Part shown: piece by piece, positions 1 to 64,000 of the stretch
Position numbering within the stretch: position 1 is the first letter of the stretch
Layout: the number at the start of each line of letters is the position of its first letter
NCBI GenBank assembly: GCA_023078555.1
Contig: CM041204.1
Location: 1,898,485-1,962,484, forward strand
Direction: 5' to 3'
DNA: 64,000 nt
From: Ulva prolifera
Lineage: Eukaryota > Chlorophyta > Ulvophyceae > Ulvales > Ulvaceae
Translations under genes and position numbers: made by a program
The notes under the pieces: generated by a model
What the model was told of the DNA's origin: nothing
The model's database searches: none
Seen by the model: the letters and a program-made list of their open reading frames with translations, nothing else

Positions 1-85
1 CACAGGCGCCGGCAAGCAGCTGCGCGGCGCAGCCATCGACTTGAGAGCATGACATACCTACGTAGCTGCTCCGTCGCCGCGCCGG

Positions 86-325
86 TTGGCCCTCGCGTTC
101 CAGACGCCCATGTGGGTGCACGGCCTCTACCTCGGCCTCAGCCTCGGGCCCCTCGTGCAGTCGCTGCTGTACGGCGCCCTCATCGTCACCGTCGTCTGGG
201 CAAGAGAGGCGCAGCGTGCGTATGTACGCTTCGGCGACGGTGGAATGACGGCCGCGGCGTGGGCTTGGCGGCTGTGCTTGGGCTGTGAGGTGGGAAGTGC
301 TACGGCAGGTGCATGCGAGCGGTGA
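86..325 (+). CDS. Possible 3' end of a MATE-family efflux transporter (partial)
   Basis: The frame from about 86 reads a hydrophobic stretch beginning ALAFQTPMWVHGLYLGLSLG, then a second membrane segment and an AREAQRA motif. This order (G-hG-LW/YxG-x3-G, a hydrophobic helix, then a charged EAxxA end) resembles the last helices of MATE drug/organic-cation antiporters, which exchange substrates for protons or sodium across a membrane. The gene would begin left of the window. The 5' border of this exon is unclear, because an AG at 64-65 could be an acceptor. The frame may also splice out after the EAQR codons (GTGCGTATG near 218) rather than run to the stop at 325. The match is short and by eye only. 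Confidence 0.4.
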   Translation: MALAFQTPMWVHGLYLGLSLGPLVQSLLYGALIVTVVWAREAQRAYVRFGDGGMTAAAWAWRLCLGCEVGSATAGACER

Positions 326-779
326 TTGCGGCGCTATCGGCGGAGCAGAGCATGTGATGCTTTGCATGGGGGGGGGGTGTGGGGATGGAAGCATGGAGGT
401 GTAGACTGTGTTGTGCTCATGCATGCTCGAGCTGAGCGGGCGTACTAGGCCGCCTCTCACCGCCACTGCGATGGGCTGTGTGAGGCACTTTGCCCCATGA
501 GCGTTGCTGTGAGTTTCCAGGGTGACGATCGGGGAGACTAGTTGTGGTGAAGGCTGCTGTGGTGGCCTGAGCTTGTGATGGCTGATTGAGTGTGGGCGTG
601 TCAGATTGATGGACGGGTGCAATGCAGAACAAGAGACTTACTTTGCAGCTGCCTGGCATACCACTGGTTGATAATAAAATGCAATGATGCCTTCAGTACA
701 GGCCACCATCCGTCTGTCATACACCATGAGCAGCTCCACGGCTCTTGATAGCCAGAACGTCAATCTGTGTCTGTTGATA
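326..779. other. Intergenic, no gene supported
   Basis: I see no convincing exon here. There is a G10 tract at 368-377. The stretch around 495-585 resembles 4088-4165 (both run CCCATG-G-GT-GCTGTGA ... CTAGTTG-GATGAAGG), which suggests it belongs to the duplicated unit that also carries the leucine-rich-repeat genes. Confidence 0.4.
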
Positions 780-789
780 TTGTCGAGTT

Positions 790-976
790 CCTGATCGTCA
801 GATCCTGTGTGCCCGCGAGATTTCGCGCCAGGTCCTCCCCAGCCCTGTCGTACGTGGCAATGTGCATTGGCCAGAGTTCAAAAACAGCCAGATCATGTAG
901 ACGGTGACATTTTCAGAGCATGAGTTCGAGAGGTCGGTCACTTGACGGAGGTTTCAATAATCAACTGGAGAGCAGA
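790..976 (+). promoter_or_regulatory. Conserved upstream block of LRR gene copy 1
   Basis: The block around 800-835 (CAGATCCTG, then GTGCC and GCGAGAT) recurs at 5899-5935 upstream of the paralog. Both copies contain a small hairpin: here CGCGA-gatt-TCGCG at 814-827, about 150 bp before the conserved start codon. The sequence TTTCGCGCC at 821-829 also resembles an E2F/DP site, but that part is not kept in the paralog. A promoter role is inferred from position and conservation only. Confidence 0.4.
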
Positions 977-3294
977 ATGGCAGTCGTCGACGCTCCCGTG
1001 TGCCTCACACGGGCCGCACCTCATGGTGCTTACGCAGGGCAACTTCTATTCTACGATGTGATTGATGAAAGCACTGTGTCTAGGTCCGGTGTGTTGTCAT
1101 GCATCGCCGAAGCGGGCGGTGAAGTCGTGTTGCCCGACGCCATCAGGCTGCCAGAGTTCAGAACATGGGTGGCTGCCACAAACGCCGACAAAGCAGCGCT
1201 TGATTTAATGTCGTTCACATCAATTTGCACCGTTCTCAAGGTATGGCATGCTCCCACGGGGTGGCTAAGCACGCTGACTCGCTGTATCGATATCGCCAGG
1301 GCTGAAAGCTTCAATCCTGCAATTGTGCTGATGCAGAATCACAGATCTGAACAAAACGCTCTCCGGTGATGTTAACCCTTTGCAGGTCGCAGATGCTCTA
1401 GATGACGCAGGCCTGGACGACTGGATCAACATTGCAGCAGATCGCTTGACGAAACGTGCAGATGGCCAAGGGGAGTCCCACTTGACTCCGCGCCAGTCCG
1501 CTGACAGCTTGTTGACGCTGTCAAATTCGCTTCAGCACCGCCTGCTTGCGCATGTGGCTCGCAGTACATGGACGTTGCAGAGATTGCTTAGCTTCCTGCC
1601 AAGCCACATCCACCATGCACTCGTTGCAGCCACCATCACTGCCGCAAAGGAGCTCAATGTACCTCTGCACCAACATGCAGTCCGGATCATCAAGGCCCTT
1701 CCAGGCATTCCTCCCCACCCTCCTTCCGTCCTGTCCCTCCGCGTGCACATCCCTGAACACGATGGACCACTGCCAGGCCACCTCTGGCAAGCAGCAGCCC
1801 CTCACCTCGCTCAGGCACTGCAGCACCACTCAAGCATCACCAGCCTGCACCTCGACACGGACTACCACGATGCTGCTTCAGCACTGCTGCTCGCCCCAGC
1901 CATCGCTACGCTTACGTCCCTGCAGTCCCTGCACCTCCATTCAGTCATGAACTCTGCCACTTTCACAGCACTGCAGCAGACGCTACAGGCCCTGCCCGCG
2001 CTACAAGACCTCGCTCTTTCGCTCATGGTCGCGACAAAGCATCATGACTCGCTGAAGCGCCAGCATCATGGCAATACTGCAGACCCGTTCCAGTGCTGCC
2101 TCGCGACCTTGGTGTCTCCAGCCACCCACCTGGCCTCCCTCAAGATCCGCACCAACGCAGACACAGGCAAGCACTGCTACACCACCACCCAAGCCCTGGC
2201 CCTGCCATGCCTCCGGCAGCTAGACGTGAGCTTTGGGCGCCACACACAAGTGGCAGACGCAACCACAAGCTCCCACACAATTGCAGCCAGCAGCCTCCTG
2301 AGTCACCTGGCCGCCCCCCTCACCTCCCTCGGCCTGCAGCCCAATGACCAGCACTACCCCCCTGGATGCCGGAGGACCGCCACATGCCCAGCGCCTCTTC
2401 AGCAGCCTCGCACAGCTCACGCAGCTGCGCCGCCTGAGCTTCAGCGCCTGGCAGGGTCACGGCACGAACTCTGCAGCTGCAATGCATGCGGTCACCGCGG
2501 CCGCGGCGGCCGCGCTGGCCGCGCTGCGCCACCTCGAGTCCCTCAGCATCGCCGCAGACACCCCGACCCTGCTCGCGAGCCTGCCGCCGCTGGCGGGCGC
2601 GACCGGCCTGTCACACCTGTGCCTGATCCACCGGCAATGGCTCTTCCATCCGCGTGCGCCGCTGACGCCCGCCCCCTGGGGGCAGATTTTCACTGCGCTG
2701 GCCGCGTTCCGTCTGGTGCGTCTCGAGCTCGAGGACACGCCGCAGTTCGGTGCACTCCAGGCTCACGGATGGCATCCTCCTGTGCTAGCCGGGCTCGCCC
2801 ACCTGCGCCTGCGGGAGCTGACGCGGCTGTCGGCGCTGCGCGTGTGCGGCTGGGAGTGCCTCAGCACCGAGGAGGACATCGCCGCCCTCTCCAGCATGAC
2901 CACCCTCCGCAAGCTCCACCTGATAGACGTCGTCGTGCCGCCCGAGATGCACTTTCGATGCGCGTACGCCGTGGCCGCGCTGTCAGCACTCACCGAATTT
3001 GCTCACCAAGCGCAGCAGGAGCCAGGCGCGTTTGCCGGGGCGCTCACCGGACTGGCGTTGCCGGGGGTGTGGCCGGAGCTGCGTCAGCTCAGCCTGGACG
3101 TCAGCATTGAGTGCGGCCCACCTGACGGCTTCTTCCAGTTTGCGAGCGCGCGGCCGGCGCTGACGCAGCTCGCGCTGAACATGGTGTATGGCGTTTCGTA
3201 CGAGCTGGAGCATGGCTCGGTGGAGGAGGTGGTCGACGCCTTGGCAGCGGAGGTCGACTACGACGTGGCGTACGTGGCATACTTTCCCTTCTGA
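977..3294 (+). CDS. Leucine-rich-repeat protein, paralog 1 (frameshifted)
   Basis: There are two exons. Exon 1 is 977-1240 (88 codons, donor AAG|GTATGG) and exon 2 is 1386-3294 (acceptor TTTGCAG). Exon 1 begins MAVVDAP and has a motif LSCIAEAGGEVVLP that could belong to a BTB/Skp1-like fold, although this is a guess. Exon 2 encodes repeated LxxLxL leucine-rich repeats and ends in DVAYVAYFPF. The start at 977 is chosen because the paralog at 6070 begins identically and its upstream codons differ. In the paralog one frame runs through exon 2. Here the frame breaks at a C6 run (2357-2362): codons before it are in one frame, and the PLDAG...PHAQRLFSSL continuation is in the next. This is either a one-base sequencing error or a recent pseudogene. 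LRR proteins usually bind other proteins, and no catalytic domain is visible. Confidence 0.7.
2357..2362 (+). other. C6 homopolymer at the LRR frameshift
   Basis: Upstream codons read ...LLSHLAAPLTSLGLQ in one frame, and downstream homology to the paralog resumes one frame over. Removing one C would make the two frames continuous. Homopolymer indels are the commonest long-read error, so this may not be biological. Confidence 0.6.
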
Positions 3295-4347
3295 GGCGCC
3301 GATAGCCGCGCAGCTGCGGCCGATGGCTGCGCAGCTGCTGGGTCCCATGCGGGTGCGGGGAGAAAGTGCCCGATTGAGGTGGACACCCCAGTAGCCACCC
3401 TCCAGGTCATGTCATGCATGTGAACGGCACATGCTGTGTCACTATGCACCCCGAGACAGCGCGCTTCATGCCGCCGCATCGTCACAGAATTTATTGCAAA
3501 CTGCAGCCGCTGTGAGCCTGTGCGCCTAGCCACCGTGCTCTGTGCACTCACGGCTGCCCTCGGCGGAGGGCTTGGCGGCGGCACGTCCACGATGTCATGC
3601 GATTGCCGCACATGTGCATGCATGCACTACACCGCGGCTGCCGCACACCAGCGCACTGTGGGTGCAGGCCGAGAGCGTCCTCGCGCGGCAGTGGGAGCGC
3701 CCCGCCCCACGGGGTGCCTGCGCTCCACCAGCGGCACCTGGGGCACCCTGTGGATCTGGCAGCAACTCCAAACGCGCACCGTGGCCACTCCCAAAGCGCA
3801 CTGTAGCGCCTGCTTGCGGCGCTGGGTGGCAGGGCGTAAGGTCGCAGCTGTGGCAGCTGCTCAGATGTGGTCGAGCTGCTGATGCTCACTCCTCTGGAGC
3901 CGCTCATGTCTCTGGGTGCCTGGCGATCATGTGCGGCGGTGTGTGTGTGTGTGTGTGCTCGGTGCCCAGCGGCTTTGGGAGACACTCTTCTGCTGTGTGG
4001 GTCTGCGAATGCGTTGCTGTGCACATGCATGTGCTTGCATACGGACCCGCTGCGGCAGACTGCGACAGCCTTTGCAGGGGCTCCTGGCCCATGGGTGTCG
4101 CTGTGACATTGGGGGCAGCTAGTTGCGATGAAGGGTCCTGTTGTGATGAGCCTGTGTCGGCTGCTTGTGTACGGGCGCCTGCGGTGGCAGACGGAATCTG
4201 ATTTGTGCAGCGTTGCTAGAATGGTTCAGTGGAGGTGAAGGAAAGAGAACAAGGGGGTGCTGCCAGCTGTAAGCTCAGTCGTATATGCCATCTCCGTGCC
4301 ATCCACATCACGAGGGGCTATGTCACTGGTCGGGTGAGGTCCCTGAT

Positions 4348-4392
4348 TGTGATAGTCCAGTGGTAGAGCGGTCTTATCACTGGACTGTCACA
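4348..4392 (+). repeat. Hairpin repeat with tRNA-like box A (copy 1)
   Basis: The arms TGTGATAGTCCAGTG and CACTGGACTGTCACA pair with one mismatch around a 15-nt loop GTAGAGCGGTCTTAT. The stem-loop junction reads TGGTAGAGCGG, which fits the Pol III box A consensus TRGYNNARNNG. Three relatives occur in the window, at 20534-20627, 41618-41660 and 59796-59826. No full tRNA cloverleaf or clear box B is seen. Confidence 0.6.
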
Positions 4393-5454
4393 CTGATCTC
4401 GTCCTTCTGCTGTTGACGTACAACGATTTGAGGTCAGGACCGTCCCGGCCCTCGCTTTGACGGCGTACACCAGCCACACTTCAGGTTTTGGCAGCCTGAC
4501 AGTGCCGAGACAATCATGTATTTTTGCAGTGCCTGGGTTTCGATGGAGCGGCGCGCTGTAGCTGTTGTGGTCGCGGGCATCTCTGAGGTGGCCTGTCAGG
4601 TGCCACGCAGGTCTGCGCCGCCACGATGTCGCACGGGTGCACCCTGACGCCCACCATGGACGCCCCCTGTGGCCACCCTCGTTGCATGCATCGGGAATGG
4701 TGCAGGCTTTGAGCGTGCATATATGCTGTGAGGGTGCTGTGAGCGTCAGTGCATGGTGTGAGCTTACATGCCTGCTGCGGGCATGCATGCTGTCAGCATG
4801 CACACGTGGCCATCATGCTTGATGCGCTCACTGCCAATGGTGACACCGGGGTATTGCGATATCATATGTATCCTCAGATCTTAATTTTGATTCCTGTTCT
4901 GTACCAGTGCCACAGATGTCTATTTCGACACTGCCACGCAGCCATCTAACGCTTTTGAGTGCACGCCAAAGTGCGTGCAGGCCGGCTGCGACGACGCGTG
5001 GCAGACGTTCCGCCCTTCCAGGCGCCTGCATTCCGCCCGGGCCAGCAGCGGCCGCCCCTCTCCGCGTGGCAGCGGCCCTTCTGAGGCGGCCACCGCAGCT
5101 CAGTGTCGCAGCCGCGAGCAGGACAGGGAGGCGCTAGATGTGATCACAACTGTTCTGTGAGGGCAGAGAGGCCTCAGGGAATGGCGCCTGCGGGTGCCGG
5201 CGGCCGGGGTCGCGTGGCAGTCGCTGCATCGGGAGACGCCGGTAGGTGACCACCTAGGTCTGGTCTGGGCCGACCTACTGGTAGATGTGTGAATCTCTGG
5301 CCAGTTTTGGCCTAGTGTCCAGAGATAGCAGGCATGCTGTTGGTGAAGAGAGATTGGGCCGCTCGAGTCTGCATCACGGGTGGCACGGACGCGGTGGCTG
5401 CAAGGACGGAGCAGTTGGCAGGCCGCTCATGAGACAGCTGCCATGCGTGTAAAA

Positions 5455-5620
5455 GTAAAGTAAATCTAAATTTACTGAGCCGTATCCTATTGGACATTGA
5501 CAACTCCGAATTAACGGGACCACATATGCCGGGACCACATATGCCGTGTGTTACAAGGACAAAGCAGGAGGGGCCGGTAGCACCGCCTGGAAAATGAGGA
5601 AGCACGCGAAGAACCCACAG
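5455..5620. mobile_element. MITE-like element fragment
   Basis: A short palindromic stem (AGTAAATCTAAATTTACT) is followed by GAGCCGTATCC, GACATTGACA and GGGACCACATATGCC (the last present twice in tandem), then GTGTTACAAGGACAAAGC. The same ordered blocks recur at 42427-42500 with a different palindromic stem. The GTGTTACAAGGACAAAG end recurs at 42211, near 42803 and, inverted, at 62850-62866. Multiple dispersed copies of a short block with hairpin ends point to a non-autonomous DNA element. No transposase is present. Confidence 0.55.
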
Positions 5621-5725
5621 TGCGTGCTGCCATGTGTGTGTCATGTGGGCGCCTGACTCCGGCATCCCGTGACTGGCCTGCGTTAACAATTGGCACCTCC
5701 ACTGGTGTCCCTTGGAATATTCTAT

Positions 5726-5745
5726 ATTGAGATATATATCTCAAT
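5726..5745. repeat. Perfect 20-bp palindrome
   Basis: The sequence ATTGAGATATATATCTCAAT is its own reverse complement. It lies about 330 bp upstream of LRR paralog 2. Confidence 0.8.
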
Positions 5746-5896
5746 CACGATCGGCATCCTTGCTGACATGGCTGAGTGGTGTTGCCATGAGCTGTTAAAT
5801 GACCTGCCTCCGCATAGCCTGCACCATGAGTGGCTTTGTAGCTGACGAAATCTGCGTTTTCTGATTGGTCTCTTGCAGGCCTGATGGTCAAGGTGT

Positions 5897-6069
5897 TCAG
5901 ATCCTGGTGTGCCGCGAGATGTCGCGGCAAGTCCACCCCTCACTTTGACCATATACGTCGGCCAGAGGTTGGAGTGATAGCCGGAGAACTTAGAGACAAT
6001 ATATGTTAAACTGTGGTCCTAGTCGAGCGATTCGCCAAACCTGCTTCGACTACGTTTCTGTATAGCAAA
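5897..6069 (+). promoter_or_regulatory. Conserved upstream block of LRR gene copy 2
   Basis: This is the counterpart of 790-976. It contains TTCAGATCCTG, then TGTGCCGCGAGAT and the hairpin CCGCGA-gatg-TCGCGG at 5912-5927, about 143 bp before the start codon. The stem is kept in both copies while the loop's last base differs. It could be a regulatory site or simply duplicated sequence not yet diverged. Confidence 0.4.
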
Positions 6070-8326
6070 ATGGCAGTCTTCGACGCTCCAGTGTGTCTCA
6101 CGCGTTCCGCGCCTCATGAAGGTTTCTCTGGACAGCTGGTTTTCTACGACGTCGTCGAGTCAAGCACAATATCCAAATCTAGCGTTTTGTCATGCATCGC
6201 TGAAGCGGGCGGTGAAGTGGTATTGCCAGACTCGATCAGGCTCCCAGAATTCAGAACATGGATAGCTGCGACAAATGCCAACCAAGCAGCCATCAATGTG
6301 ATGCCAATCACATCAATCTGCACTGTGCTAAAGGTACGGCATGCTCCCAAGGCCATTCCGAGCACGCTGGCTCGTCGCGTCGGGCAGTCTTGCCCGTATA
6401 ACGGCGCGAGATTCCGCAGCTAAAATGTATTGACGCGTGAGTAGGTTTTAGGTGGCGGATGCTCTGGACGACGCAGGCCTGGACGACTGGATCAATACCG
6501 CTGCAGATCGCCTGACCCGGTATGCACGCTGCCCCGAGGAGCCGGACAACTTGCCTCCGCACGACATCGCTGACAGCTTGACTTTGCTGACAGATGCGCT
6601 TCAGAACCGTCTCCTGACGCGTGTGACTCGCCATGCAAGCGAGATGCACAGCTTGCTTGACCGCCTGCCCAGCCACCTCCACCATGCACTCGTTGCAGCC
6701 TCCATCTCTCCCGCCAAAGAGCTGGACGTGCCTCTGCACGACCGAACCCTCCCGATCTTCAAAGCCCTGTCAGCCATCCCTGCTCGACCTCCGCCCATCC
6801 TCTCCCTCAGCGTTCACAGCCCAGAAGAAGACTCGACACTTCATGAGGTCTGGCAAGAAGCAGCCCCGCGCCTCGCTCAGGCACTGCAGCACCACTCAGG
6901 CATCACCAGCCTCCGCCTAGTCACGCAGCACAACGACGCTGCCTCAGCAATGCTGCTCGTTCCAGCACTCGCCAAGCTCGCGTCCTTGCAGTGCCTCCAC
7001 CTGCATGCAGGCATCGACGCTGCCACTTCCTCCGCACTGCAGCAGACGCTGCAGGCCCTGCCCCAGATTCAAGACCTCTCCCTATCACTCGTTCTTGCTA
7101 CAGACTCGCTGACGAGCCAGCACGATGGCAGCACTGATGAGGCATCCCAGTGCTGCCTGGCGACTCTGCTGACGCCAGCCACGCAGCTAACCTCCCTTTG
7201 GCTGTGCGTTTATGCAGACAAGAGCAAGCAGTGGTTCACAGCCTCAAAGCCCCTGGCCTTGCCGCGCCTCGTGCAGCTGAACGTGATGTTTGAGGAGCCC
7301 TGGAACTCCGATGCCCCAACAGCACCCCCGCAATCTCACATCATCGCAGCCACCAGCCTCCTGAGTCACCTGGCCGCCCCCCTCACCTCCCTGGTCCTGC
7401 AGCGTGGTGCTCAGACGCCACCCCTGGAGGCCGGAGACGCGCCGCATGCCCAGCGCCTCTTCAGCAGCCTCGCAGGCTTCACGCAGCTGCGCCGCCTCAG
7501 AGTCGCCGCCCCGCACGATCAAGACGCGGACTCTGCAGCCGTGATGCATGCGGTCACCGCGGCCGCGCCGTCCGCGCTGGCTGCGCTACGCCACCTCGAG
7601 CACCTCAGCTTCACCGCCGACGTCCCCGTCGTTCTCGCGAGCGTGCCGCTGCTGTCGGGCACGACCAGCCTGTCGCACCTCCGCCTCGTGTGTTGGCACA
7701 GCCCGCAAGCCGCGCTGACTCCGGACGCCGCTGAGCAGCTTCTCAACGCGTTGTCTGGGCTCAGCCTGTGCCGGCTGGACCTCGAGGCCGCAGGGTACGC
7801 CGGCGCGCTGCCCGGGCTCGCCCACCTGCGCCTGCGCGAGCTGACGCGGCTGTCGGCGCTGCGAGTCCGCGGCTGGGAGTGCCTCAGCACCGAGGGGGAC
7901 ATCGCCGCCCTCTCCAGCATGACCCACCTCCGCAAGCTCCATCTGAACTGTGTGTATGTGGCGGAGGAGCTACACCACCGGCTCGTGCGGGCGCTGGCCG
8001 CGCTGTCCGCGCTCACGAGCTTCGCGCAGCAGGGGAACAACATGCAGGATACGTTCATGGACGACCTCGCTCACTTGGCGCCGGCGGGGATGTGGCCGGA
8101 GGTGCGCGAGCTGTGCCTGGACCTGTGGCCCCCGAGTGCGGAGCCGGTTGCGGTCTTCGGCTTCGCGCGCACCCTGCCGGCGCTGAAGCACCTCGCGCTG
8201 GACGTCCCAGAGGTGCCTTCAGAGAACCCCGGTTCGCACGAGGCTCTAGAGACGGCAGAGTTGGTGGAGGAGGTGAAGGCGGAGGCCAGATTCGCCGTGA
8301 CGTATGTGTCTGAGTTCCCTTTCTGA
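6070..8326 (+). CDS. Leucine-rich-repeat protein, paralog 2 (intact)
   Basis: There are two exons: 6070-6333 (88 codons, donor AAG|GTACGG) and 6452-8326 (acceptor TTTTAG). They encode 712 residues. The phase-0 intron sits at exactly the same codon as in paralog 1. Residues 1-88 plus the VADALDDAGLDDW segment that follows could be a BTB/Skp1-like module; I am not sure of this. The remainder has many LxxLxL repeats (for example ITSLRL, LTSLWL, LTSLVLQ, LRHLEHLSF and LRKLHL), consistent with a curved leucine-rich-repeat solenoid for protein binding. No signal peptide or membrane segment is evident, so a cytosolic or nuclear location is likely. If the N-terminal fold is right, the protein could be an adaptor for a ubiquitin ligase, but that is inference. 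It is the intact member of a local duplication. Confidence 0.75.
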
Positions 8327-10496
8327 AGGTGCTCTGAGGTGTGCTCCTGCCGCAGTCATTGCCGAGGACTTGCATGGACGGCCGCACTGGGGTGGCGGCC
8401 CCTGTGGCCGCCCTTATGGCATGTGTCACGAAAGGTGTATGCTGAGAGTGTGCGCACCTGCTTGCATAACCACATGATGTGCTTGAAGCTGCCATTGTTG
8501 AAGAGTATGTGGCAATGCCGCGACACGTCCAGGTCTTCCTGTGTGCACTTTGTCCCCCTCACTGATAGTCAAAACTGAGATGCTCGACATGATTTTGAAG
8601 ATGTGTGTGCTCTAGAGTGCCTCAGTGTTCTATGCGTGCACTGCACTGTGGCCACTGGACACTGGCGCAGCGTGAGTGCAGGCCGCCTACAAACACCCGT
8701 GGCTGTGGGGGGCGCCTGCGACCACCCGCGGCAGTAGCAGATGCATAGGTGCCGCGCCTGCGGCCCGGCCTTCCGCAGAGCTGGTGGCTCGGCAGGCTGC
8801 CTCTGGAGTCGCCCCGCAGGGAGCCGCCACTTCAGATTTCAGCAGCCGCTAGGTGTAAGAGGAGATCAAAGCAGTGGCGTGAAGGCACCAATCTCAAGGG
8901 ACAGGGCCCTGTGTTGCTCTGCAAGCTGGCAGCCTCGTGGCAGCAGCTGAACGGCATGCTTGCTCGACTCGCGGCGGGCCGAACGTGTTTTAACTTCTTA
9001 CTTTCCTGGCCCACGCAGTGTGTCACTCTCACCGGGTAGATCCGGCCTGTAAAATAGGACCCAGAGCGCGTGAGAGGTGCGGTAGAGTTGCTTGCACTCG
9101 CATCATACGGTGGCAACGCTGACGGGGCTTGTAGGTGGCTGTCCCTGAGGCAACTGTCGTCTATGCCAGGTGGCCGCCTGGTCGAGGCATGCGGTGAGTA
9201 GCTTGTGGTGCTGTCCCTCAGGCTGCTCATGTCGCCCAAAGTACTGCAGTCTGCATGCTATGGCAGTGCATAGCCGAAGGACAGGGACAGCGAGTTGCAA
9301 CTATTCTCTGCTGGTACATCAGAGGATCTTAAAGAGAACAGATGTAGCAGAAATAATCCGGTGACGTGTAACGCCACAGATCTCTGTTAGCAAACACACC
9401 ACGCTCGGGGCAACGCAGTACACATGCCTCCTGCGTAATCACCTACACCACTCTCACTCGACATAGTGCGAGCGGCACGTATCATCTGCCCTGCCTGTGT
9501 ACGCAGGCTTGCAAGTGTCTGATAAAGGGACGCAGACCTAGTTTGTGATCACAACTGAGGAGCACTGCCTCGGGTCTGCATGTGGCTCGATGTGGCGCGT
9601 TGCATGCTGGTGCGGCAGCCTCCGGGGTGGCACCGTGCAGTCTTGAACGCGGCCTCCGAGACTGCGGCCTTAGGGAGCCGGCACGCAGCAGCTGCTGCGC
9701 ACGCACAGGCTCGCCCGGTTGTGTCGGTGTAGTGCAGCACAGCCAACGCAGGTTAATCTCAGCACACTCATTTTCAGGGCCTCGGTTGATCGCCACCGGT
9801 GTGGTGAGTATGTTGTGGCTCCGGCGCAACAGGGCGCAGCATCAGCAGATGGCTCAGCCGACGCCACGACGGGGGCTGCAGAGTCTGCATGTGCAGACTG
9901 CTTCGAGTTCGTGGCTTCCTTCGTCCATGCGCTTGAGGTTGGGAGCGTCGAGGCGTGGGATCGCGAGGTGCTGCTGTGCGCATGAGCGCGCACGCATCCT
10001 TCCTGCCGTGACGGCGTACCCAGCCACTCTCAACAAGCGCTGTGGCCGGCTGTCGGAGCCGCCCCGGCCCATGCGTGTTGCTGCATGCGTTGCGGTGGCG
10101 GTAGGGCTGCGAGTTACAGGCAAACAACGGTCCAGCACAATCGATGTATTTGTGGCTGCATCCTGTGGCGGGGTCTATGGAGACTCCACAATACGTTTAG
10201 GTCTGTATGTTCTCTGGGTTGTTCTTCTGATTGTCTCAGGATCAAATGCGAAATTGTCAAGTATGTTCAGCTGTTTTTTAGCTCTGTGTTCGCAACCCCG
10301 CCGCGGATGTCTTCATTGCAGTGCGGCTGCCTCACACTAGCGTGCCGCGAGTGCAGGCCGGCTACAGCCACACCAGGTCACGAGCACTTGAAGTCAGGCT
10401 GCAAGCTGTCGTGGCAGTGTAAAATTTATTTAATTTAAATAAATTTGTCACTTTAATTAAAGTGACAGCCGACGCCACGCATCAGTCTACTGAACC
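8327..10496. other. Intergenic, no gene supported
   Basis: It contains several long GC-rich open frames, including one of 252 codons at 9582-10340, but none shows family resemblance, splice signals or a consistent composition. Blocks near 8505-8545 and 8640-8690 recur at 10758-10785 and 10905-10955, so this is the 3' flank of a duplicated LRR unit. Confidence 0.5.
10422..10466. repeat. Two adjacent AT-rich palindromes
   Basis: Bases 10422-10446 form a 25-nt palindrome (arms AAATTTATTTAA/TTTAAATAAATTT) and 10447-10466 form a perfect 20-bp palindrome GTCACTTTAATTAAAGTGAC. They sit immediately before the surviving end of the decayed third LRR copy, which may mark the breakpoint or an inserted hairpin element. 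Confidence 0.75.
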
Positions 10497-10566
10497 GCTA
10501 CGAGTTGCAGAGTTAACGGCGGGGGCAGACTCTGCCGTGGCGTACGCACAAGAATTCCATTTCTGA
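10497..10566 (+). pseudogene. 3' remnant of a third LRR gene copy
   Basis: The frame ending at 10566 reads VAEL...SAVAYAQEFHF and a stop. This matches the ends of paralog 1 (DVAYVAYFPF) and paralog 2 (FAVTYVSEFPF) in position and pattern. The sequence after the stop also resembles the 3' flank of paralog 2 (for example TGTGGCAATGCCG at 10760 and 8508). Nothing of the body of the gene remains upstream, where two palindromes lie instead. Confidence 0.5.
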
Positions 10567-12416
10567 AGGACGGCTGCGTGTGCGACCCCAGCGCGGAGGA
10601 GCGCTGCTGCCGGGTGCATTGCCCGCTCATGCACCCGCGGCCTCGCCAAGGTGTGGAAGCCCCTGCGGCCACCCTGGTTCTGTGTCACGTATGCTGTGAA
10701 CATGCACACTCGTCCCTCACAAGTGATGCACCCGCGGCTGCCTGTGGTCGAAGATTCTGTGGCAATGCCGTGATATGTCCAGGGTTCGTTCCTTTCAAGC
10801 AAGGAGTTTATTCATAAGACAATCCAGGACAGACAACGATTGACCGTAATGCAAGTCATTTGATGTGGTTCGATGTTTCGTTTTTGGAAACTGCCACAGC
10901 TCTCTGCGCTGCACTACGGCCGCCTGATGCTAGCGCCCTGTGAGTGCAGGCCGGAAGCAACCACTACCTACGGCACACGAGCACTCACACCAGTGGGTGT
11001 TGACCGCCTCTCATGCAGCTTGCACTCTGCGAGCGGCACCTGGGATGCCCCACGGAGCTCGGCTCCGCTGGCTTGGCTGGTGGCCTCCTGTGGCTGCACC
11101 GTGCCACCTTCAGATCACAGCAGCGGTCGATTTCTAAGCTGTAGACTTTAGCTACAGTGACCGAGATGATGGCTGTGGCGGGTCGCAGGTAGGATGCGAG
11201 GGAGGGGGGGTACCCCGGGCCTGCCTTAGAATGGGGCCTGCCACGGTCGCCACCACGCGATCGCTGGGTCCTTGATGCTCTTGGTGCCGGGTTCTTAATG
11301 CTCTCTGTGGATCTACTGTTGATGGTGTAAAGGCATTCTGTTCTGGACGCTTACGACTTACGGTATCGGTCAACATCATGCATACTGATTTTGTGAGTAT
11401 GCATGTCCTGGGTGGACGCGAGGCCTCATGTGAGATCGCCGATTCTGTCGGTGAGGCACCTTTAACGCTGGAGCCCTACTGTTGCATTTGCACCAGTGAC
11501 CTGTTCCATTTACACCAGTGAGCATCGAGGACAACAGCCTGCAGCTCGGTGACAGTATCGCAAAAATGCAGGCACTCCATGCCAGAAGCCGTGCTGATGA
11601 GCACACTTCACGCTTTCACCACTGCAGGCGACAAAAAATCGATAGAATGCACTTGCAGCCACTGGTCAAGCGATGCGCTCTACGATAAAAAAAAAATCTG
11701 CTTGGTCTGATGCTCCAGCGACAGACATGGACTCCCGGCATCATTGAATTTTGTACGACACTCTTTGACCCACTGCCACACACACCCGAATCACGAATGC
11801 AGCAGGGGACACCATCATAGATCGCTCTCCATCGGAGGGCAGCCACCACAAATTTGAATTGTTTCTGGATTCAACATCCACAAGAATGCTGGGAAGAACA
11901 GAGCCTTGTTATTGCCTCTGGTGTAGTGGACGCTCAAACCCAGCAGGCATACTCGGACAGTACATGCAAGGCCTGCCGCTCCGCTCCCCGGGCGCAGTCA
12001 CCACCACATTCGCCAGCAGTAACTGCAGCTGAATCCCAGCCCCATCCAGCCACTGCTGGCCCACACATACACAACACCAAACTTCCCTAAGTAGGGCATC
12101 CCTCATCCGCCTCGCAACATACATCTTGACTCGCACAAGTGCAGAGCCCCTGTAGCTGCCGTCTGCACGTGACAGCATGGCACAGCGGCACACAGAGCAC
12201 CTGAAAATGCTGCAGATCACCAACATCCAAACTTCAAAACATGTCGATGCGCTTGACTGTCATTCCTCGTCCCCGAACACGGCGAATTAGCAAGCAAGCT
12301 GCAAGTTGGAGTTTCCAAAACAACAGTTGCCTCAACTGCGCTTGAGCACATCACCGCAGAGTTGGTCAAACGCCGCAAACTGAAGCCCGCACGCATGCAT
12401 AAAACATACCACGCCA
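10567..12416. other. Intergenic, no gene supported
   Basis: The first 500 bases are diverged copies of the LRR 3' flank. The rest (11150-12416) shows no recognisable exon, only scattered short frames and an A9 run near 11689. Confidence 0.5.
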
Positions 12417-15400
12417 CTACAGCTGGACTGGAGACGCCACAAAGTGTGGGCGCACGTAGCGCGGCCCATGGAAGTACGGGTACCGGGCCTCCGGGTGGTG
12501 GATCGGCTGGTACGGCCACTTGTCCTCTGCCGCGGCGTATTGCTCCCGCAGCGCCTCCCGCTCCTCGATCTGCTGGCTGTACGACTGCCGCAGGCTCGCA
12601 GCGGCGTCGGAGCGGCGCCGCCACGCCGCCTCCGCGTCCCCGACGCCCGCGGCAGCGGCGGCCGAGGCCGCCGCCACGGTGGAGGGGGGCGGGGCGGGGT
12701 AGGCGGGGGCGGCGGGCGTGGCACCGCGGCTGGCGGGCGGATCGCCGTGGTCCCAGCGCAGGATGTCCTTCACGGGGCTCGGGTCGCGGTTGGAGCGCAC
12801 ATGCATGTCGTCAAGTCCCTGCAGGCGCCAATGCGTGCGTCACCATGCCCACGCTACACCTTCTGTTCTGCAGAGGCGTCTTGGCCAACGCTAGCTGTGC
12901 CGCAAGCACGCTGCCACTACACAATTAGCCCGCTCCCAATGGATGCAAAAGGATCGACGTAACAGCGTGCCGTGCGCCCAACAACGTAGCCAAAATTAGG
13001 ACCCAGTGTGGCACTACCTTTGTGAGGGAAGCCTAGCCAAAGCACCCTGAACATCCTTGCAAGTGCAGCACGCACCCAGGGCCCCTGCTGCCATGATCAG
13101 GAGACACCGTCAGCGTGACGTGGCGAGCCTTAGAATTGCACCGCGTGCCGTACGCAAGGTGTACAAAAGGTCAGGTGTTTGCTGACGGAAGGGCCGCACC
13201 TTTGCACGGCTACCTGGGCGCATGTTCTCGTCCCCCACGCCAAAGCTGTTGGGAGGGGCTGTTCCTGGGCGCCCGCCGCCGTGACCACCAAGCTGCGTGG
13301 GGCCCCCGCCACCAGCGGCAGCGGCGCCGCCCTCTGTGGGCGTGGTGCTGCTCACGAGCCGTTGGAACGGCGGTGCTGCAGCGGCGGCGGCCATCAGCGG
13401 CGCCGCTGGGGCTTGTAGCTGCGGGGCCGGGGAGGGACCGCGGGGGTGAGGGCTCGATGACTGCGGCTGGTGCGGGTGGAACGTGAGCGACGCCCCCCGC
13501 GAGTCTGGACAACAACCAAAGAGAACATTGAGAAAGACCGCCCTGTCTGTGTCAGACTAAAGCATTGGCCTCAAGATGCATGCATTATGCACACTATTGT
13601 GACGCGCTGCAAATGCAGGGCTCGTGACCGCCCTGGTGCAGGCTAAAAACCTTCAGCCAGGCTGAACCACCATGCAGTGAGGACGAGCGCACACACAGCC
13701 GCATGGCAACACCAATACCACATGCACGACTACGGCATCATGAATGCCTAGGCCGTTTCATCACAATGTGCACAAAATTGTGTGCCACCTGCAGGCCCCG
13801 TTGCATCAAGAAGCAGAGACGCCTCACCTGCAGGGATCCTGTGGCCACCCACACTCCCTGGGCTGCTGTGCGCGTGCGCCCTCCCAGCCCGCGGCCCCAC
13901 ATCCTCCTGGTGCTGCTGAGCCCACGGTGCACCGCTGCCTCCATTCACATGCATGGCAGTACCATGATGTGCAGGTGCGGCGGGCAGGTGCGGCGGGCCA
14001 GGCTGCTGTGCATGCATGGTCCCCGGCCAGCCTGCCGGTTGCGCCGCCGTGCTGCGCTGTGGCTCTGCAGCTGTCGCGGTGGCCGGGCGCTGCATGCCGG
14101 GCTGCACATGAGGGTGGTGGGAGAAGCTGTGATCTGGCTGGCCGCTTGGCGCCTGAGGCCACGCCGCCGCAGGGTGGTGGTGGTGGTGGGTGGGGCTGCA
14201 TGCGGCTGAGCGGTGGTGGCTCGGATCGGCAGCCCAGGCGGTGGAGGGGCGGGTCGCTGGCATGGACGGCACCGGGGAGGGTGCAGCACCGCGCCCGTCT
14301 GCGCCAGGAGGGCTGTGGCGCCCCTGGACACACAATACACGCTCTGGGTCAGACCAACCAAGCACCAAGAGTACACGCTGTGCTAGCGCCCCCTCATCAC
14401 AAACGCATGGGATATGCGGGAGGCGAAGCGCAAACTTCATTCAGGCATCACAACAACCATGAACCTCTGACACACCACAGACCCTTCAAGAACCAGCACA
14501 AAAGAATACATCAGTTCTCTGCGATAGATACGCTGCAGAATGGACGTGCGGCGTAATGTGCTACGGCATAGGCACATAGGACCCCCGCTGATCAGGAACA
14601 GACGATCATGATATCGAGCCTCGAAGCAACGCAAAGCCCCATGGGTGTCTAGCAAGGGGAGTGAGAGCGCACCCCAGCTGGGGACGGCGAGCGGTTCCTC
14701 TGCGCCTGGCGGGCGTAATGCACCTCATACTCTGTCAGGGGATCACGGCCGACCTTCGGCGTCAGGCCGCGCTCGCCCCGCACGGCGCGCAGGCGCTCAA
14801 AGTGGAACCTGTTGAAGTCGTCGCACTCCCGGCGGTTCCGGGGCATGAACTCGGCCTGCAGATGGGAGTTCCGGATCACAGTTTCATGTGCCAGCTCGAC
14901 AGCCGAGGAGAGATTGTCCGTGGATCAGCAGCACAGGTGCATGCGGGACATGCCTGCCTGATGGCACAACATGCGCAAACGCCCGGATCACAGTGCATAA
15001 ATGGAAGCACAGGGTTGCAATGAAGACGGGTGGGCCAAAGGGCCAGCCGACAGCCTCCAAACCTGTGGCTACCACACAATCGCATCATTGCATGCTTCTG
15101 AGTCGTGGGTGAACCCACTGATGCATGATGGCTGCCCTGACATCTGCAGCTGAATGATCCCAGCCGCCACAAGGAGGCGGTGGGCGTGCACTGATGCAGC
15201 AGCCGGGTCCGCACAGGCGGGATCGCACCTGCATGAGGTACGGGAAGGGCTCCTGGTCTGCGAGGCCGGGCGACACAGCGGCCATGTCGTCCAGCACGCT
15301 CTGTGCGTACGCTGACTCTCCTGAGCTGCGGGGCCGGGCCTGGCCGCAGCCACAGCCGCCATCTTGTTTTGGATGTTCATTTGGCCGCGGACTCTCCGCT

Positions 15401-17335
15401 CGCGCCGGAGCGCCCGGCCACTCCTGTGGCGCCTGGAACATGTGCGCGGCACGAGGACTGCCCTGCGGAGCCGGAGCGGACATGGCAGATGGCCTGGGCA
15501 GAGCCGAGGGGGCATCGTGGGGTTGGGTGGCGCCCTCAGCCGCATGCATGCGGGCTAGCTGCGACTCCAGGGCGTATATGAGCGGAGTGTACTGAATGTA
15601 TGTCCCATGACGGCCTGCACAGTCACCAGTGGTTCAGCACATTGTCAATGCACGAGTTCAGGTGGTCACAGACGAATGTGGCGACCGGAGTGCACCTGCG
15701 AATCCAGAAGGACATGCCAGAGACGAACATCACAAGGGCTAAAGAGCAGAGGGAACGACGGCAGCAACCAAGCACAACGAAGCTAGGTGGAGTCGCTACA
15801 TGGTCTTGGCTAGGTCATGCAAGGCTGATGATGCTGGCCAGGAGATCAGGGCACACCGTGTGAGTGCGCCTGCAGGAGATCCAGCAGTGCAGACCCAGGT
15901 AGCTGATTCACGAGTGACCGGCAATCTCGATTCAGCCAGCGCTCCATCTGTAACCGGCTAACGCAGCCCGTGCGTGATGAATCTGTTGCTGCACACAGTG
16001 CACGCAAAGCTGCGATGCCGCTGCCACGGGGTGAGGCGCTGCCGGGGTTTGGAGCATGTCCATACACTGGATCCGAGAGGTGCTTGTTTGGTCCGGCTGA
16101 AGAAGGAGGGGCAATGGAAGGAGGCAAATGGTGTGCTGTTGCCTGTGCCATGAGTGGTTGTGGAGGCTCCGCCTGCAGCATATGAAGAATGTCTGAATGC
16201 CGGAAATGTGCTGTGCAATGCTAGCCAACATCCTGCTCCAAGCCAGGATTGGAGGGCAGGAAAGAAACAAGGCAGGTTTCGTCAGCAACGATATGAGGGC
16301 GATTGCACATTGGCAATGGCCAGCAAGCTGCTGCAGTAGTTGATTACACCTCAAGGCCGCAACGAACGCAGAATGTATAGCAAAGCACACCGAGCAGGTG
16401 CCTCCATTGAGGTATTCTAGAAGTGCCGGGCTGAACTGGAACCTGAACCGTCCTCCACGCCGCCGCATGAATGTTCCTACATGAGGTAGTTCAACCTGCA
16501 CAGCGTGTATACTCGAGTGCAGAACTGTGCGGCAGCTTGAATGGGAGCATGTGGGTAGAAATGAAAAGACGAGAAGTTGTACCTGCATGACATCGTTGCC
16601 CAAGATGTTTGACGCCAGCTTGGAGAGCAGCTCTCTAACCATCCTCTGCACCGCTGCTCGATGAAGAGGGACATTCTGACCTATTGCGTTGTAGTTCAGC
16701 TGTGCTGTTGTACCCTTCCCTGCAAAAGTAATGACACGTCACTACTGCTTGCAGAACGCCGACATGGTGACAACCAGACAGAACCGCTGTTGCCCTGAGG
16801 TGTTGTCATTGGCCTGCAATGTGCCTGAGGTACGCACTTGCTGCCCGCGGTGCTTCATGTGAGACACCACGAAAGGTACGCTCTTGCAAATAGAACGACG
16901 GCACACACTCTGACTGCTTGTACTGGTTCTGCGCTGCAGCATAGAAGGTACCTAGGCCTGGAAGTACCGCGCCCTGCACGGAGTGGGCGCCTTGTGATGC
17001 TTCTTCTTGCCAATATTCATGAGCTGTACTATACATTCATGTGAGCAATATGTATTGCATTGGCTGGGTAACTCGATTTGGCAGGACTGTTCGCGGGCCC
17101 GCTCATCGTGTTGCAACAACGGTACACAGTCTGTCCAGCGGAACACTTTCCACGTACGCCAGTTGCAATTGCCTATGACGAGATGAATCAACACCTTCCC
17201 ACATCGTAGGCAGGATGAAACGAAGATGCCAAGGTTGGTCCAGAGATGCTCCAGCTGCTCTTCGTTCAGGCCGTGGCGTGTTGCGTACATACCATACGAC
17301 ACATCTGCGCATATATCGGCATGCGAGACGAACAT
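12417..17335 (-). CDS. CCDC81-like protein with N-terminal tandem HU domains
   Basis: About ten exons on the minus strand: 17335-17195, 16973-16868, 16719-16583, 16495-16391, 16172-15857, 15614-15229, 14855-14673, 14323-13828, 13504-13214 and 12818-12417. All junctions except the last agree in phase; roughly 850 residues. The N-terminal part has LNEEQLEHLWTNLGIFV, then GAVLPGLGTFY, then VPLHRAAVQRMVRELLSKLA, then VELPHVGTFMRRRGGRFRF. The repeated helix plus PGLGTF / PHVGTF beta-arm motifs are those of the paired HU (bacterial DNA-binding-like) domains of eukaryotic CCDC81 proteins, which are associated with centrosomes or cilia. The rest is Pro/Ala/His-rich and disordered, with two charged blocks (FNRFHFERLRAVRGERGL and SYSQQIEEREALREQYAAAE). 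The 13214/12818 junction does not keep frame as drawn; an alternative donor near 13231 would. Earlier exons upstream of 17335 are possible. Confidence 0.7.
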
Positions 17336-17885
17336 TGTCAAGATTTGCACTGAGCTTTCTCAACGCAGCTTCTGTCTCTGTCACAGAACAACTCTCGCCT
17401 CGCTACCAAACAATTGATATAATACAGCGCATCAAACACTCCTATCCCGCATGACAGGGTATCATTAACCACGATCCAGGATCATTCTCCGCAGAACCAC
17501 TTGCTGATGTCGCCGGTCCCGCTCACCCGATGTGGACAAACTCGTTTTTCGAACCGGGCACCTCTCGTTGTGTCGAGCCGCTCAGCAAGGTGGTGGCACC
17601 GTTGGGGTGTACAGTGTCACAAGGGGCCTGGTGCTTGACAGTGCACGTCCGAACAATCAATGTTGTTCTGTGAAAATGATCCAAACTGTCACACATCTAT
17701 GCGCATTTCTTGTAGCATGTGCAACGGGTGTGAGCTGCTTCCTTCCGTCTCGTGGTGTCACTGCAAGGTGAGATCCGCCAAGAAAGTTAATGAAGACGAA
17801 ACTTATCAGGAATTAAGCCATCTCGTTTCAGTATGGCGTTGTCTTGTGGGCTGTCCAGTCACTGATCATCTGTCGTGCAGGGCTC
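17336..17885. other. Intergenic
   Basis: No exon is supported. It may hold the promoter or 5' exons of the CCDC81-like gene (minus) and of the candidate plus-strand gene that follows. Confidence 0.4.
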
Positions 17886-17949
17886 ACGGAGAAGTTCCGG
17901 TCCAGCGAGTGATGATCGGTGATTGTTCATTAATGTCTAAATCGCAGCT

Positions 17950-18720
17950 GGATGGATAGCGAGGTAGAGCAGGGCCTGATCGGGTTGCAGGCCCAAGCAG
18001 ATGCTGTGACAGCACTGCAGAATAAGATCTTACATGATTTGCAAGCGGCTGCAGACTGTGCGTCTCCTCAAGCATCACTCTCAACGTCACATGATAGATC
18101 ACTTTGCACTGTTATGGCGGCAGCTTGTTCCATTGCTTCGATCGCTGTGCAGCAGCGAGGAACGTGGAACCGCTGGGAGAGGCTGTATCTATCGTTGGCA
18201 AACGGGCTAAACGTCATCAGCGCCTGCTACACATGTGCATGAGGTTGGAGGATCGCTGCAAGCGGGCTGAAGAACGGCTGGCCGCACTACAAAGCAACGA
18301 TGTTGAGAAGGCTGATGCAAGCCCAGACGTCCACGGAAGATGATGGCTCTTTTCGCCGCAGAGCACACGCGCTGGCAAGACTGGTGCAGGAACTGCATGA
18401 CTCATTCACGCTGATGCAAATGTGGTATGCATCAATTTCTTGACATAGCTGAGCGCAATCTTTTTGCTTTCCTGGTCACGATGTGATTGTTTCTGGTGCT
18501 ATGGTCAAAGTGCCAATATCGGGGCAAACAGGTGGCGACCGTTATCTGTGATTGTAGGGGCATGAGCAAGTCTGAAAAATGCAATTGTGAACTGCGCCTG
18601 TTCACTGCAGGGACGTGATGCCATCGATGCCACTGCACGCTTGATTGATTCAGCAGAGCACCGCATCAGATGTCGTGCCTGGACTACAACTACCGAGCGT
18701 CGTGCACAGGATGACGCAGG
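17950..18720 (+). CDS. Unrecognised coiled-coil protein (exons tentative)
   Basis: Three segments look coding. They are 17950-18100 (VEQGLIGLQAQADAVTALQ, helical), about 18154-18420 (MRLEDRCKRAEERLAALQ in one frame and HALARLVQELHDSFTLMQM in another) and about 18612-18718 (GRDAIDATARLIDSAEHRI). Each follows a plausible CAG acceptor and has amphipathic helical composition. The frame changes between RAEERLAALQ and HALARLVQEL inside the second segment with no obvious intron, and the last junction does not keep phase, so either the exons are misdrawn or the sequence has an indel. I do not recognise the family. It could be a small structural or tethering protein. Confidence 0.3.
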
Positions 18721-19817
18721 CGTACGCTTTTGGTGCTCTGACCACATGCACAGTAGAGCCAGCGGATTAGATGCGTGTATGCTCACGCAAGAAGACTCTA
18801 AATGTGCAGTGATGATGATCCTGTGGCCGCTGAGATATGGAAACGTCACACTTGGTTTAAACATCTGGCCAGCAGGGCTTTCAGTCACAGCAGAAGGTAG
18901 ATATGGGCCTTGCAAAATCAGCATTGAGACCATTCTTTCTCCAGCATTGCGTACTCTGCAACATTGCAAGCTGAATACACGATGCAGCTTGAGGCAACAG
19001 TGCACCAGAACAGACTAGTTCACAGACATGACCAGGCTTCAAGGCACATAATTGATAAGATGGCATGTCTGAAAGGGGTGCATGTTCACTACTCGTTTGA
19101 AAGCCCTTAGGCATAGCATTGTCCCTAGCTGGCGTGTGGTGTTGTGCCACACTTTGTAGCAGAATGATCTGCATGTTTTCTGCTCTGAGAGACGTGCAGC
19201 CCTGGAGTAGTGCCTGGCATCGTGACTGCACGTTTGAAAAGTGTCTGGCACGAAGAGCCGACCATGATATCTGATACATCTCCAGTCCTGCGAATGCAAC
19301 CACCGATCCTGCTTCACAACAAGTACAGCTTCATTCGAGATGATTGACTCTGCTGACCAACACCGCTCAGCGAGTGAGGCAGTACGTGCAACACTTGAAG
19401 GCCAAGGATCAAGCACAGTAGAGAACAGACTTGCTTCAGAACGAGTGACCATTGGGAGCAACACGGGCATCATCGTATACAGGAGCTGCCTTGCTGATGA
19501 CAAACGTTGATTCAGTGTTGCATTGTGTCTTGTCACGTGTGAGGAACAGGGCAGCAGCATCGATGCCCCAGTCGGCAGGGCAGTACGCCTGTCATCAACG
19601 CATGTCCATGTAGAAAACACCACCATTCTGTACATCACTGGCCACGGGCTATCCGAGTACCCACACGGTAACTCAAGAATTCAGTGTCAGGCTGTACATG
19701 GCCAGAGACGATACTATGTTTGCAGCGATATACACCAGTTCCACCTCAACAAGGTCACCAGTGGTGCACAGCAAACCGTCACACATCTGTCCGTGCTATC
19801 ATGCACCTCAGTCAGAT
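18721..19817. other. Intergenic, no gene supported
   Basis: A 199-codon minus-strand open frame (19039-19638) is the largest feature. Its composition is random-looking and it has no family motif, so I do not call it. Confidence 0.4.
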
Positions 19818-22800
19818 TCAAGCGGTTGCTTCCTCTGCTGGCTCAGCAGAAGATCCGGCTCCATTCGAGGTGCCGGATGGCGGTTCCCAAGCATCAGCTT
19901 GGCGTATGAGCCACTGAGACACGTTGTTAAACCAGTCCTCCTTCCAGTAGTCCAGCTCCAGATCGTGCTTCGCCTCGGGGAGCAGCACCCACGTCTTGTC
20001 GGTGGAGGACATGGAGTCGAGGCACGCCTTTGCAGTATCGGCACTGCAGGTGACATCATTGGCGCCGTGAATCATCATCACTGCACACAAGACATTGCCA
20101 GTGAAGGTTGTGTTGCTGGTGGCTCGGTCGGGAGTGCCTCGCATGTTGCCACACCTGGTGCAGCATTTACCGCTCACACCACACAGACCTGCCAACAGGA
20201 TAGGTAATGGCACAAATATGCTGAAAATTATTCCCGTCGTGCAGGTGTCGGGAGGGCAGGGGATGGCACAGGTATGCTGACACTTATCTAGACACGTAGG
20301 ACAGGTCTTTGACTGACAGGTTCAGAACAGGAGGCTGTCCTCTGCTCTGCTCTAAAAGAGCAGAACACGCATCACGCCAGCAACAGATCACGACCTCCAC
20401 TAACAGGGCAGTGCCAGCAGCTGCTACGAGGAGGTGGCCTGAATACTGGATCTAATTGTACGCACAATCAGCAACATCCACTGGGAAATCGACAACTGCA
20501 AAATTGATATGGACAAGCATGCATGGACGTGGTGTTGAAACCAGTGTTATGACCGCTACCGCTGGACCCTTGCACATGGCGACGTGTAAGGGTCCAGTGG
20601 TGTAGCGGTCACATCACTGGTTACAACTCATACACAGGGACCTTACTCATAGGCAGGTGGTCGTACCGGGAGCTGTGATCTTGGGCACAATGCGCGGCAG
20701 CTGGTTGATCCCTTCCAGAACGGCGCAGGCTGTGCAGACGCGGACGTTGCCGTGTGGTAGCAGCGGGTCCTCCTTCACGACTGCAATCTGCACGCACAGC
20801 CCACATGACGTGTGGGAAAGCGGATTTCACCGAATTTTCCGAGTTTCCGAGCACCCGAGCGTGCCGCGAATGGAGCAATGGGCCTTTCATAGAGTCGTTT
20901 CCTCCTCAGATCTTATCTCCAAGAAGTCTCCCAGGAGGGGAACTTCAACTCAGTGTATGTGTGTGCTGTGCTGTGCTGTGGGGCGCACCAGTTCAGGGTC
21001 GGCGCAAAGGCGCTCAGGCTCCAGCGCGTGCACGATCGCCGCTCGGGGCATGAGGATGTTGAGAAGCCCTGCACATCACATTCGATCCATTCAGCACCTG
21101 ATCACCCAGCACGCACAACAGGCTCCAGGGTGGATGTATGTGCCTGCACGTGTGTGCATGCATGCATGCATGAGAGCGTGGCCAGAGCATACATCACAGG
21201 CTGGGGGGAAGTGCCTGCACAGCGCCCCCGGCAGCTCACTCTCAGGTGGTTGCGCCTTGGACAGGATCAGGAACTGACATCTTCACCCGAAGCCGCGGCA
21301 GCGTCGCAAGCGCAGAGAGTGCGTGGATGATGCACACCTGAGATCGGCTCTTGGAGGCGCATGATGAAGGTGCGGACGATGCCGGCGGCAGCGCAGCTGA
21401 GCACCACGCCGTCGATGCCCTTGACGACGCCTCGGCCCGCCACATGCATTGTCTGCAGCACCACCGTGCCGTGTTTGCCGTCCACATGAACAGCACAAAA
21501 AGCAGTTTGTTTTGGCTACTCTGCCATGCAACGGCCCGAGCCATGCACAATGTCCAACATGGACAGGATATGGTGTGGCTAAGTACATGCGAATGTACGC
21601 AACTCATCTGGACACTTCACCACACACATGGCGTCCCATGCATAACTGTATAGTGTAGGTCGCAGCACATGAACGCCTATTTTTCTCCACATATTGTTTT
21701 GCCGTCCTCATGCCTTTATCACATGGAGACAGCTGGCGTGCGGAGCATGGTCATGCACCAGGCTGCAACACCACAGCAGGAGGAGATCCAGGATCCGAAA
21801 ACGCCGTCACAAAGAGTTCGCCGGGGTTGCTGGAATCGCTGCGGACGCGTGCGGCTGGGATTCTGTCAGAGAGTGTACGTGCATGAATGGCATGCATGCG
21901 CGCACCACGAGGCCGCCTAGCGAGGGGCCGCTGATGTAGAGCGGGACGGGGTCGGGCTGGGAGTCGCGCCAGGGCTGCACGACCTCTTGCAGGAACTGCT
22001 CGGCGTCCACGATGATGTGCTCAAAGCGTAGGAGCGTGTGGCGCGAGAGCTCGTCGGCTGGTTCGGAGTAGCCATGGCCGTGCGCGTCGAAGGTCCACAC
22101 GGCGAAGCCAAGCCGCGCGAGGCGCTCGTTGCCTACATGCTGAAGCCGATGAGCTGTGTGCCGAGCACATGCATGGAGTGTGGAGATTGTGGTGTGGACA
22201 GTCTGGGGACATTGGCCCGGGTTGTGTGAGGTGTGGCTCGAGGTGCTGATGTGAGACATGTGACAATTGACGTTATGCTTGGCAAGGCTCCATTGTCTGG
22301 GAGAATTCTCTGGGGGACGAACTCTTTGAGTCTTCCTCGCAGGCATTTGCCGCGCAGTGTGCATGGCTGTGGTGTGAACTCCGAAGAGCAAGCAGAGAGG
22401 AGACAAAGGAAATGCTGATGATAAGTGGACGCGCATAGGAAGAATGGGAGAAACTTCAGGAGGCCAGATGATGCAGCATGGGGGAGGATGTGGAAAGTGC
22501 CCTGATGAGTGGCATGGGGCAATGGTGTCTGGGGTATGGCGATCGATGGACTGGCAGGAAGGGAAGGTGTATGCGGGTGTGTGGGAATGCACTCGGGCAG
22601 CTGCAGTGCACGGAACTGACCTTCGTGCGTCCGTGCTGTGTAGTCTCCTAGACCATGGTGCCGAGCATATATGCCTTTGACGGGAGTGCCTTTGGGTGGT
22701 AGGTAGAGCTTGGTCACTAGCTTCTGGTTTCTGCATCAAAGGATGCTGTACATAACCAATTTTAGCAGGTACTCCAGCATGAGTTGCCGTTATCAGTAGA

Positions 22801-22875
22801 ATACTGCCAATGGTGTCCATCCAAGAGCGCAATCTCACTTTCGGACTCAGCATGTATCGAGACGTAGCTGGACAT
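19818..22875 (-). CDS. Monoacylglycerol-lipase-like alpha/beta hydrolase
   Basis: Seven phase-consistent exons on the minus strand: 22875-22805, 22730-22621, 22132-21906, 21452-21338, 21068-20989, 20787-20667 and 20080-19818. They give 328 residues. The protein begins MSSYVSIHAESESEIALLDG. It carries the oxyanion-region HHGLGDYTAR, then TFDAHGHGYSEP, the nucleophile elbow GPSLGG (catalytic Ser), the acid-residue segment IHGANDVTC (Asp) and the catalytic histidine in PEAKHDLE. This set and order are those of serine-aminopeptidase-like (S33/Hydrolase_4) lipases such as monoacylglycerol lipase, which release fatty acids from monoacylglycerols or lysophospholipids. No signal peptide or membrane helix is seen, so it is probably cytosolic or membrane-peripheral. 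The elbow is GPSLG rather than the commoner GHSMG. The C-terminus ends in a Ser/Ala/Glu-rich tail. Substrate is inferred from family only. Confidence 0.85.
20534..20627. repeat. Large inverted pair of box-A hairpin repeats (copy 2)
   Basis: Arms 20534-20575 and 20584-20627 are near-perfect reverse complements, roughly 43 bp each. Each arm contains the same unit as at 4348 and 41618. The right arm reads GGTCCAGTGGTGTAGCGGTC, with TGGTGTAGCGG matching Pol III box A and closely resembling the 5' part of tRNA-Val genes. It lies in intron 6 of the hydrolase gene. Confidence 0.65.
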
Positions 22876-22889
22876 GGTCTTGTGCGATG

Positions 22890-23790
22890 CGAACGGATGC
22901 GCCAAGCGCAGGGCAGCGATCAAGAAAGCATGAACGCACGAGAGTAGTACAGGACCTTTGCGAAATCACGCACAAAGTTGCGAGGTGTACAGGCTGCGCC
23001 GTAAGCGGGCATCAGCGTCACCGAGCTCAGACGAGAAGCCTATCGCACCTGCCATTCACGAACGAACCATCCTCAGTAACGACATCACCCATGCTGACGG
23101 GCGATGCCTCCAGTTCGGGAGATTGGACGTAGCACGCTGTATAGCGTTTCAAATGTGCTCGTGCTGAGGGAGAATGGAGAGTGGGAGCTGCATGCAGCGA
23201 AGGTGATTAAACTACAATATCACGACATCAACACGAAGCAGGAACGTAACAGAATTGGTTATGTTGCCTGTTCCGCTGCCTCTGCGCTGGCGCACCAGAA
23301 TGGATATGTCTCGTTGCTGGTTGGGAAGGTGTGGAGTCCCCAGCCACAACTGTTCGTGTCGCATGGCGCTCGAGTGCTGCACCAGCTCGCGCCGACAATG
23401 CTTTCATCGGTCTGAAGGTTGCAGCCTTGTTGAGCATACTAAAGGATGCCTGCAAGGCTTTGAGGGGAGCCGGGGAGGGATTGCCTACGGGGCGTCAGCG
23501 ACTCCCCGAGCTTCGTAGTACCGTCGGTGCGTTTGCAGCCTTTCTACTGTTTGCAGCCCATGCAAGGTGGCGAGTCACTGCTGCATATGTCTATGACTGC
23601 TTTCGTGATGGAAACGCAATGCAGTTTCGTGCAGCCACCCGGCTGGGCCCTTTCCGCTGTGGAGGATGCTTATGTCGAGGCCGCGCTGAAACACGGGCAC
23701 ACACGCTTCCAGCAAGCCAATGTTACTAGATGTATGCAAAACGTTTGTGGAGAGAAAATGAATCATATAAACTTTGAACAAGGCTAGGAA
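22890..23790 (+). CDS. Unrecognised plus-strand gene, divergent from the lipase (tentative)
   Basis: Several adjoining open segments have protein-like composition: 22958-23150 (SCEVYRLRRKRASASPSSDE), 23104-23210 (LVLRENGEWELHAAK before a donor AAG|GTGATT), 23340-23520 (NAFIGLKVAALLSILKDACK) and 23630-23720 (PGWALSAVEDAYVEAALKHG). They are in different frames and I could not find splice sites that join them all in phase. The start would lie within about 100 bp of the lipase start codon at 22875, suggesting a shared promoter. Function unknown. Confidence 0.3.
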
Positions 23791-23929
23791 GGCAAATCAG
23801 TCCAATATCACATATTCGTGGGTTACATACATTGTGGTGTATGCCATCAATTCATTGACTCTCGGCACAGCCCGATTTCATAATAATTGCTAACAGGCAG
23901 TGCCCTCGGCCAGCCTGCCCGTCCTGCAC

Positions 23930-26900
23930 CTAGTGACCGACCATTTTGTCGATCATGTCTTTGTGCAAAACGTAATCTTCACGTGAGTAGTATTCAGAAA
24001 GCAGCCTGTAGACGTATGATGGCGTGTACCCTCCTGTATCCGTGATCAACAAATCAATAAATTCAGGCTCAACGTAATCTGCCGCTGGGCATGGATACCG
24101 CAGCTGCTCCTCGACATACTGGCCTGCTTCATTCACTCTGAGAGTATGTGAAAGCAATCTCCGGTCCGCAAAGGTGGAAGGGCACCCAAACTTCCCATAG
24201 GAAACTTGGGGATCGTTAGGGAACAGTGTCGACAGCTTGTAGAGCCCTGCATTCATGTATCCAGCTCAGCAACACACAAGCTGAAGGAATGCTGCCATTG
24301 AAGGGTAACATGGCCTTCAGTCGATGCAACTTCGGTCTCTATTGACAGCTCCGGATAGTGTTGACAGAAACAAGGTACACATACAGAAAATAGGCCGTGC
24401 CTGGCATCTCGATCATTCCAAAACCCGCGCTAGAGCAACGGCTCTCAACAAGGCGTCGAATAGCTGATCATGTTTTACCGCAGACCTACGACTGTGCATG
24501 GAATCAACTCCCGTTTGCAAATCAGCAAGCTATGAGTCCTACTGTACAAACTCACGGAAGCAGACGGACGACAAATCGGGCGCGCAATTGGGAGTTCACT
24601 CACGGCAAGTCCACCTCGCAGACGAGCACAGGAATGCATCACACTGGCGCGCAATCTAACATTGTCCATGCCCCAACCACTCAGTACTGGTGCCTGATGT
24701 CACCTGCTGAGGCGCGACAGCAGTCGCATCAGCCCTGAGCCTGGTGACGCCTCAGCACGCTCAGGGCTGCTGAGGTAAGCAGCCCTGAGGGTGGGCTCCT
24801 GTCACCCTCAGCACGGGTGCAGTGCCGATGTCTACACCCGCCACACGGAGACAGCATGATAGCGACCCAGTGACGCAAGAACAACGGCAGGCGCGCTGAG
24901 AGAGGGCAGGGTATCTCATATCTCTGAGATATGAGCCCGGGCCGCCGGGCACATACGGCAGCCCCGGCAAGCGCGGCTACAGAGCCGCACCAGTGACCAC
25001 GATGAACGGCACCCGGTAGTGCTTCGCCGCCTGCGCCACGAGCTTCGAGCCGCTCGGGCCGAGGATGCCGCCGGTCGCGAGCACGGCTTGCGCGCCGATC
25101 AGCACCTTGTTGACGCGCGCCATGAGCGCGAAGATGGAGACGTCGGGGATGACGAGGGTCGCGATGCCGGCACTCTGCAGCTGCTGCGCCATCGTCAGGC
25201 CCTCGAGATAGGGCGCCCCCTCCGCGACGACCACCTGCGCAGCCGCTGCATGAGGTGAAGAAAAAAAAGAAACCACTGCAGCTTAACGCAGGGGCCCACT
25301 GTATGCAAGCTGGGTTTTCCATGATTGCTCGCATGCATCACGTGGCCACCGCCGCAGCTGCTGTCAGGGTCTGCTCTGCAAGCCGATTGGTGCCATCTGA
25401 ACCCAGATGCCACCACTGACGCCTGTCACCAGCAGGTGGAAGGGCATGAGCAATCATTACCACTCACATGCACATGCGCGTGTACGCAGACGATGTGGCG
25501 CATCACTCCAGGACCGCGCCCGCGCAGTACAGGTAGCCTGCTGCACTGGTACGCATCGACAAAAACACGCCATGCTTCACACGCAGCACTCTTAAGCCGC
25601 ATGAGTGTGGCATCGGCTCACGCACCTGGAACGTGCGTTTCTGCGCGGCGTTGATCAGGAAGTTGAGCGTCGTCTGCGACAGGCCAAACGTGAGTATGAC
25701 CTCGTTCGCGTGGATGTGCTGCTGCGCTGAGCTCACGATCGCGTGCTCTGACAGCTCCATCTCCTCCAGCAGCTCGTTCAGCAGCTCCAGCACCTTGCTC
25801 TTCGCGGGCCAGTTGCGCTGCTTCTTGCTCCGCCGGATCTCCAGCGAGCTGCCGCGGTCTTCGCTGAAGACGCGCTCCGCCGCGCCGGCCGCGGCGGCGT
25901 GGTCTGCGGGATGGCTGGCGTCAGGGTCGGTGGGGGAGGGGCCGCCGGCAGAGGCGGGTGGGGCGGCGGCGGGGGGTGGGGCGGGGTTGGACGGCTGGGC
26001 CGGGTCGCCGTCCGCGCCGTGTGGTCGCCCGAGGTTGCGGCTATCCAGCAGGGTGAGCAGGCTGACTGGCCGCGAGGTGGAGATCCTACACCGTGGACGG
26101 CTGATTCAGGCATGGCACACACACACACGACCGTGATGCCAGCGAACCACACACATGCGTACGCGATACCAGCATGACGTATGTGATATAGCTTGCCACA
26201 CAATCCCCTTGAACAGCCGCATCGCGATGTTACAGCGATAGCTCTGCACGGCCGGGTAGTATGGCCCTCCCCCTCTCTCAGCTGTCCTGTCTCGGTGACA
26301 CCTGTCTCGGTGACACAGAGTTTCAGCAGACGACGGAACTGGCAGAGCGGTGGCGAGCGCATAGACGTTGCAAATTGGCCTGAGCGAGGTGCAGGTTCAG
26401 CAGTTGCACGCACATGATTCATGCGGTCAGCCTGTTCAATGTATATGCTGGCGCAGCCTCCGGTAAGGATTTGCACGCACATGCATCATGTGGTAGCAAG
26501 GAGACAGACATGATGTGATTGCCTGCAGTCTGAACACGTCCTGGCATGCAGCGCCATGCACACGGCACATGAGCAGGTGTTCTCTGCTTGGGTTGCAGGT
26601 GACGCACGGTTGGGGGTTGGCTGTAGTGAAAACCTGGTCGCTTGTCATGACCTGCCCTTCCCCGGCTGCGACCTCCCGGATGAGATGCATGACCCGGCGC
26701 ACTGCATTCCCGACCACGAGCTCTGCAGCAGGAGAACCTGTTGTGATGGCTTTGCTGCAGCGCTTGAGGAGCAGGCTGACTCTGACACTCCCCGCAGGGA
26801 AGCAGATGAACAGGATGGTGCTGTGAAATACCTTGCGGTCGTGCGTCAATCATGTCTTTTCCGATTTCCCGCACGTGATTGATGAGAGTAAGAGGATCTT

Positions 26901-27221
26901 CGTGTCTGTGCATGGCTAGGAGCTCGCGGAGGAGCTCTAGCGTGCGCTTGGCCAGTGTCAAACCGCTTTTGATTTGCCTGCAAACAAAAATCGTACTGTT
27001 GCTTCAAAGACAGCCAGCCAGCGGTATTTGCAACGTTTCACAGAACAGCGAGACAAAGTAGCGTGTGCAGCCGCGCTGAAGCACATCACCATGGCTGCAG
27101 GTGCAGCTCAGGCCGGCAAGTGTGGCACATCGGCAGAGGGGACACCATACCGACGCTTCATCTTGAGCTTGAACGCCTCAACTCTCTTCGAGAATTCTTC
27201 GGACTTTCTGCTTGCCTCCAT
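23930..27221 (-). CDS. EIF2B2: Translation initiation factor eIF2B, beta subunit
   Basis: Six minus-strand exons: 27221-27151, 26977-26832, 26722-26656, 26085-25626, 25234-24991 and 24246-23930. They keep phase throughout and give about 434 residues. eIF2B is the GDP-GTP exchange factor for eIF2, and the beta subunit belongs to its regulatory core. Diagnostic segments in order are TLELLRELLAMHR, ELVVGNAVRRVMHLIREV, HIHANEVILTFGLSQTTLNF, VVVAEGAPYLEG, IFALMARVNKVLIGAQAVLA, LYKLSTLFPNDP and FIDLLITDTGGYTPSYVYRL. These are hallmark eIF2B alpha/beta/delta-family motifs, and the LITD-G-Y-PSYVYRLL ending is typical of beta. Residues about 100-160 form a Pro/Ala/Gly-rich linker longer than in animal proteins. 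Intron 3 keeps frame only if its donor is GC (GAAGG|GCAGGT) or if a small exon is missing. The start MEASRKSEEF fits the family. Confidence 0.9.
24915..24935. repeat. 21-nt palindrome in an intron of the eIF2B beta gene
   Basis: CTCATATCTC and GAGATATGAG flank a single T. A further inverted pair, CAGCCCTGAGC (24731-24741) and GCTCAGGGCTG (24760-24770), lies in the same intron (24247-24990). Confidence 0.7.
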
Positions 27222-27736
27222 GTTTTGCGCCGCAGTGAAGACGTGCGAACGCTGGTCTGACAGCTCCAAGGTGCTGAAGGCTACCGCTGCCGATCAAGGA
27301 CAACGACGAAGACGCAAATTCAATCAATTTGCTCGTCTCAGGAACGTATCATAAACGGGTGTTGAAGGCGAGACAGCAGCGTTGTCTAGCTCAGTGACCA
27401 GCCTTGGCACATCCAGCTCACGAACATATGCGTTCACCGCAGAGTTTGTCGCGGCGTCTACCCATCAGTGTGACATGATTGCACAATGTCAATCATCGAC
27501 AGCATTTGCTTAGTTGCTTGGAGCAACGTGCACCGCACTTGCTGTTGCGCTATCGGTGGCATAGGGGCTTCAACACTGTTTTGGCCGTTGCTGCGGTGCC
27601 GCGGCGTTTCAGGCGCGCATGGTAGTCAACACCTACTTCAATCTGGATTGCGAGCCGTTTGCCCTATAAACACTAGCGGTCTCGAGCCGTTCTTTCCTGC
27701 TTGCAACTTCCTACAGGTTCAGATCCTGTACGGAAA
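27222..27736. promoter_or_regulatory. Shared divergent promoter region, eIF2B beta / C1-like gene
   Basis: The start codons of the two oppositely oriented genes are 515 bp apart, so both promoters must fit here, apart from any 5' untranslated exons. I see no clear TATA box or other named element. Confidence 0.5.
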
Positions 27737-29970
27737 ATGACAGACAATCCTCCCGAGACAGCTCCCGACGTACTTGGCGAGCAACCTGCACCAGTTTCTG
27801 ACACAGTCGACACTACCACTGTTGCCGAGGCTGTAGTTGAAGAGCCCGCCGCTGAGCAGGAAGAAGCCGAGGAGGAACAGCCCGCCGAAGACGCCGAAGC
27901 TCAGCCCGAAGTTGAGGCAGAGCCCGAGGCAGCGCCAGAAGAGAACGGAGAGGCCGCGGAAGATCCCGGCAGCAAACGAAAGCTAGAAGAGGACGATACA
28001 GAAGTTCCCGAAGCAAAAAAGATGAATACAGGAATGGAGGGTCAACCTATGGATGTTGAGGTGCGCCGCATGCCGCCAGCCGTCATCGGCCCAGCTCAGC
28101 ATGAGTGCGGATAAGGCATGAAAGCTGCTGAATTGTATGTGATATTGATCTGCCTGCTCTTGCTGCAGATGAACGGTGCGGGCCAGGCGCCTGAGCAGCC
28201 TGTTCAGGTGGACATTAACGCTGGTGATTTGCCAGAGGATGCTCAGGACGCCAGCGGGTCGTTCGTCGGCTATGTTGCCTGCCCGGAGTCTCTTGTCTCG
28301 AAACTTATCGGCAAGAAGGGTTTGGTGATTCAGACGCTCGAGACTCTGACCGGTGCCAAGATCCAGGTCGAGCATCAAAAGGCGGGCGACCCAAAGCATG
28401 TCCGCATTGTGGCGAAGTCGCAAGAGAATCTTGAGAAGACAAAGGTTACCATTAAGGATACACTGGAGTCGGAGCATCCTCTCGGCGAGGTCACCAAGGT
28501 CATCTCATGCCCGCAAGCTATGGTCGGACGCATTATCGGCAGGGCGGGACAAACAATCTTATCGTTGCAGCAAGCATCGCAGGCTAAGATCGTTGTCGAT
28601 CAGGACCCCGAACGGTTCCCTGAAGGCACCCCTCGCGATGTGCGCCTTATCGGCATGGCACAGTGTGTGGAGCGCGCAGAGAAGATGGTCGTCGAGCTGA
28701 TGAACGCTGAGCCTGGTGTCTCAGCTCAGTCAGTTATTCAGAAGGTGCGGTGCAACGCATATTGCAGCATCCGGGCTCAGCCGAATTTTGACTAACCTAA
28801 CATCGGTTTGCAGTACGGCCTCGGGACCAGCCAGACGATGCCTTGCCCAAGGTCGATGGTCGGTCGTGTGATTGGAAAGCAAGGTGATACTATCAAGCAG
28901 CTGCAGCGGAGTACCGGTGCCAACATTCAGATCGACCAGAAGAGTGACCCTTGCACCATCACCATCACTGGTCCTAAGAATGCTTGCAACAACGCTATGC
29001 GAGACATCAATGCTATCATTAGCGACAATGGCATGGGTGGTGGTGCGTTCATGCTGTTTGAACAGCCAAGCCATGAGCACCATACCTGTGGTTCGCTGAC
29101 AATGGCATCAGGTCCCTCATCCATGCTGTCAGCAAATGAGCTGACGTCGCTGCACTGCGCATCTGATGTCATCAAATGAGCTAGTGTGTGTGGGTCTTCT
29201 GGCCATTGTGCAACTCGAGCATTGGTCTGATGTAGCGTAGAATCGCTGGCTGGCGTCCCAGTCATAGAATCCCCATAACGCGTGAGCTGTGTAGCAAATT
29301 GTTAGATACGTGGTCTGTTTAGTGTGTCTCCGGGGTGTATGCCTGCACTGGAAATGCGTCGTCTGTCCTTGGTTGTTCCCTCGAGTACTGCAGATCGACC
29401 GAAGTGGACTGATCCCACCACCGAGAAGACTGTCCCTCAGGACAAAGCACATGCCCGCTGCAAGGGAGGGCTATCTGCATAGGCTCATCCTCACCGGAGG
29501 AGAGCGCCATTGCAAGGCTTGGTAGAGGCTGCTGCTCGTGTGTACGGTAAGACACACCATCACGATCGCAGCTGCCTGTCCAAAGGTTGTGTGCATGGGA
29601 TGGCGTCAATACATTGCGTCCAGAGTCATACTGTGTCCCTCTTGCTCTTGTGCTATGTCGTTGGTGTTGCAGAGGTGAGTTGGGCAAGGTACTTTTGTCT
29701 AGTCGATTGGATATGTGACGTCGTTTGTTCGCTGTTCGCTCGTATTCCATCACATTGATCATTGGCAGCGATCCGATGCCATTGCACCGCTCTGAAGACA
29801 ACTCATCTACATGTCACACTGATGTGTGTGTGTGTGGTGAAGGACCTCAGATTGCGATATCACAGATGCACAAACAGATGACTCCGGTCATGTTCTGAGC
29901 ATTTCACCATCGGGCTCTCAACCACATCTGCGCTGCAGGCATGGGCGGAGGTGGCGGTGGCTACGGCGGT

Positions 29971-30003
<33 letters not shown>

Positions 30004-30336
30004 TACGGTGGCGGCGGTGGCTACGGCGGCGGCGGCGGCTACGGCGGTTACCCCCAGCAGCAGGGGGGCTATTACCCTCAGCAGGGCCAGTTCAACCCGT
30101 ATCAGCAGGGCGGCTACCAACAAGGCGGCTATCAGCAGGCTGGAGCGTACGCTGGATACGGCCAGGAGCCTGGCAACTATGAGTCGTCATACAATGCCGG
30201 CTACGCAGGCCAGGTTGCTGGCGGCGCCTCTGGGCCCTCCTGGTCTGAAGAATGGGACCCGACGAGCCAGCGGTACTATTACTTCAATAGAATCACCGGC
30301 ATCACGCAGTGGGAGAAGCCTCCTGAGCTGATGTAG
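27737..30336 (+). CDS. C1: CHLAMY1 C1-subunit-like RNA-binding protein (three KH domains plus WW)
   Basis: Four exons, 27737-28060, 28169-28744, 28814-29036 and 29939-30336, phase-consistent, give 506 residues. Residues 1-108 are acidic and Glu/Pro/Ala-rich with a basic SKRKLE patch. KH1 is about residues 139-208 (SKLIGKKGLVIQ), KH2 about 218-288 (VGRIIGRAGQTI) and KH3 about 307-370 (VGRVIGKQGDTI). Each has the GxxG RNA-contact loop. A Gly/Tyr/Gln-rich stretch follows, then a C-terminal WW domain (WDPTSQRYYYFN ... ITQWEKPPEL) that would bind proline-rich partners. Three KH plus one WW is the published architecture of the C1 subunit of CHLAMY1 in Chlamydomonas, a circadian complex that binds UG repeats in 3' UTRs. 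Intron 3 (29037-29938) itself holds exactly seven TG units. Location is likely nuclear/cytosolic. Confidence 0.85.
29823..29836 (+). repeat. (TG)7 in intron 3 of the C1-like gene
   Basis: Seven consecutive TG units lie in the sense strand of the intron, about 100 bases before its acceptor. Seven UG units is the minimum reported for CHLAMY1 binding, so an autoregulatory site is conceivable, but it may be a chance microsatellite. Confidence 0.5.
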
Positions 30337-32774
<2,438 letters not shown>

Positions 32775-32980
32775 CTGATGCGATGTGGCTGGCGATCGAG
32801 CTGCTTGCCGCAAGGTGAGGACCAAAGATGGATGCTATGCACTGTGTGCTACGCAGGGCATGCATGCTACGCCTGCCCCGGGAAGTCTCCACTCGCTCAC
32901 AGCTACTGCCAATCACACACAGTATAGATCGTACATACGAACAGGACATGGCAAGATTTGCGTATTACTGTATATTTCGT

Positions 32981-35900
32981 CTAGGGATTCAGGAGGATGG
33001 GCGTGGGGAGGGGACGCACCGCGGGCACCGCCTCGGCCTCCGCGGCCCCTGTGGCCGCCGCGGCCTCCGGCTCCCGCGCAGGCCTCAGCGCCGGCACCTC
33101 CACCACCCGCCCCATGTCCCCGCTCTCGATGATCGCCGCCACAAGCGCCAGGTCCGAGTAGCCCTCCTCCGGCCGCCCCCGCCACTCCCCCGCGGCGTCG
33201 CCGCGGCCCCGCGGCTTCGGAGGCGCCGGGGGCGCGGCCTTGGCCGGCGGGCGGCCGTCCTTCCACGCGCGCACGAGGCCGAGGAACGCGCGGAACTCGT
33301 TCTGGACGCCGGCGACGCGGAAGAGGCGCGTCGTGGAGCGGCGGTCACCGCGGAGCTTGAACTTGAGCTTGTACTGGTCCCAGTCGTTGCGGGTGATCTC
33401 GAGGTTGCCGTACAGGCCGGTGATGGACAGCTTGTACTGCAGCTGCACGCACACCAGAGTCGTGTTGCTCCTGGAAGTGTTGTGAAGGGTATCGCTGCTG
33501 ACTTATATTTCCAAAGCGTTCGCTCTTCTGTAACAAACAAGCTCCGCAACGAAACGATGTGTATGGGCACTGCAGAGCACCAGGTGAGACTGCAAGCATC
33601 AAAGGCTTTCCTACTGGCAGTACAAGCATTGTTGTGGTGCGCGGCCAGGTACATCAGGGTGCACTGGATTCTCAGCGGCGGCATCGTTGGGCGACGTTGA
33701 TGCCTGGGTATACCGGAATCGAGTCGAGGGAGATCCACAGGCGCGAGGCGGTCCCAGATGCAAGCAGCGCAGCACATAGGATTCAGGCGAACTGTTGCCC
33801 TGCGCCGCCCTGTGCTTTGACGGGTGGCACACATCTAGGCCGCTCGCCAGGGGCACAACAGCACTGCCATGGCTGTGGTGATACATGCATGGTTCGCGGC
33901 GGCCACGTTCACACCAGCATTCCGCGCACACCGCGCACCCGGTGCAACAACGCCCCCCTGCAGGGATCGCCCAACAACCGCGTCCCGTGTGCACACATCA
34001 TCATGGGTGTCATGCATTGACACGAGTCACCCGCGCGGCGCATGGCGCGCGGCATGGGGCGGGCGCACACCGAGGCGGCAACCATGCAGAGGGCGACGCT
34101 GCTGACGAGGCCGCTCTCCCAGGTCACCGTCGCCTCGGCGCCGTCGGGCGGCGCGAGGCCGGAGCCGGAGTTGTGGGTGTGCGCCTTGACGGTCATCGGC
34201 GTGCCGGCGCCGGCGGCCTGCGCGACCATACGCAACGCGGCCATGTGGTGCACCGACATGTCGATCATGAAGCCCCCTGGGGTCTGGTTGCGTGACCATG
34301 CGCTCACGTAGTACCTGCACAGCCCCCGGATATTACCGAGGAACAGGTTGATGCCGCTCAATATTCTGTGTGTGTGTTTTTTGATCTGGAGGATGTCGTT
34401 TTTCTAGGAGGCAGCTGAGGTACCGTAGCAGCACATAACCACATGCCGCTGCATTCTTTGATGCATTTCATGCTGTATGTATCTGGCTTCGGTGTTTGTC
34501 TTCCCTCGTTCACTCCTTTGCAAAAATATTGCTGTGTGTATCTGACTGTATGCTGATGTCCTGCCCTGGGCCAACCCCGGCGACGCGCTCACCCAGCGCG
34601 ATGCAGGGGCGCCAGAGTCTGCGATTGGTGTACATCAAGTGATGTAAATGGAGCTTGGCCATGCGGGCCGGTTTGTGCAGGCGCAGGCCACGGCGGATCT
34701 CTGCTGATGCAGATCCCGTTGACTTCAGCGCAGCGTTCTTCACGGGGACACGGTGGTCGATGCGTGGCTTGCTGCTCAAGCAACCGAAGCGGGACCCCCC
34801 GCATCTCAGCAACGTCTGAGGAAAACAACGTCGTCTCGTCTCAGCAACCACCAGCACCGCTCCCTCTCGGCCCCCCCCGTCCCAGCAGAGGACTTCGCAG
34901 GTCACCAACCGCCGGCACGCAACGGCGGCAGTGACAGCAGCAAAGGCAGGAGCGGTGGCAGCAGCAGCGGCAGCACAGCTGACAGCCGCAGCAAAACTAA
35001 GCGCAGCTGCGGCAGAAGCAGGGGCGGCAGCAGCGGTGGGCGCGCGCCTGGCGTTGAGGGGCGTGTCGGCTCGGAGGTCGAGGCGCAGCAGGAAGCCGAG
35101 GCGCGGCACGAGGCGCGCGGCCTCGACAAAGACCTCCTCGAAGCGGAAGTTCTCCGCGACGAACCACACGGGGGGTGCGCGGAAGCAGGCGCGCATCTTG
35201 TTGTACGCCGCGACCGCCGCACGCGCGTCCGCCACGCTGCTCGCGACCGGCTTCTCTGACAGCACCGACTTACCCGCCGCGAGAGCGCGCAGCACGTACT
35301 GCACAGCAGCCAAAGGGGGTCGGCACCGTCAGTATGCATGCATGCGGGCTGGGCTGGTGGGGGGATTGGGCAAGGGAGGGGGGCGGCAGCGGAGATGAGT
35401 GCTATGTGGCGTTCAGGCCGATGATGGCGCATGGGGAGTGGCTGGAGGGGCTTTGCGGCAGCCCTCGACGGTACCGGTGCACACATCACCCCGGGCCCCA
35501 CTCGCCATGGGCATGCATAAAGCTGCGCGGTGGAGTGAGAATATGCGAGGTCGGGGGTACTCGGGCGGCGTGGATGGTGGCGCCTGTTGGTGGCGCCCTG
35601 CTCGGTGGCAAACGCCCGAAAGGGCAGACGTCTGCCATTGGAAGCAGCAGGACACATCATCGCAAGACATGCGTCAAGGTGAGTGTGAGCATGCATGGGC
35701 CTCAGCGATGCTGCCCCAGTGCGACCAACGAGGAAACAATTCCTCAAAGACGTGTCAGCCAGGCACCCAGGGACTAGTGGGATCACCATGGGGCTGGCAT
35801 GACTCATCGAGGCCGCCCAGGGGCTCGCATGGCCAGCCCTGTAATCATAGGTGGCTCACCACCTGTCCACAACACTGATGATTCCACTCAGCTGTTACCA

Positions 35901-38644
35901 CAAATGCCTGGCTTCACTTGGGATTGGTCACCAGAAAATGCCTGGCTTCACTTGGGATTGGTCACCAGAAAATGCCTGGCTTCACTTGGGATTGGTCACC
36001 AGAAAATGCCTGGCTTCACTTGGGATTGGTCACCAGCTCAGAACAGTCAGCATCAGCTACCATTGCATAAGAAATTGCGTGGACAACAGGCCACAGACAA
36101 ACACCGGCATGCAGCAGATTAGCAGATTGCCATATGCACGCCGAGGTGAGGGTAGTCAGAGTGCAATGCTGCAGAAGGATACAGGTGCTGCTTCCTGAGT
36201 GCATAGGGCTGTGGATGCAGCTCAGCAGGTGTGGCAGAGGTGAGTCTGGATCATGCTCAGTCATCAGCTGCAGTCAAGTGTTGAGATTCTGTTTGCTGGG
36301 GTCACCGTCAGGCAGGTTCAGGCAGGTTAACAAAAAAGGCTGCCTCTGCTCTGGGCTTGAGCACTGCATTGCATTGGTTAGCGCATTGGCTGTTCTCCAA
36401 GACGGCTCAGGAACTGGTCTCTGGTTCGTGGCACGAAGAAGCACGATTTTTGGCGTGGGAGGCCCAGGGCGTTGAGGACAGGCTGCCATGATCTATGTCA
36501 TACTATAGCTCGACGGCATCGGCGCCGGCCGCAGCGTTTCGTTGCGGAGCTTGTTTGTTACAGAATATTTTTGGCGTGGGAGGCCAGGGCGTTGAGGACA
36601 GGCTGCCATGATCTATGTCATACGGCAGTACAGCTCTGGTGCCTTGGGGGAGTTCGGAAGATCTCAACAATCTCCCACAAGCAAGGCAACATGGGGATGG
36701 CCGCAGCAGGCAGGCATACCAGATGTCCACGTAGGCCACCCCAGTGATGCACAGTGTGGCAAGAACCAACATAGCTCTGACAGACACTCCCTGTGAGCTC
36801 AGGGAGCAGCACAGGGTGGTGAATGGCAAAGCAAATGGAACGTAGAAGATTGCTGTGCTCCGTGTCAAAGAACATCTCAAGCCAGGTCAACCAGACATTG
36901 AGCACATTTGCACAGGTACGATGGCTCACGAGGCGAAGCATTGGTGCTGAAGAGGAGATGACACCATGCCAGAGGGAGGATTGGTGCATATGTTCTGCGC
37001 AAGGCAGGCAAATATGCACACAAACCAGCGTGCAACAACAGATGAGCCCATACCTGCAGAGCAATGGTGGGAGGGAGCACGAGGACGACCGCCTCGAGCG
37101 ATGGGTCACTGAGGATTGCTTGGAAGCCTGCCCTGCCTTCCATAGGCTTGGCGTCTTGCCTGCATGAACCAAATCACAGGCTCACACCGTTGTATGGCGG
37201 AGCACCAAAGCATACTACCGTGCATCACATGAACCTGCATTCACTGAGGTGTGATGGAGTCATGCCAGTGGTCCACCCAGCTATTCGATACAATAGAGCC
37301 GCTGCGGCATGTTTGGTGGACTGCTCGTGAAGGATGTGCATGGCCAGGAGACTTGCAGACCAGCCTTGACCCATCAGGCAAGGAAGACGATTTGCTAAAC
37401 GTTTTGCTCAAACAAGCGCAGCAGGAGGCATCATAGCTGGACAGTGGGATTTGCATTTGAAAACAAGATGGTTTGTACAATATTCTAACAAAATTGCCCC
37501 GATGCAGTGACGCATTGATCCTGTGATGCAGGTTGGACATGAGCTGAGCAACTGACCACAGATTTTGACTCTACTGAAGCACTGTATCACATAAGTGAAC
37601 TGTCACATCAACATGAATGATTCGATTTGTGGTGCAGTCGCAAGGGGGTCATTCCATCCCAGATTTAAGAATGGCATGCTGTCGAGCATCCATTGTGCAC
37701 TTCACGGCAGCTGCAGCTGCATGGCATGGACAGTGTCTTCAACCACAAACCTCAGACAGTCCCCCCATGCTACCTGCTGTGATAGCCCGTATGCCTCAAC
37801 TGTTGGTATGAGGAAGGCGACGCAAGGATTGTTTCAAGGGACCATCAGCGGATTGCTGCAGCATGCTCGCATGCCATGTATTCGACACGTATGGCCAGGT
37901 CGGTGCTCATGCGACGCCGAACAAAAATGAGATTTTCACCCAGTTAGCTTGTGCCACAATGTCTCCGCAAGATTTCAGAACAAGCAGACCATTCCGGATC
38001 AGTGGATCAATATGCTCCATGGACGTTGGGAACGAATCGACATCATGTGAATCGTTGAAACATGATACGCCCTTCGTTGCCAGGCTCGATACTTTGCACG
38101 TTTCACGTAACAATCAGAAACAGATCTCGCTGGACAGTGTGCTGTGCAAAAGGGCTCGCACATAACCGGCTCCTTGGTGTCGATAACTGCTCGGGCGCTT
38201 TCAAGCGTCCTGCTCCACACATATTTGACATCAACTTCTTGCTCGAAAAGCCTGCAGGAAGCGTGTCATGGCTGAGTATACATTCTTATCATTGCAATGC
38301 GCCTACAACCCATTTCAGACGTTGCGATGCACAAACAATCGCCGGCATGATTGGACCACCCGGTTTGGGTGAAATGTAACAAGATGAGAAGACATCTGAA
38401 GCAGAATTCAAACTACTCAAGCCCTGTTGCAGACTTTGGATCGTGGTTGTTGCTCAAGACCGGTCGTGCACGGCCGGCACGAAAGCCCCGGACGACATGC
38501 ACGGCACAGAATATGCTGCAGGCAGTGATAGGGAACACACTGCAGTAGAGGTGCGTATGCGTCTGCAAAAGGCCCTGCTCCAATCAGGGCAACCGTGACC
38601 TGACTAAGAGCTGGCGCACTGACGGAATGTAGAGGGCTAGGCAT
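32981..38644 (-). CDS. Gfo/Idh/MocA-family NAD(P)-dependent oxidoreductase
   Basis: Six minus-strand exons: 38644-38541, 38251-38162, 37159-37054, 35298-35048, 34314-34083 and 33442-32981; about 414 residues. The N-terminal Rossmann fold has VTVALIGAGPFADAYAPLL (nucleotide-binding GxGxx[A/G]), then VKYVWSRTLESA and EAVVLVLPPTIAL. The signature AAGKSVLSEKP with catalytic-site lysine follows, then FVAENFRFEEV, and the C-terminal domain has GGFMIDMSVHHMAALR and ITGLYGNLEITR. This order is that of Gfo/Idh/MocA dehydrogenases, which oxidise or reduce sugars and related polyols with NAD(P). The substrate is unknown. A Pro/Ala-rich insert and tail end the protein. Intron 4 appears to use a GC donor (GCCAG|GCGCGC), giving the family-like junction ADTPLNARYYVSAW. 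Exon 2's donor is chosen for phase. Intron 3 is long (1.75 kb) and repeat-rich. Confidence 0.8.
33526..33556. repeat. 31-bp sequence, inverted copy of 36535-36565
   Basis: It is a perfect reverse complement of 36535-36565. This copy lies in intron 5 of the oxidoreductase gene and the partner in intron 3, so the two introns of one transcript could pair and loop out exons 4 and 5. Confidence 0.85.
35902..36036. repeat. Tandem repeat, four copies of a 34-bp unit
   Basis: The unit contains ATGCCTGGCTTCACTTGGGA and ATTGGTCACCAG and repeats at 35902, 35936, 35970 and 36004 with essentially no differences. There are no spacers. It lies in intron 3 of the oxidoreductase gene. Confidence 0.95.
36449..36622. 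repeat. Direct duplication of a roughly 55-bp block
   Basis: The block ATTTTTGGCGTGGGAGGC ... GACAGGCTGCCATGATC ... TATGTCATAC appears at 36449-36503 and again at about 36566-36622, differing by a one-C indel. The 31-bp sequence shared with intron 5 (36535-36565) lies between the two copies. Confidence 0.85.
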
Positions 38645-41196
38645 AAGAAGCGCATGCACACCACCGGTTTGATGCAAGATCAACAAGAACGCATCGTCAA
38701 GAGGTCTCTAAATACAAAGAGCTAGTTTTTGGCAGCACTCAGCTGAGTCTGCGCATTCTACCGCGATCTGACACCGCTGACAACAACCAGGACTTCCTTC
38801 AACCGAGAAGACCACCAACACGGTCCCACAAATCAGCACGACCCGTAACACTTGTCCAAGAGGCTCATATTCGCTGTCTTTGGACGTTTTTGCGCACGTC
38901 CCCGCTGGACATAGCCGTTGCAATCAGTCGCACCAGCAAGGTGTGCTACAAGCTGACCACATATGCATGCAATGCATAAACACAGGACCACGGCGGCGAG
39001 GACGATCAGCAACGCGCCACTTGCGGCGATAGGCTTGCAATGCAGCACAGACCAGCCAATGTCCACGCGCGTGCCGGTCAATGTCCGCGACATGCCCGCA
39101 AGCATTCGCGGCGCAAGCTGTCTTCAGCCTCAAGCTGGGTCTCGACACCCACATTTCGGGTGGTGCACAACGTAGCACATTTAGGTGTCAAGCTTGACGC
39201 CTCGGATCCATGCGCAGGTGCCTGACACTGCAAGCGACCTCCTCCATGTGCACGCTCTCGTTGCGCGCTGTACAGATCCAGCGCATCATTCCCCAAATGG
39301 CTGGCCGCACGTTCACGGACCGCATGATGCATCTCAAACATAGCAGCCTACCAGGGCTAACTCATGCAGTTCATAAGCGCTCGCCGAAAGCGGTTGACGT
39401 TGCAGAAGCTGTCTGGTGGAATCGCAGCCGCGGCGATCCAGCAACATAATACACCACCGCCAGAAGCTTCGAATTTCGAACAGTGAATGATGAGTGCCTC
39501 CGGAGTAAACTGCTCACCGGTATCATCGCACCTCAACCACTCTGCGCCGCCGCCTTTGCAGGATTGGCATTTGCGGCGCTGAATGCCATGGCTGGCAGAC
39601 CCAACAGGGCACGTGCGTGGTGGCTACACTGCCAGTGGTGGCATAGTACCGCGGTACAAGTACCGCCCCGAAGAACCCCAATTGCGGCGCCTCGCAGCTC
39701 AACACGAATTTGGACATCTATCTCTGAGACAGGCACAGGCGAGACGTGCACGCCCATACGCGTGCGCACACCGTTGCACAGGGCCAGCGCATAGAGATCA
39801 GATTCGAATCACTTGCCCTGTGATTCTAAACTGGCGAGCTGGGGGAAGCCTGAAGGCCAGCCAAGCTTGGCCAGCGCCGGCCAATTGTGGTCCAATTAAT
39901 TGCAATTGAGGCCCTCGCGATCGGTAACATCTATAGGGCCTACGTGGAGATGTCTGTGGTCCATGGACCGGCTGGCACAGGTCTTGAGTTTGGCCCCCGG
40001 TTGCCCAGTCGTCAAGCACTAGTGTGTCGCAGGAGCCGCTGCTGCCGTGTGCCGCAGCTGTGCGCCGCTGGAGCCGGACACTAAGCTCAAGCTCGCGATC
40101 GAGCAGCTGGCTTATGTTCGACCTCAACGATGTTGCATGTGACGTGTACGTAGGGCTTGATACAGCATGACGCGTGCCATGACGTCAGTGCGCTTGCAGG
40201 CCAAAGCAGCATGCATGCACAGAGGTGTGGCAGACTGACTCCGGCAGCCGGTCACGCCAGCTCCGGGCACTCGCCGTGCCAGGCCGAAGAAGTGGCTGTT
40301 TGCACATGGAACGTGCAGGCTTGATACGTGGACAGGCACACATCAAATCTGATCATGCATGGCTGCGGATCCGTGGCGCACGATATCGCGACGGCATGCT
40401 TCCGAAGACCTCAGCATGCACGCATGCGTGCACGTACGGCATACCTAGGTTCCAACTGCTCAAGCAAAATATTTGCGAGGCTCTGATTAAATTTTATCCA
40501 TGGCCATGGTGCGATTGCGGCCATGACTATCTCGAGATGTCTGAAGCTCTACATCTTTGGAACCGCCAAGTTCATCACGATTCAATTCGATTCAACAAAC
40601 GCAGATGCTGCATCGCAAGCTGCCCTCTGCTTCCCATCCTGTCGGAGCAAGAGCACTCAGTGCCTTCACTGCGCTGCAGCTGCATTCCAAAACGAGACCC
40701 AAGTTCACACCTCCCACACAATTACCCAAGGATTACGTACAAGCTGCAATGCACCCTTGAGACGGCGGCGGATTGCATGCATGAAGTGTTGATGAAAGCA
40801 TGAAAAAAGGGAGATTGGACGCAACGGCAGCATGCCAAATTCACAACATGTGTATAGGGCTCCATGGAAGACTGCATGCTGGTGCATCCATATGCATGTA
40901 TGGGTGGGCGACAGCTGCCGCCCCGCCGGCGCAGCTCACTTGATAGCTAGCAGGCTGATGATGAAGGCTTCAAACAGGGTCTCGGCAGGCACCATTGGGC
41001 TGCAGTGCCGCCGGGCCACGCACAGCAGCGCGGCCGTGCTGTGACAGCCGCGAAGGCCGCTCCCGTGTCCAAGTGTTCATGAAGGAGCCTGAGGAGCCCG
41101 GGGCGGCTATAGCTATATAGGAGCCCGAGGCGGCTTTAGCGCAGTCATTATATATATGACTGCATTGACACACGGCAAGGCAGCGCTGCAGCTAAG
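38645..41196. other. Intergenic or undetected gene
   Basis: No model is supported. On the minus strand 38840-39100 there is a frame with one strong hydrophobic helix (GALLIVLAAVVLCLCIACIC), and near 38850 another (LRVVLICGTVLVVF). Near 39640-39720 a frame reads SEIDVQIRVELRGAAIGVL. These could be exons of a small membrane protein, but I could not join them in phase. Confidence 0.3.
41141..41163. repeat. AT-centred palindrome
   Basis: GCAGTCAT and ATGACTGC flank a TATATA core. It is followed 33 bases later by a C26 run. Confidence 0.7.
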
Positions 41197-41222
41197 CCCC
41201 CCCCCCCCCCCCCCCCCCCCCC
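41197..41222 (+). repeat. Poly-C tract (26 C)
   Basis: An uninterrupted run of 26 C. Other long C or G tracts are at 42656-42678, 46583-46614 and 58595-58643. Confidence 0.95.
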
Positions 41223-41617
41223 TGAGTGGCTGCGATTTACCGATTTACGTGCTGAGTCAGGTTTGTCACTGATGCTCAAGCCGGCTCTGATTATCCTCGC
41301 AAATGGCAGCGTCGTCAGCTACACCCTCAGCGATTCGTTCTCCACTTTCGCTGAGAAACACAGATAATCCAGACCGCCTCTTCGAGTTTGCCCCACAGTC
41401 AAGCAGCTGCAACGCAAAATATCACTGACGGAGCATTTGCTGCTGTCAATCCCTGCCCACCGCAATGGGCCCCGTGGCACCAACATTAATCATGCATGCA
41501 TGGGGCAGCTGACACATACATGCATGGTGCCCGAGTGCGCCTCGCACCACAACTCTGCACCATGGTGGCTGCGGGGCCTCAGTCCCCAGCACGCGCAGCA
41601 CGTATCGGTATACATGT

Positions 41618-41660
41618 ATTGTGGCAATCCAGTGGTATAGCGGCCATATCACTGGATTGC
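41618..41660 (+). repeat. Hairpin repeat with tRNA-like box A (copy 3)
   Basis: The arms GTGGCAATCCAGTG and CACTGGATTGCCAC pair perfectly around the 15-nt loop GTATAGCGGCCATAT. The stem sequence differs from copy 1 at several positions, yet pairing is kept on both sides. TGGTATAGCGG fits box A. Confidence 0.65.
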
Positions 41661-41695
41661 CACATGTATGTACATATGCATACCAGCCACAGAGC

Positions 41696-41742
41696 TGTGC
41701 TGTGCGCTGTGCTGTGCGCTGTGCTGTGCGCGGTGCTGTGCG
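41696..41742 (+). repeat. GCTGTGCTGTGC short tandem repeat
   Basis: About four imperfect 12-bp units of TGTGCTGTGCGC. Confidence 0.8.
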
Positions 41743-41940
41743 CACCGTGCGCCATCGCTACTTGCTTGGTCAGCAGCATCGCTCCGACATCTAGTCTCAA
41801 TCTGCACAGCACGCGTGGGGGTGGGCGTGCGGGTGTGGGTGTGGGGTAGGGGGGCTTGTGTGTATGTGTGTGGGTGTGTGGCTGTGGCCAACGCGGGTGC
41901 TGACGTTGCGTGGGTGTGTCGGTGTGTGCCGCGTGCGGCT

Positions 41941-42284
41941 GGTTGCGTGGGTGTGCCTTTCCCCTGGATGTTGCCCGCGGTGCTACCTGCCTTGCTTGCT
42001 TTGCCCTCGTAACACACAGCACGCGTGAGCTCACCGGCATTGGGTCACTGTGTGTAGTTGTCATGGCTGCCATCCAGAAACAGATCTGAAAACCTTTCGA
42101 TTGGTCTGTGCTGTCTGGCGTGACGACCCTACACTGGAGCTCACTGCTACGCCAGCGCGGAGATGTGTGTGTCTCTTGAATTGCCCGCATTGCTGCGGCA
42201 GTGTGTACACGTGTTACAAGGACAAAGCAAGCAAGGCAGGTATCACCACAGGCAACAACCAGGGGAACGGCACACCACGCAACC
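41941..42284. mobile_element. Inverted-repeat element (possible MITE or foldback)
   Basis: Arms 41941-42015 and 42211-42284 are about 74 bp each and close to 90 percent reverse-complementary. The inner ends read GTGTTAC(A/G)AGG(A/G)CAAAG and the outer ends CACGCAACC. The 195-bp spacer carries no gene. The inner end motif is shared with 5555, 42803 and 62850, so this is part of a dispersed family. Confidence 0.6.
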
Positions 42285-42426
42285 AGCAACACCGCTTTGC
42301 TGCGGCAGTGAGTGCACGTGCGCTGGAACACGAACATCACGGCACGTCTCGCCTCAGTACCTACAAGCCGCGCCGCCTGCAGCCCCCGCCCCATGCCGGC
42401 GCAGGAATGTGCCGCGAGGTAATGCA

Positions 42427-42500
42427 AAGTAACTCTGAGTTACTGAGCCGTATCCTGAAGAGGACATTGACACTCCGAAACAATGGGACCACATATGCAG
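42427..42500 (+). mobile_element. MITE-like element fragment (second copy of the 5455 block)
   Basis: A hairpin AGTAACTC-TG-AGTTACT is followed by GAGCCGTATCC, GGACATTGACA and GGGACCACATATGC in the same order as at 5455-5560. The stem sequences differ between copies but remain self-complementary. Confidence 0.55.
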
Positions 42501-45196
42501 GTCGCCAGCGCACTGCATGTCCACCAACTGAGGCACCTACACGAGTGGGTTCTGTTTGTTTTGTTTTTTGTTTTTTTTTCTGTTTGTACGTGCCATGCCA
42601 CCGGTTGAAGACGCATCGGTGCTGCCTCCAGCGCCGCATCTATGCAGCACGGGGTCCCCCCCCCCCCCCCCCCCCCCCACACCCTCCCCACGGACCCACA
42701 GCGCACCCGGCCAGCCTGGTGCACTGCCGTGCTGCCCACCCACTCCGTAGCCCAACCCACCAGAGACAAGGCGGCGTTGATTCAGTCATTCACTGCTGTG
42801 TGTTACAAGGACAAAGAGGAGGCGGCAACAACAGTTTGCAGCACAGGACCACGGGCGACAACACAGCTCACGTGGGCTACGTATACAGTCAGCACTGCGC
42901 GCAGAAGAAGCAGCCTCGCAACACCGCCCCCCGCGTGCCGGGTGAACAGGACACAGGCGGCGAGGCGGGCAGCACGGCGAAAGCACCAAGCAGCGCAAGA
43001 ATACAACCACCAACCCGGTCCATCGCACCCCCCCTCCGTGCGGTGCGGTTTTGGCGTGCTCCTTCTACCCCCCACCGCCAAGGCCTCCTCGAAGATGCTG
43101 GCAACACGTGTGGGCGGTGCAGCCCCCCTCCCGACCGTTGCCCGCTCTGCCCACTCTGCCGTGGGACGGTGCGTGTATCGTGCCGCGGGTGGACTTGAGT
43201 AGAACCTCGGAACACTGCAGTTGCAGTTGCTGAGCCTTGTGATTTGAATGGGTTACCTCACCACCGCCAGTCCTTCATGACCTGCGACACGAGTTGACAC
43301 CGAGTTAACTCGGTCGTGACACCGGGGCCTCTACTGGCAGCCCATGTGCACCTAGGCCTGCAGCGCTGGCGCTAGCGCCTGGAGGTGTTCACCGGTGGCC
43401 TGGAGGTGTTGAGTGTTCACCGGCGGCGGCCACCTCCCAAGGCGACCTCCCAAGGCGGCAATGCCTCATTGCGCACAACCCTGTACAGCTTCACCTCCAC
43501 AGTGCAATTGCCAGCTGCACTTACCAAGGCACACCTTGTAATTGTGAGTGGCATATGAGCGACGACCTGTGTAGACGAATTCCTGGCTGAATCCCACCAA
43601 CAAATGCGCTGGCGCCACATGCCTGGCCCCAGCCTGAGGTGTACCTATGCACCTGAGAGGAACTCCTCATGAGTGCTGCAGTCGTGCAAAATCCTGCAAC
43701 ACTGGAGCCCGAATGTGGCGATCCGAATCGCGTGGTCCTAGCCATCGCAAGCCCTGTCCAGTTGGATGCTGTGGGGCGCTCTGCGTTTCGGGCCGGCCGC
43801 GGATAATCCTGCAGACAGTTGTGCTGTTAACATGTGACCAGACTTACAAAAGAGTGAACGGGAGAAAACAAACACTGAAACCGAAGTTGTGCTGTTAACA
43901 TGTTGATTGGAGCTCGGGCGCTTTGTTGGGACTGCGCCGGAACCCACGTAAGGGCTCATGATGAGCAAGGTTTTCCTGCGATATATCTTGGCTGCGTATA
44001 CCTTGGCTGCGTGGAGAGCCCAGATGGCGAATTCTTCGAAGTAGTCAAGGCAGCACCTTCATCAGCCTGGGCCGCACCTTCAGGTCCGTATTCGGATGCA
44101 TCAGCTTCTTCATGTATTGCCAAAATATTTTGGCCTTGTACATGAAAGTGTTGTGCTGTGTTGGCTGAGCATCTTCAGCGAACGTAAACCTGTAGTGTTC
44201 TGCCGTGACATGCCAGTGTATAGCTGCTCACCGGCAGGCTGCAGAACAACGCCACCGGAGACTTGGAGTCACCCTGAAACGAAAGTGTCGCAGGCACGCG
44301 TTGATGACGATACGCAGCCTTCTGTAATACCAACGCCTGACTCAGGCCTTCCGTATTGTTAGCGTGCGCACGGAACTCTTCACACAGTTGGCCTTGGCGT
44401 AAATTGGTGTTTGATAACGGATGTAGCAGCTTACTTCCGATCAAAGGCACACGAAGCCAGTTCCGAATCCTGCAGCGCATACTAGAGTCCCATGTGCAGC
44501 TACTGCTCACAACGAGATGAGACCTCGTTCCATGCTATCTGCGGCATGACAGTTCTTTCATACTATTCAAAGGTAGACTTACCTCCTAATTTTGTGTCGA
44601 CGAAGGGTGAAAATGCATACATGGGGATGAAACCATGGCATTCACGCGCGCCATCGCGCCAGTCGTCCTCTGTACGTATACGAGCTTAAATCAGTCATGC
44701 CGTACAACGTCCTCGATCACAGAGGGTCCTATGCCGTGAATTGTCGGCGTACTTACTTACTACCGCTATCGCCTTGTCATCTGTGGCCTTGAGGTATTTC
44801 CCCTACGCAGCGACGGTGTCGATTCAAGGACAGTACTGATGACCGTCACCCCCCAACCTCACGTGCGCTTGACACAAGGCGCAATTAATTCCACCATCAC
44901 TCTCGCTCATGCTGATGACAAAACCTTGTCGCACCTGTGTGGATTCGAGACTGTTGCAACATGTGCATGCGTTACCGTGATCGCGGCGGAGCATGAGCAC
45001 CAGCGGGAAACAATACAGCACAATCGCTGGGACTCTTTTTCAACGGGTAGCATGCAAAGGCCAGGCACTCCCATAGAACATTCTTGTAGTTTGATTGCGC
45101 CTACGTCTCTCTTTTGCGGCCCCCGTTGAAAGCCAGCTGGAGCCAACGCCGGTACATCACAATCCCATTCATCCGCCCCAAGACAGTCAACGCAAC
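42501..45196. other. Intergenic, no gene supported
   Basis: It holds a C23 tract (42656-42678), a GTGTTACAAGGACAAAG copy near 42803, a perfect 16-bp palindrome ACCGAGTTAACTCGGT at 43299-43314, short duplications near 43385-43460 and a direct repeat AGTTGTGCTGTTAACATGT near 43815 and 43884. A 382-codon open frame across this stretch and the region before it (42050-43198) is an artefact of C-rich sequence. Confidence 0.5.
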
Positions 45197-46582
45197 ATGT
45201 TTTCAAAACTTTTTATAGCTGGACTGGCTGCAGTGATGCAGGTTGGGCTGGCCGTTGCCGACAATCACGGTGCGCTTCTCACACTGCGACAGCGATTCGT
45301 CAGCACACATAAACTAGATCAACAGATCGCACCCGGCTTTCTAGATATGACGATTCATATTTGCTTTTTGACATCACAGGTTCAGCCACAGGAGCTGGAC
45401 TTGCAAGTTGTCGTGCGAAGAAGCTGGCTGTCCTCTGTGTTGTACATGCAACTTCCGTAGCCATGCACAGATGGCAACATCATGTCAGTATGCATACCTG
45501 AAGGCAAGGCTGATGTTTTGCTTCCTCTGTGTGCAATGACCTGGCCTTGCCGAAGCGGGGAGGACACGGTTTGCTAACACTTCCGTGACGCTGGCTGTGG
45601 CAGCGAGCCCGTATTGCAGATAGAGCCACGCCGTTGAAATGTCTACAGCATTGCTTGTAATGAGATACAGTGTATTTCTCATGTCTCGCAGCTCCGTGGG
45701 GGCCTTGGCGTTCCACTTCTGGTGGTCGTGTGGCCGCTAGCCGGTCTTCCTGCACAGCACACTGCTTCGAAACCCAGGCGTCAAGTATGGGCTTCCTTAC
45801 ACGTGATCATTCTGTGCAGTCAGCTGCCAATGGATCCCTGACGGTGAGGTGTGCATCGCCAGCGTGGACTCTCCCGCCGGAGAGAAGTACACGGCGTTCC
45901 AGCTGCAGTTGGCCATCTGTTCTCAAAACAGTTCCCCGAGTGGATGCGCGGAAGGTGTGTTGCTGCCTGTGACGTGGCCCGCTTGGGCGGGCCTACCTCG
46001 CGCGCGTAGTGCTACATCGCTTGATTCCTAGTCCAGGCATTGCCTGTACCGACCTGCAACGGGGAAGCGTCAAGCCTTCTCTCGAAAATATTGCACCAAG
46101 TTTGTGTTCACAAAATGGCGGAGGTTGCTGACTTAAGCTTGGGCTGTCAACACGCCACACACGGATGTACATCGCGCACTGCTGCCTCTCATCCGCCACG
46201 ACCAGGTCATTTCGCCTGAAAGCCTGTTATGTGCTTGTGTGGACTGCGTCCGAGCGCCCAGCTCCGTACTGTCCTCTTCGCAATATTACGCACATGCACA
46301 AGCTGCACACACCTGCTGCGTGCGCTCTCGTACCAGAGAGGGGACAGCGCTCCCTGTACCACGAGTCCGCCTAAGCCCACACTAGCAGAAGCCTGTGCGC
46401 AAACGTGGCTGCGCCTGTGCAGCTCTGCCAGGCGTGTGCAAGTCCGTCACGGTGACCGGTCTCGGCCTATCGGTGTGTCTCCCGGAGCTCGGCCCGGACA
46501 CGCTGGCACCACAAGACACTCTACGCCTCGCGGACATCAAGGCCTGTGTCGGCGATCCTTCCCCCAACTGCAACGATGTACG

Positions 46583-46615
<33 letters not shown>

Positions 46616-48280
46616 CCTGCTGCAGCGCGCCGTGGCTCACGCTGTGCTGCATGCATGTTCTGCCGCAGCGCAGCTGCCACAGGGAACACGACCGTCTGTG
46701 CTGTGTTCCTGTGTTCCTGTGCGTGCGGTCGCGCTGGCGACGGCCTGTGATCCGCGCCACACCGGCCCACAGGCCAGCACCGTCCGGCCCTCGATGCAGC
46801 CGCATGCATGGCGCAGCCGCATGCATGCAGGTTCGCGCCTCTTTCTACGAGGTCCTCGGGTGCCCAGAATGCGTCGGCCCGGCCAACGAGGCGGCGCCGT
46901 TTGAGGAGGCATGCATCGCCGCGAATGGCAAGGCGGCGTGCGCAGCCGCGTCGCCCAAGGGCGGCGCCGCACCCAAACCCGCCAACGCGACCGCGCCGGC
47001 CGCGGTGACGCCCGCTCCCACCCCGGCTCCGGCGCCTGCAGCAGTTGTGCCGGCCGCCGTGCCCGCCGCAACGCCCGCCGCAACGCCCGTTGCTGCCGAA
47101 ATGCCCGCCGGAGGTGCGCCCGCCATGCATGCATGCACTGCTGCCGGCCGTGCGTGAACGCAGTGGTGTGCGGCGTGACTGCGTGTGTTGCTCTCCGCTC
47201 TGCAGCGCTTTCTGGGACGGCGCCTTTTCTGCGATCCGCGCTCCGACCATCAGACTTGCGTGGCTCACCTTGTTTGTCACCAGGCTGTGACGAGTGTAGT
47301 GGGCCGTCCGCACAGTCAGATGGACGCGTAGGCGATCAAAGTTATTAGACGCGCGCAGCCGAGCACGTCTCGTTGTGGCCACGGCCGCCACCACCCGCGG
47401 CATCCGCTGCTGACACCGCTCCTCTCACGTCACCCGCTGCATGCGGCCGCCCCGTGCCTCTGATGTGCCGCGGTCGTCTTTGACTCATACAAATTTTCGC
47501 TTCTTTCAGTGTCGTCGGTGTAGACCGACCGGTCATCACTCTGGCTTCTCGCCCATTCTGGGTACACGCCGCCGCCGCGCCCTGCTGTGCTGTGCTGTGT
47601 GGTGCAACCATGCATGACATCCTCGCAACTGCAAGGGCATGTGCCCCGCCCTCGTTGCACCGTTGCGCCGTGTATCCGTGCGCTTCATGTGGGGCTACCT
47701 GCCTCGCGACCGTTCTGTCCTTGAAACGCACCGTCTGTCACTGAGTTACCCCTACGCGGCATGTGGTTTCTGGGAGTGCTCCAGCACCGCCTCAGACAGC
47801 TGCTGTGCAGATTCAGATCTGCTTCGTTCTGAGGCGACACTGTGACTGCCGCGCAGCCTCGCCTGATGCACTGCCTCCCTGAGACCCCACAGCCAGCACC
47901 GGGTGCTGAGCACACATCTCGTGTGTGGGGGTCTTGCAGGTCATGCCCTGCCTGGGCCTCGGCGGTCCAGGCCACCGGTGGCACGTGAGGCACCACAGCC
48001 ACGCTGCCTCGCCCAGCTAGCCCCTGAATCGGTTGTTCAAGTTCCTTAGGTCTGGGGCGGGGAGCGACCACCGCTGAGTCACTGCTGACTCAGACGCGCT
48101 GAGTCATCACGGATGTCTGCAGGTGACACGGAGGAAGGTGCGGTGGAAGGTGCGGATGCCGTTGAAGGCTCGGGCGCGGATGAGGCCGCCGGCATCGAGG
48201 AGGAAGGCACCTCTGGCGCGGCTGCCGCGACCGCCGCCGTCAGCCTCCTCGCCGCCGCCGCCGCCGCTATGCTCCTCTAG
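45197..48280 (+). CDS. Secreted Cys-rich three-module, GPI-anchored-type protein, paralog 1
   Basis: Five exons, 45197-45269, 45820-45954, 46423-46577, 46831-47113 and 48123-48280, join in phase (1,1,0,1) to 267 residues. Residues 1-24 (MFSKLFIAGLAAVMQVGLAV) form a signal peptide. Module 1 (CQW ... VC ... IC ... GCAE), module 2 (VCKSVTV ... VCLPE ... AC ... NCND) and module 3 (YEVLGCPEC ... AC ... AC) have four cysteines each. A Pro/Ala/Thr stalk follows, then an acidic Gly-rich stretch and a final hydrophobic tail (AVSLLAAAAAAMLL) after small residues, as in GPI-anchor signals. I do not recognise the family; a cell-surface or wall role is inferred. Extra exons in the 550-bp first intron or the 1-kb last intron cannot be excluded. 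Confidence 0.65.
46583..46614 (+). repeat. Poly-C tract (32 C) next to a splice donor
   Basis: It begins five bases into the intron after module 2 (donor GAT|GTACGC). The equivalent introns of paralogs 2 and 3 also start GTACGCC but lack the run. Confidence 0.9.
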
Positions 48281-50127
48281 ACACCTGTCTGACTCGCGGC
48301 GGGGCCGCCGTGCGGCCGCGCCCTCGCATGCAGGCACACCGCCGCTGCTTCGTGCAGACGGCGGGTCGCACAGGCAATGACCAGGCCGTTTCGTATGGGG
48401 GGGAGGGTGGGGGGGGGGAGTTGTGTTCATCGCACGGTGCTCTGTGTGATTTCTGCGTGCTGTGCTGTGCTGTGCTTGCGTGACCCTCCACCGGCCCCCA
48501 ACAGCTAGCGGTGATGAGCTAGGGTTTGATCAGCTAGGGTTTCGTGGCAGCTTCTGGTCCACGGGCTGTGGATATGCCGATATGAGAAAGTTGATTTCAA
48601 ACGAAACACGGAAAATCTGATCAGGCACGGCCTCGAGTCGGATGGCAGGAGTGTGCCTCGAAGTGGCGGCAGTGGCTGTGCGATTGGCTCGCGGCAGGCC
48701 CGGGCGAGAGGTTTGCATGCGTGATTACAGAGAGGCGGGGAGGCCTGTCGCCTGCTGCTGATTGTTGCATCGTGCCCCTGGGGATGCCAAATCTGTGATC
48801 CTAAAACAGCAGCGCCTTTGTGTAGGGCAAACTGTTCTGATGCGTAGACGTCAGAATCGTGTGGCTGTGTAACTACTGTTACACGGTATACGTTCGCCTC
48901 GAGGCTCCATCAGTCAAGCATCACGCAGGGTTCCCGCAAACAGTTTGCAGCCAGGTCGTGTGCATTGTGCGCAGCGTGTGTGGCGCCAGCAGCAATCTAC
49001 ACTGCTACGAGCAGCAGCTGGTCAACACCGCGTGCTGTCTCTGGTGCGCATGCGCGTGCGTGCATATACAATTGGGCCAGCCTGCGATGCACGCCACGTC
49101 CAGCCTCCCTGTATCTCAGTCCGCAGCATCCCTGACGCCTTCCTGCACCAGTGTCGGCGCCGGCTCATGCGTTGTGATACAGGAAGCGGTGTGGACGGGC
49201 AGGGGATTCCGCAGGCCCCCTCCACACCTGCATGATGAACAAACGCAGCCTCACAATCATGATGCCCATGCACATCAGATATCCGCCAAACCCGCACTGT
49301 CCCAGCCCACTATGGAGAACACCAGCAAAGAATCGGTTGCACGTCATGCCATGCTGGCAAAGGGATTGGCTCAGCCGCACCACACCGGTATGACCACAGC
49401 ATCCAATCACACTCGTTTGGAGATACGGCGGTACCGAATGTCCTGAACAGGACGGTGCTGACGCATGTCATCCGCCTTTTCTCGATCTTCGTTGCCCACG
49501 ATTGGTCGCATGAAGCAAGGTGCGCTTGAAGCGCCGTCGCGCACCCAAGCGCCCATCAGGTGGGGCTTCGAGCCGCCTTCTGCACCGGCTCGCATGCGGG
49601 CCGGGGCAAGCCGACAACCGCCAGCGCCGGCGCCACGCCCCCCAGGCTTGAGGTATCTCCAAGGCCCCCCACTGTGCATAGCACAGCACGCATAGGCTAT
49701 AGCTACAGAGTACGTCTCAAGGTTTGAGAACGTCTTACAAGGCTCGAGTACGTCTCAGGAGGATTCACAACAGCCGCCACAAGTGTGTACCATTTCGGAG
49801 CTATTGTGTGGGGCGCCAGCTTTTGGTTTGGTAGGGGGGGGTTGGAGTTGTGCCGGGGCTGCACGTGCCTGTTGAGAAGCTGTGCAGAGCCCGGCCTGAC
49901 TCAGCTCACCTGTGCAGCAAGCACCTGCAGCGCCTGCATCGCCACGTGCCGCTCCAATGCATTGTCCGCCGCGTGTGCTTGTGTTCAGCGTGCTCCTGTG
50001 ATGCTGCTTACTTCCCCGACTTTGTCCGCTCAACACCCAGCCGCTTCGGCAGACTTCTCCAGGCGTGCGTGCGGCGCCGGCGCAGTCCGCCTCTGCGCGC
50101 ACTACACAAACTCGGACCGCGGTTCCA
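48281..50127. other. Intergenic; possible fragments of a further Cys-rich gene
   Basis: Two short stretches with dense cysteines follow CAG acceptors: 48954-49060 (VVCIVRSVCGASSNLHCYEQ) and 49919-49990 (STCSACIATCRSNALSAACA). They do not match the modules of the neighbouring family well enough to call. AGCTAGGGTTT occurs twice near 48518-48542. Confidence 0.3.
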
Positions 50128-50777
50128 CAACCCGCAGCCATGCATGGCTGCGGGTTGGTCAGCACCATAGCTGACCATGGTCAGCTATGGTGCTATGCTC
50201 GGCCAGCATACAGGATCCCCGATATCGGGGATCCTGTATGGAGCCTTCGCCCAGCATCCATGCACGCGGCTCTGGAACGTAGCTACGCGTAGCAGCACTA
50301 AGCTACAGTATATCGTATACTGTAGCTCCAAGGTGTGACAGGCTCAGAGACGACATCAGAAAGAATCTCTCAGCTTGCAGCATCTCACACATCCTCGCAC
50401 CACAACGACACAGGCCGCCTTGCACGCACTATACCTGCTGATTCCCCTGATCTAACACGACAGCTAGACAAGACGCGCGCCCTGGGGAGCGTGCAGTACT
50501 CGCGTTGATGAAGTCGTGCTCTGCATCACGCGTACGGCTGGCGTGTCATATTCGAATTCGGCAATAGAACTCGGCGATGGAGCCGCACTGTGCACGCAAA
50601 CACTGTACATTTACGCACTGTGTGCGTGTAAGAGGCCGGCTCCGGCCTCTAGCTAGAGCTTGGCCGGCGCCAGCCTCTAGAGCTCTAGAGCTAGGCCGGA
50701 TGTACGGCACATCTCGGCGGCGCCCCAAGGCCTCCACAGCAGTGACAGCAAATTTGCTGTACTGGTTTTAAAACCAG
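50128..50777. repeat. Cluster of perfect palindromes
   Basis: Perfect or near-perfect palindromes follow one another. 50128-50157 is 30 bp centred on ATGCAT, 50161-50194 is 34 bp centred on CCATGG and 50207-50240 is 34 bp centred on GATATC. Then come 50282-50293 (GCTACGCGTAGC), 50301-50327 (12-bp arms, 3-nt loop), 50631-50650, 50647-50658, 50675-50690 (CTCTAGAGCTCTAGAG) and 50762-50777 (CTGGTTTTAAAACCAG). No coding sequence is seen among them. Confidence 0.9.
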
Positions 50778-50988
50778 ACGTGTGGCCACGTGCACGTACA
50801 CAATCTTGGCTTGTACAGGGGCACCTTTATATATGAGCCCGCCTACTAGTGTCGGCCACACCCCCTGCGAGGAAGAAGAACATTAATGTGACAGCACAGC
50901 CTAGGCTACGTGCCTATCGCTACACCGCGCGCGCGACGTCACGGATCGATTTAATTGACTGGCGCTTCATATAATATTGACTGGCATA

Positions 50989-52174
50989 CAGTGCTCTACA
51001 AACCGCCGGTTTTCCCGCTGAAATAGACGTTTTTCCTGAAAATGCCGCCAAGATTTTGAAAAGTCGACGGTTTACGCCGCTGAAACTGGGCTGTTACAGC
51101 AAATGCCAGCGGGCGCAGCCCGCTGTGTCTCGGGCGTCTGAGCGGTCTTGCCCGCTGAAATGTGCGACGTGCGAGCGCAGCGGGCGGGATGTGTTCACAT
51201 TGATAATGCTGCGAGCACACGAGCGAGCGAAGCGAGCGATCTTGACGAGCAGCTGCACCTAGGTGCACAGTGTCAGGTGCACTTTCCGAGACGTCACTGG
51301 ATGCTTTGCTCCGTAGCCGCAACACGCTGGCTCTGTATCGCTACATAATGTTGCGAAGCACAGCTCAAAGTGCCAATAGACGCTGTGTGCACCTGTCGCT
51401 ATGAGCAATGCTTAGTCGGTTCGGTTTCAAGGGGTCAGCCCCCAGAAAGCGCGCTCGTGATGAGGTTGCTAGCACGTCCGGCACGAACCAGGCTGCGAGC
51501 TCGAGAAGTCAGCTAGGCGGTGATCATACGACCGCTGATGTTATCGACGCATGTGGCCGCCCTTGACTCTCAAATACGTGTGAAACAAGCTATCACATTC
51601 GAAGAATTGCGCGAGCAGCATTTTGATCCCAACAGGCCCATAGATGATAAGGAGGGTGCACTCACCATGATAGACATGTATGCGAAACTGGTGAAAGATT
51701 CAAATTGTGGCCTCCTCGTCCGTAAGCTTGCTGAAGCAGTAGCCATGCAGCCTGATGAGGCGTGGGACGCTGTTTTGTCTGATGTGCTTCCAGGTACTGA
51801 AGGTGGTGAGGAGGTAGGTTATAGTGACAATGATGATGAGCAGGACATTGAGCGTGATGAGTTACGCGTGCTGACCTTTGGTATGCAAGCGGGCGACTGA
51901 ATGTGTATGTTGCTGTTGTTGCCCACACAAACAAGCCTTGGAGGTAAATGTATATGATTGCAAAGGTTATTCCTCACTACCATACTTCAGCAGACATATA
52001 TGATTGCGAGCGCAGCGAGCCCGAAATGTTTTTGGCATCCCTCCAGAAAAAAACAATTACGGCGGGATATATATAGCCCTCCGAAATTTCAGCATACCAG
52101 CGGTGCTTGCCCTCTGAAAAATGGAAAAACTCAGCGGGAATCCCTCCATAAAATACGGCGGTTGTAGAGCACTG
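50989..52174. mobile_element. hAT-type DNA transposon, probably non-autonomous
   Basis: The element starts CAGTGCTCTACAA and ends with its exact inverse TTGTAGAGCACTG, and (A)CCGCCG follows the terminus on each side. It is flanked by a perfect 8-bp target duplication, CTGGCATA, at 50981-50988 and 52175-52182. CAG-type termini with an 8-bp duplication are hallmarks of the hAT superfamily. At 1186 bp it is too short for a full hAT transposase. Subterminal GC-rich motifs (CCCGCTGA) repeat near both ends. Confidence 0.85.
51408..51900 (+). CDS. Two overlapping short ORFs inside the hAT element
   Basis: ORF a, 51408-51566, has 52 codons (MLSRFGFKGSAPRKRARDEV...) with a basic patch. ORF b, 51538-51900, has about 120 codons, is acidic and helical (ITFEELREQHFDPNRPIDDK ... 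LLVRKLAEAVAMQPDEAWDA) and ends in an Asp/Glu-rich tail. They overlap by 29 bases in different frames. I see no hAT dimerisation motif or catalytic triad. They may be one frameshifted gene, a captured host fragment or an accessory protein. Confidence 0.45.
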
Positions 52175-52182
52175 CTGGCATA

Positions 52183-54189
52183 TCGGCCGCAAAGGTGACA
52201 TGTGCTCTGAAAGCGGCCTCGAGCGAGCTCGCTCGGCGGTGGCCATGCGCTCCACGAACACACATAAACGATAGATGCACGACTGCTTTGTAGCTGCAAA
52301 TGTGGCAATATGTACTGCACGGGGTCGCGCATGCATGGGGGCATGCGTCTTCGCGGCCTCGCATGCATGGCCATCTCGGCGCAACGTCACTGTGGCGAGC
52401 CACTAGATGTTGACAATTCAAGTCAATTGACATGTGTACGCGATGCGCTGTACTTGTGTACTAACTGAGGTAGAAAGTTCACTGGTTGATGCTGTATTAC
52501 ATGAACATCACGGACCGGCATAACATGTTTCGGCCTTGCCAAAGGGCCTCATCAGACGCCTACGTGAGTCAAGCAACCAACACTGTACTTGTGGCCGGCA
52601 GCCTCGCGACGCCTCGGCGGCGCGCCGACTCACATGGCCGTGCGGAGGCGCATGCGCATTGTACACGTGCACACATCATGTACCACTCGCAACGCTCACG
52701 CGACGAATTCGTCCCTGGCGCCCCGCCCGTCCGACGCGCTACGCAGGGGCGATCTTATACATGTGATGGCAGCCATGAACAATCCGCGACTCACGAAGCG
52801 CTGATGTTTACAGCACACTACAGTCTGCGACTACATGCTGAGACGTTTGTCTGCGTGGCGACGTTCCGGGAGCGGATTGCAGAAGCATGTTTGGGAGCGC
52901 TTGAGATGAGTCAGACCTCGTGTGGCCGCAGGCATCGCCATGCATTGTTCACAACAACGCACCTGCGTGTTCGCACTGCACGGCCGTCACAGCGAGTCCG
53001 AACCCCAGAAACTTCGAGGCGCCGGCGGCTGTGAACGTGTACGTGTGCACACGCTCCCGATCGGGCACGCGCGCTGAAGTTTGCGCACCATAATCTGCAC
53101 GGCCGCTTCGGCGTCGCATGCCTGGGGCACGACGCGACGGTGGCGGCGCATGCGTGCATGAAATATATAATGTGCAGGGCTGCGTGCCCGGGCACGGCAG
53201 CTTCTCTGGAGGAAAGTCTCGTTTATAATAACATGCACACGCGTCGGCGGGATCGATCGCCGGCCGCGTACATAGCACAGTGCGATATAGCGATTTGAAT
53301 GTTGTCGGAGTGGTCTTCGACCAGAACGCGCGGCGCTGTCCACAGGATGGTGCACGCGTGGAGCTGTCACTTGCAGGTCTATCCTAGCTGTCAGCGCAGA
53401 TTTCATGCTGCGTTCACGCTCGAGATGCCGCGAGAAATAACGCGCGCGCGAGCGTCGAGGCGTCGTGGATCTTTTGCTGATTACAAGCTTGTGTTAGCCA
53501 GGCCGTGTCAGCACGCCGCACTGATAATTGACGCTTTGATTTCCCAGTCTGAGCCGAAAAATCAGACATATCTGGATCGCTGACCGTCGAACTCGGCGTG
53601 TGTGCGCGCCGGCACAGGGACCGTCAGCAGGTCTGCTCAGCGGGGGGCCGACTTCAAGCTCGCACGATGCTCTTTTGCCTGCATCTGTCTCGTGTGGCCC
53701 TCCTGCTGCAGGCCTTGCCGTGGTGCCTGGCCGTGGTGCCTGCCTGGCGATCTCGTCAGTGTGACACAAACCCAGGCCTGGCCAGGCCGCCTGGCGTGAT
53801 GATCTGCACAGGAGTGTTGCGGCATTTTCGAGACGTCTAGGGCCGTTCCCGAGCGTGTTTAGTTAATTCTCGTGTATCTTGTCATGCATGGCGCGTTCAA
53901 TCGTGAGGCAGTGACGCATGTAGGCAGCATCTCCCTTCGTGTGTTCGCCACTTCAGGCTCAGTCCAGTGCAGCGCTCGTGTGCGGTGACCGTGCTCCCGC
54001 AACCCAATATTGCCCATCCTCAATATGTCTCACCATCGCATCTCGGGTATCACACAGTCACGCACTCTGCAGTTCACCTTCAAGCCGCGGGCGTCGTTCT
54101 GACAGGCCTCTCCAAGGAAGCACCAGCCGTGGCATCTGCGCCCACTCCAGCGCCGAGCCCTGATTTAATTCTCCATCCTCACAGCCAGG
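52183..54189. other. Intergenic, no gene supported
   Basis: Several CATGCATG motifs and short duplications are present (for example GCCGTGGTGCCTG twice near 53715). No exon with recognisable family or consistent splice phase was found. Confidence 0.5.
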
Positions 54190-57100
54190 ATGTCACGTTT
54201 AGCGCTCGTGGGCCTGCTCGCGGCCGCGCAGCTGGGTCTGGCGATAGCCGAAGGTGCGAGCTTGACCATCGCGACAGCCCGCTGCCTTTCGAAGGAAGCG
54301 TGGCATGCAGGAGCGCAACTGCCCGCCCCATCGACGCAGGAAGCAGACCTTGTTCTCCTGGACGAGCGCTTGAGCCAAATCCGGGCTGGTCGCGCAGCCG
54401 CCTCTGTCGGTAGCGTGCAGGAACAGTCGGATATCGATCCGGTTCACTGGCACGCTAGCTTGTGTTCCGCCAGCATCTGCTCACCCGGCAACGTCCAAGT
54501 CGCTGCCACGACAACACCTGAACTTCTCATGTCTGCGTATGTTGATGGTCAACGGTGTCGAAGCGTCTGTATGATCATGGCCTCGCACGCCTGGAACGTC
54601 ACTGAGAGCATGTCTCGAGTCGGTGCCCCGGCCATCCGCGAGGCCAGCACTGAAACACGCGGTTAATGTCCATATACTGGTCCCTGTTAATGTGCCTCGC
54701 GCGGTGGGTGTCGTGTCATCACACTGGAAGTGTGAACCATAGAATTTCCCGGACATTCCTGTCCATTGCGTCCCCACACCTATCAGAGATCACCGCGTTT
54801 CCCAGCGCGAAAAGGACACCTACCGATTCTGTATGTATCAGCCTTTTCCAAACCTCGCGTCAGATGGCAAGCCTCGCGTCTGCGCACGTGTGTGCGGGGA
54901 CAACAAAAGGTGGGAGTTGCCCAACGGTGATGCGTGCGTGGCTTAGGGGCGCCGTATGAAAGTCGTCCTCTGGCGCGCGAAGCAAGCCAGCCGCGCAGTG
55001 CACGCCCTAGCTCAAGCACTGCGCGTCACACTAGCACCATCGTCGCATTCTCCGTTGCACACGCCCGATGCCATCTGCAGCTGCGGCGTGGCCTGTAAGC
55101 CCAGTGGCGCGAGTGGCCTCCTAGGCAGCTGCGCGCCACTTGACTCCGCTGGCCATTGCTTCTGTGGTGGCTGCTTCCACAAGCAGAGCTGGCCCATGCA
55201 GCAGCCCCTGCATGCATGCATGTACCTGCAGGGCGCCTGTGTCACCTTGTCACACATGTCAACGCAGCAGTGCCAGATGCGCCTCCACACCATGACTCTG
55301 CTTACTGCACTTGTCTGTGTTTGTTTGGACACGGGATCCATCTTTCTCAGCAGCAGCAACACTGTGGTGTCACGGCAACACACACGTGATGTGACATCAA
55401 TGGCTCTAGCAGCCCCAGCAGCCACTGGTGCACGGGGCCGCCCACAGGTGTTAAATTACAGTTAACTTTAATTGTGGCAACTACCTGAGTCATCGCTGCT
55501 GCACACTGCCTCATTTCCCTTCAGGGCCGTCAGCTGCCCTGGGGGGAGTCTGCACCCACACATGTCCTGGTATGTCTGTGTGGCATTGCGCTGCGCTGTG
55601 CAAGGAATCCATGGTCATTAAACTGAACGCCCACATGTGGAGAGATTGCTGAGCCCGGGACGACGTCGATGTTTGTGACCCCCCCCCCGGCCTTTGATGG
55701 GGTCAAATGTGGCCTAGCTGCGGTGTGATGTGGTGTGTACGTTTTCGCAAAAACATGTGCATCTATGCGGCGCGTTGGCGGGCTGAACAGCATGCAGTGC
55801 CGCCGCTGCCGCAGCTCATTGAGTGCAGAGCAGCCCCAATTCACATGCTTCGGTATCCAAGTGCTGTACCCTCAAGCTCTTGTCCCCTGGCCGCTTGAGA
55901 TCGGTGTGCTCATGCAGTTGGATGCGAGTGGGTGGCTGAGGCGTCCACATGCACAGCCGTGTCACACATGGCAGGCGACTCGTCAGCCGACTCGCTCCTC
56001 TCGGACGCGGGCACCTGTATCGAGAACACAGCTTCCGGCATGCAGGGCTGCGAGGAAGGTGCGCACCCGTACGCACGACTGCATGCATGCGTATCTGCGT
56101 GCATGCACGCGTCAGCGTCAGCTGCACTCAATGTTGAGTTCATATGTGCTGTGCGCTGTCCTTCTAGCGCAGCCGCCGGTGCCAATCTGCGCCTGCTTGT
56201 TCGACAGCACGCAGCAGCACAGATGCAGCGTGAGGCGATCTCTAGCCGTCAATCGAGCGCTGGCCGCGCATATGGTGAGCATGCATGTGACGCATGCATG
56301 TGATCGATAATCTCCACCGTGCAGATCTGCCACAGTGCGAGGCGGTGACGGTCGCTGGCCTCAGTTCGTTCGGCATCTGTATCCCAGCGCTTGCCGTCGT
56401 CGGCGCACTGGACGTGAGCGAGGCGGAGAGCCTCTTCGAGATCGAGAATTGCGCCGGGATCGCGTCGGATGAGTGCGACCAGGTACGCCGCCACGCGTGC
56501 ATGCGTGCATGCATGCGAATCTGCGTGACGGGCGACCGCGTGGCGTCGAGGTCTGCTTATGACATCATTCCCTGACAAGAACTCGGGCCGTTTCATGGCA
56601 GACCTCCGAGATCTTGGAAAGCCTAGCTACTTTGTATGGCAGAGCTCCACGTCGAGCCTTAGGTCTGCTTGCGACATGCAGCACGCTGACCATGAATGCT
56701 ATCAGCAACAGCGCTGGCAATGCGCCCAATCATTGTACGATGACAACTATTCACATGTATTTTCATATGTTACCACCCGTTTGATGAAACAAGGATCGGC
56801 TGCAAACAAAGCGCGGTGCAGGTCCGCGAGACCTACTACGGCCTCCTCGGTTGCCCAGAGTGCATCCCGGAGGCCAACGCCGCCGCCGTCCTGGAGTCCA
56901 CGTGCGCCGCAGCGGCCTCTGAGGAGGAGTGCGCGGCCACGTCGGCCCTCGCCGCGGGGGGCCCCGTCACCCCCCCTGCAGATGACGTCGTAGACGACCC
57001 TTATGCAGTGTACGACGCCGTAGGCCCGGTGGTGGAGGACCCATACAACGTCTACGAGGCGCCCGTGTTGGAAGACCCCTTCACGTTCACCTACGATGAT

Positions 57101-58149
57101 GTGGTCGCGCCAGCGGCAGCGCCTGTGGACACGTACTCCAGCTACGATGAAGGCGCGGACGGCATATATGAAGGCACGTTCGAAGGTGTTCAGCCGTACA
57201 GTTACGGTTACACGTACGAGCCGTACTACGACAGCCCTGCTCCGGAACCTGCCACAGACTATTACAGCTACTACTTTTACACGGACTTGTACGGCGCCGT
57301 GCCGGTCGCCGTGGACGCCCTGGCTCCGGTGCCCGCCGCTGACGCCTACGCGACGCCGTATGCCTACCCGTACACGTACTACTTCCCATACGATTACCCG
57401 GCTTCGTACGACGAGGTGCTCGGGCCCGCGGTTGTTGTGGGGCAGGTGCCGCTGCCGGCCCCCGAGGCGATCGCGCCCCTGGACCTTGAGAGCATCGACG
57501 TGACGACCGTCACCGACGCGCCCGGCCCGATTGCGGAGCCGTATGATGACCCCGTGGAGGACACGATCGAGGGGCCGGAGGGGGTCACGACTGAGGATGT
57601 GAGGGAGTTCATCAACCCTGTGCTCTCAGACCGTGCGCACCCGGCCGCCTCTCGCCTGGGTGGATGCCGATTGCGAGAGCTCACGTTCGCTTTTGACTGT
57701 GGTGCCGTAGCTGCTGTGCTGCGCGCTGCTGGGGGCGCAACACCTGATCGCTCGCGACAGCGCGCAGAGCTGCTTCTGTGTGAGCCGTGTATGTGTTCGT
57801 AACCGCCATGTGTGCATGTGGCCCATGCATGAGTACTGCAGCACCATCACGCCGGCACTCGCGTGCTGGGAAGGCAGCGGCACCTACAGCTGCGCCCTTC
57901 GTGGCTTGCCAGACTCACGCTGCAACGTCACGGCTGAGCCCTGAGCCCGAAACAGGGCCAGAGTGCAGCATCCGTCGGTGGAGAAGCTTCGTCTGGTGTG
58001 ACCCAGCGGCGGCGTGCTATGCAGGGGACGCAGACGCGCCGGCGACTGTGCTGCTGGAGCCGTTTGCCGCCGCCGGCCCCGGCCGGCTCTCCTCGGCGGC
58101 TCTGCCGCTCCTCTCCCTCATCGCCGCGCTCGCATGCATGCTCGCCTAG
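54190..58149 (+). CDS. Secreted Cys-rich three-module, GPI-anchored-type protein, paralog 2 (Tyr-rich stalk)
   Basis: Exons 54190-54253, 55918-56058, 56325-56482, 56822-57632 and 58025-58149 join in the same phases as paralog 1 (432 residues). The signal peptide is MSRLALVGLLAAAQLGLAIA. Module 1 is GCEW ... TC ... TC ... GCEE, module 2 QCEAVTV ... ICIPA ... NC ... ECDQ and module 3 YGLLGCPEC ... TC ... EC. The stalk is unlike the other paralogs: a roughly 200-residue stretch rich in Tyr, Asp, Pro and Ala (segments such as DPYNVYEAP, YSYGYTYEPYYDSP and YAYPYTYYFPYDYP). The C-terminus (SSAALPLLSLIAALACMLA) is a GPI-type hydrophobic tail after a small-residue site. Intron 1 (1.66 kb) and the last intron (57633-58024) may hide more exons; the donor at 57633 is chosen for phase. 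Confidence 0.6.
57001..57425 (+). other. Tyr/Asp/Pro-rich stalk of paralog 2
   Basis: Roughly a quarter of the residues are tyrosine, interspersed with Asp/Glu, Pro and Ala. In paralogs 1 and 3 the same position is Pro/Ala-rich. Tyrosine-rich wall proteins can be cross-linked by peroxidases; whether this one is so is unknown. Confidence 0.7.
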
Positions 58150-58594
58150 GCGTGCTGTGGCTCACACGTAGACACACAGACGTGCGCGCCGCCGCGGCGC
58201 TCGTGCGTCCCGACCCGCCGGCTGTCTGCAGCGACGACCCAGGCAAACGACATGATGCGACTGTCGCGGCGAGCTCGCTCAACAGCTTCAGTGATCTCTG
58301 CCGGGGTGGCTACATTTACGCCGCCGAGACGCCATTGGTTCCATGGCTTATGGCCGGGCTGCAGAGGGCATGACGCTTCCGGGCGGGTGCTGTGCCACAT
58401 GTTCGCCGCGGCTAGCAGATGAGATTGGTGGAATGCAGCAGGAGAGGGTGGGGTACCCAACACGCAGCGGTCGCGTTGTCATCGGGGAGCCACACGGCGC
58501 GCTGATCTGTGACCGCTTGGGCCGGTGGTGTCCTCGACGGTGCGCAGTTGACCATTTGAATGTGTGGTTGTTTGTAGCAGTGTACTTACCTCAC

Positions 58595-58601
58595 GGGGGG
58601 G

Positions 58602-58635
<34 letters not shown>

Positions 58636-58643
58636 GGGGGGGG
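58595..58643 (+). repeat. Poly-G tract, about 47 G with two interruptions
   Basis: Runs of G are broken only by C at 58602 and T at 58635. It could form G-quadruplexes on the plus strand. It lies between paralogs 2 and 3. Confidence 0.9.
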
Positions 58644-58800
58644 ATCACCTTGGAGCAAGGCAGGGGCGCAGTAATATATTGTCGCTGCCGGGCACGCTGC
58701 GCATGGTTCTGTTGGCGCTGCCATATCCTTCACATACCCAGACTTGACGTGGCCGCGGCCGAGGGCATGCCCAGGTGTACTGTCGCTGGCGGTGTCGTAC

Positions 58801-61800
58801 ATGGCACGCTACTCACAGGCGCTTGTGCACTCTCTGCCGCCGCTTTGCTGTAGTGTGGCCGCGGCAGGTGAGGTGTACTGTTTTTTTTTATGCAGTCGGG
58901 AGTTCCATGTGTGTGCTGTCTCTGCTGTGCAATTGGGGGCCATGCATCTGAGGGTGGTGTGGCCCCCTCACGGCTGTGCAATAAGATGAATAAGGCCAGC
59001 CGCGCCTTCCTGATTTCGCATTGATTTTATGGGGAAGTCATAGATCTATTGGATTGATTTGTTGGGGGTATTTGTTGGGGGCCGGGGGGCTCGTGCTGCG
59101 TCCCATGCAGTGTTACTCCGCAGCGCTAGCGCTACAGTCGTAGTAGAGGTGTGATGTCTAGTATCTCAGGGATCGTAGCGTCTTGGCTGCTGGGACCTGT
59201 GCCGCAGCGTTTGTGCAGGCCGCATATGGTCCGACATGCTTCCGCCTGCTGCATGGGCCGACACATGCATGGGCCTTGCAGCCTTTGTCAGAGCTGGTGT
59301 GGGGCCACACAATGCGCGGGCTTGCAGCTGTGCATGCCATGTCGCATGCATTTGCGGATGCATTTGCGCAGCTGAACGGTCGCTGCAGCTGTTCTCCAGG
59401 CGGATGCTGCTCTGGCTTCGAGCCATGTCGCAACTTACTGGATGCAAGGATGTAAAGTATCAGCCAGCGATGCTGCATTGCTGCCTTGACTGACCAGCCG
59501 TCCGAATGGCCCACGATCCAGCCCCCTCGTCCACTTGGAACTGACAGCAGACAAGGAGGAGTGTAGTCAACGAGATGGCGTCAGGTTAGGCAGTGACATG
59601 GCAGAACAACCAGACTTCTACATCATCTCTGAAAGTACTAGGTTGCTCGCGCTGGAGAACCACCCATGGTGCAAAGGAGAATCTCCTTAGGAGATTGACA
59701 GTTCCAGGGCACCTCAGCCTGGTGGCTCACCATCATATGCATTCTGGCTGCTTGGCAGATTGGCAAGATTGTGTGTGTGTGTGTGTGTGTGTGCTGGTGA
59801 TTCAGTGATATGACCGCTATACACAACTTGCTCCCATACCTATCATGCAGGGTGTTTGGTCCAGTGAAGAGTGGCACGGGCACATTGGCAAGCCGAATGC
59901 GCTATTGAGCCCCCGTGAGGCAGTTCCTGCGTTACAAGCCTTACGCGATGTACTGGCGATGCCGTGTTGTGCATGCATTGTTGCAAATTTGTTCGACCAC
60001 TATCGGGTTACTGCACGCGACAGATTACAATGATCATACGGCGTGCCTTCGACAAACGTGTAAGAGTACAGATACATTGCACATCTACTCCTTGAGGGTA
60101 GATGCTATGCCCGCATATGACATGCCGAGCTGGACTGAACAGGTCGGAAATTGGAGATGCTTGCACTCCTGAGATCCTGTCGTCATGCTTCAGATTGAGC
60201 TCATGCTGAATGTAAACTGACAATTCTGCCCGTTATGTTCATCTATATGCTGCTATGGGCGTTTGGTTTATGCAACGCATTGGTGCAAAGCGTGAAAGCT
60301 GTTGGTGCGCTCTCTTCAATCGACATGGTTCGAACAGAGGTGCATCTTGTGAAAGCCCGACACTACCGTCAGCAGTACCATTTTTTTTACTTGCGGCTCT
60401 GATAGTGATGTACAAGTCGGCTGCATTAGCGCATGCCCGTTGAACTTGAACGTGCTGACTGTTGGCACATGCCGAAAGTCCCCCAAGGTAGCGCTCGCGA
60501 TCCACAAGGTCCAAAGCCCTTCATAATGTGTTAAATCGTGCAGTGATAATTTCGTTCGTGTTCCCATTTCACTGGCTACACCCTTGATGTGAAACATTCG
60601 ATTGCTCGGTGTCTCCTTGACAGCCTTGGCGCTTCTGTATCCAAACTCTAATCAAATTGCTTGTGCATCGTATGTCACTGGGCAAATCTTTTGTACTGGG
60701 GTGCGAACGCGGTTGCTTTAGCATAATCCAGGGTCGCGTGTCGAGAATGGTCCTTTTGCCGCTGCTGCACCGCGGCCCCGTGCATACATACCGCTGATCA
60801 CCAGGAGGAGTCAACAAGTGTACACCTGAAAGATCATTGTTAAAAATGGCTCGGACATCTGCTAATGCCCTCGCTGCGTATGCAGCTGACTGCGAATGGT
60901 ACGAGGATGTCAACGCTTGCATACCAGTGCTGGACAAGGCAAGCGATGTTGGAGATCAGTACACCCAGCTCACACTTGAGCTCATCGTCTGCCTCGAGAA
61001 CAACGCAGCAGCTTTCACGGGCTGTGAAAGAGGTGCGCTGCATCCCATGAGTGGCATGTACGACGGACATGCTGCTGATGCACACTGTCCGCGATTAAGG
61101 CCTCATCAAGGTGCCGTGCTGGCAAAACGCTATGCTCGTGCTCATATTACCATGAGTATGTGCACTTGCCTGGGCGATTCTCTCATACTAGCTGCTGTAG
61201 CCCATCTACACCAACATATTGCACATCCTGCACACGATGTACACGAGCACACACCATTGCATGGCAAAACGCCGAAATGCACTTCACCGTCACAGATCAA
61301 TTATAGTTCTTCCGATGCAGTTTGTGAGTCCACAATGGGCGCCGCTTCACAGAGCGGTGTTGTGCACCAGTCTGCAGGCCAGGCCACACATCTCAGAGAT
61401 GATCTGGAAGCATGTACTCAGGCACTTGCCTGCGCAATGGCACCCAGCTTGTCACCAGCAATACTCTTGACACATAGACCACATAGCGGCGACCTTAACC
61501 TCAGAGTCCACAGGCACGAGTGCAGAATTCCCAGTGTGGCTTGTTTCGTCATGTGTCATCTTGGCTGTCAGAGCACACAGTAGTATCATATGCACTGGAG
61601 TGTGTGTGCACGTCACTGTCACCTGACTGGCATCAATATGATCCACAATGGACATACAAATCGATCAACCTCGAACAGGATGCTGTTCAGTACAATGACA
61701 GTTTGTGCACCTGAGCAAATGTGCTTCTTCGATCAATCTCAACAGGCAACACCACTCTGTCTTTGTTGCGACGTGCCGATGCATGGCGGGGCCACCCGTG

Positions 61801-63725
61801 ACTGCCGCCTTGAGTTCCTTTCGACCCCCATGCATGCGCAGCAACTGAGGTGCTCACTCTGTCCCCCCCACCGCATGACTCCGCAAATCTGCTGTCACTC
61901 CCCCGCAGAGTGCTCACCAGGCAGCAGCGCGGTGACTCATCGGTGCCGCGAGTCCCGCATCGCCCCCCCCCCCCCCCCTATAGGCATGTCAAATTCAACC
62001 AACCGAAACATTCGCTGACACGAAAGGAATCCCCCCATCCGCATCTGGTGTGAACCACTGATTTCGACACGGCTGACCCTGGCGGTGTGCAGATCACCCG
62101 AAGTATGCGCGATTGTGCGCCAACGTCACCGTCTCCGACGGCGACCCGGGCAACAACATGTGCCTGCCGCAGAGCGCCAACCTCTCCAGCCTGTCCTTCA
62201 GCCAGGCGCGCGAGATGAAGTCATACATCTCATGCATCGGGGAGGCCTCTCCGGAGTGCGAGCTGGTACGCCCCAGCCTGACCCTTCACCCTGGGAGCCG
62301 CCTGTGGACACGGCCGCTCCCGGGGACACCGCCGGCGCGTGCAGCCACAGAATTGGGCCGAGGCCACCGAAGCCACCGTGGCATATGTACGGTCTCATGT
62401 TTTGTTGGATGAATTGCCGGAGCATTAGGGTGCGAAGCGGGGATGTCTCGCGAGCAGGCAAACCGGACCCGATCGCAGCAGCACAGCTGTGGAACCTGGG
62501 GTATCCAATTTTTCAGATGTTCAAGCAGTTGCGACCGGAATCATGCCGTTGTCATACTTCATGTTCCTGGGTCTGTGAGCGCAGGGGTGTCTCCCGCCAA
62601 ACACACAGAATATGATTTGGTTCTGTCAAATGACCCCGCTGTCCCCTTACCTTGCGAGCCAGACGGTCCGACGGCCTGCTGGCCATTGAGACCAACACCC
62701 GCACAATGTAGCACATGCACACAGCACTGCCGGTGCGACAGCCACGCACGACCGGCCACGGCCGGGTCCGAGGTGGGTCGGCTTCCGTCGCCATTGGTCG
62801 CGTTCAGGACAGCACGTGGGCTGCCCCGGCGGTGCAACCGGCCCCTCCAGCTTTGTCCTTGTAACACATGACGGGCCTAACTTCTTCCGGAGGCGTGCAG
62901 GTTCGCGCCGGCCTGTACGACTTTCTCGGCTGCAAACCCTGCGGAGACGTCGCCAACGCCGCGGCCCTCGTGGAGGGCGCATGCACGTCAGTCTTCGGCG
63001 CCGACGGCACGGCGGCCGCGTGCGCCGCGGCGGGGGCCGCCGCGCCAGACACGGACGCCCGGGCCATCGCCAACGTGACCGGCGTGCCGCTGCAGCCGCA
63101 AACGTCGCCGGGGAACGACTCTGGCGTGAGCGTGCCGCTGCTCGGCGGCCCGCCGACGGTGCGGGGGGGCGCCGTTGACACGCCCGGAGCGGGCGCACCG
63201 GCCCCGGCGCCGGCGCCGGCGCCGATGCCCGCGCCGGCAGATGAAGCGGCAACTGCGCCGGAAGCAGGTGTGGATCTGCTCCATACTGGCGTCTGTAGCA
63301 GCCTTGATCACAGATGCGGGCATCCAAATTCATGGATGCCGTGTGCATGCGCCGGTGGAGTGGTGGCTGGGGCGCCACATGCATTGTGGCCCTGTGTGAC
63401 AACTTGAAGCCGGTGACTATCCAGATCCGCATGAGCTGAAACGGCGGTATGCATGAGTCAGATGCATGCACTCACGACTCAGAGGGTATGCTGGTCGTGT
63501 GTCAGCGCCGAGTGTCTCATGGGATCCAGCTCCGGTGCATGGTGTCCGGCTCCGTCACGACGCGGAGGCGCATGTGCAGGGGGCGCGGGGCAGGAGACCT
63601 CCGCCGCGCAAGCGTCGCCAGCGGCCCCTGAAGACACCGTCCAGCAGAGCCGCGCCGCCCCCCTCCGTGCCGCTATGGCCGTCGCGGCGGTGGCCGCAGC
63701 GGCAGCGTCTGCATGCATGCTGTAG
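58801..63725 (+). CDS. Secreted Cys-rich three-module, GPI-anchored-type protein, paralog 3
   Basis: Solid exons are 60886-61032 (module 1: DCEWYEDVNAC ... VC ... GCE), 62093-62265 (module 2: LCANVTV ... MCLPQ ... SC ... ECEL), 62901-63267 (module 3: YDFLGCKPC ... AC ... AC, then a Pro/Ala stalk) and 63580-63725 (tail AAMAVAAVAAAAASACML). Their intron phases equal those of paralogs 1 and 2. The first exon is uncertain: 58801-58867 (MARYSQALVHSLPPLCCSVA, donor GCAG|GTGAGG, phase 1) fits in length and phase but is a weak signal peptide and lies 2 kb upstream. A further Cys-containing phase-1 segment at about 61320-61440 may be an additional exon. The product would be about 300 residues. Function unknown, as for its paralogs. 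Confidence 0.55.
59771..59793 (+). repeat. (GT)n microsatellite
   Basis: About eleven GT units lie in the presumed first intron of paralog 3, immediately before the fourth box-A hairpin relative. Confidence 0.9.
59796..59826 (-). repeat. Box-A hairpin relative (copy 4, degenerate)
   Basis: On the minus strand it reads GTATAGCGGTCATATCACTG, identical to the loop and right stem of copies 1-3, but the left arm no longer pairs. Confidence 0.5.
61965..61979 (+). repeat. Poly-C tract
   Basis: A C-run of about 14 lies in the intron before module 2 of paralog 3. Confidence 0.8.
62838..62872 (-). mobile_element. Fragment of the GTGTTACAAGGACAAAG element
   Basis: On the minus strand it reads GTGTTACAAGGACAAAGC followed by GGAGGGGCCGGT and GCACCGCC, almost identical to 5553-5590. 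It lies about 30 bp before the module-3 acceptor of paralog 3. Confidence 0.6.
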
Positions 63726-64000
63726 AATTAGAAGCTGTGGGGTTCACAGCAGCACGTGCTGCGTGTGCTGCGTGCTGCAGTCCACACGATGCCAGTGGCA
63801 GAGCGCCACCACGGCAGACTTCAGCGACCGAGGCAGGTCAGCAGGGGCTGCAACCCCCCTGGCCTGGGGCTGCCTTACACGTGATATGTGTCCGTGCCGG
63901 CTCTGATTTACAGTGTGCGGAACAGCTCGTGGCATACTGTGGGGGATCCTCGTATCTGGCCAAGCTGACGCCGTTGTGCAGTGGCGAGTGTTTGATAAGG
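63726..64000. other. 3' flank of paralog 3
   Basis: No exon is recognised before the window ends. Confidence 0.5.

Follow-up and report, generated by a model that had tools for sequence, protein, structure and literature searches.

Proteins in which a disulphide-braced head is carried on a stalk are familiar, as this is the look of many binding or adhesion proteins. Among green algae, the pherophorins of volvocine species are matrix proteins that are rich in cysteine, contain proline-rich stretches and form multigene families. The nsLTPs, in turn, are defined by an eight-cysteine motif, C..C..CC..CxC..C..C. In the part of the source cited here (PMC12209756), chimeric AGPs are recognised by at least three [STAGV]P dipeptides, no more than six residues apart, beside a known functional domain, and some LTPs are described as GPI-anchored. 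AGP-type proteins also occur in the walls of brown algae, according to the section cited (PMC8307928).

The locus described here lies in a window of 64,000 nucleotides of the Ulva prolifera genome (C9:1898485-1962484) and comprises three adjacent genes, A, B and C (45197-63725), that share a plan of signal exon, three modules (m1, m2 and m3), stalk and hydrophobic tail. An earlier note on this DNA had proposed that the three genes have one plan and identical intron phases, and both proposals were borne out: A, B and C splice with the same module order, with phases 1,1,0,1 in each and with every intron GT-AG, including the four junctions named for gene A (45269/45820, 45954/46423, 46577/46831 and 47113/48123). 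The features are listed below, with bit scores from profiles built only from copies outside the window.

45197..45269, + strand: gene A exon 1, predicted signal peptide MFSKLFIAGLAAVMQVGLAVADNH; ends in phase 1; from splicing and a hydropathy scan
45820..45954, + strand: gene A exon 2, m1; ends in phase 1; 45.9 bits
46423..46577, + strand: gene A exon 3, m2; ends in phase 0; 19.3 bits
46831..47113, + strand: gene A exon 4, m3 and Ala-Pro-rich stalk; ends in phase 1; 32.6 bits
48123..48280, + strand: gene A exon 5, acidic stalk, hydrophobic tail and stop; from the spliced translation
54190..54253, + strand: gene B exon 1, predicted signal peptide MSRLALVGLLAAAQLGLAIAE; ends in phase 1; from the hydropathy scan, in which other signal-like frames lie closer to m1
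55918..56058, + strand: gene B exon 2, m1; from the A/B/C alignment and splicing; 7.8 bits, below controls
56325..56482, + strand: gene B exon 3, m2; from the A/B/C alignment and splicing; 11.5 bits, within the control range
56822..57632, + strand: gene B exon 4, m3 and Tyr/Asp/Pro-rich stalk; 47.9 bits, and found by genome search
58025..58149, + strand: gene B exon 5, hydrophobic tail and stop; from the spliced translation
60235..60304, + strand: gene C exon 1, tentative candidate signal peptide MFIYMLLWAFGLCNALVQSVKAV; donor GTGCGC; chosen by eye
60886..61032, + strand: gene C exon 2, m1; 33.6 bits
62093..62265, + strand: gene C exon 3, m2; 26.3 bits
62901..63267, + strand: gene C exon 4, m3 and Ala-Pro-rich stalk; 29.0 bits
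63580..63725, + strand: gene C exon 5, hydrophobic tail and stop; from the spliced translation

The spliced frames encode 267 (A), 432 (B) and 300 residues (C, whose stop ends at 63725). The suggestion that these are 12-cysteine proteins holds for the modules, which contain 12 in each gene, and for the precursor of gene A, which has exactly 12, but not for the whole precursors of B and C, with 13 and 14. All 12 acceptors end in GCAG, and nine of the 12 donors are GTGCGC, GTGCGA or GTACGC-like (one more each is GTGTGT, GTACGC or GTGTGG). The weakest point of the three gene models is the signal exon of gene C, and we regard it as tentative: the best hydropathy of the candidate, 1.98, is just below the scan threshold of 2.0, and the scan returned a candidate at 58890 instead.

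Other features share the window. Between genes A and B lies an element of 1.19 kb (50989-52174) that has inverted ends of 13 bases CAGTGCTCTACAA and for which a genome search listed 55 matches; besides the element itself, 19 of the listed matches cover at least 1,100 of 1,211 bases. Seventeen of these long matches are 94-99% identical, which shows that the element was mobile until recently; the frame of 127 aa that it carries (51517-51897) matches nothing in Pfam. Elsewhere, an open frame at 6452-8323 matches the leucine-rich repeat family LRR_14 (E 2.2e-12), and one on the minus strand at 21810-22919 carries a partial domain of the serine aminopeptidase S33 / alpha-beta hydrolase type (E 2e-11). 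In the wider genome, nuclear RbcS exons, which we read as being of green type, and 25 matches to the LHC domain indicate a green alga.

The family extends well beyond the window. When the head of A was searched by tblastn against the whole genome (88.9 Mb, 44 contigs), it found m3 of B (E 2.3e-5) and of C (E 0.0097) and also reached C2 (a fragment), C7 and C6 (E 5.6e-7 to 0.004), and the head of C, independently of A and B, matched copies on C6 (E 6.1e-7), C2 (E 1.8e-5) and C3 (E 3.6e-5). At E<=10 there were 18 places with the A head and 11 with m3 of B; two further queries added C2:1.409M, C2:1.414M and C3:7.158M, and two more gave no clear member. Module profiles run on 12 + 2 retrieved genome stretches, which took in the flanks of a minority of the places, gave 17 copies, so that all counts are minima. 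A fourth copy, D, lies on C9 about 8 kb beyond the window edge, and besides A-D the genome holds at least 13 further copies, whole or partial, which are distributed over seven other places; two degraded fragments come in addition. The description of the locus as a tandem array is thus partly upheld: local clusters are real (A-D on C9, a group of four on C6 that includes one inverted copy, and four at C2:1.39-1.41M, with the others single), but the array runs past the window edge to D and copies are spread over six contigs.

All three modules are present in 13 of the 17 copies, namely A, B, C and D, the four on C6, C2:1388k a and d, C2:4.69M, C4:188k and C3:7.168M, with weak m1 matches in D (E 0.0088, and without the last cysteine), C2:1388k a (0.063) and C2:1388k d (0.012). 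The remaining four are incomplete as found: m1 was not found in C2:1388k b, m2 was not found in C7:751k or in C2:1.785M (whose m3 also lacks its first cysteine), and C2:1388k c has m2 followed by in-frame stops in m3. Of the two degraded fragments, C3:7.158M is 77% identical to C3a at the DNA level (202 aligned columns, 13 gaps) and changes frame, and C2:11187059-11187226 (C2:11.187M), on another contig than gene A, has 83% identity to the m2 region of that gene with its frame split, and reads as a stray pseudogene fragment of the gene A m2 exon.

The profile controls bear on whether the window modules exceed chance. Profiles were built from non-window rows only (9 m1, 10 m2 and 12 m3) and run on the 1635 window frames of at least 25 aa, on the reversed window and on five Markov-resampled windows. 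The window modules ranked 1, 2 and 4 for m1 (45.9, 33.6 and 7.8 bits; best control 16.0), 1-3 for m2 (26.3, 19.3 and 11.5 bits; best control 12.7) and 1-3 for m3 (47.9, 32.6 and 29.0 bits; best control 11.1), so that seven of nine exceeded every control, in a test that is partly non-blind, as A and B had served to find the outside places and profiles including C had set the limits of the modules. The exceptions are m1 and m2 of B, the former ranking below an unrelated minus-strand window frame at 24265 (9.3 bits), and both are assigned by their order, their phase and the alignments of A, B and C.

Splice sites in the paralogues point the same way, measured against a background sampled from those genome stretches themselves. 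In 12/15 m1 and 14/15 m2, an AG in the expected phase precedes the module by 2 or 5 bases, compared with 11% of sampled positions; within 17 bases upstream, such an AG was present for all 15 m1 and all 15 m2 (background 30%) and was the nearest AG in 14/15 and 11/15, respectively. A phase-1 GT followed m1 within 10 bases in 14/15, D being the exception (background 22%). At the junction of m2 and m3, all seven split copies (A, B, C, D, C4, C2:4.69M and C7) have an AG 0 or 3 bases before m3, and five of the six that have m2 carry a GT 0 or 3 bases after it, against 12% in both cases; the exception, C2:4.69M, may use a GC donor.

Seven copies have this m2/m3 intron, whereas eight (C6a-d, C3a and C2:1388k a, b and d) lack it, their frame continuing unbroken across exactly that point. 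The view that each module is one exon is therefore correct for part of the family, including A, B and C, but m2 and m3 form a single frame in 8 of the 17 copies. The difference is the gain or loss of a single intron at one fixed site, with the direction left undecided by a tree of 14 m2+m3 heads in which no inner branch was strongly supported. Intron-present and intron-absent labels were clustered on this tree (9 and 2 of 500 shuffles as low), and single origins of the two states are unsure because of its long branches. An intron present or absent at one exact site marks branches of the family.

The cysteine framework of the head is rigid. The rules C-x7..10-C-x21..23-C-x8..11-C for m1, C-x12..17-C-x21..23-C-x7..9-C for m2 and C-x2-C-x13-C-x8..12-C for m3 fit 9/12, 9/13 and 13/15 rows, and the long gap is 21-23 in 11/12 m1 rows and 21-25 in 13/13 m2 rows. 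Departures are C6c (extra cysteine), C3a (last gap 15) and C2:1.785M (extra cysteine, other spacing) in m1; C2:4.69M (extra cysteine), C3a (first gap 20), C6d (25 and 13) and D (24 and 11) in m2; and D (extra cysteine) and C2:1.785M (one cysteine missing) in m3. Across 12 aligned heads, from among the 17 copies, the eight cysteines of m2 and m3, one proline in m2 and one arginine before m3 are invariant, and the four m1 cysteines are kept in all 10 aligned heads that include m1; all 12 heads are acidic, with net charges of -4 to -25. As the rules describe most rows, searching other algae for the family should be straightforward. An internal triplication, suggested by the likeness of the three modules in cysteine layout, was considered and set aside, with profile comparison giving local P values of 0.023 (m1/m2), 0.2 (m1/m3) and 0.078 (m2/m3) and a common module origin being unsupported. 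Structure prediction of single modules, a check put forward in the earlier note, was of little use: models of m2 (two strands and one helix) and m3 (one short and one long helix), each from three window rows, had mean pLDDT of 63.6 and 64.2, too low for a fold search, and for this reason no fold lends support to binding.

Secretion and anchoring are predicted from hydrophobic stretches at both ends of the precursors. A hydropathy scan of 14 copies, run without a chance control, gave phase-1 signal-like exons for A and B and candidates for most others, often several per gene, and found no signal exon for C6a-d (0/4). In all eight tails examined, of the 17 copies, the last 18 residues lack Asp, Glu, Lys and Arg (one contains His; those of A, B and C have no acidic, basic or His residue), and the mean Kyte-Doolittle value of the last 15 residues is 1.95-2.43, a measure of hydropathy only, with no chance control. 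Such a C-terminus, hydrophobic and free of acidic or basic residues, is the basis on which the proteins are probably GPI-anchored.

Between head and tail, stalks differ widely in length and composition among copies, as the idea of stalk replacement had anticipated. They are Ala-Pro-rich in A, C and C4 and Tyr/Asp/Pro-rich in B, and C2:1388k a (L034:6959-7583) has long imperfect repeats of 60, 75 and 156 bases with GDGDIVV and GVTIDG motifs, unlike the window stalks. The AGP dipeptide rule was passed by six of the eight copies tested (of 17), with [STAGV]P runs of 12 (A), 4 (B), 8 (C), 27 (C4), 4 (C6d) and 3 (C2_138d), and no AGP-like run was seen in the part examined of C6c or C2:4.69M. The Ala-Pro runs of A, C and C4 were matched in 0/1000 residue shuffles. 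By itself, however, the rule is weak: the B run is at chance level (216/1000 shuffles), and 32 of the 162 window frames satisfy it as well.

In the head of the C2:1388k a/b pair, amino acid changes have accumulated at about the rate of silent ones (dN 0.28, dS 0.26; 56/94 residues identical), with all eight cysteines kept and none gained or lost, an observation that rests on this one pair, in which b is without a found m1. Pairings that involve the broken copy c yielded dN 0.39 with dS 0.44 and dN 0.57 with dS 0.40. As a yardstick, two nuclear RbcS paralogues gave dN 0.28 and dS 3.6 over 98 codons, the RbcS dN being inflated by a last dozen codons aligned without gaps, probably wrongly; GC3 was 0.90-0.91 in the a/b pair and 0.79-0.81 in RbcS. 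The a/b rate is a pointer to selected change or to loose constraint, and is proof of neither; dN near dS could reflect relaxed constraint, gene conversion or third-position limits.

Taken together, we consider it reasonably probable that the products of this multigene family are secreted and have a compact acidic head, some 135-150 residues long and braced by 12 conserved cysteines in three modules of four, on a presumably O-glycosylated stalk that varies from copy to copy and ends in a hydrophobic tail probably exchanged for a GPI anchor. The disulphide-braced scaffold would hold fast-varying loops away from the plasma membrane or wall, where, at a guess, they would bind an external target such as a wall polymer, a partner cell or a microbe. 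That the frames arise by chance in a GC-rich genome has a negligible probability: long frames are indeed common (162 stop-to-stop frames of at least 120 aa in the window) and m1 and m2 of B alone do not rise above controls, but the other seven modules do, genome-wide E-values with several family queries are against it, and splice sites stand well above background. The remark that random open frames would not show such regularity has thus been substantiated, and on sequence grounds the three window genes can be taken as a real gene family. It is also very improbable that the family is partly dead, with most copies unexpressed remnants; the stops in C2 copy c, the frame shifts of C3:7.158M, the m2 fragment at C2:11.187M and the four copies lacking a module would fit, but 13 copies hold all three modules in open frames, and expected splice sites are absent only at the D m1 donor and the C2:4.69M m2 GT donor.

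A more serious alternative, though one we still hold to be fairly unlikely, is that these are structural wall glycoproteins, in which the stalk does the work and the head, serving only for folding or cross-linking, drifts because only its cysteines matter. The breadth of stalk variation, a dN close to dS, as expected of weak constraint between cysteines, and the AGP-type proteins of brown algal walls (PMC8307928, in the section cited) are all compatible with this, but it is the head rather than the stalk that is conserved, with rigid cysteine spacing and with the m2 proline and the arginine before m3 invariant in 12 aligned heads. Secreted defence or antimicrobial proteins, released from the stalk by proteolysis, would likewise be cysteine-rich and fast-changing, with clustered and sometimes broken copies; we judge this improbable, as all eight copies examined have a hydrophobic tail, no Pfam family was matched, and the 12 aligned heads are uniformly acidic, which most antimicrobial peptides are not. 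Returning to the stalked binding head, it is tempting to speculate further that it represents a new class of recognition protein, with a fixed 12-cysteine head, loops selected to change and swappable stalks, acting in cell-cell, mating, self/non-self or microbe recognition, a possibility that we regard as doubtful. If change in the head is driven by selection, the family would offer a directly testable recognition system; as it stands, the surface proteins of green algae, about which little is known, gain with it a clean and unnamed group.

The expectation that no known domain could be assigned was confirmed, with no relative above cut-off in Pfam, NCBIfam, PADLOC or, by sequence, PDB. Several matches were taken as chance: PDB profile matches to translation initiation factor 2 beta (E 0.14 and 0.35), a phmmer match to a proteasome subunit (E 0.25), five NCBIfam families with one member each (E 0.026-0.44) and Pcf11_C in Pfam (E 0.04-0.11). 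Single-protein queries, one each, which could detect close relatives only, returned none from viral contigs or prokaryote genomes, searches that do not reach as far as the term lineage-specific used in the earlier note, and a literature search, judged by title or abstract, returned no description of such a family.

Like the pherophorins, the A-C family is green algal, cysteine-rich and multigene, with proline-rich stretches; it differs in having one head followed by a stalk and hydrophobic tail, and the pherophorin Pfam domain, mentioned in the earlier note, matched 0/12 heads at E<=10 within HMMER's filters. With the nsLTPs it shares a small, cysteine-rich, probably secreted head, and m2 and m3 together also hold eight cysteines, but these run approximately C-x12..20-C-x21..25-C-x7..13-C, then C-x2-C-x13-C-x8..12-C, so that the nsLTP arrangement is absent, with neither CC nor CxC in the shared spacing, and there is no Pfam match; some LTPs are GPI-anchored, in the part of the source cited (PMC12209756). 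Chimeric AGPs that are GPI-anchored, such as the xylogen-like proteins of land plants, are a further comparison. We have left the algal family out of the chimeric AGPs because its head has no Pfam match over cut-off and hence no known domain; its 12-cysteine spacing is also different, and its stalk is AGP-like in some copies only. Set against the portion of that literature cited (PMC12209756), the two groups nonetheless have in common a predicted signal peptide, a head probably stabilised by cysteines, a stalk rich in alanine and proline (in some copies) and a putative GPI-type tail.
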